Origin: Luidia sarsii
Lineage: Eukaryota > Echinodermata > Asteroidea > Paxillosida > Luidiidae
Assembly (NCBI GenBank): GCA_949987565.1
Contig: OX465121.1
Coordinates: forward strand, 3,303,117 to 3,367,116
Length of the DNA: 64,000 nt
Direction of reading: 5' to 3'
Positions 1 through 64,000 of this stretch are shown piece after piece. The first letter of the stretch is position 1, and each line of letters starts with the position of its first letter. Below the pieces are notes generated by a model. It had not been told where the DNA came from. It saw nothing but the letters and a program-made list of their open reading frames with translations, and did not search any database. Both the position numbers and the translations under genes were made by a program.

Positions 1-193
1 CAGAAACGTACACAAAACATAAACCATAGAGAGCCATACGTTTAGATCATGGCAGGACATGCACTTTTTCTGAAAGGTATAGAACCTTTCTCAAAGGTGG
101 AAGGTTCACGGATCGGAACGCCAAGTCCGGTATGCAGGCCTTGGCCTATACGCACCCCCGGAAGAGTGTGTCGAGTTGTCCTATGATACCAAA

Positions 194-440
194 TGTGACC
201 CGGCACAGCATAATGAGGAATAACCCCACTTTTGAGATTTTGAGGTTTTCTAATGATGTGAAAGAGTATATCATTAGCTTTCAAATGATATCAAAATATA
301 ATATCCTCTAATACTTAAATTTTCCGAAAAAACAAACAAAAGAAAATTGATTTGTAATCGAATTGTGAAGATACTTTAACTTCAGGCGTTGTTTACTTAA
401 ACAGTGTTTTGGTGGGATATTCCTCATGCCGTTGTGCTGA
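194..440. mobile_element. MITE with TGTGACCCGGCAC ends, copy 1 (right end incomplete)
   Basis: The left end TGTGACCCGGCACAG is the terminal inverted repeat also seen at 34231 and 36135. The interior matches those copies, including the stretch ending in AAAGTGGGG and the segment GGTGGGATATTCCTCATG. The right terminus stops at GTGCTGA and lacks the final GGTCACA, so this copy is eroded on one side. It has no coding capacity. The superfamily is not certain. Confidence 0.75.
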
Positions 441-1024
441 GTAATAAATTGTTAAGACTATGCTTTTTGGAGCTTTTAAATGGACAGTTTTTTTGTCTCC
501 TATGTCTCCGTAATTCTTCATTGTGTTAACTGATTTCTTTTGAAAAATAGCAAAGACAACTTTGGCTGGACCGAGATTTGATTTCGCGTACCCAGCGCTC
601 CCAATGTAACTAGGCCTATATACCATCTGAGCTGGTGGTCTTCCCAAAAATAATGCCTGAAAAGGGTTAGCTTAGAATTTCGTTTGCACAGTTGTACTGA
701 TGACATGGTATACGGGTCGAGCCGGAACTCATGCAGGTGCTTCACTATTATAAGTCAAAGCATGGAGGCGATTCTTGGATTTAGAAAATGGCGTGCAATA
801 CCTTTAAAAACCAGGTATTTTGCAATATTGGGCTTGTTAAGCTCCGAAGGATACCTTATTGAAAATAATGTGGGTGTGTACTTTAGTTTAGGATATTCAG
901 CTCGGCGGAGCAATCTTGGCCTGTTTTATCCTATGCAGCACACTAAGTCAACTTCTTCGAGCAATGCTGTAGAAATCTTGACTTTGCGCGTGTTTTTTTA
1001 TTTCATTTTCAGCCTAACAGGCTG
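441..1024. other. Intergenic stretch with a SINE remnant, no gene recognised
   Basis: Apart from a tRNA-like SINE fragment near 548-630, nothing is recognisable. A 122-codon open frame at 684-1052 has no domain, no codon signature and no repeat counterpart, so I treat it as chance. Confidence 0.4.
548..630 (-). repeat. tRNA-derived SINE fragment (diverged)
   Basis: The stretch AACTTTGGCTGGACCGAG followed by GATTTGATTTCGCG resembles the sequences at 16160 and 42760. In those copies the minus strand reads as a tRNA-like B box (GGTTCAAATC type). This copy is the most decayed of the three. The call rests on similarity between copies within the window. Confidence 0.3.
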
Positions 1025-1130
1025 CCATATAGATATCATAATTTTTATATAATTACCAGTTGGTATGTCATTGGAATATCGTATATAATTCTAAATTCGT
1101 ATTAACATAAAATAATGACAATTATTGAAT
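1025..1130. repeat. Direct repeat A, copy 1
   Basis: AT-rich sequence containing CGTATATAATTCTAAATT. It recurs in the same orientation at 1765-1860 with scattered substitutions. This is non-coding, probably part of a dispersed repeat. Confidence 0.6.
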
Positions 1131-1205
1131 TAAATTAGTGCAATGCAAACATGCGGCTCAATGAACAATGAAATAAAGGGGACTCAAGGAGGCCTACATG
1201 TATCT
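1130..1205. repeat. Direct repeat B, copy 1
   Basis: Sequence with AGGCCTACATGTATCTGGGC at its end. It recurs at 1493-1575 in the same orientation, about 365 bp away. Together with repeat A this makes a local duplication cluster. Confidence 0.6.
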
Positions 1206-1246
1206 GGGCTGTTCGGTAAAGAATTTGCAACATGTCTAAGCTAGCT

Positions 1247-1535
1247 GATTTCTGCAAGAATTTTTGGGACGCATCCGTGTATTTCCACAGAAAAATAGGG
1301 CCACATTTCATTGATTTCAAGTCCCACATGTCCCAAATTACACGCCAAATCGAACACTGAAATCCCGGGTTGTCTCAAGCTTCACTTATTCCACAATAAT
1401 TATATCAGTTAATTAGACTCCGAAGGCCCCTGATTCAAAACAATCTGTGGGTCCACACTTTATGATAATCAGCGGCACGGGCGGAGCCATCTTGAATTGA
1501 ATTAGTGCGATGCAACCATGCAGCTCTATGAACAA
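1247..1535. repeat. Dispersed repeat C, copy 1
   Basis: About 280 bp matching 3067-3345 with small indels. The shared landmarks include GGGACGCATCCGTGTA, AAATCCCGGGTTGTCTC and CAGCGGCACGGGCGG. There is no open frame of note. It is a non-coding dispersed repeat of unknown class. Confidence 0.7.
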
Positions 1536-1764
1536 TGAAAAAAGGGGAGTCCAGTAGGCCTACATGTATCTGGGCCGTGCGGTAAATAAATTTGAAACAT
1601 GCCCAATATCCAGACATTCTCAAATGGAGAAATTATTGCCAGATGGAGAAGTTTGTAATAGTTTCAGACCTTCCGTGAAATTTTAGACCTCGAAAACCTG
1701 CCGTTTCGAGAAAAGAGGAAATATCTTGAATTTTCGAAGATCAAAAGGAAAAGAAAGGATATCA

Positions 1765-1860
1765 TATAGATATATTTTATGTAATTACCATTTAGTACAT
1801 CATTATCATTTCGTATATAATTCTAAATTGGTATTAAAACAAAATAATGAAAAGCTTGAG
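1765..1860. repeat. Direct repeat A, copy 2
   Basis: Second copy of the AT-rich repeat at 1025-1130, in the same orientation and diverged by point changes. Confidence 0.55.
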
Positions 1861-2249
1861 AGACAAAAAGTTATGCGGTGTCCGACCAAGCTTTCAGACC
1901 TCCCAGGGCATCCAGGATCGCCCCGTGTGCACGGGTCTATATAGAGCTCTTCTGGCCTCGGTACCGGTCCACCGCACTTCCTTCCCTGACCCCATCCATA
2001 ATTATAGGCCGTAGACCCATGCGCCATGTAAAGGAGGAAACACAGCGACCCCTAGACCTTGGCCGCCGAGTCGACCAAAAGCACGTGTCCCTGTGCGAAG
2101 ACGCAAACCTGGATTACGAGGACAGTCCCAGCATCACAGGGACTCATCGGAATGCGCCACATGCAATGTTGGTGACTGCGATAGTTTTTAAACACCTTAC
2201 AATGTATACTAGTGACTCTTTCCGAGAAAAAAAAATGAGCTAAAAAAGT

Positions 2250-2325
2250 TGCGGGCCGTGGAATCGAACCACTAACCTACACGTTGCTAGCCGAGCGTTT
2301 TTACACACTGCCACTTGCACTGCTT
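2250..2325 (-). repeat. tRNA-like sequence (pseudogene or SINE head)
   Basis: The minus strand contains a perfect pol III B box, GGTTCGATTCC. Upstream of it is an anticodon-arm-like stretch, CTCGGCTAGCAACG, that resembles an alanine-type tRNA. A run of T follows the presumed 3' end, as for a pol III terminator. The acceptor stem does not pair properly, so a functional tRNA is unlikely. A tRNA pseudogene or SINE head fits better. Confidence 0.45.
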
Positions 2326-3066
2326 ATTTCCTCTCGTCTAACGCTTCAATATAATAGGCAATTCGGGTTTGAAGGGCTCTGTCGTTTGCGGCTGGCTTGT
2401 GGATTTCATTGCGATCGAGTAAAGAGGGTAAGGGACTGAACCCACTTGCGTAGGCCGTATTTTCTGATATAAATAAACAAACTAACAAACAAGCAACATC
2501 CCACCACACTACATGAACAAAAATGACGACAACAAATCATTTGAAATCAAGTTGAGTCGTTTCGTTTACGGGAGTCTGTATCGCATTTCTGGTGGAAATT
2601 GTTCCTTGAAACTCTTCAAGTATAGAGAGTTGGGCAAAAGGGAAACGTATTATTTTGTTCATTAATGGATCAAGTATAAAAACGAAATAATCTGGTTTCT
2701 TACGTATTGAGGGCGCTATTCCGGACTAACGGTCAAGCTTCCGCCAACTTGTTCGGGTGTCATCCGTCACACACAGAATATAGTCCGCGTTATTGGGAGG
2801 CTGTGGGTCGCACAGTAAATTGTTTTAATTTTCTATTTGGTAATATTGTTATAAATTTGTAGTTACGGACTGTTCCTGACCAAAAAAAGAGCGAAAAGGG
2901 TTTGCGAATGCGATTCATTGATTAATTGTATTCGACGAATAAACGTAGGGCGGATTAATTCGAAAACAACAGTAGGTTGGCGTTGCTGGATTTCTCGGAA
3001 AGATGTAAGCCGAGGCGATCATGGTCGGCAAAGTGCGGCAACTCGTGTGTAGCAGTCCAAGCCTGA
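2326..3066. other. Intergenic stretch, no gene recognised
   Basis: No open frame with recognisable content on either strand, no tandem repeat, and no inverted repeat that I could see. Confidence 0.4.
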
Positions 3067-3345
3067 TTTCTGCAAGAATTTTTGGGACGCATCCGTGTAC
3101 TATTTCAACAGAAATATAGGGTCAAATTTCAAGTCCCATGAACATGTCCCAAATTACACGCCAAATCGAACACTGAAATCCCGGGTTGTCTCAAGCTTCA
3201 CTTATTCTACAATATATCAGTTAAGACTCCGAAGGCCCCTGATTCAAACAAATCTGTGGGTCCACACTTTATGATAATCAGCGGCACGGGCGGAGCCATC
3301 TTGAATTGAATTAGTGCGATGCAACCATGCAGCTCTATGAACAGA
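3067..3345. repeat. Dispersed repeat C, copy 2
   Basis: Second copy of the repeat at 1247-1535, in the same orientation. It differs by small deletions, for example a shortened stretch around TATATCAGTTAAGACTCC. Confidence 0.7.
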
Positions 3346-3539
3346 GAGCAAGGAGATAAGGGGAGTTCACCTGAAGGAATTAATTAATTGCAATGAGATT
3401 TCCTCCAACGCCTCCTACGATAGCGAAGGAAATACTTAGAGGTTTAGATTAGTTAAACCTAGAGTGCGAAGTTCTAGACACAGGTGTAGAGCTTATATCA
3501 TTATTTTATTTGTACACGCATAGTGATAAATTTCAAAAT

Positions 3540-3590
3540 TTAGTGGGCCTGACGTTTCGATCCTAGCAGGACCTTTCTCAAAGGCAGAGT
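3540..3590 (-). other. Penelope 3' tail with hammerhead-like hairpin
   Basis: The minus strand carries the conserved tail seen at 12248, 38351, 42476 and 43610. A hairpin, GGTCCT-GCT-AGGATC, is followed directly by GAAACGTC. Penelope-like elements are known to carry hammerhead ribozymes in their terminal repeats, where a stem is flanked by CUGAUGA and GAAA. Here the GAAA side is intact, but the other box reads TTTGAGAAA, so self-cleavage is doubtful. Confidence 0.45.
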
Positions 3591-4599
3591 GACAAGGACA
3601 AAACTGATACATGTACACGAAGGAAGGGGGAAGAGTGAATAGGACTCAGATGAGAAACAAAGGACAAAGAGTAAAGCTGGTGGGGTGAAATCAATGGGAA
3701 GGGCAAGGAGTAGGGTACCGGTAGGGATATAGTGAGAAGAGGGTGAAAGATCAAAGAGAGAAGTGTGCAGGAGTGAACACAAAAGAAGGATTATCAGAAA
3801 GTTGCATGGTGTTAGTCGCTCATTACCCTCCTGGATGTTGAGACCATGTGATTGAATAGTCCGAAGATGCTTCATCCACATTTTCTCACGGCTAAGACGG
3901 ACAACATTACTACGGTGACCAAGGGATTATATGCCCAGTAAACTCATATCTGATATCGAATGATCAGGGAGATTGAAGTGATACCCAACAGGGGTGTCCA
4001 TTTTACCGGTTTTGATTGTAGACTTATCGCCATAGATACGTTTTTTTAGGGTGTTTTTGGTCTCGCCAACATACTGAACATTAAAAACTCTACAAGAGAT
4101 GAAGTATAATTATGGCGTTTGAGGTATAGTGCACGGGACAAAGCCATAGGTCGTGTGGGTAGTTCCAGAAGAATGTCCATTGAAAGAGTCTATTTCCTTG
4201 ACATCTGTCTTGCAAACAATGCATTTCGAGGTACACTTAAATGTACCAAGTTTAGTGGGAGGTGAAGTGTCCAAAGGGGGAACCTCTGCTCGGACAATTA
4301 AGTCACGCAGGTTATGGGGGCGCCTGGAAGCCAAAACAGGCGAATTTGGAATGGCATCAGCCAGACGATCTGAAGTGTGAAGAATGTGGTGGTTTTCCTT
4401 GGTTATCTTCCTGAGAGGAGGAAGAGAAGGGTGGTAGGAAGTAACTAAGGGAACCTTGGACTTGTCCTTGGGACCTGGTGGCTTTTGTTTTAATGCCGAA
4501 CTTCTGGGAATGGAATAGACTTCAGCAATGGAGTCTTTCACTTGGTGAGAACTATAGCCTCTAGCAACCAGCAAGTTACTGGCTAATACACGTGTATGG

Positions 4600-4625
4600 C
4601 GGCGAAAGTCAGACGGCGAAAGTCA
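4600..4625. repeat. 12-bp direct repeat at RT deletion junction
   Basis: CGGCGAAAGTCA occurs at 4600-4611 and again at 4614-4625. This is exactly where the Penelope reverse transcriptase jumps from motif B to the thumb, losing the catalytic motif C. It looks like the scar of a deletion or replication slip. Confidence 0.6.
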
Positions 4626-5566
4626 TGGAGCCTAACTGAGCATGTGTTCCTCAAGGTCACCCATGAAGAGGCAAGCAAAGGAAGGAGCCATGCGCGTGCC
4701 TATGGCAGTGCCATGCACTTGAAGATAGTGCTTGCCAAGAAAGGAGAAATTTTTCTGGGCCAGCACTAGCTTCATGAGGGTGGTTATGTCAGAGATGGAT
4801 CGATGGAGAAGACTGATTTTCCTTTGGCCAGGGCTGAGGAGCTGGCTTGAATGCCTTCTTCCTGGGGGATGTTAGTGTATAGAGAGGAAACGTCAATGGT
4901 ATACCAATTATAGCAGTGGTCGGAATTTGATCCTTGACACTTTCCAACTTTCGCACAAAAGTCGGGAGTGTCATAGACGTATGAGGGGATTTGGGGAACC
5001 AAGGGTTTGAGAAAAGAGTAAATGAAAAGGCATATGTGTTCCGTAGGTGAACCATTGCCAGAGATGATGGGTCTGCCTTGGTTGTTGGTCTTGTGAATTT
5101 TCGGGAGAAGGTAGAATCTGGCAGTTCTACAATTGATCGGTAATAGAAATCTGTGAGGTTTTTTTTACTCAATTGATCACGTGATCGCATGTCGTCCAAA
5201 ACTTCCTGGATTTGCTCTGAAAATTTGCCAGTGGGGTTAGAGTCCAGACATTAATTTTATAGTGCTGGGGATTGTTAAGTTGGCGATTAGCTTCATCAAT
5301 ATATTTTTGGCGATCCATGCATGATTACTACGGCTGACCCTTTATCTGCTGGCTTGATAATGATGTCACCGCGAGAACGTGTTGAGAGCAAGACGTTCTT
5401 CCCTATAGGGGGGGGGCTTACGGGTAAGATGAGAGGAGTTGGAAACTTGAGAACTGACTGCTTGCACATACGTTTCAAGGGCTGGAACATGGTTCTTGGG
5501 GGGGGGGACCCAGGTGCTTTTTACTCGGAAAGGTTCTTCTTTACGGGAGCCAGAATCGAAGAAGAA

Positions 5567-5573
5567 CTCAGTC
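5567..5573. repeat. Target-site duplication, left (CTCAGTC)
   Basis: CTCAGTC here is repeated at 11138-11144, immediately outside the other end of the foldback element. The flanking Penelope sequence continues across the two sites. Because the ends are partly redundant, the duplication could be scored as 7 to 9 bp. Confidence 0.8.
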
Positions 5574-5609
5574 AGTAGTATGTTGTGACCGATGTGCACC
5601 CCTTTTGGT

Positions 5610-5765
5610 GGTGCAAAAATGTGCAGGTGGTGCAGGTGGTGCAGGTGGTGCAGGTGGTGCGGGTGGTGCGGGTGATGCGGGTGGTGCGGATGTGCGGGTG
5701 GTGCGGTTGGTGCGGGTGGTGCGGATGTGCGGGTGGTGATGTACGTGGTGCGGTAATGGTGGACG
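5610..5765. repeat. GGTGGTGCAG-type minisatellite, left arm
   Basis: Tandem 9-10-bp units (GTGCAGGTG, GTGCGGGTG and variants). Mirrored at 10946-11101. The same sequence class builds the much longer array at 43859-45330. Confidence 0.9.
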
Positions 5766-5874
5766 CATAGGCCTACGGCTATTTTGTATTGCATTGTTGC
5801 CTTTTTAAAATTATTATTATTATTAATTTTTTTTAATTTTATTTTTTAATTTTTTTTTCCCCCAGCGTTTTCTA

Positions 5875-5905
5875 ACAAACAAACAAACAAACAAACAAAC
5901 AAACC
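5875..5905. repeat. (AAAC)n microsatellite, left arm
   Basis: About eight AAAC units between an AT-rich tract and the TCGAAACGGG region. Mirrored as (GTTT)n at 10806-10836. Confidence 0.85.
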
Positions 5906-6479
5906 ACACCCAAACAGACAAAGGAACAAAAAAGTCAAACAACAGCTACGAATTGCGACAAGGGAGTTGGGTTAAATAACGGTCGAAACGGGTGCCTAAA
6001 ACCAACCGGAACTCACCAGAACATTCCTTATGTGGTCAACGGGCGATATACGGTTTGAATGATTTTATTGAACTCTTTCATACTTCACAAATCTTTACAA
6101 ATCAAGGTAGGTGGTTGTTCTGCCGTCATAAGCCACTTTCTTTCTTTCTTTTTGGATATAAGTATGAAAATGCAGTTTTCAACATTACGTTACATACGTT
6201 TGTATGGTTCAGTTTAACTAATAAACAAACAAAAAAGCTACCAGTGGCAGTATCTATCTAATGGTAGTCGTTATCAAATGTACATTTAAATTAGACTACT
6301 AAGTAAAAAACAAAAACAAAACAACAAATCAATGTGTATTGATACTAACTTGATGACAAAGCAAAAAGTGAAGCCGGTGCAGTTGTGTTCAGTCCGAAGA
6401 TGGAACGCGTAATGATCGTCTGCGAGGGTGACAGGGCACGTTGAATCGGTGCTAGGTGAGTTGTTACTACAAGTCCGAG

Positions 6480-6735
6480 TCAAGGGGACATTAGTCTCGA
6501 TCGAACAAAACAAAGAGGGGTTAATCAGGGACCTGCGCGTCTCTATTGGAAAGAACGATGAGGGGGTAATGAGCGACCTGCACGTCTCTATCGAACCAAA
6601 CAAAGAGGGGGATAATCAGGGACCTACACGCCTCTATTGGACAGAACGACGAGGGGTAATGCGCGGCCCGCAAATCTCTCTCGGGCAGGACAAAGAGGGA
6701 TCTGTGAGTGTCTATCGGACAGAACAAAGAGGGAA
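6480..6735. repeat. Degenerate 60-bp tandem repeats, left arm
   Basis: Four diverged units with recurring words GACCTGC, CGTCTCTAT and AACAAAGAGGG. Mirrored at 9976-10231. Both strands stay open by chance, giving short frames of similar composition, but none looks like a gene. Confidence 0.7.
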
Positions 6736-6939
6736 TCTAGAAGGCTGAATGTTATTGATGTCGGTTCAATGCCGGCCACGAACAGTGTCGGTAATTCTAA
6801 TGAAGGTATATTGTCCGATTGACGTATTTGAGCGCGGTCGTGGAAGTCTTCAAGAGACTTGACTGCTTGCAGTCGGCAACGTACTCATCGTCATCTGTGC
6901 ATCCATCTAAAAACATCAAACAGGAATCGGGACCTGCTC

Positions 6940-7137
6940 ATTGTACTCATCCACCTGCTCATGTTGCTCATCGACCTGCTCATTGTACTGGTCCACCTGC
7001 TCATTTTGCTCATTCACTTGCTCATTTTGCTCATTCACGTACTCATTTTGCTCATTTCCTGCTCATTTCCTGCTCATTTTGCTCATCTTGCTCATTTCCT
7101 GCTCATTTTGCTCATCGACCTGCTCATTTTGCTCTCA
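6940..7137. repeat. TGCTCAT minisatellite, left arm
   Basis: Irregular tandem array built on TGCTCAT with ACC, TTG and TTCC linkers, lying just 3' of the zinc-finger gene. Mirrored at 9574-9771. Confidence 0.85.
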
Positions 7138-7170
7138 TAAAGAAATAGGATTCTCTAATCCTTACCATCT

Positions 7171-7944
7171 CTAACTTTTTCTTCCGCTTTCATCATGTTG
7201 GAACAAGCCGAGAAATTCGGCATGGTGTTTAACCATTACCCTGTCCAGGGCCTTGTCAACTTCCATGCCTTTATCTAGTTTTTCTTTGAGATCTGCGAGA
7301 ATAACTTGGTGGGTTTCATTTTCTTCAAGATGCAAGTAACTTGACAGGAAATCCTTGTAGTTGTCAAAGAAGATTCTCTTGACTGCCCAGCAGGTTTTCC
7401 TATTGGCTTTGTCTTCGGCTTCATCTTCGTCCATACCATTGTCGATGTACTTCTCGTGTTTCTCATTCCACATATCTTTGGTTGCCTCTTTGGCCTCTTT
7501 CAACCAGTCTTGGTAAGCGATATTATCTTCCAATTCAGAGCTGGACCCATCTTCTTCCGACAAGTCATCGTCAGTTTCTTCCTCTGATTCGTCATCACTC
7601 TCCTCCAAATCGTCACCATCATCCTTAGATTCAGTCCCGTCACCATCAATTGTAGATTCAGTTCCGCTGCTGTCTGTTTCTGAATCCTGACATCTACGCC
7701 TTTTAAATCCCGGTTCATAATCTTCTACGTTAGAATTGGCTGATCGAAATGTTCTTATGTTACGATCATCGTCAATGTCGTCCATTTTCGATTCACCCGC
7801 AACGTGTGCATTTTCTTCATGTCTTCGAAGGTTATATCGCCGACTATAGCTTTTGCTGCAGCGATGACAAGCATAGCGTTTTAGCCCAGAAAAAGTATTC
7901 ATGATGTTTACTCGTGGAGTGTCGATCTCCAAATGGGAAGACAT
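7171..7944 (-). CDS. Acidic C2H2 zinc-finger protein, left-arm copy
   Basis: A 257-residue protein if started at the ATG at 7942-7944, identical in sequence to the right-arm copy. Residues about 20-46 hold one classical C2H2 finger: CHRC, then 12 residues, then H-X4-H. A short basic stretch with KRRR follows, then a long Asp/Glu/Ser-rich acidic region (about residues 95-145). The C-terminal third is Lys/Glu-rich and probably helical, with W, GMDEDEAED and a conserved-looking HHAEFLGLF end. I do not recognise a transposase fold or catalytic triad. The open frame continues upstream of this ATG through the minisatellite to 8289, giving a low-complexity Ser/His/Cys/Phe leader that I consider artefactual. 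A DNA-binding role in or for the element is inference. Confidence 0.7.
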   Translation of the reverse strand: MSSHLEIDTPRVNIMNTFSGLKRYACHRCSKSYSRRYNLRRHEENAHVAGESKMDDIDDDRNIRTFRSANSNVEDYEPGFKRRRCQDSETDSSGTESTIDGDGTESKDDGDDLEESDDESEEETDDDLSEEDGSSSELEDNIAYQDWLKEAKEATKDMWNEKHEKYIDNGMDEDEAEDKANRKTCWAVKRIFFDNYKDFLSSYLHLEENETHQVILADLKEKLDKGMEVDKALDRVMVKHHAEFLGLFQHDESGRKS

Positions 7945-7994
7945 GTTTAAAATTGGGCAATATATAAATGTCCTGTTTTCTGTCCTCATTCGGG

Positions 7995-8312
7995 TGAAAT
8001 GAGCAGAAATGAGCAGAAATGAGCAGAAATGAGCAGAAATGAGCAGAAATGAGCAGAAATGAGCAGAAATGAGCAGAAATGAGCACAGACATGAGTAGAA
8101 ATGAGCAGAAATGAGCAGAAATGAGCACAGACATGAGTAGAAATGAGCAGACATGAGTAGAAATGAGCAGACATGAGCAGAAATGAGCAGACATGAGTAA
8201 AAATGAGCAAAAAATGAGCAAACATGAGCAGACATGAGCACAGACATGAGCAGACATGAGCAGACATGAGCAGACATGAGCACAGACATGAGTAGACATG
8301 AGTAGAAATGAG
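7995..8312. repeat. GAGCAGAAAT minisatellite, left arm (inner)
   Basis: Ten-bp units GAGCAGAAAT and GAGCAGACAT with 12-bp variants containing GAGCACAGACAT. It is the complement of the array at 8399-8716. The array lies between the gene and the centre of symmetry, so any promoter for the gene must be inside or next to it. Confidence 0.9.
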
Positions 8313-8339
8313 CAAAATGGGGGAATGCTCCGGGGAAAA

Positions 8340-8371
8340 CCCATAAAATAATGGGGAGCGAGAATTTCTCT
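8340..8371. other. Central spacer of the foldback
   Basis: About 32 bp between the arms, flanked by GGGGAAAA and TTTTCCCC. It contains the small palindrome GAGAATTTCTC. It is too short for a gene and serves as the loop of the hairpin. Confidence 0.8.
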
Positions 8372-8398
8372 TTTCCCCGGGCATTCCCCCATTTTACT

Positions 8399-8716
8399 GA
8401 TTTCTACTCATGTCTACTCATGTCTGTGCTCATGTCTGCTCATGTCTGTGCTCATGTCTGCTCATGTCTGTGCTCATGTCTGCTCATGTTTGCTCATTTT
8501 TTGCTCATTTTTACTCATGTCTGCTCATTTCTGCTCATGTCTGCTCATTTCTACTCATGTCTGCTCATTTCTACTCATGTCTGTGCTCATTTCTGCTCAT
8601 TTCTGCTCATTTCTACTCATGTCTGTGCTCATTTCTGCTCATTTCTGCTCATTTCTGCTCATTTCTGCTCATTTCTGCTCATTTCTGCTCATTTCTGCTC
8701 ATTTCTGCTCATTTCA
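8399..8716. repeat. ATTTCTGCTC minisatellite, right arm (inner)
   Basis: Mirror of 7995-8312. One unit reads TGTCTGTGCTCA here where the left arm has TGTCTGCTCA. This 2-bp difference changes the upstream open frame but not the gene. Confidence 0.9.
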
Positions 8717-8742
8717 CCCGAATGAGGACAGAAAACAGGACA

Positions 8743-8750
8743 TTTATATA
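8743..8750 (+). promoter_or_regulatory. TATA-like box upstream of the zinc-finger gene
   Basis: TTTATATA lies 17-24 bp upstream of the ATG at 8767 and is mirrored in the left arm at 7961-7968. The spacing to the start codon is short, so it may be coincidental. Confidence 0.25.
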
Positions 8751-8766
8751 TTGCCCAATTTTAAAC

Positions 8767-9540
8767 ATGTCTTCCCATTTGGAGATCGACACTCCACGAG
8801 TAAACATCATGAATACTTTTTCTGGGCTAAAACGCTATGCTTGTCATCGCTGCAGCAAAAGCTATAGTCGGCGATATAACCTTCGAAGACATGAAGAAAA
8901 TGCACACGTTGCGGGTGAATCGAAAATGGACGACATTGACGATGATCGTAACATAAGAACATTTCGATCAGCCAATTCTAACGTAGAAGATTATGAACCG
9001 GGATTTAAAAGGCGTAGATGTCAGGATTCAGAAACAGACAGCAGCGGAACTGAATCTACAATTGATGGTGACGGGACTGAATCTAAGGATGATGGTGACG
9101 ATTTGGAGGAGAGTGATGACGAATCAGAGGAAGAAACTGACGATGACTTGTCGGAAGAAGATGGGTCCAGCTCTGAATTGGAAGATAATATCGCTTACCA
9201 AGACTGGTTGAAAGAGGCCAAAGAGGCAACCAAAGATATGTGGAATGAGAAACACGAGAAGTACATCGACAATGGTATGGACGAAGATGAAGCCGAAGAC
9301 AAAGCCAATAGGAAAACCTGCTGGGCAGTCAAGAGAATCTTCTTTGACAACTACAAGGATTTCCTGTCAAGTTACTTGCATCTTGAAGAAAATGAAACCC
9401 ACCAAGTTATTCTCGCAGATCTCAAAGAAAAACTAGATAAAGGCATGGAAGTTGACAAGGCCCTGGACAGGGTAATGGTTAAACACCATGCCGAATTTCT
9501 CGGCTTGTTCCAACATGATGAAAGCGGAAGAAAAAGTTAG
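8767..9540 (+). CDS. Acidic C2H2 zinc-finger protein, right-arm copy
   Basis: Identical in protein sequence to the left-arm gene and transcribed away from the centre, so the two copies are divergent. It starts MSSHLEIDTP and ends in GRKS before TAG. One C2H2 finger (YACHRC to HEENAH) is followed by an acidic, Ser-rich middle and a charged helical C-terminus. The complete identity between copies implies either recent birth of the inverted repeat or gene conversion between arms. It is uninterrupted, unlike the surrounding Penelope and gypsy pseudogenes. Function unknown. I suspect an element-encoded DNA-binding protein, not a host gene. Confidence 0.7.
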   Translation: MSSHLEIDTPRVNIMNTFSGLKRYACHRCSKSYSRRYNLRRHEENAHVAGESKMDDIDDDRNIRTFRSANSNVEDYEPGFKRRRCQDSETDSSGTESTIDGDGTESKDDGDDLEESDDESEEETDDDLSEEDGSSSELEDNIAYQDWLKEAKEATKDMWNEKHEKYIDNGMDEDEAEDKANRKTCWAVKRIFFDNYKDFLSSYLHLEENETHQVILADLKEKLDKGMEVDKALDRVMVKHHAEFLGLFQHDESGRKS

Positions 9541-9573
9541 AGATGGTAAGGATTAGAGAATCCTATTTCTTTA

Positions 9574-9771
9574 TGAGAGCAAAATGAGCAGGTCGATGAG
9601 CAAAATGAGCAGGAAATGAGCAAGATGAGCAAAATGAGCAGGAAATGAGCAGGAAATGAGCAAAATGAGTACGTGAATGAGCAAAATGAGCAAGTGAATG
9701 AGCAAAATGAGCAGGTGGACCAGTACAATGAGCAGGTCGATGAGCAACATGAGCAGGTGGATGAGTACAAT
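9574..9771. repeat. ATGAGCA minisatellite, right arm
   Basis: Mirror of 6940-7137, immediately 3' of the zinc-finger gene. Confidence 0.85.
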
Positions 9772-9975
9772 GAGCAGGTCCCGATTCCTGTTTGATGTTT
9801 TTAGATGGATGCACAGATGACGATGAGTACGTTGCCGACTGCAAGCAGTCAAGTCTCTTGAAGACTTCCACGACCGCGCTCAAATACGTCAATCGGACAA
9901 TATACCTTCATTAGAATTACCGACACTGTTCGTGGCCGGCATTGAACCGACATCAATAACATTCAGCCTTCTAGA

Positions 9976-10231
9976 TTCCCTCTTTGTTCTGTCCGATAGA
10001 CACTCACAGATCCCTCTTTGTCCTGCCCGAGAGAGATTTGCGGGCCGCGCATTACCCCTCGTCGTTCTGTCCAATAGAGGCGTGTAGGTCCCTGATTATC
10101 CCCCTCTTTGTTTGGTTCGATAGAGACGTGCAGGTCGCTCATTACCCCCTCATCGTTCTTTCCAATAGAGACGCGCAGGTCCCTGATTAACCCCTCTTTG
10201 TTTTGTTCGATCGAGACTAATGTCCCCTTGA
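9976..10231. repeat. Degenerate 60-bp tandem repeats, right arm
   Basis: Mirror of 6480-6735. Confidence 0.7.
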
Positions 10232-10805
10232 CTCGGACTTGTAGTAACAACTCACCTAGCACCGATTCAACGTGCCCTGTCACCCTCGCAGACGATCATT
10301 ACGCGTTCCATCTTCGGACTGAACACAACTGCACCGGCTTCACTTTTTGCTTTGTCATCAAGTTAGTATCAATACACATTGATTTGTTGTTTTGTTTTTG
10401 TTTTTTACTTAGTAGTCTAATTTAAATGTACATTTGATAACGACTACCATTAGATAGATACTGCCACTGGTAGCTTTTTTGTTTGTTTATTAGTTAAACT
10501 GAACCATACAAACGTATGTAACGTAATGTTGAAAACTGCATTTTCATACTTATATCCAAAAAGAAAGAAAGAAAGTGGCTTATGACGGCAGAACAACCAC
10601 CTACCTTGATTTGTAAAGATTTGTGAAGTATGAAAGAGTTCAATAAAATCATTCAAACCGTATATCGCCCGTTGACCACATAAGGAATGTTCTGGTGAGT
10701 TCCGGTTGGTTTTAGGCACCCGTTTCGACCGTTATTTAACCCAACTCCCTTGTCGCAATTCGTAGCTGTTGTTTGACTTTTTTGTTCCTTTGTCTGTTTG
10801 GGTGT

Positions 10806-10836
10806 GGTTTGTTTGTTTGTTTGTTTGTTTGTTTGT
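10806..10836. repeat. (GTTT)n microsatellite, right arm
   Basis: Mirror of the (AAAC)n tract at 5875-5905. Confidence 0.85.
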
Positions 10837-10945
10837 TAGAAAACGCTGGGGGAAAAAAAAATTAAAAAATAAAATTAAAAAAAATTAATAATAATAATAA
10901 TTTTAAAAAGGCAACAATGCAATACAAAATAGCCGTAGGCCTATG

Positions 10946-11101
10946 CGTCCACCATTACCGCACCACGTACATCACCACCCGCACATCCGCACCACCCGCA
11001 CCAACCGCACCACCCGCACATCCGCACCACCCGCATCACCCGCACCACCCGCACCACCTGCACCACCTGCACCACCTGCACCACCTGCACATTTTTGCAC
11101 C
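10946..11101. repeat. CACCTGCACC-type minisatellite, right arm
   Basis: Mirror of 5610-5765. Confidence 0.9.
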
Positions 11102-11137
11102 ACCAAAAGGGGTGCACATCGGTCACAACATACTACT

Positions 11138-11144
11138 CTCAGTC
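11138..11144. repeat. Target-site duplication, right (CTCAGTC)
   Basis: Matches 5567-5573. Penelope sequence resumes directly after it on the minus strand. Confidence 0.8.
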
Positions 11145-11640
11145 AGACGAAGTCTGCAGTAATACTCGGTGAGATCTTGACTGAGCATGACTTGGTCAAC
11201 TTGGGGGGGGGGGCGGGGTTGGACAAAAGTTCAAACCCTTGGAAAGTAAGTATGCTCTGCGTCAGTTAGAGAAGAAGAGGAAAGGTTGACAACAGTGTCA
11301 GTTGGTGGTAAAGGTGTAGACTGGGGACTGCGTCTGAAGCGGTTGTGTCTGCGTTGTTTGGCAACAAGGCCACCAATCGTCTTGTTTCTCCTGTCGGTGA
11401 GAACAGAATTGAGGTTAGAGAGACCTTTCTCAATCTCATCACTGAGATCCCTGTACTGGTTTTCAGAACAGCTGGAGCGGAATTTTGGAGTCCAGATTTA
11501 ATAGCAATGTCCTGGTGGACAGCCTGAAGAGGTATTTTCACATTGCTCAGAGAGGACCTTAATGAGCTGAATGGAAGCACTATATAGAATTTGGTTCCAT
11601 TTTTTCTGTAGGTTGGGGGAGAGTTTGATAGCTACTTACA
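11145..11640 (-). pseudogene. Penelope-like element, N-terminal part (5' portion)
   Basis: On the minus strand two frames together show Penelope N-terminal features: a Lys/Arg-rich stretch (KQRRHNRFRR), then VVNLSSSSLTD, which is the usual lead-in to the reverse transcriptase. A frameshift separates this frame from the overlapping one at 11266-11580. This part was continuous with 3540-5566 before the foldback element inserted. The outer boundary near 11640 is approximate. Confidence 0.75.
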
Positions 11641-12089
11641 TTTGATATTCACATACTTAGTAGAGTAAAAATTGTTCTTAATTGTTTACATTATAAGGTT
11701 GAGGATCCGTCCACAGCAGCAGTCCATGTTCAAGCCAGTTTTCAGCCAAGATATCTTGATCGTAAAGCAAAGAGTTCTGTAAGCATTTCATTGTACAAGG
11801 TGTTTTTATTGCAGTCGGAATTCAGTGATATTTTCTATTTGCTCTTCATCTGTGATTGCTCACATTTTTTTCATGTAAGTGAACTGCCACCTCTATTTCT
11901 TGTATTTCTCCCATGTTTTCGGAGTGTTTGAAGCCGAACTTGTCCATTTATTATGTATAAGTCATTCTCCATAATTATGTACTTATAAGTTTTCTTGTAT
12001 TTACAGTTTTATCGAATGATGACGAGGGTAGCAATAAATTGCAAGTTATTATATCCTGTGAGTCTCACGGTTAACTTGTTGGAAAGAGG
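11641..12089. other. Intergenic stretch, no gene recognised
   Basis: AT-rich sequence between a Penelope 5' part and a Penelope tail. It has no open frame with recognisable content. It may be Penelope leader sequence. Confidence 0.35.
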
Positions 12090-12297
12090 GTGCTCTGGCA
12101 CCCTCGGTCCTTCATACTACTCCTTGCCCTTCCCTTTGATCTCACCCTACCAGCTTTACTCTTTGTCCTGTTTCTCATCCATGTTCTTTTCACTCTTCCC
12201 CCTTCCTTCGTGTACATTTATCTGTTTTGTCCTTGTCACTCATCTGCCTTTGAGAAAGGTCCTGCTAGGATCGAAACGTCAGGCCCACTAAATTTTG
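12090..12297 (+). mobile_element. Penelope 3' tail fragment
   Basis: Matches the end of the Penelope element on the opposite strand (3540-3740) and the copy at 38212-38400. All three contain the CTCCTTGCCCTTCCC stretch and end in the hairpin followed by GAAACGTC and AGGCCCACTAAATTT. It is inverted relative to the main element, a head arrangement often seen with Penelope terminal repeats. Confidence 0.75.
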
Positions 12298-12624
12298 AAG
12301 TTTCTACTTTGTGGAGAAGGGATTCAGCCTCTTTGAATGTGTCAGTCACTGTCAGCTATATAGTCGGCAGAGATGTGCGGCCACGTAGGGGGTGAAGATG
12401 GTCGACGACCCTACACTGGGTGCCAGGATATCAGGATCGTCTGTTCCAAACACTTGGCGGTGTTCTTGAATGCATGATGAGGCGATAGGGGCCTACATAA
12501 TTATTATAGGCCTAGTCGCAAAGGTCTTGATTAGTATTCAGCTATGACAATGAAGGGAGACTACGACAAATTAGCTGACCAAAAAGCATTGTTTTTCTTG
12601 GACTGTACTTTCATATCCAGTTAA

Positions 12625-13007
12625 AGCCCCTACACATCATTGGTCGAGGTCAAAGAATAGCATCCATACGTTGTCTGATCCAACATAATTTATGCATAAT
12701 AGCTCACACCTGTGACAATTTCAGCTCAATCCGCCAACCGATTCTCGAGAAAATCGTGAAAATCGCTTCATTTGTTTCGTGAAAATGTAGCATTCAACGC
12801 CGTACTGTTCCGAAAAAATAGTTTAGATCTCGACGGTAAGACATAAACGATTTCTTTTACTCTTTTCTCCCAAAATACAACATTTTATGCAAAATAATTA
12901 TTTCAGTTCGAGGTTTTCACTATAACCATCTTCAAACTGTGTAAGTTTTTATGTAAGTCTTTAAACATTATTTTCTGTTTTTCGATCTTACCAATGTTGT
13001 GTAGGCT
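12625..13007. mobile_element. TTAA-flanked MITE, copy 1
   Basis: Terminal inverted repeats begin AGCCCCTACACA and read inward to ATTGGT. Both sides are flanked by TTAA (12621-12624 and 13008-13011). It is non-coding. TTAA targeting is known for piggyBac and Kolobok transposons, but superfamily assignment is inference. Related copies at 35455 and 39980. Confidence 0.8.
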
Positions 13008-13011
13008 TTAA

Positions 13012-14916
13012 ACAAAGGAGTACTTTTAGAGAAACTTTCAAGTTAGCGGTGTCACAGTTTGCCCAGACAAACTATGGCGCGGAATGATAGGTAGCCGTAC
13101 CCCACACGGTAATAATTTCAAAGGCCCCCCCCCAAAAAAAAAGAAGAAAAAAAAAGAAGAAACGATGAGTTTTCTGGCTAAATTATAAACAATTATTTAA
13201 TTCACTTACCTCTGACCAGCTCCTTAATCACACTCAAACTGGTGATAGAAAAAAAACACCAAGCCCAGAAAAAATTACCAAAATAACAACACTCCTGTCA
13301 GCTTTCTCTGAAAGGTTTTTGGTCTAGCTACACGCAAGGAAAAAAACACACAATAGAAAACCCTACTGGATCTCGTTCACCAATGCAATGCAAGGTGGGT
13401 TTTCTAACCCCCTTGATATTCTACCTCGAAAGTGAAACAAATATTAACCCTGTATCAAAATTAACAGACAGTAATTGCAAATTACGCACAACAATACACC
13501 CTCCAGAAAAAACCCAACAATCCCAAAACAATCAAACCCAAGTTTCCTCGCCCACTATAATTTATCCGAAATTAAACAAATGATTGAATATCTGAAATAT
13601 AGGGCAACCACGCCCCAAACACTCGAACTTTTTTAAACGTTTTTTTTTTCGTTCCTTATTTTATCTCGGGTGATGGCCACCCTTATATAATATTAGAACC
13701 GTCGAAGAAGACCGGCTGAGAGCGGGACTTCCGCCGACTTCTGCGACGGGCCACCTTCACGTCAGGAACCGCCTTCCGATACGTCCGTGACGGTCACACT
13801 CAAGGGACAACAGATAACTGCTCCCCGACAACTCCCGCGACGGTTCCATCCGGTGGGGAAAGCTACCCTCACTCGTCCTCAAAGGAGGTTCAGCCAGTCG
13901 TTGTCCTCAGGTCCAGTAAGCCTCGATAACTCGGAACAAAAATCGGGAACACGGAACAAGGGCTGTGTGTGTTATATACAAAAGGGGGTTGGCCCAAAAA
14001 ATACCAAATAATGCCTGACAACAAATTTTACTTTTTATGCATTTCACACAGTCAAAGTCTGCTACAATATTTATGGCAAACTGCCATAATTTCACTGCTC
14101 CACCATATTCCGGTGTCCCGAACGACACAAAAGTATTAATGTTACAGGGAGTTTTCAATCTCAATTAGTCTTTGTTCTGCGGTCTTACATTTTTTACGAG
14201 ATTACATTAAAACTTTCGAATTTCTTGTCCAAAAGATGCGTGTGTCGCCGATCTAGCCGCTCCAGGTCTGCCCAACCAATTCTGCCTCAAGCAGTCTGAG
14301 AATCTGCTTCCTTGCGGCGAAGAAATGTGGCAGCAGAATGCAAAATAGCACGCGGCTCTGGTGACGCGGCAACCCAGCTCCTCTCACAAGGCTTCTCCTC
14401 TTGCTCTCTCTCTCTCTCAGAAGGAAAATGGCGTCTACCCCGACACACCCTGTATCTCACTCTTATACTCCCTGACTTTCTATTTTCATGCAAAGTAGCC
14501 CCACCCTAAAACTTATATACACTTCCCTGATCCCGGAGAACACAACACAAGAGTTAACATCTTGTGGAATTTTCAGTGCTAGGAGTGGGTGTATTCATAA
14601 ACAAATTCGATCTTTCCAAAAGAAATTCCACGGCCTTGGGTTGCAATCTGAAAAGGAAAAGGTAGGCCTAACTACTGAATATTCATGCGTCAATCCTGCG
14701 CCCTGAAATAAAACACAAAGAGTTGAGCCCAAACAATTTGCGCGGTTTAAACCTATACACCAAATCATCATAATTACAAATTAAGAATTCTGACAAGCGG
14801 AAGCAGCCAAGTGTTTCCAGAGTAGGTGAGCTCCATGCCTAACCCAAGGCCAATAATGATTATTATTCCTCACTATTGAGGGCGGGCTTCTTAATGACCC
14901 GTTGACCCCGTGGCGA
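13012..14916. other. Intergenic stretch, no gene recognised
   Basis: Contains a C/A homopolymer tract near 13120-13160, a TATATAA sequence near 13685 and a (TC)n run near 14405. Open frames are short and lack domains. It could include the distal promoter region of the RAB20-like gene. Confidence 0.35.
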
Positions 14917-14924
14917 TGACGTCA
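14917..14924. promoter_or_regulatory. Perfect CRE palindrome (TGACGTCA)
   Basis: The full CREB/ATF consensus, TGACGTCA, lies about 190 bp upstream of the RAB20-like start codon, in otherwise moderate-GC sequence. The position suits a proximal promoter element. Regulation by CREB/ATF is inference. Confidence 0.45.
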
Positions 14925-15112
14925 TCGGAACTATTTATTTGGGAGGAGGAGGTACTGCTGTGCATGTGAAGGGAACGTGTTTGCATGTTTTCAATTTTGG
15001 AAATGTTGCTTGGGGTGAATGAAATGGGTCGAGTTTAATAATAATATGATTCGAGTCAAGGGATTAAAACTTTACTTAAGGCTGTGTGCTTGAGGAAACA
15101 GTCTCTGTCGAC

Positions 15113-15141
15113 ATGTCTTCTGTTCCTGAAAAGAAACGAGC
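15113..15141 (+). CDS. RAB20: RAB20-like GTPase, exon 1
   Basis: Encodes MSSVPEKKR plus two bases of the next codon, ending at a GTGAGT donor. The two leftover bases join the first base of exon 2 to make an in-frame Ala immediately before DIKVVIIGD, which supports this start. The short polar leader before the first beta strand is as in other Rab proteins. The symbol is by family resemblance. Confidence 0.75.
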
Positions 15142-15446
15142 GTGAGTATGACAATGACATCTAACAGTAACATTACAACACCACTTACTAAAACTAAAAG
15201 CAGTAACACAGTAACAAGTAACACCAACAACTTCAACAAAGTACAGTCTACAGAGTACAGTAACAACATTCAACAGTGTAACTCTAGTAATTTCACTACT
15301 TTGAAAACAGCCACTGAGTGTTCCAAAACTAACTTAAGTCAAGTCAATCAACCAGATCAATGACAAACAAACTGACTCTAGTGACTGGGAACTTTTTTGA
15401 GCAAATTGAAAAAGTCTACAGAGTACAAACTACAAAGATTGAAAGA

Positions 15447-16152
15447 TCGCAGTGGCTATTGTTATGGCAGCCGTAACTATTGTTACGGCAGCCGTAACGC
15501 AATTTCCATTTTCTATAGTTACGGTACTGCAACTGCGCAAGCGCGAGGACATTGTTGCAGGGGGTAAATCCCACATGCGCAGGCAGCGTCGTCTCAAGCT
15601 CAGTACAGGCAAGAAACATGGGAAATTCTCCAGGTAATTTTCGGAATGGGAAAACGCGTCTTTTACAATCATGTACCTTAGAAACTCTCACACGGTGAGA
15701 TCGGCCGAAAAACGGGTCCCTAACAAACTATGATGTCGACTTCGCGTACGTGCATGTGGCGGCAGAAAGTAAGAGAAAGTCATTCGATTTTAGGGAGGTT
15801 TAAAAGACCACTATACAAATTATAAAACTATTATACCTAAAAATCAACGCTGTAATTTTCTTTAATCAAACACATAATGACGAATGTATCATGCAAATGC
15901 AACAAATCAAGATCAAGCACGCCGGCCGGATGGCAGAGTCGCCAGCTACTGTAGCTTCACTGCAATGGTTCAATCGGCTATCATTGCATCGCATCGCGCT
16001 TCCAAAGTCAGTGTACATGTCACTGCCGGCGGGCCAGAAGCACTTGCTTCGTGGTTCGATCTGGCATGTGTCCTCGCGCTTTGCGCAGTTGCAGTGCCGT
16101 TACTATAGAAAATGGAAAATGCGTTACGACTGCCGTAACAATAGCCACTGCG
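15447..16152. mobile_element. 706-bp inverted-repeat element in RAB20-like intron 1
   Basis: Ends CGCAGTGGCTAT and its complement. The inverted termini extend about 95 bp, sharing CATTTTCTATAGT and GCAACTGCGCAA. The interior piece at 15565-15675 is also found inverted at 48095-48265. No transposase frame, so non-autonomous. Confidence 0.8.
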
Positions 16153-16159
16153 TTGAAAT

Positions 16160-16245
16160 ATAACTTTGACTGGGTCATGATTTGAACCCGAGAGCTCTGG
16201 TTTTGTGTAATACATCAGAGCTATCCAGCCCTTAGATTAGTCCGA
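16160..16245 (-). repeat. tRNA-derived SINE head
   Basis: The minus strand reads GGGCTGGATAGCTCTGATG, an A-box-like region, and then a B-box-like GGTTCAAATCATG. Arms that could pair around an anticodon-like loop (CAGAGCT and AGCTCTG) are present. Related copies lie at 548 and 42760. No clean acceptor stem, hence a SINE and not a tRNA. Confidence 0.5.
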
Positions 16246-16468
16246 GTAACTTGAACCCTTACAATCACCCTTTTTTTTAATTTTGAGGTCAGGCGATAGT
16301 AGGGTGCAAGTTTCTCAGTAAGGAAACACGTGGGAACAACGATGTGTTCGACTCCATGACTACCCCCGACAGAAACCTCCAGATTTTACCCCGAAAACAC
16401 CAGTGAAACCGTCCCAAGCACCCATCTTTGGATTAAGTTAAAATCACCGATTTCTGGTCATTTGTTTT

Positions 16469-16806
16469 ACTCATGTTTGGGGAAAAAGGAGAAATTTCCC
16501 CTCAGGTGATCGAGAAGATTCTCTCCCGTCCGACGAGTCAAAATGCGGCGGCCATCTTTTAACTGCACACGCAACCGTTACACGCAAATCGATGACGTTT
16601 TGACAGGTCCATGTGCGCAGTGGGTCTGTGTGAGTATGTGCGCGCATACACGCGTTGGTCCCTATGGTCGCGCAAAACGTCATAAATTTGCGTGTATACC
16701 GTTTCAATTTGAAATCAAAGATGGCCGCTGCATTTTGGTTGTCGGACGGGAGAGAATCTTCTCGATCACCTGAGGGGAAATTTCTCCTTTTTCCCCAAAC
16801 ATGAGT
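16469..16806. mobile_element. MITE with about 90-bp perfect-like inverted ends
   Basis: ACTCATGTTTGGGG at the left and its complement at the right. The inverted match runs through GAGAAATTTCCCCTCAGG and GATCGAGAAGATTCTC to AAAATGC. The near-identity of the ends suggests recent insertion. It sits in intron 1 of the RAB20-like gene. Confidence 0.85.
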
Positions 16807-16910
16807 TGTATAACATTTTTCTCTGGGTTTCATTCCCCTTTAAGACCTAAGTGGTAGTCAAGTAGTCTTTGTTGGGATGGGAGTGCCAGTCAAATTATCA
16901 TTACATTAGA

Positions 16911-17050
16911 AGACGGAATACCCTGATATTTCAGACGTGTTTCCTAGATACAGTACAGAGGATTATTGAGCACACATGTATACTTTCCAAGTTACTCAAC
17001 TACGGTATCTGGAAAACACATTTATCCAAAATATCAGGTTATTCCGTCTT
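16911..17050. mobile_element. Small hairpin MITE in RAB20-like intron 1
   Basis: AGACGGAATACCCTGATATT at the left pairs with ATATCAGGTTATTCCGTCT at the right with one mismatch. About 140 bp in all, non-coding. Confidence 0.7.
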
Positions 17051-17331
17051 TCCGTGATATTTTATCTCGGAAAGCATGAATGCTCACTTTAAGCTTCTAT
17101 TTAATCAAGGACTACGTGAATGTACAGAACGAATGAACGATTGCTGAATAGTACGTGCTTTGTATCAGTATAATTATGGAATGCTTCTAAAGCCTTTCCA
17201 CCTGTCCATGCAGCACTAGGTGACCCCAATCATTGTTCACATTCATAGAGTGCCAATAGTAGTCAGCACAACTCCATGGAACTCCCAATAGACTGCATTT
17301 TTACTTTCTGACTTTCCTCCCCCCCCCCCAG

Positions 17332-17425
17332 CGACATCAAAGTGGTCATAATTGGAGATGCTTTTGTTGGCAAAACAACCTTCATTCGAAGGTACATGGA
17401 AAGGACTTTCTCTGAGAATGTTGGG
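17332..17425 (+). CDS. RAB20: RAB20-like GTPase, exon 2 (P-loop)
   Basis: Begins after a long C-run ending in CAG and ends at GTAAGT. Encodes DIKVVIIGDAFVGKTTFIRR and YMERTFSENVG. GDAFVGKT is the G1 P-loop that binds the nucleotide phosphates. YMER is characteristic of RAB20 proteins as I know them. Phase 2 in, phase 0 out. Confidence 0.85.
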
Positions 17426-18045
17426 GTAAGTGCACAGCCTCAGTCATCACATCCTTGAACATGTTGAACATGTGTCATTCCATGTCAATTCAACAGGCAT
17501 TTTTACCTGACCATCACGGATTGACCATCACGCTATGTTAACATTTAAAATTCTTACATTGTCAGCTTTGAATGAAATAAAAATAAATATTTTTGAAAAA
17601 TACATTTTTTTTTTCAATCACGGTCAAAGGTCATATCTGTACGTAATTTTTTTTAACCTGATAACCTGGGGTAAGTGTAGAAATGTTGTCTAACATTATG
17701 AAAATAAGGCTCTTTCAAAAGCTTTCAAATGATGTAAAACTTATTTCTGTAGACTGCTTTCCTTTTTGAGATAGAGCTGTCCAAACATACAGCATGTACA
17801 TGTACGGGGTAGCTGTTCATGCTACATGTGTTAGTAGTCCAAAGTTTGTTAACCTGTTTCTCAAAACTACGTGATGGGCAATTTACGTGTACACAAAAGT
17901 TTGGTTTGGGGGTTTCTCAAGGAGTCCAATCAGCACACCAAGTTATGTTCCAATCTGTGACGGTCAGGTTCAAAAGCGTGTTGAATTAACATGGAATGAT
18001 CCACGTGAAAAGAATAGAGCAATGAATACAGTACAATCAAATTAA

Positions 18046-18410
18046 AAAGCCGCTTTTCCACTGGACTAAAATTTACCCGAGATGATGGTTAAATTTCAAA
18101 TGGTCAAATTTGACCGTCGTTCCCACTTGGACTTTTGAGTCGGTCAATTTAACCGAGAAGATGGTTAAAGTAATCGAGCTGGCAAAAATATATGTACAGA
18201 CTAGTACGCCAAGTGGCGGTTTACCAAGTGGTGCATTTCCACTGGACTTATCGGCTCGGTTACACTTACCTGGTCACTTTTACTGGGCAGAGGTTGACTG
18301 GTAAAAGTAACCAAGAGGAAATGTTACTGGGCGGTTTCCACTGGACTTGAAATAAGTAACCATTGTCTCGGTTACTTTGACCCAAAAAAGTCCAGTGGAA
18401 ACGCGGCTTT
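18046..18410. mobile_element. Self-similar inverted-repeat element (CACTGGAC type), intron 2
   Basis: The ends AAAGCCGC-TTTCCACTGGAC and the complement form the terminal inverted repeats. The words CCACTGGACT and TCGGTTA-type motifs recur inside in both orientations. A larger relative with similar ends lies at 46344-47423. Non-coding. Confidence 0.75.
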
Positions 18411-18899
18411 AGAGGGTTTGCCCTTCCCCATGATCTCACCCAGGAACGTCTACCAGCCTTCCTCTTCTATCCTTCTTTTTCCCCCTCCCTAATTGTTTTT
18501 ATTTTGGCCATTGCTGCCTGCCAAGAAATATATCAGGCTCTCTCCTTTGTTTAGATCTGCAGAGATTGGTTATTAGTCAGCAAGTAGTTTGGAAAATTTT
18601 TGTATGACTTTTCAGTTTGTTTGCTTATATATTGACATTCATGATTGAACATTGCTCTTTATATGGAAATGGGTAGGGCAGTAAAGCTCTGCTCTGTCCT
18701 CTGTCCCCATTGTGATCTACTTTATTTACAGAAACTGTAGATAGGAGCAGTGCATCCTTGAACTTTAGCACTTTTAATTGGCATTACATTTTAATGTTAA
18801 AGCCTTCACAATACCGCAGGTGTTTTGGATGTAAAGTGTTAGTTATAACTTTGAATATGTACTGCATTGCTCAAGCTATTGTTTCCATTTGATTTTCAG

Positions 18900-18956
18900 A
18901 CTGTCGGTGCATGTTTTTTCCTCAAGCAGTGGGGCAACTACAACATAGCAATATGG
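18900..18956 (+). CDS. RAB20: RAB20-like GTPase, exon 3 (switch I region)
   Basis: After TTTTCAG, encodes TVGACFFLKQWGNYNIAIW, then a GTGAGT donor. It is 57 bp and in phase 0 on both sides. TVGA-FFLKQW is the switch I and beta-2 region and matches the RAB20 family pattern TVGG-FYLKQW. The conserved Thr of switch I is present. Confidence 0.85.
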
Positions 18957-19003
18957 GTGAGTGTGTGTAACTGTGTATGGCATAGACATTTTTTTCTACT
19001 TGC

Positions 19004-19600
19004 ATACTTCTTACATGTCTTGCAGACTCCTTACAGATTCCTTACAGACTCGAATACACACTTGCATACTTCTTACAGACTCCTTACAGATTCCTTACAG
19101 ACTCGAATACATACTTGCATACTTCTTACAGACTCCTTAAAGATTCCTTACAGACTTGAATACATACTTGCATACTTCTTACAGACTCCTTACAGATTCC
19201 ATACAGACTTGAATACATACTTGCATACTTCTTACAGACTTCTTACAGACTCGAACACATACTTGCATACTTCTTACAGACTCCTTACAGATTCCTTACA
19301 GACTTGAATACATACTTGAATACATACTTGCATACTTCTTACAGACTCCTTACAGACTCGAATACATACTTGCATACTTCTTACAGACTCCTTACAGACT
19401 CGAATACATACTTGCATACTTCTTTTAGACTCCTTACAGATTCCTTACAGACTTGAATACATACTTACATACTTCTTACAGACTCCTTACAGACTCCTTA
19501 CAGACTCAAACACATACTTGCATACTTCTTACAGACTCCTTACAGATTCCTTACAGACTTGAATGCATACTTGCATACTTCTTACAGACTCATTACAGAT
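19004..19600. repeat. Minisatellite in RAB20-like intron 3
   Basis: Tandem irregular units mixing CTTACAGACTC, CTTACAGATTC and GAATACATACTTGCATACTT. About 600 bp. It makes a long open frame at 18867-19307 that reads through the exon 3 donor. That frame is a by-product of the repeat, not an alternative exon. Confidence 0.9.
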
Positions 19601-19735
19601 TATAGTTACAGAAATAGTTATTTTATATCCCTGGGGCTGCACTGAAATACTTCTTAAATATTTCTGATATACCCCTGCTGTGAAATATACCTGCGCTCTG
19701 AAATACTGTTTGAATACTTTCATGCCTCTGTTTAG

Positions 19736-20230
19736 GACACTGCAGGGGAGGAACGTTTCTCAGGCCTGAGCTCCTTCTACTGCCGTGATGCCTCAGCCGC
19801 CATCGTGGCCTTTGACCTCGACAACCAGCGCTCGTTTGAGCTCCTGTCAGAGCGCTACCTGCCATTACTGGATGCAGCCAAGGAGGACTGTCTCCTGTGT
19901 GTGACGGGCATGAAGCTGGACCTAGTCAGCGAGCAGAACAGGGAGATACCAAGACAAGAGGCTGAGAGCTTTGCCATGCAGCTCAACCGTGCCCGCTTCA
20001 AGGAAGACACTGGCAAGGGCGTCCAAAAGCCCTACTTTGAGACTAGTTCACTGACTGGACAGAACGTGGACCAGGTCTTTGAGTTCATCTTCTCCACCGT
20101 CTTGCCGTCGGGGAGGGTAGCAGGTGGCGTCAGGCAGGAGGGGAGTCGCCAGAGTCAAGGTATCGTGGAGGTGGACTCCAACAATCTGAGGGAGGTCTCC
20201 GGCCCCAAAGCCAAAAACTGCTGCAAATGA
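19736..20230 (+). CDS. RAB20: RAB20-like GTPase, exon 4 (C-terminal two thirds)
   Basis: Starts after TTTAG with DTAGEERFSG, the G3 motif and switch II, and ends KNCCK before TGA. With exons 1-3 it gives 224 residues, the usual Rab length. Rab GTPases cycle between GTP and GDP to direct vesicle docking; RAB20 is linked in vertebrates to phagosomes and endosomes. The C-terminal double cysteine is the prenylation site for membrane anchoring. Three oddities stand out. G3 has Glu where most Rabs have Gln (human RAB20 also departs here, to my knowledge). G4 reads MKLD, not NKxD. A long insert sits between G4 and the G5-like ETSS. The splice phases and intact frame show it is a real gene. The RAB20 assignment rests on YMER, FFLKQW and the CC end. 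Confidence 0.9.
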   Translation, partial: DTAGEERFSGLSSFYCRDASAAIVAFDLDNQRSFELLSERYLPLLDAAKEDCLLCVTGMKLDLVSEQNREIPRQEAESFAMQLNRARFKEDTGKGVQKPYFETSSLTGQNVDQVFEFIFSTVLPSGRVAGGVRQEGSRQSQGIVEVDSNNLREVSGPKAKNCCK

Positions 20231-20360
20231 AATTCCCCGTCCTTGAATATTTCCACTCAATTCCAAAGATTGTTCAGGAACAGGGGAACGGAAGCTATGC
20301 ACGTATGGATGACTTGCCATTTCTTTCTTAATTGTGAAAAAAGCAATGAGATTTTGTTTA

Positions 20361-20424
20361 CTCCCGGACTCTGGGGCTTGATCTGAAGACCTCCGGCTCA
20401 AGTTACCAGCGCTCTAAGAACACA
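20361..20424 (-). repeat. tRNA-Thr-like sequence (SINE or pseudogene) downstream of RAB20-like gene
   Basis: The minus strand reads TTAGAGCGCTGGT, an anticodon-arm-like AACTTGAGCCGG, then GAGGTCTTCAGATCAAGCC. This order of D-arm, anticodon arm and B-box-like arm resembles a threonine tRNA. The B box is degenerate and the acceptor stem is not evident. It falls in the likely 3' UTR. Confidence 0.5.
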
Positions 20425-20551
20425 TTCATGACCTTCCCTTCCCACTCCTGTTGTTTATGAAGCGGCTGGCCACATTGAATTTGGTGCCACTCTTGACATG
20501 TTTCCAGCTTTTTGCGGACTGGAGGAGAGGGTATGCCATAACACTAAGTAG

Positions 20552-20710
20552 GTGTGTTCCCACTAGCCCGAACAATCATGATCCACTTTTGAGTTTTTGA
20601 ATCACAATTTTATTATGATTTTTTTCCTGTATGAATGCTAAAATCTGACAAACACTCGTGATTTGAATCACGATCCAAAACGCAGTTCTTTCTGTGTTTT
20701 TTTCAGGAAA
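20552..20710. repeat. Partial element of the GATTCAAATCGCGATC family
   Basis: Starts GTTCCCACTAG and contains GTGATTTGAATCACGATCC, close to the motif repeated inside the element at 21559-21983. No matching right end was found, so I call it a fragment. Confidence 0.45.
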
Positions 20711-21005
20711 TATTGTTGTTTGCCGGAGTCTGTGTGTGAACGCTTTTGAAAAGAGAAGAGTGATAAGTTACATACATCCCACTGTTCAGTGGTTTGCAGA
20801 TAAATATTTGGCGTCCCCATAACCAGCTATTTATCTCCATATGGCTGTGCGCGAACTGTACATTGTACAAGCAAACCAAGCACTCGCAGTCCGTAAAGTG
20901 GCTCCGGCTAGGTCACATTTCAGGCATGTGCAGTTTTGCCTGTGAAAAAAAAAAAATTTGAATCGCGGTCCATGTTTCAATGATTTTCCTAGTTGGAGCA
21001 CACCC

Positions 21006-21011
21006 AATAAA
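21006..21011 (+). promoter_or_regulatory. Candidate polyadenylation signal AATAAA
   Basis: An AATAAA on the plus strand about 780 bp after the RAB20-like stop codon. The distance is plausible for a 3' UTR, but nothing else identifies it as the functional site. Confidence 0.25.
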
Positions 21012-21558
21012 GCCAAGGTTTTGTGAAAATTGCGAAGGCAATTTGTCTGCACTTGGACATGAACCCAAGTCCTTAGGTGGGGGCATTCCCAAAGTGGGGT
21101 ATGGGTGCCAGCTCGAACCATTTAAACATAAAAACAGAAGACAGACGGAAATACTTTGTGTTGAAATTTTAATTGTATTACCGATAGGTAGGGTAGAATC
21201 GGATACAAATCGGCCAAAGTATTTCACTGAAAGCGTGTCACATTAATAGAATTTACAAATCCAAACAATGCAAGCAAAATGAAATTAATATGATCCAGCC
21301 ACTGATGAAGAATGTTTGTATAGAATTACATAGAAATGGAGTCACTGCAGCATCCCTATGAGAAAGGTCCTGCCAAAAACAACTCCTCAGACTCCTACTT
21401 TTTGTGGTGACATTTTGTGTAAACAAGGTGAAATCAAATGGCTCTGTTTTGGGCATAGTAAACCAAAAAAACATACGCATGTATCTCCAACTCTCGTCCA
21501 TTTTGCTTATGATTCTGTTGTCTTTCTTTGGTCTGTTCTTATATTTTGAGAGGACAAT

Positions 21559-21983
21559 AGGGTCGTTCCCACTACGAAAATGAATGCGATTTGAATCTCG
21601 ATTAAAAAACCGTGGGCTTTTTGTCATGTCCACTGTCCTCACAGGCCAAAAAATCACGAACCGATTACGGTTACCAGTTGTGGTCAAATGGTGGGCGTGT
21701 CCTTGAGGGTGGCCCACGCAGGGAGACATACATGTATAAACAAGCATGGCACTTCCTGTCAATCAGAGCATGAGCAGTGCATTGTGGGATTAGAAAAAAA
21801 AACCTGGTGCGGTTGAATGGAGCGTTCCCACACACAGACACACCGTGTCGCAAATAAACGCGATTATTTAAAAAGTCCCACTAATAATCACATTTGTTGT
21901 GTCCACACACGCAAACAAAGTGAATCGCGATTCAAATCGCGATCCAAATAATCACGTTTATTTGGTGTAGTGGAAGCAGCCCT
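21559..21983. mobile_element. Self-similar inverted-repeat element (CACTAC type)
   Basis: Left end AGGGTCGTTCCCACTAC and right end GTAGTGGAAGCAGCCCT form imperfect inverted repeats. The words GATTTGAATC and GATTCAAATCGCGATC recur internally in both orientations. It shares its layout, though not its internal motif, with the elements at 18046, 29711 and 46344. Confidence 0.7.
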
Positions 21984-22284
21984 ATAGATGCATTGTTTAT
22001 TTATTAAAACGGAAATGAGATTGTTTACCAAGATGTTCATTTCTAAGCTGACCATTGAACAGGACCCAATATTCTCAGAGCCACTTAGGCATGGAAATCT
22101 GCTGACAGGACTGAGCTGGAAAAGTCCTTGTGTAGACAGGATTGTAAACTGCATTTTGACTTGTATTCTGCTATAGTCTTTACTTAGAATGAAACAGTAG
22201 TGAAGTTTGGGTTAGCAAGGTGATCCTGAGAATCGTGACCTTTTGTGCTTCAGCAAATGTGGGTGCTCAAGTGGCACTATGAAA

Positions 22285-22513
22285 TAGACCGATTGCACGA
22301 CCAATGCCATCACGTGACTTATAATGTATAGTGGGTATTTTTGCATCTCATTTGGTGCAGAACAGGAGTTGAAACGATCAAAGAAGACTATCATATTCTC
22401 TACATTTCTATTTGTACATTTCCATCGCTGCTCTGTGCCAAATGAGATGAAAAAAACCCCATTATAAGTCACGTGATGGCATGTAAACAAACATTGTTCC
22501 TGCAATCGGTCTA
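22285..22513. mobile_element. MITE with TAGACCGATTGCA ends
   Basis: Left TAGACCGATTGCA and right complement. The inverted match resumes inward through GCCATCACGTGACTTATAAT and CATCTCATTTGG after a short insertion on the right. About 229 bp, non-coding. Confidence 0.75.
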
Positions 22514-24280
22514 TTAGCCCCAGGAGTGCCACGATGTACAAACTTAATTATTTCAAAGCTAAATATCCTTCAAAGTCACACTTGACAGCATTGTAATTTC
22601 TACACGAATTATGTTTTCATTTTAACTAATTTATATGAATTTTTTTTATGAAGCTTGAAGATTCTATATAAATTATGTAAATTAATCTTAAATATTTAGG
22701 GGGGACATTGTCCAGATATATACCCTTGTTTTAATTGTGGCATACTCCACACTATGCCATGTCTGCAAAGATTTGTACAGCAATTAGTGGCAAAATCATG
22801 CGGAATGTACCCGTGTGGAAGATACATAAGACTCCTATGAATCCATTGAAGTAGTCAATATGGTCGACAGCCACAGACATTATCATGTTGGATGTAAAGC
22901 GATGAAATTTTATCTGAATTCCATCGTACATGTACATTAAAGGTATTCTGAATGACGCCAAATAGAGTTCTCATGTGAAGTGAAAGAGGCAATGTATTAC
23001 GATTAATGTAGTGTATTGGTGAAGTACGGTATACGAACAACTCACCACATCTCATGGGCTTACTGATTGCTGATTGCAATGTGCATGGAAATAAGTTTAC
23101 GACTCAGTGAAGTGTTATAGTGCATGAGGTATGCACGGACCACAGACATGCAGTAATTGGCATGTATGTAATTTTATGCAAATGATTTTTTAAAGATTAA
23201 TAAATTCAGATCGGTGACTTCTTAACGTTAATGTCACAAACAGTTCCCATGTCTGCACCGGCACTCAGATTGATAGTCCAATAGCATTTTAGTGTGGTCA
23301 CTCATACATGTACATGTACATTGTACATGTACATGTATGTTCATCATATACGAATGGAAATTAATTTTCCTTTATTGTGTTCTTCTTGAATGCCAAAGTT
23401 GTACATAGAGAAAACGGCATTCCCTTTCATGATTGATATTGAATCCGTTTACACGAATCCTGTAAAAAAAATCCAGTCTAAGGATCCCTAACAAAATCAG
23501 TCATCTGACAGTGTGTGAAAAAAGTGAAGGTTTTTGAGTCCCTTTAGGGCCTATGGACTTCATTATTGTTCGTTTCTGTATTCCGTAAAAATCGATAACA
23601 ATTCCTTGCATTTTTTTTTCTTTCATTCTTTTTCAGTGTATTCATTTGTCATTTTATAAGTCATTCCTAAGTTTGAACCATACCCTTTTCTCCAAAAGTC
23701 TGATGAAGCAGATGTTGTTAGGCAAGCTTATGCACTCTTCCCAACTACAATACTGACATGACTGAGGTGGTTACTTAGATGAAATGGAATGGACCAAATA
23801 AATATATGTAGCAGGGAAACAAAACCGGGTATTTTTCAACAAAGTGATACAATATAAAGTAAACTGCTGACGTACATGTACCTCAGTGAGCTAAATACAA
23901 TTCTCTTTCATTTGAGGAGTGCTGACGGAAATTGTTTACTTTGATAAATGGAAACGGAGCTGTCACCCTCTGGATTTCAGTACGATTGACAATCCTAAAA
24001 CGTTATGCGAATGTAATAAAATCTGCACCAAAGCAAGCACAATGAAATTGATGAATGTGGAGATTAAAACTTGTGGAAATCGTCACGAAATGAAAATCAT
24101 TGGTGAGGAAAATGAATAAAACGATGAAACTGAGTTTCTTCGATGTTTGTTGGTTGTATTTTAGCGATTTTTACGTGAATGTTGGCTACGTCGATCTTGA
24201 AAGATCGCGGGACCCTATTATTATATGCACGATTGACAGGCTCTGTTGTAGTTGTAGTTGCTTGTACTTTGTAGTTACCG
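22514..24280. other. Intergenic stretch, no gene recognised
   Basis: Holds one short palindrome (23305-23341), a few ACATGTACA-rich patches and a 66-codon open frame without any domain. Confidence 0.35.
23305..23341. repeat. CATGTACATGTACA palindrome
   Basis: CATACATGTACATGTACA followed by its complement around a TT centre. Short words of the type ACATGTAC recur many times between 22.9 and 43 kb and are a compositional habit of this genome. Confidence 0.7.
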
Positions 24281-24432
24281 GCCGACTCGGTCCGCGGCCG
24301 ACTCGGTCCGCGGCCGACTCGGTCCGCGGCCGACTCGGTCCGCGGCCGACTCGGTCCGCGGCCGACTCGGTCCGCGGCCGACTCGGTCCGCGGCCGACTC
24401 GGTCCGCGGCCGACTCGGTCCGCGGCCGACTC
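24281..24432. repeat. 16-bp GC-rich minisatellite (CCGACTCGGTCCGCGG)n
   Basis: About nine near-perfect units of CCGACTCGGTCCGCGG. Each unit is almost self-complementary and contains a CCGCGG and a CCGA-TCGG palindrome. Two diverged relatives (GGCCAACTCGGTCCG type) occur at 24976-25008. Open frames through it are by-products. Confidence 0.95.
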
Positions 24433-25014
24433 GCTATTCTACCGGTCCCTTACTCTGATAAGTAAAGATTCACGCAAGAGCTTATGTATAAACATCAAAA
24501 GGTAAGACCTCTGACATAATGCAAATTGGCCAATCAGAGTATGAAAAGGACCGGCAGAATTACATGGTAGGTCTATAGAGATCTAGGCCATGACTACTGT
24601 GATGCCTACATTAAACTATTTCCCTCATGAAACTCAGATTGTGAATATGGTTTAAACATTGCACACGGGATGATAAGTAACTGAACAGTTAAAAATGATC
24701 CTCTTCTGGAAAATAAGTTGGCTGATAGCAACGAATATCAGAATGCAAGTCAAGCAAACATTATTATCAAAATGCATTAGGCATATGTGTTACGTTAATT
24801 AATACTATAGACAGGGGAGCAGGCTTAAATTTAAATCAGGAAATCGAAGTAGGGTGGACCGTGTTCAATCATTGGAAAGTCAACTTTTTGTATCAAGCGA
24901 ACTCTTGCTTTGGTTTTTTAATCTGAGTGACCACTGAAACAAAACGGAGCGGCTGTATTATTTAGTATTAATTTTGTGGCCAACTCGGTCCGTGGCCAAC
25001 TCGCTTTGAGTTGG

Positions 25015-25207
25015 TTAGGCCTCTTGTCAAAAAGATCATCGGTTGGGTATCAGATGATTTGACCCGTCCGATGTCGTTTCCACCGGATAGCCATCGTGAA
25101 TTGTTCACCACAGAGTCCAGTACAATCGGCTTTCTACCGGGGAAATTTCATCGGTCGGATGAATTTAACCGGTACTCAACCGATGATCTTTTTGACAAGA
25201 GACCTTA
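25015..25207. mobile_element. 193-bp MITE with 32-bp inverted ends
   Basis: TAGGCCTCTTGTCAAAAAG at the left and the complement at the right, continuing inward through ATCATCGGTTG. The internal words CATCGGTCGGATGAA and CCACCGGATAGCCATCG echo the terminal word. TTAG lies at both boundaries. Confidence 0.8.
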
Positions 25208-25539
25208 GTAAAAAGACTTATAGAGCTCTATGCAGAAAGCTATTTTGCCGGAACTTTGCATTTCTCGTCTCCGTAAGACGACGTCACATTTTTGCCTAAA
25301 TTTGTTTGCTGCCCTCATTGGCGGATTTTGATAAATTTTCGCGAAGAGCCCCGGCGGAGGGTGAAAATAGCGCTACGAAAACACCGTTTTTTGTTTACTA
25401 GTTTTAGGACATAGAAGAGAGGTTTATCCAACAATTTGTAAATCAGACAGTTGAAAACTATCATTTAACGTGAAATTATTTTTTGCACTTCGTATCCTCT
25501 TTAAATGCCCAAACAATGCCCAAGTATAGACTAATAATG

Positions 25540-25555
25540 ATACTACTACTACTAT

Positions 25556-25610
<55 letters not shown>

Positions 25611-25620
25611 ATTGCTGCTG

Positions 25621-25655
<35 letters not shown>

Positions 25656-25892
25656 ACTGCTACTGCTACTGCTACTGCTACTGCTACTGCTACTGCTACC
25701 GCTACCGCTACTGCTACTGCTACTGCTACTGCTACTGCTACTGCTACTGCTACTGCTACTGCTACTGCTACCGCTACCGCTACTGCTACTGCTACTGCTA
25801 CTGCTACTGCTACTGCTACTGCTACTGCTACTGATACTGATACTGCTACTGCTACTGCTACTGCTACTGCTACTGCTACTGCTACTGCTACT
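25540..25892. repeat. Trinucleotide tract (CTA/CTG)n
   Basis: About 350 bp of CTA and CTG triplets, beginning as (CTA)n, then (CTG)n, then alternating CTACTG with a few CTACCG and CTGATA variants. It gives poly-Leu, poly-Ser and poly-Ala/Val frames in different registers, none of which is a gene. Confidence 0.97.
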
Positions 25893-27468
25893 ATATATTC
25901 GTAATAGAGTCTTACGTATAACCTCAAAGCGCTTTACAAACACAATCACAAACGAAAGTGATGAACAAATATTAAAAATAAACTACAATCCCCAAACCCA
26001 AGCATACATATTAATTCAGCGAAGAGGACAAGTGCAATATGCTAAAAGACCTTTGGGGGAATACCAGGCAGGCCGTGGCGAATCCCGCGGACTGTACCAG
26101 TGCAAGGTCAGGCTTCTACAGCGTGTGTGCATGCATGTGCGCGTTTGGGGCCAAAGGTTTTCATCATGAATGATCATTGAAAATATGCGTCGGAAGTAAT
26201 TTTTCAAAAAAAAAAAAATGCATTTGGAATGCCGTGCGTGGATCATTTTCTGTGTCGGCTTAAAATTACGATGTTCCGCTGTTTGACCGTGTTATTGTCA
26301 GTGACTTCGGTTGTGGCGCACGGTCAAAAAACTGCTCTACTGTACGGATCTTGTCACTTGTCAGTCATTTTCCCTCCGTAATAATTACTATTTATCTCAT
26401 CACACAGATTTCCAAACAACAATGGCACTTAATTCTTGTAATCGAATAACGCGCGTATCTTTACATGATGTGTAGTTGGATTTTCCTGCCGGGTTTTACT
26501 TCCTGTTGTTAAAAATCACGTCTCAAGGGTTGTGACTGGACGTCAGAACACAAGAGGGCGCTCGTTGTCGATTTTTTTAGCGCACGGACAATATTTCGTT
26601 CAGAAAATAAGCAACAAAAAGTCACTTAAAAATACATAATCGCTAAAATTGGTCAGGTAAAAACGATGTTATTTGATTTCTTGTAGTATTCTGTATACGA
26701 ATCACCTTTGTGGTAAAGACATAGAGCTCTATAAATAAACTAGAGTGCGCACTCATCGCGTGACGTGTGCCGACAAGGGGACTGCGACGCCATTACCATT
26801 ACCAAAGATAGAGGGCAAATGCATGGAGCTCTGTCGCGCAAACCAGACGCGTCGCGACGCTTCGAAGACTACATACGTACGTACATACGTTCACGTACAT
26901 ACTGCATACGTTCACGCACACACAAACACCCCACACACACATGTGCATGTAAATATGAACGTATACAATTATACCATACATCGGTGGTGTGGAATGGAAC
27001 ACAGGCATTGTACACCTGTACATATGTACAGGTGTACATGTACATGCCGTTCTTATGCCTTTACGTGTACATTTTCCTTGTTCGCATACTGTACACAATG
27101 TACTTTACGTGCAAGTTTGCAATAATATTTTTTTAATTGAATGTACATACACGTGTACATTTTTTGATGTGAATATTGCTATGGTCATACTTTACATACT
27201 GTATTACATACATATACCGGTACATAATTATGTGCGTACTATTTCTGTAGCTGAAAAGATCATTCAGCTCTTTATTTTATGGATTTTAGTATACTGCGCA
27301 CAATATACGTTTGGAAGTCTACACTTAACAATATACAACAATATACCGTATACATGTACATAGTGCAATCTTTGCAACAAATTATCAGGGTTTGATTATT
27401 CACAGGAGAGCAGAGTTCATGCCCATGCCAGTCAGAGCTACTGTACAAGGTAAAGATTACTGTACATG
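25893..27468. other. Intergenic stretch, no gene recognised
   Basis: Contains TACGTACATACG and ACATGTACA-rich low-complexity sequence between 26860 and 27360. Open frames there follow the ACGT alternation and show no domain. Confidence 0.35.
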
Positions 27469-27677
27469 TGTAGGGCCCCCCGGGGAAGGCCCCTCAGTGG
27501 AAAAGTAACACCCCCTTAATTTTTTGGTATTGGCCAAGGACAAGGGAGAGTGCTTGTGAGTGTGCCCAGACACTTCTGTACTGTATGGCAAAGTGATTGC
27601 ACTCACTCATCACTGCGCTCTTCATTGTCTTTGCCCATTACAGTTTTAACCCAAGCCCTCTCGGGCCGGGGTTTACA
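27469..27677 (+). mobile_element. Candidate 5' LTR of the Ty3/gypsy element
   Basis: Begins TGTAGGGCC and ends GGGTTTACA, giving TGTA...TACA termini, directly before a primer-site-like sequence and gag. No second copy exists in the window because the element is cut off, so the boundaries rest on TG/CA ends and position only. Confidence 0.45.
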
Positions 27678-27692
27678 TTTGGCGACCCTGCC
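27678..27692 (+). other. Candidate primer-binding site
   Basis: TTTGGCGACCCTGCC starts next to the LTR end. TTGGCGACC-type sequences are common at this position in Ty3/gypsy elements. The matching tRNA is not determined. Confidence 0.4.
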
Positions 27693-27740
27693 AGGATAGG
27701 TGTGTCTGGTGGACCCTGATAGCCCGCTAGATGACGCTAG

Positions 27741-29011
27741 ATGACCAGAACCTGGAATTCAGCCAAGCCTGATCAGATAGCGACGTACGTGATCATCCCC
27801 AGCCAGCTGACGGTTCCCGTGAGAATGGTCTCCCTTGACGACCTCCACTGCGAGCTTCATGCCTTGCTACAGTCAGCTACCCGCGAGGCACTGCTGAAGG
27901 TGTGCACTGAGGTCGGCATCGAAGGCCACCCGAGCTCTTCTCCGACAGATACGGAGATACCTCGGAAGCGACGAATTAGAAGGACGGGAGGATGAGGGTT
28001 TTTCAGTTGTTGAGAAACTGCTGAATATTCTCAAGACTCCTCCTTCCCCTGAGCCGCCAGGAACCATCAGCCCGGCACATACAGCAGCCCACATGCACTG
28101 CCCCCCCACATGATCTGCCGACTGGGACCATGTTCCGTCGGGAGTTCCGCGTCTTCGGACAGATTGGTGATGCGACTCAGAAGGACAGGATCTCTTTCCT
28201 CTCCCTGATGCACCAGATTGAAACCGGGCTAGCGAAGGGATATGGAGAGAGGGATGTGGTCGATGAGGCCATCGTCAGGGTCATCAACCCCGCCTCGCGT
28301 CTCCGCAGCTACCTGGAAGGGAAGTCTGCCCTCACCCTTGCAGACCTCCGACGGGTCTTGCGGTCGCACTACAAGGAGAGCGGTGCGACTGACCTGTACT
28401 ACCAGTTGTCGAGGGCCCGGCAGGAGGCAAAGGAGAGTCCACAGGAATTCCTCGTCCGGGCTATGGATCTTCAGCAGAAGGTCCTCTTCATCTCCAAAGA
28501 GGCGACGACCGGCCCGAGGTATGAGACTGAGCAGGTGCGAGCCATGTTTCTCCACACACTGCAGACAGGCTTCTGCAGCGAGGGAGTGCGGACGGAGATG
28601 CGGCCCTACCTGCAGAACCCCGAGGTCAGTGATGAGGAGCTCCTGGAAAGGCTTAACACAGCTACAAGCCAGGAGGAGGAGCGACAACAGAAGATGGGCA
28701 CACTCAAGCCCACTGCTATCAGCACCATCACTCAGCAGGCCACGGACGCAGAGTCGACCAAGGTCCCGAAGTCCAACCCCTTAATGGAGGATCTGAAGGA
28801 CTTGAAGCTACAAGTTGCTGCCATAGCTCAAGCCCTGCAGTCAAGTAGCCATGGGTCTGATCAGCAGGATTCAAGAATGACCCGCTCCTGTGGCCCACCC
28901 AGAAAGTGGGGCTGCCATCGTTGCCAGTCGCAGGGTGTTGGCGACCAGTGCCGACACTGCTTCAAGTGTGGAGCATCTGACCACTATACATGCGATACTG
29001 CAGTCGTCTAG
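27741..29011 (+). pseudogene. gag: Ty3/gypsy gag (frameshifted)
   Basis: Two frames, 27741-27995 and 28130-29011, carry a gag-like protein. The larger has a helical capsid-like region (LADLRRVLRSHY, ESPQEFLVRAMDLQQ) as in Ty3/gypsy capsids, then a Cys/His-rich end, CHRCQSQGVGDQCRHCFKCG, for nucleic-acid binding. A frameshift between the two frames and another inside the zinc knuckle, just after the SDH residues, break the reading frame. The pol region follows downstream. Confidence 0.8.
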
Positions 29012-29115
29012 CGGGAAACGGCCAAGGGTTGCCGCCAAGGGGCGAGCAGTAACCCCCACGACACAGAGTCCCAGCAGCAGAACGACACCCCAACGAGAGA
29101 GCGGACAGGAGCAAC

Positions 29116-29710
29116 ATGACCTGTGCAAGTCTGTGCTCATCTCACACCCAGACAGCATCAGCGAGTGAGCCGACTCATCGGCAACAGGTGTATGGTGCAT
29201 TGCTCCATAGATGGGCAGAAGACGAGGGCCCTTTGGGATACAAAGTCCCAGATATCTCTTCTCCCTCGCTGGTGGTTTCAACGACATCTCCCCCACGTTC
29301 TTATGCGGCCCCTCGATTAGCTTCTGAGTGACACACCATTAGATGGCAGGGCAGCAAACTCATCCGCCATCCCATTCGATGGCTGGATCGAGGCGAGATT
29401 CTCTGTGCCCGGAGATGATGCTAGTACCCATGTTGATCTCGTCAGATGTAGACGAACCCATCATTGGCTACAACGTCATTGAAAAACTGACCAGGGACTG
29501 CGAAGGCGATACCCGAAGCATTCTGCATGCAGGGTTTCCCAAGCTGAAATCTTCATCCATCAACGCATTGGTTAATCTCCTTCAAGACGTGAGTCCGGAT
29601 AACCTTTGCATGATGCGAGTAGAGAAAAAGGGCGTGCACATCCCTAAGGGTACCAGCCGAGCAGTGACCTGTAAAATTAGATTGGGACCCATGAGAGTCG
29701 ACACCCCTGT
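29116..29710 (+). pseudogene. pol: Ty3/gypsy protease domain (DTK at the active site)
   Basis: RALWDTKSQISLLP near 29225-29268 is the retroelement aspartic protease active-site region, but the canonical DTG is DTK here. The second half continues in the frame 29343-29726 with DEPIIGYNVIEKL, the flap-to-C-terminal pattern of gypsy proteases. A frame change separates the halves. The segment stops where a small element inserted at 29711. Dead copy. Confidence 0.75.
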
Positions 29711-30166
29711 CACTATGAACATCTAAACCGTGAAAATATGGTGAAAATGCCATTTAGCCGTGAAAAGAAAATTCACCGTGTTTTCACCCCTATTTCATTG
29801 CACACAGTTTTTTCACGGTGTTTTCACCAATGGTCTCCAAGGCCACATTCCTGGTGGTAAATGGCTAGAGGCACTTTACAAGTATCTGGGAGTGACAGTT
29901 ACAAGGACACCATACAGCACCTCTATGGGGGCTGGTGGATCCTACTGGGATTTAGCCATCCCTCAAGGCTGCAGCTTGCCACCCTAGATATTCAAGGTTT
30001 TTTTCACGGTCTTTTTAGTGACCTAAAGTTGTCTTTATCAGGTCAGAGAGGCAATTATTTTCACGGTGAATTCCCTGTAAAATGCACTGTGAAATTACAG
30101 TGACTTTTTAGTTTCATGGCAAAATGACATTTTCACCCCTCTTTCACGGCTTAGATGTTCATAGTG
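29711..30166. mobile_element. CACTATGAAC-ended element inserted in gypsy pol
   Basis: 456 bp. Ends CACTATGAACATCTAA and GTTCATAGTG match as inverted repeats of roughly 38 bp. TGT flanks both sides (29708-29710 and 30167-30169), and the pol frame resumes directly after the second TGT. Internal words such as TTTTCACGGTG and GGTGAAAAT recur in both orientations. CACTR ends, a 3-bp duplication and subterminal repeated motifs are the marks of the CACTA (EnSpm) superfamily. Confidence 0.85.
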
Positions 30167-31703
30167 TGTACTGTTTGAGCCGAGTGTCCGTTCACGCTTA
30201 CCAGAAGGTGCAGAGGTGAGTGAATGCTTGCTCACAGTCAAGGCAAACTCCACCCACATTAATTTGCAAGTCACCAACCACTCTGAGAGGGATGTCTTCA
30301 TCAGAGGCGGTACTGTTCTTGGAGAGCTGCTGCAGGTCAGGTCGGTCCTACCCTAGCTGTGCCGAGGACCCCGGCCAAGCAGATGGAGCCCGACCACAAT
30401 GGCCGACCAGAGTGAACACCATTTCCTCTCAGCCCCCATCACGACCCACAGAGTGGACGCCACCCGTGGACTTGAGTCAACTGACAAGAGAGCAACGGGG
30501 TGCTGCTGAGAAGATGCTCAAAGAGGAGGCAGGAGCATTTTCAAGAGATGACAACGACATGGGATGCATTCGAGATTTGCAGATGATCATCCAGCTCAAG
30601 GATGACAAGCCGGTCCAGAAGACCTACATCTCAGTGCCACGCCCCCTCTACAAGGAGGTCAGAGAGTATCTCCACGACCTGATACAGCGAGGATGGGTAG
30701 CCAAGTCGGAGTCATCCTATTCCTCCCCAATAGTCTGTGTCAGGAAGAAGGATGACAGTTTACGGCTCTGCATAGACTATAGGGAGTTGAATAGCAAAAC
30801 GATACCCGACCGGCAACCCATTCCCCGCATCCAGGATGTTCTTGATGGCCTAGGTAGACACTCTTGGTTCTCAACTCTGGACCAGGGCAAAGCCTACCAT
30901 CAAAGATTCATGTCTGAGGAAAGCACACCCCTCACAGCATTTGTGACCCCCTGGGACTATATGAGTGGCTCCGGATCCCCTTCGGCCTCACTAATGCCCC
31001 AGCAGTGTTTCAACGTTGTATGGAGACATGCCTGGAGGAGACATGACTGACGGGTGACATTGCCACCATCTATCTTGACGACATCCTGGTCTATGGCACA
31101 ACATTCGAGAGCCATCTGGAGAATGTCCGAACTGTGCTCCATCGACTACAGCAGCATGGTGTCAAACTCAAGCCGAGTAAGTGCCACCTTTTTCAGAAGG
31201 AGGTCCGTTACCTTGGCCGAGTTGTCTCTGCAGAGGGACATAAGATTGATCCAGCTGATACCAGTGCGGTTCAAGTGCTAAAGGAGAAGACTCCGAAGAC
31301 AGTCGGTGAAGTGAGGAAACTCCTGGGGTTCCTGGGTTACTACAGGCGGTATATCCAAGATTTTTCCAGAGTAGCGAAACCCCTGTATGACCTCCTCACA
31401 ATCAGGCCAGCCCCAGAGCATCAACCGAGTCCCAACCAACACTTCAAGCCTAAGACAAAGCCCAACCGATCAGGAGCAGGACAACCCCCTTCGAAACAAC
31501 CAATAACATGGACTAGTCAACACCAACACATCCTGGAGTTCATCTTGGATTGCCTGACCAATCCTCCTGTGATGGTATTTCCCGACTTCTCGCTTCCCTT
31601 CATCCTCCACACCGATGCATCCAGTGAAGGCCTTGGAGCAATACTGTACCAGCGTCAACAAGGGAAGCTGAGACTCATCAGTTATGGCTCGCGGACTCTC
31701 TGA
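30167..31703 (+). pseudogene. pol: Ty3/gypsy reverse transcriptase and RNase H start
   Basis: The first frame (to 31050) includes VREYLHDLIQRGWVAKSES, SPIVCVRKKDDSLRLCIDYR and STLDQGKAYHQ (RT motif A region). A frameshift near 30955 displaces the FGLTNAP-type motif B region, and a TGA lies just before the YLDDILVY catalytic motif near 31070-31093. The second frame (31134-31703) carries KCHLFQKEVRYLGRVVSAEG, LLGFLGYYRRYI and the RNase H start FILHTDASSEGLGAILYQ. Order and motifs are those of Ty3/gypsy. Multiple breaks show it is inactive. Confidence 0.9.
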
Positions 31704-31727
31704 CCCTCAGAGAAAATTACAATTTGC

Positions 31728-31968
31728 ATGTCTTCATCCGAGGCGGCACTGTTCTTGGAGAGCTGCTGAAGGTCAGGTCGGTCCTACCCTAGCTGTGCCG
31801 AGGACCCCTGCCAAGCAGATGGAGCCCGACCACAATGGCCGACCAGAGTGAACACCATTTCCTCTCAGCCCCCATCACGACCCACAGAGTGGACGCCACC
31901 CGTGGACTTGAGTCAACTGACAAGAGAGCAACGGGGTGCTGCTGAGAAGATGCTCAAAGAGGAGGCAG
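31728..31968 (+). repeat. 241-bp copy of 30292-30532 inside RNase H
   Basis: The segment starting ATGTCTTCATC and ending GGAGGCAG repeats the pre-RT region at 30292-30532 at equal length with a few substitutions. It is followed by a second copy (31966-32016) of the 51 bp at 31679-31729. The junctions show 2-3-bp microhomology (AT and CAG). Confidence 0.95.
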
Positions 31969-33075
31969 TTATGGCTCGCGGACTCTCTGACCCTCAGAGA
32001 AAATTACAATTTGCATTCAGGCAAATTAGAGTTTCTAGCCATGAAGTGGGCGATCTGCGAAAAATTCCGCGATTACCTCTACTACGCGAAGTCTTTCACA
32101 GTCTACACGGACAATAATCCCCTTACGTACGTGCTCACCTCAGCAAGATTAAATGCAACAGGTTACCGGTGGGTGGCAGAGTTGGCCGACTTCAACTTCG
32201 ACATAAAGTACAAGCCCGGCAAAGCCAACGCTGATGCAGACACTCTGTCACGGCTGCCTCTCGATTTCGAGAAGTACATTGCTGAGTGCACCCTGGGGAC
32301 AACACTAGCAGCCATTGATGCCACCGTCAAGGCCATCAAGGCCCAGCAGGCAGGTCTTGCCTGGGTATCAGCCATTACATCACCGCTTCCTCAGAACAGC
32401 CCCGAGACAGACCCAGATGTGACCCAGCTGGAGATGGCAAACGCCCAACGTGATGACCCAAGCGTGGGACCTGTCCTGCGGTACGTGATACAGAAGCGAC
32501 GCCCCCGCAAGCAGGACAGAGCGGGAGAGCACCGGGATGTGACTGCCCTGCTTCATGAATTGGCGAAGCTAACTTTGAGGGATGGAGTCCTCTATCGGAA
32601 GCGGGGATCCCACTACCAGCTGATTCTCCCTCAAAGATACCGTCGCCGCATCTATACGGAGCTTCATAACAACATGGGACACATGGGTGCAGATCGGGTG
32701 GTCAGCCTTGCCCGTGATCGGTTCTATTGGCCACACATGCAGCGAGACATTGAACATTATGTTACTCAGGAGTGTTCATGCCTCAAGCAGAGACGTCCAA
32801 ACCAACCCACTGGTGCCCCCATGCAGACCATTACCACTACAAGGCCATTTCAACTGGTGTCCATCGATTTCCTGCATCTGGAGCACAGCAAAGGTGGCTA
32901 CGAGTACATCTTGGTCGTCATGGACCATTTTACTCGCTTCGCACGAGCTTATGCCACCACAAACAAGGCAGGGAAAACAGCCGCAGACAAAATATTTAAT
33001 GATTTTGTTCTGAAGTTCGGATTCCCTCGACGACTTCACCACGACCAGGGTCGGGAGTTTGAAAATCACCAAAGT
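31966..33075 (+). pseudogene. pol: Ty3/gypsy RNase H end and integrase (truncated)
   Basis: The frame 31936-33150 holds the RNase H C-terminal part ([47 protein letters not shown]), then an integrase HHCC zinc-binding region ([18 protein letters not shown]). The catalytic core follows with its first two aspartates (SIDFL and HDQGREFEN). It breaks off before the third catalytic residue, at the junction with a MITE end at 33075. No 3' LTR follows. Confidence 0.9.
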
Positions 33076-33110
33076 GTGTTGGTGGGATATTCCTCATGTC
33101 GCTGTGCCGG
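33075..33110. mobile_element. MITE end fragment truncating the gypsy element
   Basis: AGTGTGTTGGTGGGATATTC and then CTCATGTCGCTGTGCCGG is the terminal part of the TGTGACCCGGCAC family (compare 34231-34290 inverted). Only about 36 bp remain. It joins gypsy integrase directly to the next repeat. Confidence 0.8.
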
Positions 33111-33450
33111 TGTGGCGGACTTAGATGTCCGCCGGACTCAGATGTACTAGTCACGGTATATTTAGTCCGGCGGGCCAAAGTGTCCGGCTGACGAATGTGT
33201 TTTTATGACCAATTGAGGGCGCTATATGAAGAATATTCCTTTGCGCCGTGGTTTTAATGGTACACATGTATCAACATAATAATATTACGTACATGCTTCT
33301 TGCGTGGAGAACACAATGACGCAAGCATATTTTTGAAAAATATATCAACCAAAACAAGTCTTAGATTTTTTTTAAATTAGACCCTTTATAGTAGAGTACG
33401 GTTATCCAGAGCTGATATTAAATTAGATACTGGGACTGAGTGGCGGATGG
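33109..33450. repeat. GTGGCGGACT repeat, copy 1
   Basis: Starts GGTGTGGCGGACTTAGATGT and matches 33718-34060 in the same orientation, with shared landmarks TAGTCACGGTAT, GAATGTGTTTTTA and GAGGGCGCTATA near the start and GAGCTGATATTAAATTAGA at the end. Confidence 0.75.
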
Positions 33451-33717
33451 ATTTATAAGATTGTAAAATTTACAATCGCAATATGACTAATCGATTAGAT
33501 TTCTTTTTTTTAAAGGAATACACTTACTACTAATTATTGGCAAGAAAACTTCATTGCGAAAAAAATAATAGCTTCAAAAAGTTGCCCAACTGACGCAGAC
33601 TTCAAATAACTATTATAGGACGAATCTAGGGAAAATAAAGAGCTTTCTCTGGATGTCGTTCCCAGGATGATTAATTTCCCCGGCCGGCTGCCCACAGATC
33701 TAGGTCGACAACTAGAC

Positions 33718-34060
33718 CCCGGTGTGGCGGACTCAGATGTTCGCCGTGCTCAGATGTCCGGGCTACACACACGGACACGTACGTAGGCACGTACTAGTCA
33801 CGGTATCAAACAGTCCGGCGGGCAAAAGTGTTCGGCTGACGAATGTGTTTTTACGACTAATTGAGGGCGCTATAAAAACAATATTCCTTTGAGTCGCGCT
33901 CATAACAATAGTTTTGACAAAAAAATCAACCAAAACAACTTGTAGAATGTATTACTTTATAATGCCCTTTATGTTCCACTGTCATGTCTTCTATACAGTG
34001 TACGGTTTTCCGAGCTGATATTAAATTAGACCGGGCCTACTGGAAAGCAGTCCTACATGG
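33718..34060. repeat. GTGGCGGACT repeat, copy 2
   Basis: Second copy of 33109-33450, about 600 bp downstream. Its first 38 bp are also found inverted at 37915-37957. Confidence 0.75.
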
Positions 34061-34230
34061 GCGTGGCGGGTTGATAACGATGACGACTCGAACTGTATTT
34101 CTTGTAAAAAAAATAGATCTAGGGACAAGTAAGCTTATGGGAATAAATAGAAGTTCCGTTAAATGGCAGTAATATGCCTAAGGTAGACGAACATGAAAAA
34201 ACCCCCACAGTAACATACTACTATCTTATT

Positions 34231-34481
34231 TGTGACCCGGCACAGCGACATGAGGAATATCCCACCAAAACACTATTCCAGTAAACAACGCCTAAAGTCA
34301 AAGTATCTTCTCAATTCGATTAAAAATCAATTTTCTTTTTTCTTTTTCTTTTCGGAATGTTAATGTATTGGAGGACATTTTGATATCATTTGAAATCTAA
34401 TAGTTCACTCTTTCACATCATTAGAAAATCTCAAAATCTCAAAAGTGGGGGTTATACTTCATTATGATGTGCCGGGTCACA
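34231..34481. mobile_element. MITE with TGTGACCCGGCAC ends, copy 2 (complete)
   Basis: Complete 251-bp copy with ends TGTGACCCGGCACAG and GTGCCGGGTCACA. The orientation is opposite to the copy at 194. Confidence 0.85.
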
Positions 34482-35454
34482 TTTGTGATGCCTCAGCCAG
34501 GACGTTTTATTTCCACATAATTATTGCCCAATACCATGTGGGCATCCATACCATTGTCTAGCAATCATTTTTATATCCATCTAAACTCCAAAGCCTGACC
34601 ATCTGGGCACCATGAGCCCAGCAGGCACAATGTCTGGGTGCCGAGATCATAATTCCACAATTTAATTATTAAGTTGGCCACCATAAGCCATGTATCAAAA
34701 GCCATGTTTCAAAAGCCTGAACCACACATTAATCCAAGCTTTGAATTTCAAGTACATGTATATGTACAGTACATATACAGTAATATCAAAATGTGCAAAT
34801 TGAACAGGTTTATACACAGGTATAATACTATACAATAGCATAATCACGTAAGTCTAGAGATAATTAGAGATACATGTATATAGATAAACAGAGATTTATT
34901 TCCGTTTGCAAAACAGAACATAACGCCTTTAATAAAATAATTATAAATGGCATAGGGTATGGCTGCACAGTCTTTGATTACATCAATCTTTGATTACATA
35001 AAAATGTACTTTATGATGAATAGAATCCACTTCAACATAATCAATGTTCATAAGAAGATGTCACAAGATCACAAGATGGCCATTTTGGACCCCTTTTCCC
35101 ATTACCAAGATACACGTACATACCAAATGTCAAAGTTTCATGGGATCTAAAAAAAAGGTCGCATTCATAACAATAGTCAATCGGAGCCAAACTTCAGAAT
35201 TTGAATGTGTAGGTCAATAACTAACTGCCCACCAACTTTCAAGGTAATTGACCAATGGCTAATACATTATGGGTTTTTAAATCTCGCATTTTGATGACCT
35301 GCCCTGCCCTGCAGGATTTACCATATCCCCAATAGAAGAAGTGACGGAAAAGCTAAAAAATAAAAATCAGAACAAAAAAATAGCATTTCTTCTTTGCTGA
35401 AGCGATGGAAAAGCTAAAAAAAGAAAAGAAAATAGCTTTTCTGCTTCACTTAAA
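34482..35454. other. Intergenic stretch, no gene recognised
   Basis: AT-rich, with an ACATGTATATGTACAG patch near 34750 and no recognisable coding or repeat structure. Confidence 0.35.
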
Positions 35455-35829
35455 GCCCCTACACAACATTGGTAAAATCGAAAAATAGAAATGTTCACAG
35501 ATTTACATATGAAACTCATACAGTTTGAAGATGGTTATAGTAGAAATGTCGCACTAAAATATTTCTGCTTAAAAAAAAGGTTGTACAGTGGACTTCGGGA
35601 GAAGAGTAAAATAAATCGTTTACGTCTCACCGAGATCTAAACTATTTTCGTAACAGTACAGCGTTGAATGCTGCATTTTCGTGAAACAAATAAAGCGGTT
35701 TTTCACGATTTTCTCAAGACTTGGTTGGCGGATTGAGCTGAAATTTTCACAGCTATTTCATGTATATGTTGGATCAGACAACATATGCATGCTATTCTTT
35801 GACCTCGACCATTGTTGTGTAGGGGGGCT
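35455..35829. mobile_element. TTAA-flanked MITE, copy 2
   Basis: Ends AGCCCCTACACAACATTGGT and complement, with TTAA on both sides (35451-35454 and 35830-35833). Relative to the copy at 12625 the interior is inverted. Confidence 0.85.
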
Positions 35830-36134
35830 TTAAGCAGCGGAGAAGCTAATAATACAGTCATGCACTTAACATCACTGATCTGTACCAGTAGCTGTGGAGT
35901 GTTTTTCAGAAAGAAATTTCTGTCTCAGGGGCCCTACACATGAGACAGAAATTTGATTCTGACATGCACTTGGAATGGAAGTCCCTTATGTGGCACTGAC
36001 GAAGCACACCTGGAGGTACACCACCGAGAAGTTGCTTGGCAAACTGTAAATAAATAAAAACAAATGGACAGAACATTTGAACGAACAGTGATTAGAGGAA
36101 GAAGATATATTGAACAATATTTTGTTAGGATATA

Positions 36135-36392
36135 TGTGACCCGGCACAACGACATGATGAATATCCCACCAAAACACTTTTTGAGTAAACAACGCCTGAA
36201 GTTAAAGTATCTTCACAATTCGTTAACAAATAAATTATCATTTTTTTTGTATTTTCGGAAATTTTTAGTATTAGAGTATAATTATTATATTTTGATATCA
36301 TTTGAAAGCTAATGGTATACTCTTTCACATCATTAGAAAATTTCAAAATCTCAAAAGTGGGGTTATTTCTCATTATGCTGTGCCGGGTCACA
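36135..36392. mobile_element. MITE with TGTGACCCGGCAC ends, copy 3 (complete)
   Basis: 258 bp, with ends TGTGACCCGGCACAA and TGTGCCGGGTCACA. TATA flanks both sides, which would fit a TA-type target duplication, but copy 2 has TT at this position. Confidence 0.85.
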
Positions 36393-36943
36393 TATATCAT
36401 GGTTGCATTGAAGAAATAAAGAATAATGAGATTTGGCAGCGTCACTGTTGTGTTAATAGTAATATAAATGTATAACTATAAATCAAGAAACCACCGTAAC
36501 CAGGGTACTTGATAGTATTTGTTTAAATTCCCTAGCCATACTTAAGGCATGACATTGACAGATCAGCTAAGGACCAGCCACATGCAACGTGCCTGGTCAC
36601 TCATAGAGAATAGTATTATTATTAAGTTTTAGTGTAATAGTGGCGGTAACTAAATATGCATGGCTAATTGCAGCAGGCAGTGTGTGAATGTCCTGGGTCA
36701 GACCCACCTTGGTGTGACCATAGAGCAAGGGCCCCGACTGTTTCCTGAACAGCACAAAGCATGCAAAGTCCGGACACAGTCCCGAAAATTCTGTCTACAG
36801 TACAGGGTTACAGCTAGCAATAAAAAAGGGTGACTTGTCGGGTCCAAGTTACTCGGACTAGACTAGAGCTAGTCCCACTTACTGGGCCGCTAGGAGCTCC
36901 TCTGAAACGATTTGTGTGTTGATCAGTCGCACTAGCGTCCCAC

Positions 36944-37286
36944 CGCGTCTAATATATAGTAAAACAGACATTCTCAATGTCTAGTAGTACCCAGTCTTTG
37001 TGTAATATAGTTTGTATGTGGGCTCATTGCTATTCAAGCGCATGGTGAGATTTTACATCATGTACACGTACGGTGTACAAACATATTGTGTTTTGACATG
37101 TCCGAAGCCGACATAGGAGACATTTTGTAGGAATTGCAATCCAAAAATTGATCGTCAGTACCGCTGAAATACCACTTGTTTGTATTAACATGTGTAGAAT
37201 CCGGCAGGTGCTTTTATTGAATCTTCGGGCACTTTTTAAAATAAAGGCCATATGTTGAGAATGTCTGTTTTACTATATTAGACGCG
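36944..37286. mobile_element. 343-bp inverted-repeat element
   Basis: CGCGTCTAATATATAGTAAA and on to ACAGACATTCTCA at the left pairs with its complement at the right, with a 2-bp difference (ATATAT against ATAT). About 31 bp of inverted ends around a non-coding middle. Confidence 0.8.
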
Positions 37287-37904
37287 GTTACCCCCAGAAC
37301 TGTGGGGTTCTACGTCGTCCGCTGCTCTCCCGACTGGAACCCCACAGATAACTATGCTTTTTTCCCATAGGCTTCTGTGTAACGTTCACTTGTGCTGTGG
37401 CATAGGGATCAGCAGGTTCAGCATAACTCCTAAAATACTGATTAATTTGGCCCAAGATTTCTAGCAAATGTGGTTTACATACCATGCACCTGTGTGCAAC
37501 TGTCCATGGGGCGAAAATGTGTCGATTTCAAAAAATAAATGGGCCAAAACCTCCCGGTTCGGTAACAAGATTCAAACGGCAGCGCCGCAACTGGCAGTCT
37601 GGTTCCCTGTACGTCTTCACAGCTAGCCACTATACCCTACTATTATTTTTTTTAGGACCAACTGGAGCTTCGAAGCAACTGCCAATTTTGTACCTAGGAA
37701 AATAGACCCCAAAAGAGCAACTTTTTGAATCACACGAGTTTGGCCTACTGGAAAAGTCTTAACTTTCCACATTTTCGATACAGGCCTGTGGGCGCCGCCA
37801 TGACAGTTGTAGCACAGGCTGCTTGGCCGGATATCTCAGTCCAGTCGAAAACATGCACTGAATTCCATCGCTGTGCGCAGGCATGGGATGACGTCATACT
37901 ACTA

Positions 37905-37957
37905 TTTTGGTCATCCGGACAGTTGAGTCGGGCGGACAGTTGAGTCCGCCACGCCTG
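37905..37957. repeat. Inverted end matching the GTGGCGGACT repeat
   Basis: The complement reads GTGGCGGACTCAACTGTCCG followed by CCCGACTCAACTGTCCGG. This corresponds to the start of the repeats at 33109 and 33718. Together they could delimit one larger inverted-repeat element of about 4.2-4.8 kb. Confidence 0.55.
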
Positions 37958-38099
37958 GTCACATATGTATAGATACAGTACATGTATATGCACATACATT
38001 TACAAAGTTCAGTGTCACGTCTATTCATGCACTTCATATATGTACATGTACGTGTACAGTAATGAGTATGTTGGTAAATGAGTCTTTATAAGTTAAAAG

Positions 38100-38430
38100 G
38101 GCCTGATAGAGGACCTTTCTCAAAGGAACAGCTGCCTGTCATTGAGAAAGGCCCTGCAAGGATTGAAACATCATGCTCTCTAACATCTATTCAATTGTTC
38201 AAATTTAGTGGGCCTACCCTACCCTACTCCTTGCCCTTCCCTTTGATCTCTCCCTACCAGCTTCACTCTTTGTCCTGTGTTTCTCATCCGTGTCCTATTC
38301 ACTCTCTCCCCCTTCCTTCGTGTACATGTATCTGTTTTGTCCTTGTCACTCTGGCTTTGAGAAAGGTCCTGCTAGGATCGAAACGTCAGGCCCACTAAAT
38401 TTTAAGATATACATTTTGGTAATTTTAGTC
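38100..38430 (+). mobile_element. Penelope tail fragments
   Basis: Begins with an inverted GGACCTTTCTCAAAGG, then an aberrant tail (GAGAAAGGCCCTGC), then a full tail at 38212-38400 equal to the one at 12120-12297. Ends in the hairpin plus GAAACGTC and CCCACTAAATTT. Confidence 0.75.
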
Positions 38431-38559
38431 AGTAAGCAGTTTGCAACATTTTTGTATATCATCTATTAGTTCTTCTCACAGCACTGAGCGACTGTATCCT
38501 TTCCTATTCCATTTTCAATTACTTGTAAGATGGTGATATTCAGACATGGATTTACATAC

Positions 38560-38645
38560 GTGTAGTACACGTAATACATGTAATACATGTATATTATGCG
38601 TGTAATACATGTAATACGTGTAATACATGTATATTATGCGTGGAC
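38560..38645. repeat. GTAATACATGTAATAC short tandem repeat
   Basis: Two longer units ending ATGTATATTATGCGTG, each built from GTAATACAT words. Confidence 0.8.
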
Positions 38646-39979
38646 CTACCGGTACATGTACACTGTATGTACGGGTATAATACAAGCATTTCCCAAGTTC
38701 CTTTTAATGAGATTCCCATTGGATGATAATCTGATGTAGGCCTATTATTACCCTATCTTTTTGTTGATGAGTTTGAGAATTGTAATTGCTGAAATACATA
38801 TGTACATGTACACTGGAGGTAAATGATAACATCCCAGTATCAAATTGACAAAAGGTGATGCCAGAAGTGCAATGCTTACATGTACATGTAGGCCTACAGT
38901 AGGTGGACACTTGTGTACATCTGTGGATGAAAAAAGCCCACGCACATACACACACGTACAGTGCACGAATAAACGAACGAACGAAAATTACATAAAACCA
39001 TAGTTCAAAAACGCATGGATGTATGTTGTTAACCTATTTATGTCGATCACCTTATCGCAAGAACACTTTTACACTGATAATGTGTACGGGTATCCCAAAA
39101 TGTTACTAACTTTCAAAGGGGGATTTTCAAAACGCGTTATTTCCTGCTGCGTGGGTGGATTTGCCAGTTCGTGGACATTCTGATGAAATAGGCAACACAG
39201 CGTGCCCAATATGTACGAGGCCATTTGTGTCCATTTCGGCGCTGCATATTGTTTTCTCGCCATCACTGCTTCCCAAAGTCGACTCCACAGTTCGAACAGC
39301 GTTCACGGTCGGTGCATGCTGGTTCTGCATCTTGCCCATCTTTGGTCGCCCAAAGACCCCCGGCCCCACACAGCGGACTCGTTTTCTCTTCACTAGCCGA
39401 TGATAGTGCACGTTTCACAGCTAGACATTCCTCTGCCAGGCAGCCAAAAAGGTTGGTACATTGTAGAGTTGTTAGTGCACATGTACTCGATCAATATAGC
39501 AGACGTGTAAAGTATGTATTTTGTTGTTATCACTTAAATCCATACTAATGAAAATGAAAATTTCAATATTCATGATCAATTTTGCGATTCATTACAGGGT
39601 CATGCAAAAGAAGCGCAATATTGGTTGTTTACAAGTTTATAAACAGACCAATCCCTAAACGTACACCTGTTGATTTTCTGCCAAAATGTATCCTTCATAA
39701 TCATTTTAGTGATAGAGGTTTCATCAAATCTCATCCAGAGGGATTAATTGATTTTTAAAGTTTGATCGTTTGTCGTTTGCTGTTTAAACTGTGGATTCAC
39801 GAAATGACCTTACAATAGAGCACTTTTAAAGGATATTTTTATAGGTAAAAAAAAATAAAATAAAAACATATCTGAGTAAAAGAAGCTTGGCAATAATGTT
39901 GTATGTTTGTTCACTTCAGATCCCTATATGACAGCAGAAAATAGCTTGACGGTGGTATTTTTTTGCAGAGACCCTTCAA

Positions 39980-40303
39980 AGGCCCTATACATTATCGGTT
40001 AAGGTCAAAGGATTGCCACAGTTTGTGTTCAAACTCAAATGGTAATCTGAGAAACTAGACAAAGGCAATAAACCGTCACGGTTTTCGCACCGTTCTGTAA
40101 AGTAAGAAACAATTTATTACTCTCGAGTAATGAGTAATAAAATATTTGTCGATGTTTGAGTGAAGATTTCTCTAAAAGCACAGAAACCCAAACCATAAGA
40201 TTTCAACATAAGGATTCTATTGTGACCATCTACAAACTGTGTAAATATGAGGGAAATGTGTGAACATCGATGTTTTCCGATTTTCCCAATGTTGTATTGG
40301 GCC
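39980..40303. mobile_element. TTAA-type MITE, copy 3 (diverged)
   Basis: Left AGGCCCTATACATTATCGGT and right CCAATGTTGTATTGGGCC are diverged versions of the ends at 12625 and 35455. TTAA is intact on the right and TCAA on the left. Confidence 0.65.
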
Positions 40304-42470
40304 TTAAAAAACAACTACTCATTGAAAGCTGAGTGAATTCACGGCAGGCTCGACCACGCTGCCATTTCATCGAAGTCATATCCTAGTTAGTAAAGGTGAT
40401 TGCATGTAAAACGTACTTTGAAATTAATGTACATACATTTTACGAATGTGTAGCGTGTGGGCCACTTACACTTAGAGCTTTAATCTTGGCCTATTGTATT
40501 CAACAAACTCTTAATAAACAGACATTGCTGTTTCAATAGATGTAATGCTCGGAGTGCGTACACTGCGGTAATTTGATTACATCCTTTCGGTAGGAGTTAA
40601 ATTTAACATGCCCACTCACCGCAAAATAATGTAATCATAGTATATGGAGTGGTTATGATCATGTCTAATTTTAAAAATGTATTTACGTGACTGATTTCAA
40701 ATTTCCCTTTGTTACTCAAAATTTATTGTCGACAATGATACTCAAGAAGATTGATAATACTGATTGATTTATATGTAAAATGATATTTGTTATCGAATCA
40801 TTAGTCATACTCGCCCAAAGTGACCTTTCACTGCCAGGCAGGGCGTAATGGAGCTATACGTTGCACGACTTCCATTCAGTGCCATCACGTCGACAGGCAG
40901 AAAAAAAGTCCGCAACAATTACAACCACGACACTATTTCGTTAATTAAGCACCGCGGCACATCATGAAGTCACTGCCGAAAAAAAATATTTAGGCCAGCT
41001 TATCCACAGCTCTTGGCCTACTGTAAAAATATGCTGCCTTGTTTTCATGACAGAAATCTGGCGGTGATTGCAGACATTCCATTGTCTCCTCACAATTTCA
41101 TCTTGCAATAAATCATACTACACAGCAATTTTATTTTTTTTTCAATTGTGCTGTTGGGCAATTATCACTTAATTTTCAGAAAATATACGACATGTTGATT
41201 TTCGTGGGTGTTTTTGCCAAATTGCATATGTGGTCAGCACTATTTAGGGTGCGAACAAAGTAAGATTACTTTTTAAACTTCTGTTAACCAGGGCCTTCTA
41301 TTTGACTCACAGATGGGCCCTAGAAAGGTGCTACCACTCCTGCCAGAGTGGATATGGGAGCTATGGCAACTAAGGGTGGCTCCACACTCCCCAGAACTTC
41401 AGCACTCCCAGTGCTAAAGTCTTGCCACAGGATGCAGTTTAAAGTCGTACCCAAGACTGATTAGTATGGGCCAAAATATGTAAATTTAATGGCACTAATG
41501 GTCTTTCGTAAGTTACCGATGTCACGTAGGCTCTATATTACTTCTTCCAAGTGGAGAATCAAATGCAATCATCTGTTACTCGTCTATTTATAATGAGTGT
41601 GAGGCATGGGGGATCGATCGAACAAGTTTAGGAAAGTTCAAAGGTGAAAGTGAAAAACAGCAGTGCGCAAGCGTGACCAACCCCTCAACCCCCAAACATG
41701 CGATGGAAGGCGGACGACAGACGACTGGCGACGTCAGATAATGGAATACCAAACTAACTGTACGGCATTGTCAGGCATCGTTAGGCATATTGCGTTCAAC
41801 ACATGGATCGAAAACTGCTCTTGATTTTTTTACCATAAAGCAAATTGACGATCCACACTGTACGGTCCATTCCAGTTACCTACTGTCCTTATTTTTTAAT
41901 ACAATGCCTTTGATTCATGCAGCCAGGAAAATACAAGACAGGACTAATGTGTTTAATTGATGGAGCGATAATTTGATCATTTTGAATACGAATACAAAGG
42001 TCTATCTATCTCTACATAAACCAAGGCTGCAGGAAATGATTGCTTAAAATTCCAGACTCCATTTTCTGAAGGCCACTATACGAAAGCTGGCTAGCTTTGA
42101 TGGTAAGAGCACCGGTATAGGCTCACACAGAATCAGATGACTATGGAAAATATTTCGCATTCACATAAATTCACATCCTATTAACAACAATCTGAAAGTC
42201 AACGGACTCAGCAGAATCACACAGTGAATATACATGTATTTTCAAGCATTTGTACACAATTGGCCCCAATTGGCTAAAATTCACTCTGGTATACCAATAA
42301 AATTATACAATGTAGACACAGCAAATCAATTTTGGTAATGTGAGGTATCCCCTTTTTGAGAGAATCATAATATGTTGTAAATATCATTTTTTTTAACGTG
42401 TTTCACATACATCAGTGCCGATTCAGACCACTGTGTTTCAGAATTATCTACCAAGTATAGCATTCTGCTT
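40304..42470. other. Intergenic stretch, no gene recognised
   Basis: More than 2 kb of AT-rich sequence without open frames of interest, tandem repeats or clear inverted repeats. Confidence 0.35.
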
Positions 42471-42570
42471 TTGAGAAAAGACCTGCTAGGATCGACACAT
42501 CAGACCATGTAAATTGAGGTTATTCGCTTTCGCATAATTGTTACCACTTAAGTTGTTTGCAACATTTATG
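42470..42570 (+). mobile_element. Diverged Penelope tail fragment
   Basis: GCTTTTGAGAAAAGACCTGC followed by TAGGATCGACACATCAGACC is the tail motif with several substitutions, including loss of the GAAA box. The AGTTGTTTGCAACATTTATG that follows also matches sequence after the tails at 38430 and 43690. Confidence 0.6.
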
Positions 42571-42759
42571 AATATTACTGTACTCAGAATTATCTGTTAG
42601 AAACCCCTTAAGCATACAATTAAAAAACACCACAAATTGATATCATAATCTATAACTTGGGTTGACGATTTTCAATTTTCCCTCTTTTTCCTCCTAACAT
42701 GGTATTTAGTTTTAGGAAACGTTGTCAATGTTATGGACATTGACAAATTTGCATAGAAA

Positions 42760-42850
42760 ACTTTGACTGGACCGGGACTTAAGCCCGAGACCGTGCATTT
42801 ATGTACCAGTGCATGGTAGCGTACCCGTGATTAACGTAGGGCCTACCCTA
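42760..42850 (-). repeat. tRNA-derived SINE head
   Basis: Plus-strand AACTTTGACTGGACCGGGAC matches the flank of the SINE at 16160. The minus strand has GGTCTCGGGCTTAAGTCCC, a diverged B-box region, and ACGCTACCATGCACTGG, a plausible anticodon arm. Confidence 0.45.
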
Positions 42851-43556
42851 CACTTATCATTCATTGAAAGCAGTAGAAGTTGAATTTAAAAACCTTTCCA
42901 TATTTTTTTCTGTTCTGATTAGCATGAGCTGCAACACGAGTAATATTTAGAAAATCTATCGCCCACGTGCGTTTGTAACCCCAACGCCTGCTTAAAATAA
43001 TCGTTTGCGTTCCTAGCTACATGCACATGCACATGCACATGCCATACTACGCTGGTACCGTGCATGTATTGTACATACAGGCCTATACGTACACAGTATG
43101 TACAAATATAAAGCGATCTGTTGTCATGGTTACTGGACTCTCCTGTTAATATCTCTTCATCGAAAGCTTTCTCACTAGACCTAGCTGGAATCCATTTTAG
43201 TGGGAGATAATGTGGTCGTACTTGGCCAAGCAGTGAGGTCATACAAATTTTGTCAAAACAGACCCCCCCAAAAGGAAATAAATTCAACCTAGCCCTCCTA
43301 GGACATCCAAAGGCCAGGTGTCGTATTGCTGGCTACTACGAGGCAGCTAGTGGGTTTTGCATGGCCCCATTCACACGAGGCCTTGATATATGGCCTTGCT
43401 ATGCCAATGCTAATTAATTAATTAATTCAGGTCATGAATGGAGAATACTGGAATCTGCTATAGGCAAGCGGGTCATGACTGTCAGTGTGGGAGCCCTTCA
43501 GAAAATTCCGTAAAATGCAAAAAGGAAGACATTAATTAATTAATTAATTAATTAAT

Positions 43557-43700
43557 TAAAATTTAGTGGGCCAGACGTTTCGATCCTAGCAGGACCTTTC
43601 TCAAAGGCAGAGAGAAAGGTCCTGCTAGGATCGAAACGTCAGGCCAACTAAATTTCAAGATTTGTATTTTGGTAATTTCAGTCGGTATGCAGTTTGCAAC
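43557..43700. mobile_element. Two Penelope tails fused tail to tail
   Basis: Minus-oriented tail (TTTAGTGGGCCAGACGTTTC) and plus-oriented tail (CGAAACGTCAGGCCAACTAA) meet around GGCAGAGAGAAAGG, making a palindrome of about 100 bp. (TTAA)n lies just upstream. Confidence 0.85.
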
Positions 43701-43858
43701 ATTTTTGTATATCACTCTAATTAATTAATTAGTTTAATAATGATTGGGTAGACTATAATTATGGACAATTTGGGAGGTTAATTGACTTTTCATGTCTAAG
43801 GAGTGGAGGCGACCGGAGGATATTAAGTAGTATAAGAGGAGCTGGATTTACCCCGATT

Positions 43859-45330
43859 GGTGGTGCAAATGAGGTGGTGCAGAGGTGGTGCTGAGGGTGG
43901 TGCAGAGGGTGGTGCTGAGGGTGGAGGGTGGTGCAGAGGGGGTGCTGAGGGTGGTGCAGAGGTGGTGCTGAGGGTGGAGGGTGGTGCTGAGGGTGGTGCA
44001 GAGGGTGGTGCAGAGGGTGGTGCTGAGGGTGGTGCAGAGGTGGTGCTGAGGGTGGTGCAGAGGGTGGAGGGTGGTGCAGAGGGGGTGCTGAGGGTGGTGC
44101 AGAGGATGGAGGGTGGTGCAGAGGGGGTGCTGAGGGTGGTGCAGAGGGGGTGCTGAGGGTGGTGCAGAGGGGGTGCTGAGGGTGGTGCAGAGGGTGGTGC
44201 AGAGGGTGGTGCAGAGGGTGGAGGGTGGTGCAGAGGTGGTGCTGAGGGTGGTGCAGAGGGTGGAGGGTGGTGCAGAGGGGGTGCTGAGGGTGGTGCAGAG
44301 GGGGTGCTGAGGGTGGTGCAGAGGTGGTGCTGAGGGTGGTGCAGAGGGTGGAGGGTGGTGCAGAGGGGGTGCTGAGGGTGGTGCAGAGGGTGGAGGGTGG
44401 TGCAGAGGGGGTGCTGAGGGTGGTGCAAAGGGGGTGCTGAGGGTGGTGCAGAGGTGGTGCTGAGGGTGGTGCAGAGGTGGTGCTGAGGGTGGTGCAGAGG
44501 TGGTGCTGAGGGTGGTGCAGAGGGTGGAGGGTGGTGCAGAGGGGGTGCTGAGGGTGGTGCAGAGGTGGTGCTGAGGGTGGTGCAGAGGGTGGAGGGTGGT
44601 GCAGAGGGTGGAGGGTGGTGCAGAGGGGGTGCTGAGGGTGGTGCAGAGGGGGTGCTGAGGGTGGTGCAGAGGGGGTGCTGAGGGTGGTGCAGAGGGTGGA
44701 GGGTGGTGCAGAGGGGGTGCTGAGGGTGGTGCAGAGGTGGTGCTGAGGGTGGTGCAGAGGGTGGTGCTGAGGGTGGTGCAGAGGGTGGAGGGTGGTGCAG
44801 AGGGTGGTGCAGAGGGTGGTGCTGAGGGTGGTGCAGAGGGTGGAGGGTGGTGCAGAGGTGGTGCTGCACTGTAAAAACGAACTGCACCTCATGCACTTCT
44901 GCAATGGCACATATTTGTCCCAGAATCATGAACTCTTGAAGCACCTACTGTACTTCATGCACATGGAATACTGTAGCTCAAGCACATGTGGCATTGCAGT
45001 CACTTGAGTAAAAGTCGGATGAGGTGCATGAAGTGCTTCATGTACAAGAACATCTCCCTATTTATTGTACCTCAACCACATGGAGTGAAAGTGAGCATCA
45101 CCTAGTACTCATGTGTCGTGCACCATGTGCCTCAACATACTTCATCCATGTGCATGATGTGGGCACCGTTTTTACAGTGTGAGGGTGGTGCTGAGGGTGG
45201 TGCAGAGGGTGGAGGGTGGTGCAGAGGGGGTGCTGAGGGTGGTGCAGAGGGGGTGCTGAGGGTGGTGCAGAGGGGGTGCTGAGGGTGGTGCAGAGGGGGT
45301 GCTGAGGGTGGTGCAGAGGTGGTGTTACCT
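43859..45330. repeat. GTGGTGCAGAGG minisatellite, interrupted
   Basis: Over 1 kb of 12-bp units GTGGTGCAGAGG and GTGGTGCTGAGG with GTGGAGG variants, split by a small insertion at 44867-45179. Minus-strand open frames of 383 and 373 codons run through it as low-complexity His/Pro/Thr repeats and are not genes. Confidence 0.97.
44867..45179. mobile_element. CACTGTAAAAACG-ended element nested in the minisatellite
   Basis: 313 bp with ends CACTGTAAAAACG and CGTTTTTACAGTG, flanked by TG on both sides; removal restores the 12-bp repeat. Internal words such as TTCATGCAC and GTGCATGAAG recur in both orientations. Probably a CACTA-type non-autonomous element. Confidence 0.9.
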
Positions 45331-45900
45331 TCCTCCCTGACCGTGTTTTTTTAAAAAATAATTGCGACAAGGCAGGTGGGGGTAAATAAAGGTCGAAACG
45401 GGTGCCTAAAACCAACCGGAACTCACCACAACATTCCTTGAGTGGTCAACGGGCAATATACGTTTTAAAGTAATTTATTGAACTCTTTCCTTCACGCTTG
45501 TAACAATGATAACAATATTTAAAACGTTAATAATAAAAGTTAGTCAGCGAAAGACACGGCGAGTCTATTGATAAAACGATAAAAAAAAAATAGCATAAGA
45601 AACCTTGAATTCATCTACCGTTAAATTAACTACAAAATAAATAACAGTCGAAACGGATGCCTAAAACCAACCGGAACTCACCAGAACATTCCTTATGTGG
45701 TCAACGGGCAATATACAGTTTGAGGTATTTTATTGAACACTTACACGTTTGTAACAATAACAATAATAACTTAATAAGTAAACGAAACGCCGTGAAACTG
45801 ATCAGACATTAATAATAATAAAAGTAATCGGCGAAAGACACGGCGTGTCTATTAATAAAACAAAAGAAACATAACTAGCAAATGAAACCTCGTACCTAAT

Positions 45901-46343
45901 TACCGTTAAATAAACTACAAAACAGAAATTAATGAATAAAAATGGAAAGTACGACATTTACTTTTAAACCGATACATATACTTGTTTTCGGAAGTGTTCC
46001 AACCATGCAAAGGTTTTTGTTTGTTTTTTAAAAATCAAGATTTAGTCTTTTGATCATATCATCTATGAGCTCCGTTAAAATATCGAATACATTTAGTATA
46101 AAACGATCGACTAAGGTCGACAGGATCAAGTTTCCACTTATTGAGTACTTGGTCAATGATATCTTTTATGTTCATTCGCTCGTAAGTAAATGGACCGACA
46201 CCAAGACGGCTGGTCAGCGCACTAAATACGAGAGGGGTGCGTTTTGTAGAGGGTAGGGCCAGTGGTCCCTTATGCTGAAATGAGGGTGGATGTGATGCGC
46301 TATCAATGTGCACGACTCAGCATGCAGCCATTTTGTTTTAGGT
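45901..46343. other. Spacer, no gene recognised
   Basis: AT-rich sequence between the foldback half-copy and the next inverted-repeat element. May be the distal part of the half-copy. No coding content. Confidence 0.35.
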
Positions 46344-47423
46344 TAAGCCGTGTTTCCACAGGACTTAATTTTGTAAAACTACCGAGGCTGAGCGGAAGAA
46401 TGACAAAATTAAGTCCAGTGGGGACGCTCGGTAAACTGACGTCCATGTCAAGTTACTGCTACCGTGGTGTAAAACTAACAGCTTTCTAACAAGGGATAGC
46501 AACAACCCCGACCCATTGCAAACCGTGTCTCTTACACCCAACCAGTCAAACTGAATAAATGTCCAAAAACAGACCCAAGGAGCATTACCATTGGACTCAC
46601 AATCCAACTAAACCCACCACAGGAACCACCCCGCCACAACCCAAAGACAATCATCCGAAAGGAATCATGTCTTTGCCCAAGAAAATGGCACAACTCTAGA
46701 TATCTGCCAAACCAATCCAACCCATCTACACCCCTCTTCCAAACTACTTTTCATTTTATACTCTGGAATGGCGCGAGCCATCCACCGACATAATCCACCC
46801 CGAACCTAACTCTGGAAGTAATTTTTCGCGGGATTCCTTCCCCAAAACTCCACCAACCAATACTCTAAACCCATCTGTCGAACCAAGTGTTTCTGCAAAA
46901 GAGGCATATAAACCCAACCTCCCCTTTTCTCAAACCGAATTTTCCTCCTTTCTGCAGCTGTGTCCGCACTGGACTTAGTTTTTACCGAGCCCGTGGGTAA
47001 CATTCCAATGGGTAAATCTTCCCGGCGTCCGCAATTGGACTTTTCGACTCGGGTAAACTAACCGAGACGATGGGTAAAACTAACCGACTCATGTACATGT
47101 GCATGTACTCTAGGCACACAAACACGTTGTAACCCTGCGCCCGCACGAGTCTTGCATACAATAACGTAACATGCAGGGCGCCGGATGTGTTTTTTACCGA
47201 GTCGCTTACCGAGACGTCGTGTCCGGATTGGACTTATCGACTCGGTTAAACTGACCTGGTCAATTTAACCGGGCAGAAGTTAGTCGGTTAAACTACTCAC
47301 TTGAGTCGGTTAAGTTACCTGGGAGGAAAACTTCCTGGGTTGTCCGCACTGGACTTAAAATGGTCAATTTAACCATTTGCTCGGTTAGTTTACCGATTTT
47401 AAGTCCAGTGCGGACGCGGCTAA
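46344..47423. mobile_element. Self-similar inverted-repeat element (about 1.08 kb)
   Basis: Left TTAAGCCGTGTTTCCACAGG and right AGTCCAGTGCGGACGCGGCT are related inverted ends of the same type as the element at 18046. Words such as GCACTGGACTTA and CTCGGTTA-TTTACCGA recur in both orientations, chiefly in the right half. No transposase frame seen. Confidence 0.65.
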
Positions 47424-47699
47424 ACACACGGGTGAGAATCTCGCGACTCCCACCTAAACAATGATTTTTTTTTTATTACCGACAAACCACACTGACGGCC
47501 GGCCAGGGATCCCATGTGGCACTTGCGGAGGAGTGGTTACACCAAGGAGGTATTAGGCGAGCCTAATACCTCCTTGGTTACACCCACCCTTGCACAGCCT
47601 AGCACAACCCCTCAGCATCGCCCATGTATAGGCGCACTCTACACTTCCGCTCCAACCACAACAGGCACAACTGCAGTACCTCACCTACGAGAAAACTAT

Positions 47700-48105
47700 T
47701 TGTTGAAAATCGACGACGTTTTGTCAATTTTCAACCCCGCGTCAACCCAGCATCGACTTCGAGATTGCTTTCAACCCGGGTTGAACTCAACCCTGCTCCG
47801 GAACATCGTTGACATTTTCGCCCAGGATTGCAATTCTCAACCCGGGTTGAAAACGCAAGTGGGAAAAAAAACCGGGTTGAGTTCGCCCCGGGTTGAGAGC
47901 CGTGGGATTTGTTGATCATTATGGACGCGTAGTGTTGTACAACGATTTCGCGTTGCGCTGCACAAGTTTCTAGTGTGAAAAGTCCGCGGCAATCTCGGGG
48001 TTGAAGTCGCCCCGTGTTGAAAACGATACTGGGTTGAACGCGGGGTTGAGAAATTCTATTTTAAACCCGGGGCGAGAATTTCTCAACCCGGGTTGGCTAT
48101 ATACA
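47700..48105. repeat. Cluster of CAACCCGGGTTGA palindromes
   Basis: CAACCCGGGTTGA and near variants (CGGGGTTGAA, CAACCCTGCTCC) occur repeatedly in both orientations, together with TAGTGTGAAAAGTCC. It has the layout of the self-similar elements, but I could not fix its ends. Confidence 0.6.
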
Positions 48106-48265
48106 TGATTGTCAAAGACACCTTTTTCCATTCCGATAATGACAGGGATATTGCTTCAAGACAAGCAAATTATGTGCCTACAGCCAGAGAAGTTGTCATG
48201 TTTCTTGTGCCTGTACAGAACTCGAGGCAGCGCTGCCTGTGCATGTGGGGTTTAATACCCCATCC
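48095..48265. repeat. Dispersed repeat shared with the element at 15447
   Basis: Complement matches 15565-15675, sharing the order CCCACATGC, CAGGCAGCG, TACAGGCA, AGAAACATG and ACAATCATGTA. Confidence 0.65.
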
Positions 48266-48384
48266 AACCACGTACGTATAAATAAATTATACGTCCGTGC
48301 ATGCAACAAAAAAAATATGGCATGTTTGTTCGTTGCACAGTACAATATCTACAGTGTAGCACTGCCAAGCATGCGCACTCGGCC

Positions 48385-48630
48385 GTCTCCCAACACGGGT
48401 CGAACTCAACCCGGAGACGTTCACACAACGGCTTTCAACACATGTTGAAATTTTCAACACGGGTCGAGAACTCTCAACCCACCTCCCGAGCAGGGTTGGT
48501 TTCAACACGGGTCGAGCGCTCTACACGGGTCCGACCCGTGTTGAAATGTTGTAGTGTGAAAAGGTCAGTCATTTCAACACGGGTCCGACCCGTGTTCAAC
48601 ACGGAGTTTGTTCATAGTGTGAAAAGGCCT
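48385..48630. repeat. Cluster of CAACACGGGTCGA palindromes
   Basis: Words CAACACGGGTC and GACCCGTGTTG alternate in both orientations. The right end reads GTTCATAGTGTGAAAAGGCC, and GTTCATAGTG is the same terminus as the gypsy-nested element at 29711-30166. Confidence 0.65.
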
Positions 48631-49737
48631 TTAGTAATGGTATTCTTGCATGGGGAGCATGCTTCCTAAGTGATACTAACATATTCCTTTTAAAAAACGA
48701 GTGGTCCGAATCGCCAATTTCGCTGGCTTCAATACTGACCTTTTTTTATCAATCATAACATGTTAACAATCAAAGATGTTTATAATCATCAGCTATATAG
48801 GATCACTTATGCATCAAACGGTTGCTGATTCTTTACCAATTTTAATTAACCCTTTAAACTCAGGCCCATTTTTGCGAGGTTTGCATGTGCTGTGATTTTG
48901 TCCTCACAAGTACACCTTTCTTGTCAGAAACCCCATCACATTAAATATTATTCTAAAGCTTACCTATTGAGCTACATTTCTGTGAAGATATAAATCCTCC
49001 AGGGGCTTATGGGAAAAAATTGTGGCCATTTTAATCTGTCATCTGAATTTGATTTTTTTTTTCATATTTATGTTAATTTAATAATTTTAGAAAAATACTG
49101 AGAAAGTTTTGACTTCATTTTTGTATTCTGCAACTAATTCTCTTTCTATCTATATAAAAATATGTACACAAAAGTGAGTATTACCCCCCCAAATGATGCC
49201 ATTCAAATGATCCATTACCATGCCTGTAAACGTGTATTGGTCAATGTACATGCACATACATGGTAGATAAACAATCATACATCCAACTAGTTTATGCCAC
49301 TTCAAGATCGTCTTTTCTTTGCTCTCATTGAAGAAATTCAACATAATCTAAAATGTCTTCTTTTCCATATGTTGTTCTGGAACACCGGCCAATATGTAGT
49401 GTCTTTTCAGGCTTCTTCTGGGGCATTCTGAAGCTGTAGTATGAAGTATTTGACGCGATAATTCAACCGGAAGTTGCACACTTTGGGCCGAAACTCGCGA
49501 ACGCTTGTGAATGACAGAAAAAGGATTGGTCTGGCTTCTTTTTCATCCCATATTTTTTTTTTATACGTCCGACATAGGGTACCTTACTATGGTTAGAAAG
49601 CTTGTTTATTCACCTTTCTTAATGGTACCACTTTTGACCAACAGAGGGCGGTAGATAAAGAGTTAAAAGGTGATTTATTTTATCGGACGCCGGCGTCCGT
49701 TTTTGTACAGGGCTGAGTTTAAAGGGTTTTAGCACAT
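48631..49737. other. Intergenic stretch, no gene recognised
   Basis: AT-rich, with no recognisable coding or repeat structure apart from homopolymer runs. Confidence 0.35.
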
Positions 49738-49959
49738 GTGTACACTGTTCACGTTGAATTTGACATTCATTCTCATCATACTCGACAATGGACTAACTTT
49801 TATCCACCATTAATTCGTACATCTTTGGATAAAAGAACAATTATATATGAAGGACCAAATTTATGGAACTCTTTCAAGGAGAATTTGAAAGCCTCCAAAA
49901 GTTTAAAAATCTTCAAACGGAACTTCAAAAGGATCATATTGAATGATTACAATCAATAA
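49738..49959 (+). pseudogene. C-terminal fragment of a non-LTR retrotransposon (LINE) ORF2
   Basis: The frame encodes HSHHTRQWTNFYPPLIRT, EGPNLWNSFKENLKASKS and a basic end with FKRNFKRIILNDYNQ. The pattern HNTR, then RT, then GPKLWNSL, then SFK-KLK is the usual very C-terminus of LINE reverse transcriptases after the catalytic domain. The copy is 5'-truncated, as is typical of LINEs. Its 3' UTR probably extends to about 50500. Confidence 0.7.
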
Positions 49960-50500
49960 GCATCAACTGTGGAATCGATTAGCTTGATGATCTTTTTTGA
50001 AATTATTTTCCTTCTTGGTTATCTCAAAACCTATGAGACTGTTAATAAGCATGTAGAGTATAATTATGACTTGTCTCCGTCTTGTGTTTGATCTTGGTTT
50101 TTGGCGTGTTAATGAATTACCAATAACTATCAATCATTTCAAATTATCTTAAAGAATAATTATATTATTTCAAATATGAAGGTCTTACCTTGTATAACGT
50201 GTTGTCTGAGGAATCAAAATAATCTATAAAGTTGTCAATCATTAAATGGAATTCTAAGAGAACCTTAATTAATAATTACAAAGATTAACTGGACCTTTGT
50301 GAAAATGATTAACTTCTCCTTTGACTTATGGAAATTATCTATTATAATGTCTTGTCTCTGTCGTAGTCTTGTGTTTGTTTAGTGTTTGTAATATATTGTG
50401 TTCTAATATGTAGCATAATTATAATGTATTCGTAGATTTATACAAGGATCCACACTCATAAGCTCTGCTCCTTCGTGGGTGCCTTCACAGTACAACCTAT
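49960..50500 (+). mobile_element. LINE 3' UTR (probable)
   Basis: AT-rich tail following the LINE stop, ending near CATAAGCTCTGCTCCTTCG. Assignment is from position only. Confidence 0.4.
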
Positions 50501-50781
50501 GGTTTATAAACAGAAAATCTAAACTATATATAGGCTTAAAGTGATACTGTACTGTGAACATAAATTTAATGAATGAAAATAATGAATGTTTGAATTAAAT
50601 TTTCACGGTTTTTCTGATGACATGGACGACGGATCAAGCCGAAGCTTACGCAGGTGCGTTATATTATGTATACATTGAGTTTGATTAAGCAGGGAAGGAA
50701 ATGTTTGACCTTCGAAATTAATGTATTGCTACTTTATGATGTACACGGTAATCTTTCAGAGTCGTGAAGTGCGATAGCATT

Positions 50782-50997
50782 ATGTCCAACGACGAGCGCC
50801 CTCTGCCGTCCGATGTCGTCTCGCCCGCCAAGTCCCCCACAGCTGCGGCTGACGACGGACAGCCAGCTGCCGTAGAGGGGGCCCCGGCCAATGCTGATAT
50901 GACGTCAGAGCAGAAGATCACCTTCGCCTGCGTCGCCCTGACCACTCTGGCCAACACGATGTCCTTTTCGATCATCGCCGTGTTTTACCCCATCGAG
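50782..50997 (+). CDS. SLC18B1: SLC18B1-like MFS transporter, coding exon 1
   Basis: Starts MSNDERPLPS at the ATG at 50782 and ends at FYPIE before GTGAGC. The preceding CTTTCAG at 50752-50759 looks like an acceptor, suggesting a 5' UTR exon further upstream. Residues 1-44 form a Pro/Ala/Asp-rich cytoplasmic tail; residues about 45-70 form the first membrane helix (ITFACVALTTLANTMSFSII). Phase 0 out. SLC18B1 belongs to the vesicular amine transporter branch of the major facilitator superfamily and in mammals is reported to carry polyamines. Confidence 0.8.
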
Positions 50998-51447
50998 GTG
51001 AGCTTGCTGGGCCCCTGTCCGTCAAATGACGCCATGATTTACATGCAGGTACATGTAGTTGGTCAAGGCCATTGGAGTGCTCACGGCACGCCGAATAGGG
51101 AAATCCCGCGTGGACCTATTTCAACAAAATTCTCACTGACCCTCAAAGCACTATAACATACCTATGATGATTGACCGCACGGGGGTACATTACGCTATAC
51201 ATGTATCCACGGCAATTCATTGACTGGCGCCCCTACTCCGGCAAAGATGGTTGACTGTTGTTTTGTGAAGGCTCTCGTCTACATTCTGGATTGCTCAGCT
51301 GGTAAGAGGACAGGCAAATGTTAGAGGTAAGAGGACAGGCAAAATAAAATAATTTTATTTTCATTTGCCTAGTATAATAATACTTAATAGCGTAGAGATG
51401 TGCCTTTTTATACAAGGGCACGGCATGATTAGGTAGGCTGACCAGCC

Positions 51448-51560
51448 TCCTACCAACAAAACCACGCTTGTGGGTGGACAGAGAGTAGGATTCCAACCAC
51501 CTACCCTCTGCCCTGCAGACGAACGCTTCGATCGTTTGTCCACGCCGCCTCCCGATCCTC
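51448..51560 (-). repeat. tRNA-derived SINE in transporter intron 1
   Basis: The minus strand has GGCGTGGACAAACGATCG, then AGCGTTCGTCTGCAGGG, then a B-box-like GGTTGGAATCC, in the order of a tRNA D arm, anticodon arm and T arm. Degenerate, so a SINE head. Confidence 0.45.
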
Positions 51561-51678
51561 TGCGTGCAACTAATAACATTTGCCATTTTCCTCACTGAAG
51601 CAAAATGGCCAGTTTCAGTCCGTTTCTCGTCATTTTTTAGCCGACAATAAGACTTTTATTATTTTCTCCCTATCTCAG

Positions 51679-51774
51679 GCAAAGGAGCTGGGCATGACGC
51701 AAACATCTATCGGACTGGTCTTCACTATCTGTGCCTTTGCATCGGCTATCAGCTCTCCCTTGTGGGGTAAATTT
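51679..51774 (+). CDS. SLC18B1: SLC18B1-like MFS transporter, coding exon 2
   Basis: 32 codons between CTCAG and GTGAGT, phase 0 both sides. AKELGMTQTSIGLVFTICAF and ASAISSPLWGKF form helix 2 and the start of the loop 2-3 motif of the major facilitator family. Confidence 0.85.
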
Positions 51775-52722
51775 GTGAGTACTCTTTTCAGGGTTTCCTA
51801 TACTTGTGTTCAGGGCGTAATGGGACTGGCATACTGTAGTAGATAATTACAGTCCCCTCAGACTCATTTTGGAATCAACAGGAATTGCACAGAAACCAAT
51901 GGGAGTGAGGATGTTTGAAACATTCGCGACGCATTCAGGAGGGCAATTTGAAGGAAACCTCTGGTCCAGTTAGCGGCGGAGTGACCCGGAATACCGTGGG
52001 AATGACAACTCATGCCTGGGCATTCGGAGTGCAGTCTGACAGGATTGTGGATACCCTCGCTGTGTTTCAAGTAGCTGCATTCGGGAGCTGTCAGGAATGG
52101 GCAAGAATCACTGGAGGCGAGATCCTAGCGCATTTCTAAATATTCGAACGGCATTTTGGAAATTCCTCATTCCGGCTTGTTCTGTTTGACTCCAGCAGAG
52201 TCCGAATGAGTGTGACGAGGTGCTTAACCAAAATGCTGTCAATACATCCTTGTAAGAATGCCTTCTGGTTATTTAGAATAAAGACGTCCCGATTGATTCT
52301 AGCACATTTCGAGCACTTAAGCCTCATTGTATTTAGAATACATAGGCAATACTTGAAATGCTATCATTGATAATGCAGTCCACGGATTTGGTACAAGTTC
52401 TGAAGTCGATTTCACTACACCCATCGTAACTTACGATCCATCGCAAGACAATGAGCGATGCACAGAAACCGTACGGCCTATCCCAACTTACGATGGGTTA
52501 TCCGTCATAAGTTCAGTTACGATGCATCGTAATGCTTTGTCAAATCCACCCCTGGAGTTTTCTTTCCGACCACATTTTGGGCTCAAATATAAAGGGTTTA
52601 AATTGATTCTTCCAATTAAAACAGCAGTGGTCATAAAGAACGGGGAGTGTATGGCTAATGCACCTAAAAGAAGTTTGGAAATACGGTGAAGCAAATCAGT
52701 TCAATTTGATTTTTTCTCGCAG

Positions 52723-52796
52723 ATTCCGGTGACCGGAGCTCGCTTGGTATTCCTGTCCGGTGCCTTCGTCAGCGGTGTCTGCAATATTCTGTTGGG
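52723..52796 (+). CDS. SLC18B1: SLC18B1-like MFS transporter, coding exon 3
   Basis: IPVTGARLVFLSGAFVSGVC and NILLG, from CGCAG to GTGAGA, ending in phase 2. Completes the loop 2-3 motif (WGKF-IPVTGAR corresponds to GxLxDRxGxR) and helix 3. Confidence 0.85.
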
Positions 52797-52859
52797 GTGA
52801 GAAATCGTTTACGTGAATGCTCTCTCTGTTTCTCTTTGTTTGTCTGTATATCTTATCTA

Positions 52860-53270
52860 TCTACGTCCCTATGTCCGTCACTGTCTCAGTCACTGTCTCT
52901 GTCACTGTATCTGTCACTGTCTCTGTCTAAGTCTCTGTCTCTGTCTCTGTCTCTGTCTCTGTCTCTGTCTATGTCTCTGTCTCTGTCACTGCATCTGACA
53001 CTGTATCTGTCTCTGCCACTGTCTCTGTATCTTGTCTCTGTCTCTGTCTCTTTCACTGACCCTGTCTCTGTCTCTGTCTCTGCCACTGTCTTTGTCTCTG
53101 TCTCTGCCACTGTCTCTGTATCTTGTCTCTGTCTCTGTCTCTGTCTCTGTTTCTGTCTCTGTCTCTGTCTCTGTCTCTCTCACTGTCTCTGTCTCTGTCC
53201 CTGTCCCTGTCTCTGACACTGTCTTTGTCTCTGTCTCTGTCTCTACCACTGTCTCTGTCTCTGTTTCCCA
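52860..53270. repeat. (TCTCTG)n microsatellite in transporter intron 3
   Basis: About 400 bp of TCTCTG hexamers with TCACTG and GCCACTG variants, lying wholly between the donor at 52797 and the acceptor at 53372. It opens many frames, none coding. Confidence 0.97.
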
Positions 53271-53372
53271 TTCCACTCGGTGTGCTGAGTGGGCGATCAA
53301 GTCTTCCGTGTATTCAAACTCCTCAGGAGATGAACGTTGGTGTATTTTGGATGCTCTCGTCCGTACTCTTAG

Positions 53373-53520
53373 GTTCATCGACGCCACGCCTAACTTGGCC
53401 ACCTTCACCGGCTTCAGCTTGGCCCTTCGTGCCGTGGAGGGACTAGGCATGTCCGCCTGCGACACGGCGTCCTCGGTCATCGTGGCCCATGCCTTTCCCG
53501 ACAACGTCGGCATTGCTGTG
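53373..53520 (+). CDS. SLC18B1: SLC18B1-like MFS transporter, coding exon 4
   Basis: The acceptor CTCTTAG leaves G to complete a Gly with exon 3. Then FIDATPNLATFTGFSLALRA, VEGLGMSACDTASSVIVAHA and FPDNVGIAV before GTAGGT. It covers helices 4 and 5. The stretch DTASSVIVAHAFPDN is typical of SLC18B1 (TASSSILAKAFPNN in the human protein, to my knowledge). An upstream acceptor at CTCAG (53328) would put an early stop in this phase. Confidence 0.85.
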
Positions 53521-53991
53521 GTAGGTCCCACTGAACAACAGTGACCTGTTAGCAGCTCAGAGAGATACACTGTACCTGCCTGGGCCTTCTCTGCCCTCTG
53601 TGTTGCAGCAGACAATATTTTGTTTCATGATCAGCGCACAGACTGATCCAGGAAAGGCGTCATATCTTGGGAGGGACCTTTGGAGAGACTATAATAATAT
53701 TAGATGCACTATCGATTGATAAATGCACATAATTAGCTATCAACTTCCGTCGTGACCTTCTCTGCCCTCTTGGTGGCAGCAGACGGATACGAGAAATGGT
53801 GCCATACCTGGGGACACCTTTTGCCAATTCCACCCACCTTCTTAACTTTGCATTGAGCAATACAAATAAATGACCCAATGGTCTCGGTCGAGTTCTATCC
53901 AAAAGGGACTGGTATAAGCTGGCAGACTGTAGGCTGGCTAGTTAACATGCTGTTTGCCTGACTGGCTTTTCTGTGCATTTATGTTGGACAG

Positions 53992-54060
53992 AGCTTGATC
54001 GAAATGATGGACGGTCTGTCTTGTGCCATAGGACCTGCCCTTGGCGGATTTATCTACGAG
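53992..54060 (+). CDS. SLC18B1: SLC18B1-like MFS transporter, coding exon 5
   Basis: SLIEMMDGLSCAIGPALGGF and IYE between GGACAG and GTCAGT, phase 0. The GPALGGFIYE stretch is the helix 5-6 motif of the vesicular transporter group. Confidence 0.85.
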
Positions 54061-55196
54061 GTCAGTACATTATATGTAAAAGGACTAGCGTACAATGAGT
54101 CCAAAGTAGAGCATAGGCCTACAATAGTGCATTTGTACGTCATACAACGACTCCATATGCAGGTTTTTACCATGAAATTTTAAAGGGAAATGCAACCTCA
54201 AAAATAAGTTTACTTATCTTATTGTTGAAAACAACCTACAATTACCTATGAGCCACTCACTTACGATTTTCATAGAGAGAAAATTCATGGAATTGTAGAG
54301 CCTCTAGTGGTCGGCTTTGGGGTTCCTGTTCGTAGCCATCTTTTCGAAGGTGCCGCCTCCGGTTGCGGGGGTGTGACGTTAAGGCGGAGAATGTATCTAT
54401 ACGTGTGATCGAGTTACAGATGAGCGGTTTGTGCGAAAGACTAGGCAGAACGTGTATGGGAGGATAGTAAACGTTCACGTGTTGACCGAAACGAAAACAA
54501 TTCGGAAATTCGTGAAGCTGTCTATTCACGTGTTGCCACCGCTGGTCGATGTGAAATATTCAGAAGAAACTGTATATTCTTTCAGTATCCTTTCTCGGCT
54601 TTGAGGCGGTGAGTTTGGCCCGAAAGTCCTCCCAATCCTCCTCGGTGAAGTGATCACTACAATACAAATCACATTCACATAATTTCGATTGTATTGCCTA
54701 TTGAGTTTTGGAAACCGATTTCGAGAAATTTCTCCACTTTGATGGCATCAGCCCACTCCCTAAATAACTCAGGTTTATTTTCCTTGTTGGGATTTGCATG
54801 AAAAGTGTTTTCCAGCTTTTTACCGCTGGCATTTTACTGCCCAAAGCCTGACAGTACACCATCGTTCAGCTCCCAAATGTACACAAACTGCACGCAGTGG
54901 GGCTCACATCCGGGCACCTCATACGGCAAATCTCCGCAGAAACATCACACCCCCCGCAATCAGAGGCGGCCCCTGCGATTATGGCGACGTACAGGAACGC
55001 AAATTCGACCACTGAATTGCATGATTTTTCCCTCTTTATGAAAGTCGTACGTAACTCATAAATAATATTGTAGGTTGTTTTCAAAACCGGTCTTAATCAT
55101 AATACTATAAGCAAACTTTATTTTTTACGCAGCTCCGAATTAAATTTTTGGTAGTATCCTTACTGTTGTTTGTGTCCTTCTCTTAACCTGGTTTAG

Positions 55197-55284
55197 GTCG
55201 GGGGATTCAGGCTTCCCTTCTTCGTTCTTGGTGGGTTCGTCTTGCTTATCACCGCCGTCAATGTCTTCATCTTGCCAATTCAGG
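55197..55284 (+). CDS. SLC18B1: SLC18B1-like MFS transporter, coding exon 6
   Basis: VGGFRLPFFVLGGFVLLITA and VNVFILPIQ, from TTTAG to a GGTAAAC donor, ending in phase 1. Helix 6 and the start of the central loop. Six exons give about 230 codons, about half of the 12-helix protein. The remainder must lie beyond the window, past the minisatellite intron. Confidence 0.85.
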
Positions 55285-55361
55285 GTAAACAAAACAAAAT
55301 ACCGTTGGAGTAATTTTTTGTGCTAAAGCTCAGAGGTCTTAGTCTTTGCCTTGGTCATTGA

Positions 55362-58300
55362 CATCTCGGTCTCTGTGTTGGGTATTGTGATCTCGGTCTA
55401 GGTGTTGTGCATTGAGATCTCGGTCTAGGTGTTGTGCATTGTGATCTCGGTCTAGGTGTTGTACATTGAGATCTCGGTCTAGGTGTTGTGCATTGAGATC
55501 TCGGTCTAGGTGTTGTGCATTGAGATCTCGGTCTAGGTGTTGTGCATTGTGATCTCGGTCTAGGTGTTGTGCATTGAGATCCCGGTCTAGGTGTTGTGCA
55601 TTGTGATCTCGGTCTAGGTGTTGTGCATGGTGATCTCGGTCTAGGTGTTGTGCATTGTGATCTCGGTCTAGGTGTTGTGCATGGTGATCTCGGTCTAGGT
55701 GTTGTGCATTGAGATCTCGGTCTAGGTGTTGTGCATTGAGATCTCGGTCTAGGTGTTGTGCATTGAGATCTCGGTCTAGGTGTTGTGCATTGAGATCTCG
55801 GTCTAGGTGTTGTGCATTGAGATCTCGGTCTAGGTGTTGTGCATTGTGATCTCGGTCTAGGTGTTGTACATTGAGATCTCGGTCTAGGTGTTGTGCATTG
55901 AGATCTCGGTCTAGGTGTTGTGCATTGAGATCTCGGTCTAGGTGTTGTGCATTGTGATCTCGGTCTAGGTGTTGTGCATTGAGATCCCGGTCTAGGTGTT
56001 GTGCATTGTGATCTCGGTCTAGGTGTTGTGCATGGTGATCTCGGTCTAGGTGTTGTGCATTGTGATCTCGGTCTAGGTGTTGTGCATTGTGATCTCGGTC
56101 TAGGTGTTGTGCATGGTGATCTCGGTCTAGGTGTTGTGCATTGAGATCTCGGTCTAGGTGTTGTGCATTGAGATATCGGTCTAGGTGTTGTGCATTGTGA
56201 TCTCGGTCTAGGTGTTGTGCATTGTGATCTCGGTCTAGGTGTTGTGCATTGTGATCTCGGTCTAGGTGTTGTGCATTGTGATCTCGGTCTAGGTGTTGTG
56301 CATTGTGATCTCGGTCTAGGTGTTGTGCATGGTGATCTCGGTCTTGGTGTTGTACATTGAGATCTCGGTCTAGGTGTTGTGCATTGTGATCTCGGTCTAG
56401 GTGTTGTGCATTGTGATCTCGGTCTAGGTGTTGTGCATTGAGATCTCGGTCTAGGTATTGTGCATTGAGATCTTGGTCTAGGTGTTGTGCATTGAGATCT
56501 CGGTCTAGGTGTTGTGCATTGTGATCTCGGTCTAGGTGTTGTGCATTGAGATCTCGGTCTAGGTGTTGTGCATTGAGATCTCGGTCTAGGTATTGTGCAT
56601 TGTGATCTCGGTCTAGGTGTTGTGCATTGTGATCTCGGTCTAGGTGTTGTGCATTGAGATATCGGTCTAGGTGTTGTACATTGAGATCTCGGTCTAGGTG
56701 TTGTGCATTGAGATCTCGGTCTAGGTGTTGTGCATTGAGATATCGGTCTAGGTGTTGTGCATTGTGATATCGGTCTAGGTGTTGAGCATTGTGATCTCGG
56801 TCTAGGTGTTGTGCATTGAGATCTCGGTCTAGGTGTTGTGCATTGAGATCTTGGTCTAGGTGTTGTGCATTGAGATCTCGGTCTAGGTGTTGTGCATGGT
56901 GATCTCGGTCTAGGTGTTGTGCATTGTGATCTCAGTCTATAGGTGTTGTGCATTGAGATCTCGGTCTAGGTGTTGTGCATGGTGATCTCGGTCTAGGTGT
57001 TGTACATTGAGATCTCGGTCTATGTGTTGTGCATTGAGATCTCGGTCTAGGTGTTGTGCATTGTGATCTCGGTCTAGGTATTGTGCATTGAGATCTCGGT
57101 CTAGGTGTTGTGCATTGAGATCTCGGTCTAGGTGTTGTGCATTGAGATCTCGGTCTAGGTGTTGTGCATTGAGATATCGGTCTAGGTGTTGGGTATTGTG
57201 ATCTCGGTCTAGGTGTTGGGTATTGTGATCTCGGTCTAGGTGTTGTGCATTGAGATCTCGGTCTAGGTGTTGTGCATTGAGATCTCGGTCTAGGTGTTGT
57301 GCATTGTGATCTCGGTCTAGGTGTTGTGCATTGAGATCTAGGTCTAGGTGTTGTACATTGAGATCTTGGTCTAGGTGTTGTGCATTGAGATCTCGGTCTA
57401 GGTGTTGTGCATTGAGATCTCGGTCTAGGTGTTGTGCATTGAGATCTCGGTCTAGGTGTTGTGCATTGAGATCTCGGTCTAGGTGTTGTGCATTGAGATA
57501 TCGGTCTAGGTGTTGGGTATTGTGATCTCGGTCTAGGTGTTGGGTATTGTGATCTCGGTCTAGGTGTTGTGCATTGAGATCTCGGTCTAGGTGTTGTGCA
57601 TTGTGATCTCGGCCTAGGTGTTGTGCATTGAGATCTCGGTCTAGGTGTTGTGCATTGAGATCTCGGTCTAGGTGTTGTGCATTGAGATCTCGGTCTAGGT
57701 GTTGTGCATTGAGATCTCGGTCTAGGTGTTGTGCATTGAGATCTCGGTCTAGGTGTTGTGCATTGAGATCTCGGTCTAGGTGTTGTGCATTGTGATCTCG
57801 GTCTAGGTGTTGTGCATTGTGATCTCGGTCTAGGTGTTGTGCATTGAGATCTCGGTCTAGGTGTTGTACATTGAGATCTTGGTCTAGGTGTTGTACATTG
57901 AGATCTTGGTCTAGGTGTTGTGCATTGTGATCTCGGTCTAGGTGTTGTGCATTGTGATCTCGGTCTAGGTGTTTTGCATTGTGATCTCGGTCTAGGTGTT
58001 GTGCATTGAGATCTCGGTCTAGGTATTGTGCATTGAGATCTCGGTCTAGGTGTTGTGCATTGTGATCTTGGTCTAGGTGTTGTGCATTGAGATCCCGGTC
58101 TAGGTGTTGTGCATTGAGATCTCGGTCTAGGTGTTGTACATTGAGATCTCGGTCTAGGTGTTGTGCATTGAGATCTCGGTCTAGGTGTTGTGCATTGAGA
58201 TCTCGGTCTAGGTGTTGTGCATTGAGATCTCGGTCTAGGTGTTGTGCATTGAGATCTCGGTCTAGGTGTTGTACATTGAGATCTTGGTCTAGGTGTTGTG

Positions 58301-61300
58301 CATTGTGATCTCGGTCTAGGTGTTGTGCATTGTGATCTCGGTCTAGGTGTTGTGCATTGTGATCTCGGTCTAGGTGTTGTGCATTGAGATCTCGGTCTAG
58401 GTGTTGTGCATTGAGATCTCGGTCTAGGTGTTGTGCATTGTGATCTTGGTCTAGATGTTGTGCATTGTGATCTCGGTCTAGGTGTTGTACATTGAGATCT
58501 CGGTCTAGGTGTTGTGCATTGAGATCTCGGTCTAGGTGTTGTGCATTGAGATCTCGGTCTAGGTGTTGTGCATTGTGATCTCGGTCTCTGTGTTGTGCAT
58601 TGTGATCTCGGTCTAGGTGTTGTACATTGAGATCTCGGTCTAGGTGTTGTGCATTGAGATCTCGGTCTAGGTGTTGTACATTGAGATCTCGGTCTAGGTG
58701 TTGTGCAATTGTGATCTCGGTCTCTGTGTTGTGCATTGAGATCTCGGTCTAGGTGTTGTGCATTGAAATCTCGGTCTAGGTGTTGTGCATTGTGATCTCG
58801 GTCTAGGTGTTGTGCATTGTGATCTCGGTCTATGTGTTGTGCATTGTGATCATGGTCTAGATGTTGTGCATTGTGATCTCGGCCTAGGTGTCGTGCATTG
58901 AGATCTTGGTCTAGGTGTTGTGCATTGAGATCTCGGTCTAGGTGTTGTGCATTGAGATCTCGGTCTATGTGTTGTGCATTGTGATCTCGGTCTAGGTGTT
59001 GTGCATTGAGATCTCGGTCTAGGTGTTGTGCATTGTGATCTCGGTCTAGGTATTGTGCATTGAGATCTCGGTCTAGGTGTTGTGCATTGAGATCTCGGTC
59101 TAGGTGTTGTGCATTGAGATCTCGGTCTAGGTGTTGTGCATTGTGATCTCGGTCTAGGTGTTGTGCATTGAGATCTCGGTCTAGGTGTTGTGCATTGAGA
59201 TCTCGGTCTAGGTGTTGTGCATTGTGATCTCGGCCTAGGTGTCGTGCATTGAGATCTTGGTCTAGGTGTTGTGCATTGAGATCTCGGTCTAGGTGTTGTG
59301 CATTGAGATCTCGGTCTAGGTGTTGTGCATTGAGATCTCGGTCTAGGTGTTGTGCATTGAGATCTCGGTCTAGGTGTTGTGCATTGAGATCTCGGTCTAG
59401 GTGTTGTGCATTATGATCTCGGTCTAGGTGTTGTGCATTGTGATCTCGGTCTAGGTGTTGTACATTGTGATCTCGGTCTAGGTGTTGTGCATTGAGATCT
59501 CGGTCTAGGTGTTGTGCATTGAGATCTCGGTCTAGGTGTTGTGCATTGCGATCTCGGTCTAGGTGTTGTGCATTGTGATCTCGGTCTAGGTGTTGTGCAT
59601 TGTGATCTCGGTCTAGGTGTTGTGCATTGCGATCTCGGTCTAGGTGTTGTGCATTGTGATCTCGGTCTAGGTGTTGTGCATTGTGATCTCGGTCTAGGTG
59701 TTGTGCATTGAGATCTCGGTCTAGGTGTTGTGCATTGAGATCTCGGTCTAGGTGTTGTGCATTGAGATATCGGTCTAGGTGTTGGGTATTGTGATCTCGG
59801 TCTAGGTGTTGGGTATTGTGATCTCGGTCTAGGTGTTGTGCATTGTGATCTCGGTCTAGGTGTTGAGCAATGTGATCTCGGTCTAGGTGTTGTGCATTGA
59901 GATCTCGCACAAGGTGTTGTGCATTGTGATCTCGGTCTAGGTGTTGTGCATTGTGATCTCAGCCTAGGTGTTGTGCATTGTGATCTCGGTCTATATGTTG
60001 TGCATTGAGATCTCGGTCTAGGTGTTGTGCATTGAGATCTCGGTCTAGGTGTTGTGCATTGAGATCTCGGTCTTGGTGTTGTGCATTGAGATCTCGGTCT
60101 AGGTGTTGTGCATTGTGATCTCGGTCTAGGTGTTGTGCATTGTGATCTCGGTCTAGGTATTGTGCATTGAGATCTCGGTCTAGGTGTTGTGCATTGTGAT
60201 CTCGGTCTTGGTGTTGTGCATTGTGATCTCGGTCTAGGTGTTGTGCATTGAGATCTCGTTCTATGTGTTGTGCATTGAGATCTCGGTCTAGGTGTTGTGC
60301 ATTGAGATCTCGGTCTAGGTGTTGTGCATTGTGATCTCGGTCTAGGTGTTGTGCATTGAGATCTCGGTCTCTGTGTTGTGCATTGAGATCTCGGTCTAGG
60401 TGTTGTGCATTGAGATCTCGGTCTAGGTGTTGTGCATGGTGATCTCGGTCTAGGTGTTGTGCATTGAGATCTCGGTCTAGGTGTTGTGCATTGAGATCTC
60501 GGTCTAGGTGTTGTGCATTGAGATCTCGGTCTAGGTGTTGTGCATTGAGATCTCGGTCTAGGTGTTGTGCATTGTGATCTCGGTCTAGGTGTTGTGCATT
60601 GTGATCTCGGTCTAGGTGTTGTGCATTGTGATATCGGTCTAGGTGTTGTGCATTGTGATCTCGGTCTAGGTGTTGTGCATTGAGATCTCGGCCTAGGTGT
60701 TGTGCATTGAGATCTCGGTCTAGGTGTTGTGCATTGAGATATCGGTCTAGGTGTTGTGCATTGTGATCTCGGTCTAGGTGTTGTGCATTGTGATCTCAGC
60801 CTAGGTGTTGTGCATTGAGATCTCGGTCTAGGTGTTGAGCATTGTGATCTCGGTCTAGGTGTTGTGCATTGAGATATCGGTCTAGGTGTTGTGCATTGTG
60901 ATCTCGGTCTAGGTGTTGTGCATTGTGATCTCGGTCTAGGTATTGTGCATTGAGATCTTGGTCTAGGTGTTGTGCATTGAGATCTCGGTCTAGGTGTTGT
61001 GCATTGAGATCTCGGTCTTGGTGTTGTGCATTGTGATCTCGATCTAGGTGTTGTGCATTGAGATCTCGGTCTAGGTGTTGTGCATTGTGATCTCGGTCTA
61101 GGTGTTGTGCATTGAGATCTTGGTCTAGGTGTTGTGCATTGAGATCTCGGTCTAGGTGTTGTGCATTGAGATCTCGGTCTAGGTGTTGTGCATTGTGATC
61201 TCGGCCTAGGTGTCGTGCATTGAGATCTTGGTCTAGGTGTTGTGCATGGTGATCTCGGTCTAGGTGTTGTGCATTGTGATCTCGGTCTAGGTGTTGTGCA

Positions 61301-64000
61301 TTGTGATCTCGGTCTAGGTGTTGTGCATTGTGATCTTGGTCTAGGTGTTGTGCATTGAGATCTCGGTCTAGGTATTATGCATTGTGATCTCGGTCTAGGT
61401 GTTGTGCATTGAGATCCCGGTCTAGGTGTTGTGCATTGAGATCTCGGTCTAGGTGTTGTGCATTGAGATCTCGGTCTAGGTGTTGTGCATTGAGATCTCG
61501 GTCTAGGTGTTGTGCATTGAGATCTCGGTCTAGGTGTTGTGCATTGTGATCTCGGCCTAGGTGTCGTGCATTGAGATCTCGGTCTAGGTGTTGTGCATTG
61601 AGATCTTGGTCTAGGTGTTGTGCATTGAGATCTCGGTCTAGGTGTTGTGCATTGTGATCTCGGCCTAGGTGTCGTGCATTGAGATCTTGGTCTAGGTGTT
61701 GTGCATTGTGATCTCGGCCTAGGTGTCGTGCATTGAGATCTTGGTCTAGGTGTTGTGCATTGTGATCTCGGCCTAGGTGTCGTGCATTGAGATCTTGGTC
61801 TAGGTGTTGTGCATTGAGATCTCGGTCTAGGTGTTGTTTATTGAGATCTCGGTCTAGGTGTTGTGCATTGAGATCTCGGTCTAGGTGTTGTGCATTGAGA
61901 TATCGGTCTAGGTGTTGTGCATTGTGATCTCGGTCTAGGTGTTGTGCATTGAGATCTCGGTCTTGGTGTTGTGCATTGTGATCTCGGTCTAGGTGTTGTG
62001 CATTGAGATCTCGGTCTAGGTGTTGTGCATTGTGATATCGGTCTAGGTGTTGTGCATTGAGATCTCGGTCTTGGTGTTGTGCATTGTGATCTCGGTCTAG
62101 GTGTTGTGCATTGAGATCTCAATCTAGGTGTTGTGCATTGAGATCTCGGTCTAGGTGTTGTGCATTGTGATATCATTCTAGGTGTTGTGCATTGAGATCT
62201 CGGTCTTGGTGTTGTGCATTGTGATCTCGGTCTAGGTGTTGTGCATTGAGAATTCGGTCTAGGTGTTGTACATTGAGATCTCGGTCTAGGTGTTGTGCAT
62301 TGAGATCTCGGTCTAGGTGTTGTGCATTGAGATCTCGGTCTAGGTGTTGTACATTGTGATCTCGGTCTAGGTGTTGTGCATTGAGATCTCGGTCTAGGTG
62401 TTGTGCATTGAGATCTCGGTCTAGGTGTTGTACATTGTGATCTCGGTCTAGGTGTTGTGCATTGAGATATCGGTCTAGGTGTTGTGCATTGAGATATCGG
62501 TCTAGGTGTTGTGCATTGAGATCTCGGTCTAGGTGTTGTACATTGTGATCTCGGTCTAGGTGTTGTGCATTGAGATCTCGGTCTAGGTGTTGTGCATTGA
62601 GATCTCGGTCTAGGTGTTGTACATTGAGATCTCGGTCTAGGTGTTGTGCATTGAGATCTCGGTCTAGGTGTTGTGCATTGAGATCTCGGTCTAGGTGTTG
62701 TGCATTGAGATATCGGTCTAGGTGTTGTGCATTGAGATCTCGGTCTAGGTATTGTGCATTGAGATCTTGGTCTAGGTGTTGTGCATTGAGATCTCGGTCT
62801 AGGTGTTGTGCATGGTGATCTCGGTCTAGGTGTTGTGCATTGTGATCTCGGTCTAGGTGTTGTGCATTGTGATCTCGGTCTAGGTGTTGTGCATTGAGAT
62901 CCCGGTCTAGGTGTTGTGCATTGAGATCTCGGTATAGGTGTTGTGCATTGTGATCTCGGTCTAGGTGTTGTACATTGAGATCTCGGTCTAGGTGTTGTGC
63001 ATTGAGATCTTGGTCTAGGTGTTGTGCATTGAGATCTCGGTCTAGGTGTTGTGCATTGTGATCTCGGTCTAGGTGTTGTGCATTGAGATCTTGGTCTAGG
63101 TGTTGTGCATTGAGATCTCGGTCTAGGTATTGTGCATTGAGATCTTGGTCTAGGTGTTGTGCATTGAGATCTCGGTCTAGGTGTTGTGCATGGTGATCTC
63201 GGTCTAGGTGTTGTGCATTGAGATCTCGGTCTAGGTGTTGTGCCTTGAGATCTCGGTCTAGGTGTTGTGCATTGTGATCTCAGTCTATAGGTGTTGTGCA
63301 TTGAGATCTCGGTCTTGGTGTTGTGCATTGTGATCTCGGTCTAGGTGTTGTGCATTGAGATCTCAATCTAGGTGTTGTGCATTGAGATCTCGGTCTAGGT
63401 GTTGTGCATTGTGATATCATTCTAGGTGTTGTGCATTGAGATCTCGGTCTTGGTGTTGTGCATTGTGATCTCGGTCTAGGTGTTGTGCATTGTGATCTCG
63501 GCCTAGGTGTCGTGCATTGAGATCTTGGTCTAGGTGTTGTGCATTGAGATCTCGGTCTAGGTGTTGTGCATTGAGATCTCGGTCTATGTGTTGTGCATTG
63601 TGATCTCGGTCTAGGTGTTGTGCATTGAGATCTCGGTCTAGGTGTTGTGCATTGTGATCTCGGTCTAGGTGTTGTGCATTGTGATCTCGGTCTAGGTGTT
63701 GTGCATTGAGATCTCGGTCTAGGTGTTGTGCATTGTGATCTCGGCCTAGGTGTCGTGCATTGAGATCTTGGTCTAGGTGTTGTGCATTGAGATCTCGGAC
63801 AAGGTGTTGTGCATTGTGATCTCGGTCTAGGTGTTGTGCATTGAGATCTCGGTCTAGGTGTTGTGCATTGAGATCTCAATCTAGGTGTTGTGCATTGAGA
63901 TCTCGGTCTAGGTGTTGTGCATTGTGATCTCGGTCTAGGTGTTGTGCATTGTGATCTCGGTCTAGGTGTTGTGCATTGAGATCTCGGTCTAGGTGTTGTG
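55362..64000. repeat. 27-bp minisatellite, about 320 units, running off the window
   Basis: Unit of 27 bp: ATCTCGGTCTAGG, then TGTTGTGCATTG, then AG or TG. About 8.6 kb without other sequence. It begins 77 bp after the exon 6 donor of the transporter, so it occupies that intron. Because 27 is a multiple of three and the unit lacks stops in two minus-strand frames, very long minus-strand open frames occur (992, 599, 532 and 496 codons) made of 9-residue repeats such as CTTPRPRSQ and QHLDRDLNA. I treat these as by-products. Confidence 0.98.

Follow-up and report, generated by a model that had tools for sequence, protein, structure and literature searches.

A palindromic foldback element of Luidia sarsii with Polinton/Maverick-type ends and a zinc-finger gene in each arm

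Within a 64,000-nt stretch of Luidia sarsii contig OX465121.1 (the window, whose positions are used for the element throughout), a Penelope-like retroelement is interrupted by a palindrome that carries the same zinc-finger gene in both arms, which raises the question of what lineage such an element comes from, how it moves and how its arms stay alike. It is most probably a non-autonomous palindromic foldback element of Polinton/Maverick descent that is mobilised in trans by Polintons.

The palindrome spans 5574–11137, and its arms (5574–8262 and 8449–11137; 2,689 nt each) are 100% complementary, which bears out the inverted repeat with symmetric gene-bearing arms reported in the preliminary description; the inner stretches 8261–8338 and 8371–8448 are 94% complementary, with 32 nt separating them. 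The claim of an identical intact gene in each arm also holds, the same 257-codon frame being found at 7171–7944 (−) and 8767–9540 (+), and minisatellites and further tandem repeats (9-bp GTGCGGGTG, 45-bp, 21-bp and central 10-bp) are present in both halves, as had been described. When up to three mismatches are allowed, the 18-bp terminus matches the window twice, solely at the element's two ends (chance mean 0.04). The parts are as follows.

5574..5591, + strand: left terminus AGTAGTATGTTGTGACCG, with the (AGT)2 Maverick-type end motif (motif from PMC8097293)
5621..5738, + strand: 9-bp minisatellite GTGCGGGTG inside the terminal repeat (mirror 10973–11090)
6494..6699, + strand: 45-bp minisatellite, left arm (mirror about 10028–10217)
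6932..7134, + strand: 21-bp minisatellite with the TGCTCAT motif, downstream of the left gene (mirror 9577–9779)
7171..7944, − strand: zinc-finger/acidic gene, left copy, 257 aa, reading outward from the centre
7996..8319, + strand: central minisatellite (unit GAAATGAGCA), upstream of the left gene
8339..8370, no strand: asymmetric 32-nt centre, almost unchanged in those other full copies in which the motif was found
8400..8715, − strand: mirror of the central minisatellite, upstream of the right gene
8767..9540, + strand: zinc-finger/acidic gene, right copy, identical to the left
11120..11137, − strand: right terminus, exact inverse of the left one (palindrome comparison)

The insertion site is equally well defined.

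4110..5573, − strand: Penelope-like retroelement, left part (identified by eye from its translated frames; limits approximate)
5567..5573, no strand: target site duplication CTCAGTC, left copy (one CTCAGTC in the paralogous empty site)
11138..11144, no strand: target site duplication CTCAGTC, right copy
11145..11564, − strand: Penelope-like retroelement, right part (aligned to the uninterrupted paralogue)

When the element is taken out in silico together with one of the two CTCAGTC copies, the rejoined flanks read through as an open frame. The paralogue at C3:8944031-8944506 aligns ungapped over the junction of these rejoined flanks (444 of 489 positions, with 66 bp to the left and everything else to the right), so that an empty site is visible in a paralogue. 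The flanking CTCAGTC copies, the restored frame and the empty-site paralogue confirm that the element entered the Penelope-like copy as a unit, and the mobile foldback unit with a gene in both arms that had been proposed is inserted whole, multicopy and recent.

Exact 18-bp termini number 53 in the genome, and 21 foldback copies run from end to end, 20 with both termini exact and one (L033) with a single changed base. Target duplications of 6 bp flank 18 of these 21; the remaining three are the window copy (7 bp), L030, which lies in a C-run where 3–7 bp fits, and L036, which has none. The 7-bp duplication in the window and the lack of one at L036 count against a Polinton reading. The preliminary description, in looking for multiple insertions with 7–9-bp duplications, was right about the insertions and wrong about the length. 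Internally deleted copies (L018, L022, L023, L025, and L039) entered the analysis of duplications, terminal repeats and gene state alone; one further copy is apparently split by assembly gaps (L019/L020), and three copies with identical flanks at one shared site (L033–L035) represent a segmental duplication. Since 21 end-to-end copies (these three at one site included) are found in its own genome, the element is not an assembly artefact, as had been feared.

The lineage of the element is indicated by its ends. According to a survey of vertebrate Mavericks (PMC8097293), their commonest end motif is 5'-(AGT)2//(ACT)2-3', their duplications are 6 bp, and they average 16,862 bp with a mean TIR of 402 bp. 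When Maverick end motifs ((AGT)2//(ACT)2 or (AG)3//(CT)3; PMC8097293) were sought, the element was found to read AGTAGT...ACTACT, and 6-bp duplications occur both in its family (18/21) and in a second family (AATGGA; see below). The genome also contains a Polinton that bears genes and has this end sequence in common with the element: at C2:5463781-5481281, 17.5 kb long, with the same terminus as the foldbacks and the duplication CACACG, it encodes DNA_pol_B_2 (3e-16), rve (5e-14) plus Chromo, an Adeno_IVa2/Pox_A32 ATPase (about 1e-5) and Peptidase_C5 (4e-4, just under its cut-off). With the minisatellite masked, 1 of 328 sites distinguishes the right TIR of this Polinton from foldback L029; the median difference of this TIR from foldback ends is 1.7%, against a median of 2.5% among the foldback ends themselves. 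The corresponding parts of the window element are these.

5574..6078, + strand: outer arm (arm 1–505), 96% to the right terminal repeat of the 17.5-kb Polinton
6071..6257, + strand: polymerase-side block (arm 498–684), 97.9% over 187 bp to the Polinton's polymerase-side end, not the other end
6356..6372, + strand: 17-bp exact block (arm 783–799), which in the Polinton adjoins the polymerase gene; final Polinton trace before the cassette
10454..10640, − strand: mirror of the polymerase-side block
10633..11137, − strand: mirror of the outer arm

The foldback arm follows the polymerase-side end of the Polinton to position 684, and again in the 17-bp block, and the other end only to 505; because the match extends beyond the terminal repeat on the polymerase side, the palindrome has the appearance of a single Polinton end that was duplicated in inverted orientation together with a zinc-finger cassette. 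On its polymerase side the decayed Polinton L013 is likewise similar to the arm (arm 312–717, 76%), but because this stretch overlaps the end of its polymerase match and the comparison covered that side of L013 only, it does not enter the one-end argument. Four loci (L013, L017, L037, and L041) carry the terminus yet fail to align to the foldback terminal repeat (nearest 45–54% different), and at least one foldback end likewise fails (maximum 53% different).

The foldbacks themselves are not autonomous Polintons. In a tblastn search of foldback loci L026, L028, L040, and L042, Polinton proteins found no match and the zinc-finger gene was the sole match; among frames of at least 80 aa in the window element, only the zinc-finger gene was recognised. 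Conversely, searches of the Polinton stretches L043/L044, and of the partial L013/L045 and L049/L010, turned up no copy of the zinc-finger gene. The element resembles Polintons/Mavericks in its (AGT)2//(ACT)2 ends, 6-bp duplications, minisatellite-bearing terminal repeat and near-identity to the ends of a Polinton in the same genome, but differs in being 5.5 kb long and palindromic throughout, in carrying its zinc-finger gene twice and in showing no visible polymerase, integrase, ATPase or protease gene. The complete Polinton has a 1.5-kb insert in its left TIR, and its two capsid-sized frames gave no Pfam match, so that it is only a putative working helper.

In the origin that we propose, one Polinton end (the terminal repeat and the lead-up to the polymerase gene) would have been joined to a cassette bearing the zinc-finger gene, and the joined end and cassette would then have been duplicated in inverted orientation to give a linear palindrome. 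Because the Polinton termini are kept, Polinton polymerase and integrase should be able to copy and insert such a palindrome. To judge from the shared ends, mobilisation would be by helper proteins in trans: the protein-primed polymerase of full Polintons in the same cell would copy the palindrome, and their retrovirus-like integrase would insert it, usually leaving 6-bp duplications. During copying, a single strand may fold back on itself so that one arm serves as template for the other.

The arms are consistent with such templating. No substitution separates them over 1,293 inner bp in 9 of 12 symmetric copies; L027, L033, L034, and L035 (raw counts 81, 96, 96, and 95) were excluded from these counts because the gene start is missing from one arm, where the aligned sequences are also out of register. 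Random arm pairings were never as close as real arms (0/20,000), in the inner region and the terminal repeat alike, and two insertions are each found on both arms of their copy: one of 1 bp, which breaks the gene, in L009 and one of 27 bp in L012. Gene conversion keeps the arms of Y-chromosome palindromes identical, and the same process acting between the arms after insertion, instead of hairpin copying at each transposition, is a serious contender, if with somewhat less than an even chance. It equally predicts variants on both arms, and the counts suit it: non-majority variants lie on both arms or on one in 35 and 7 cases in the inner region and in 34 and 21 in the outer 500 bp, and element-private variants in 12 and 6 and in 13 and 12, respectively. 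It leaves the origin of the palindrome unexplained, however, and very young-looking copies (the window copy and L021, whose inner arms are identical to each other) already have perfect inner arms (0/1,293).

The layout is not confined to one family. A second family (C3:8944925-8954449) shares this layout, ends in (AGT)2 and is flanked by a 6-bp duplication, and its gene, 57.5% identical to the first, is open in both arms; dN/dS between the families' genes, for one sequence pair, is 0.40 over 233 codons (Fisher p 4.7e-7). Gene pairs less than 4 kb apart are divergently oriented in 41 of 41 cases among the matches listed. Both the gene family and the palindromic layout go back a long way, which the lone window copy could not reveal. 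In the second family the TGCTCAT motif occurs far less densely (18 times in the 6.7 kb of L050). The outer arm of that family also holds a sequence related to an L049 frame (38.9% identical over 90 aa), and that frame may or may not belong to a Polinton. Within the first family, 30 of 39 gene changes are nonsynonymous (one a stop) against an expected 0.775, which looks neutral.

The 257-aa protein has one C2H2 finger, an acidic stretch and a conserved C-terminal region, and may be a DNA-binding regulator, perhaps of the flanking TGCTCAT arrays. Pattern matches in IMG/VR (12) and in prokaryote genome contigs (54) gave no confirmed relatives. Were the protein an unrecognised recombinase or replication protein, the element could be self-mobile, and its 58 relatives at E below 1e-20 (none informatively named), the 31 intact genes among 37 full-length matches (fetched loci and window) and the retention of the gene by both families would fit. 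Against this, sequence and profile searches (Pfam, PHROGs, PDB) gave the C2H2 finger, otherwise weak scattered matches, and no relationship to transposases, the possibility flagged in the preliminary description; L009 has both gene copies broken and a normal 6-bp duplication, though the break may postdate insertion; and the ends are common to an element with its own polymerase and integrase. Self-mobility is improbable.

A classical Mutator- or P-type foldback (FB, TU, Tetris, Galileo), with a passenger gene and moved by a cut-and-paste transposase, is very unlikely. Like FB, Galileo, Tetris and sea-urchin TU, the element does have long inverted arms with internal repeats around a short centre; the usual duplication length and the helper lineage differ, and the arms here hold a conserved intact gene. 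Galileo makes 7-bp target duplications, which the window's duplication on its own would suit, and a P/Galileo-type reading was considered from it and ruled out by the 6 bp in 18 of 21 copies; the family does not have the 7–10-bp duplications of Mutator/P types. Tetris (PMC4079207) shares the arm architecture but has 8–10-bp duplications and no conserved ORF. Kinship with FB/TU, as first envisaged, gives way to Polinton/Maverick descent, to which the (AGT)2 ends, the end sequence common to a Polinton, the 6-bp duplications and the arm sequence point. A host segmental palindrome or assembly error with no mobile unit, suggested by the shared flanks of L033–L035 and the seemingly gap-split L019/L020, has negligible probability given target duplications at independent sites and an empty-site paralogue, and is refuted for the window copy.

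Having Polinton ends and a Polinton insertion footprint, and being probably moved by Polintons, the element is a new kind of foldback element. A literature search (titles and abstract starts; exact phrases, open-licence PMC papers) found no non-autonomous, foldback or palindromic Polintons. The element also resembles the foldback derivatives known from linear plasmids and viruses with protein-primed replication, in which one end is inversely duplicated and a helper polymerase is needed, as is probable here; such derivatives, among them the palindromic ones of a Kluyveromyces killer plasmid, arise as defective forms in culture, whereas the window element is chromosomal and integrating and belongs to a long-lived family with a gene. 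Own gene content and helper-type ends also recall virophage and phage satellites, which use the machinery of a helper; in the present element helper dependence is putative and packaging hypothetical. A bolder and rather doubtful reading is that of a long-lived palindromic hyperparasite, a satellite of animal Polintons with its own conserved zinc-finger gene in duplicate, whose self-folding single strand would be copied by the helper's protein-primed polymerase, arm re-templated from arm in each round, integrated by the helper's integrase and perhaps packaged in helper capsids.

The finding indicates that foldback elements may arise from Polintons too, and not from cut-and-paste transposons alone, and the element may document, in nature, what protein-primed replication yields when its products snap back. 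With its many recent copies, its helper ends and its conserved gene, and with an extrachromosomal form, polymorphism and a protein all open to testing, it offers a direct handle on whether Polintons are active viruses that have satellites.

The element at window 5574-11137 is a palindrome of 5,564 bp whose two 2,689-bp arms are complementary without a single mismatch; inward of these lie 78 bp at 94% complementarity and a centre of 32 nt. Each arm bears the same 257-codon zinc-finger gene, read outward from the centre, as the preliminary description had held in proposing a foldback with an identical gene in both arms. From the outside inward, each arm consists of:

terminus AGTAGTATGTTGTGACCG
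GTGCGGGTG minisatellite
45-bp minisatellite
21-bp minisatellite
257-codon gene
10-bp minisatellite, near the centre

The 7-mer TGCTCAT/ATGAGCA, found 81 times in the element vs. twice in the remaining 58.4 kb of the window, sits in the arrays flanking the gene on both sides and is absent from the gene and the outer 505 bp.

CTCAGTC flanks the element on both sides, and in silico excision of the element with one CTCAGTC leaves a frame that stays open through the join, within a retroelement labeled Penelope-like by eye from its frames. A stretch at C3:8944031-8944506 aligns to the joined flanks without a break at the junction, to the left of which the alignment extends for 66 bp, with identity at 444 of 489 positions; it is the empty site of this insertion, seen in a paralogue and not an allele. 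The open joined frame, the CTCAGTC repeats and this paralogue bear out the earlier claim that the element inserted as a unit, splitting the retroelement. Elsewhere in the window, frames resembling a Gypsy-type retrotransposon (gag, reverse transcriptase, and integrase, by eye) occupy 28130-33150, and long tandem arrays with open frames of the repeat QCTTPRPRS/NAQHLDRD occupy 55355-63879.

The 18-bp terminus matches its own genome (471 Mb) 81 times at up to two mismatches (53 exactly), and the same pattern read backwards 21 times. Comparison of 34 loci fetched around terminus matches yielded 21 foldbacks with both termini, including the window copy; 20 are exact at both ends and one (L033) has a single base changed. 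Sizes range from 1.2 to 6.2 kb, with 11 of 21 at 5.5–5.7 kb and five copies internally deleted (L018, L022, L023, L025, L039). Further copies with target duplications had thus been predicted correctly, but the usual duplication is 6 bp (18 of 21), not 7–9; the exceptions are the window copy (7 bp), L030, in a C-run where 3 to 7 bp fits, and L036, which has none. Three copies (L033–L035, C21:14.55-14.60 Mb) have identical flanks and duplication and represent a segmental duplication carrying a foldback; since they share one insertion site, independent 6-bp insertions number 16 of 19. The terminus alone does not always mark a foldback, because the ends of L013, L017, L037, and L041 fail to align along the foldback terminal repeat (the nearest are 45–54% different). 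L036 (C22:3599067-3604617) has both termini in flanks that do not match each other, and is possibly a recombinant of two insertions. The halves of one further foldback (L019/L020; C5:10725623 and C5:10846810) seem to be parted by assembly gaps, with 121 kb between them and 200 N in each stretch, probably a scaffolding error.

Two termini at C2:5463781 and C2:5481281, 17.5 kb apart and flanked by a CACACG duplication, enclose genes for:

polymerase, 1,251 aa (DNA_pol_B_2)
integrase with chromodomain
ATPase, adenovirus/poxvirus type
protease, adenovirus type (match just under the cut-off)

These genes assign the element to the Polintons/Mavericks by sequence; its two capsid-sized frames found no match in Pfam. 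Another terminus begins a second, decayed Polinton (L013/L045). Between the right terminal repeat of the C2 Polinton and foldback L029, 1 of 328 sites differs (minisatellite masked); the median difference of this repeat from foldback ends is 1.7%, and foldback ends differ from one another by a median of 2.5% (maximum 53%, at least one end being non-aligning). The left terminal repeat of that Polinton holds a 1.5-kb insert (L043 538-2046) that starts CAGTGATGG and is possibly a hAT-type element. Vertebrate Mavericks are described as most commonly ending in 5′-(AGT)2//(ACT)2-3′, with 6-bp duplications (PMC8097293); the window element likewise starts AGTAGT and finishes ACTACT. Another (AGT)2-type end in the window (43826-44880), in which AGTAGTATAAGAGGAGCTGG leads into a long GGTGGTGCAGAGG minisatellite, is similar in layout to the Polinton terminal repeat but belongs to another family, and its first 20 bases have no inverse partner within the window at up to three mismatches. 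A short element nested in the GGTGGTGCAGAGG minisatellite (44869-45180, read by eye) has the inverted ends CACTGTAAAAACG...CGTTTTTACAGTG.

The two ends of the C2 Polinton have ~490 bp in common. Counted inward from the outer terminus, the foldback arm matches the right end to position 505, and the left, polymerase-side end to 684, plus a 17-bp block at 783–799 that in the Polinton lies beside the polymerase gene, ~150 bp from its 3′ end. As the window arms are identical, both match this same end. Singling out one end would be expected of an inverted (snap-back) duplication of that end and not of plain lengthening of the terminal repeat; the argument is drawn from a single complete Polinton. 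Inward of arm position 800, the cassette matched nothing in the Polinton stretches examined, and TGCTCAT/ATGAGCA is absent from the two that hold the C2 element (L043 and L044).

Among 12 symmetric copies (the asymmetric L027, L033, L034, and L035 being omitted), the arms are identical across the inner unique 1,293 bp in nine, and differ at one site in L029 and three each in L024 and L030. Arms of one element differ by 0.0005 here vs. 0.0040 for random arm pairings, and by 0.0051 vs. 0.0137 in the terminal repeat, with none of 20,000 pairings as close in either case. Variants off the family majority lie on both arms or on one in 35 and 7 cases (inner region), 34 and 21 (outer 500 bp), and 8 and 2 (between); those private to one element number 12 and 6 (inner) and 13 and 12 (outer). 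L009 has the same gene-breaking 1-bp insertion in both arms, and L012 an identical 27-bp insertion on both. The closeness of the arms and these shared variants and insertions indicate that sequence in one arm tends to be overwritten by that of the other. Folded-strand copying at each round would account for this, and gene conversion after insertion would produce the same marks, leaving the two nearly evenly placed.

The gene product combines a single C2H2 finger with an acidic stretch and a conserved C-terminal region that gave no convincing family match. A profile search found 58 relatives at E below 1e-20, the few named ones being “hypothetical protein” or “uncharacterized Zn-finger protein,” and additionally one frog zinc-finger protein over 11% of the query. 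The gene has at least 152 matches in its own genome (148 of 1,044 candidates scored); the 150 matches listed merge into 147 gene copies, 41 pairs less than 4 kb apart and 65 singles, and all 41 listed pairs are divergent. Full-length matches in the fetched loci and window are intact in 31 of 37 cases, the six broken copies lying in L009 (both), L023, L027, L031, and L042. Changes within this first family are nonsynonymous in 30 of 39 cases (one a stop; expected 77.5%) and look neutral, as would be expected of copies left after insertion.

Three listed gene pairs are ~60% identical to the window gene, and the one fetched defines a second family (C3:8944925-8954449; 9,525 bp, the fetched sequence lacking 849 bp of the right arm). 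It has ends AGTAGTGTGTTGGG...CCCAACACACTACT, a 6-bp target duplication, AATGGA, and arms that are 99.1% complementary across the 7.2 kb compared (100% over 1,898 and 1,417 nt). Each arm carries a gene 57.5% identical to the window gene and open for 239 aa, and another, broken copy; one TGA in the gene matches falls upstream of the start, the open frame beginning after it. Because this element is likewise palindromic with a gene in each arm, the layout is older than the 57.5%-identity protein divergence. Between the window and second-family genes, dN/dS is 0.40 (233 codons; Fisher p = 4.7e-7; 0.32 N-terminal, 0.52 C-terminal). TGCTCAT is sparser in the second family (18 in the 6.7 kb of stretch L050), and the arrays are still ~70–80% similar to those of the first. 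In L049, a frame at 2920-3273 has a relative in the second-family outer arm (38.9% identity over 90 aa), and the two could be a shared accessory gene; a long frame at 6353-7933 resembles, by eye, a piggyBac-type transposase.

Copying by the Polinton polymerase and insertion by the Polinton integrase are the most likely route for the foldbacks. The polymerase would start at the (AGT)2 end via a protein primer and then copy the linear palindrome, which the integrase would insert; of this, the ends, the duplications, coexistence with a Polinton, and homogenization are shown. We infer that the foldback uses Polinton proteins in trans and that the displaced strand folds on itself, and the zinc-finger protein may regulate via the TGCTCAT arrays. 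Non-autonomous, foldback or palindromic Polintons were not found in titles and abstract starts of the open-licence literature searched, and exact phrases for such elements occur in none of the open-licence papers searched. One account describes foldback elements as mostly Mutator-related, with exceptions (PMC4079207). Foldbacks as such are already known; what is new is one that derives from a Polinton and bears a conserved gene in duplicate.
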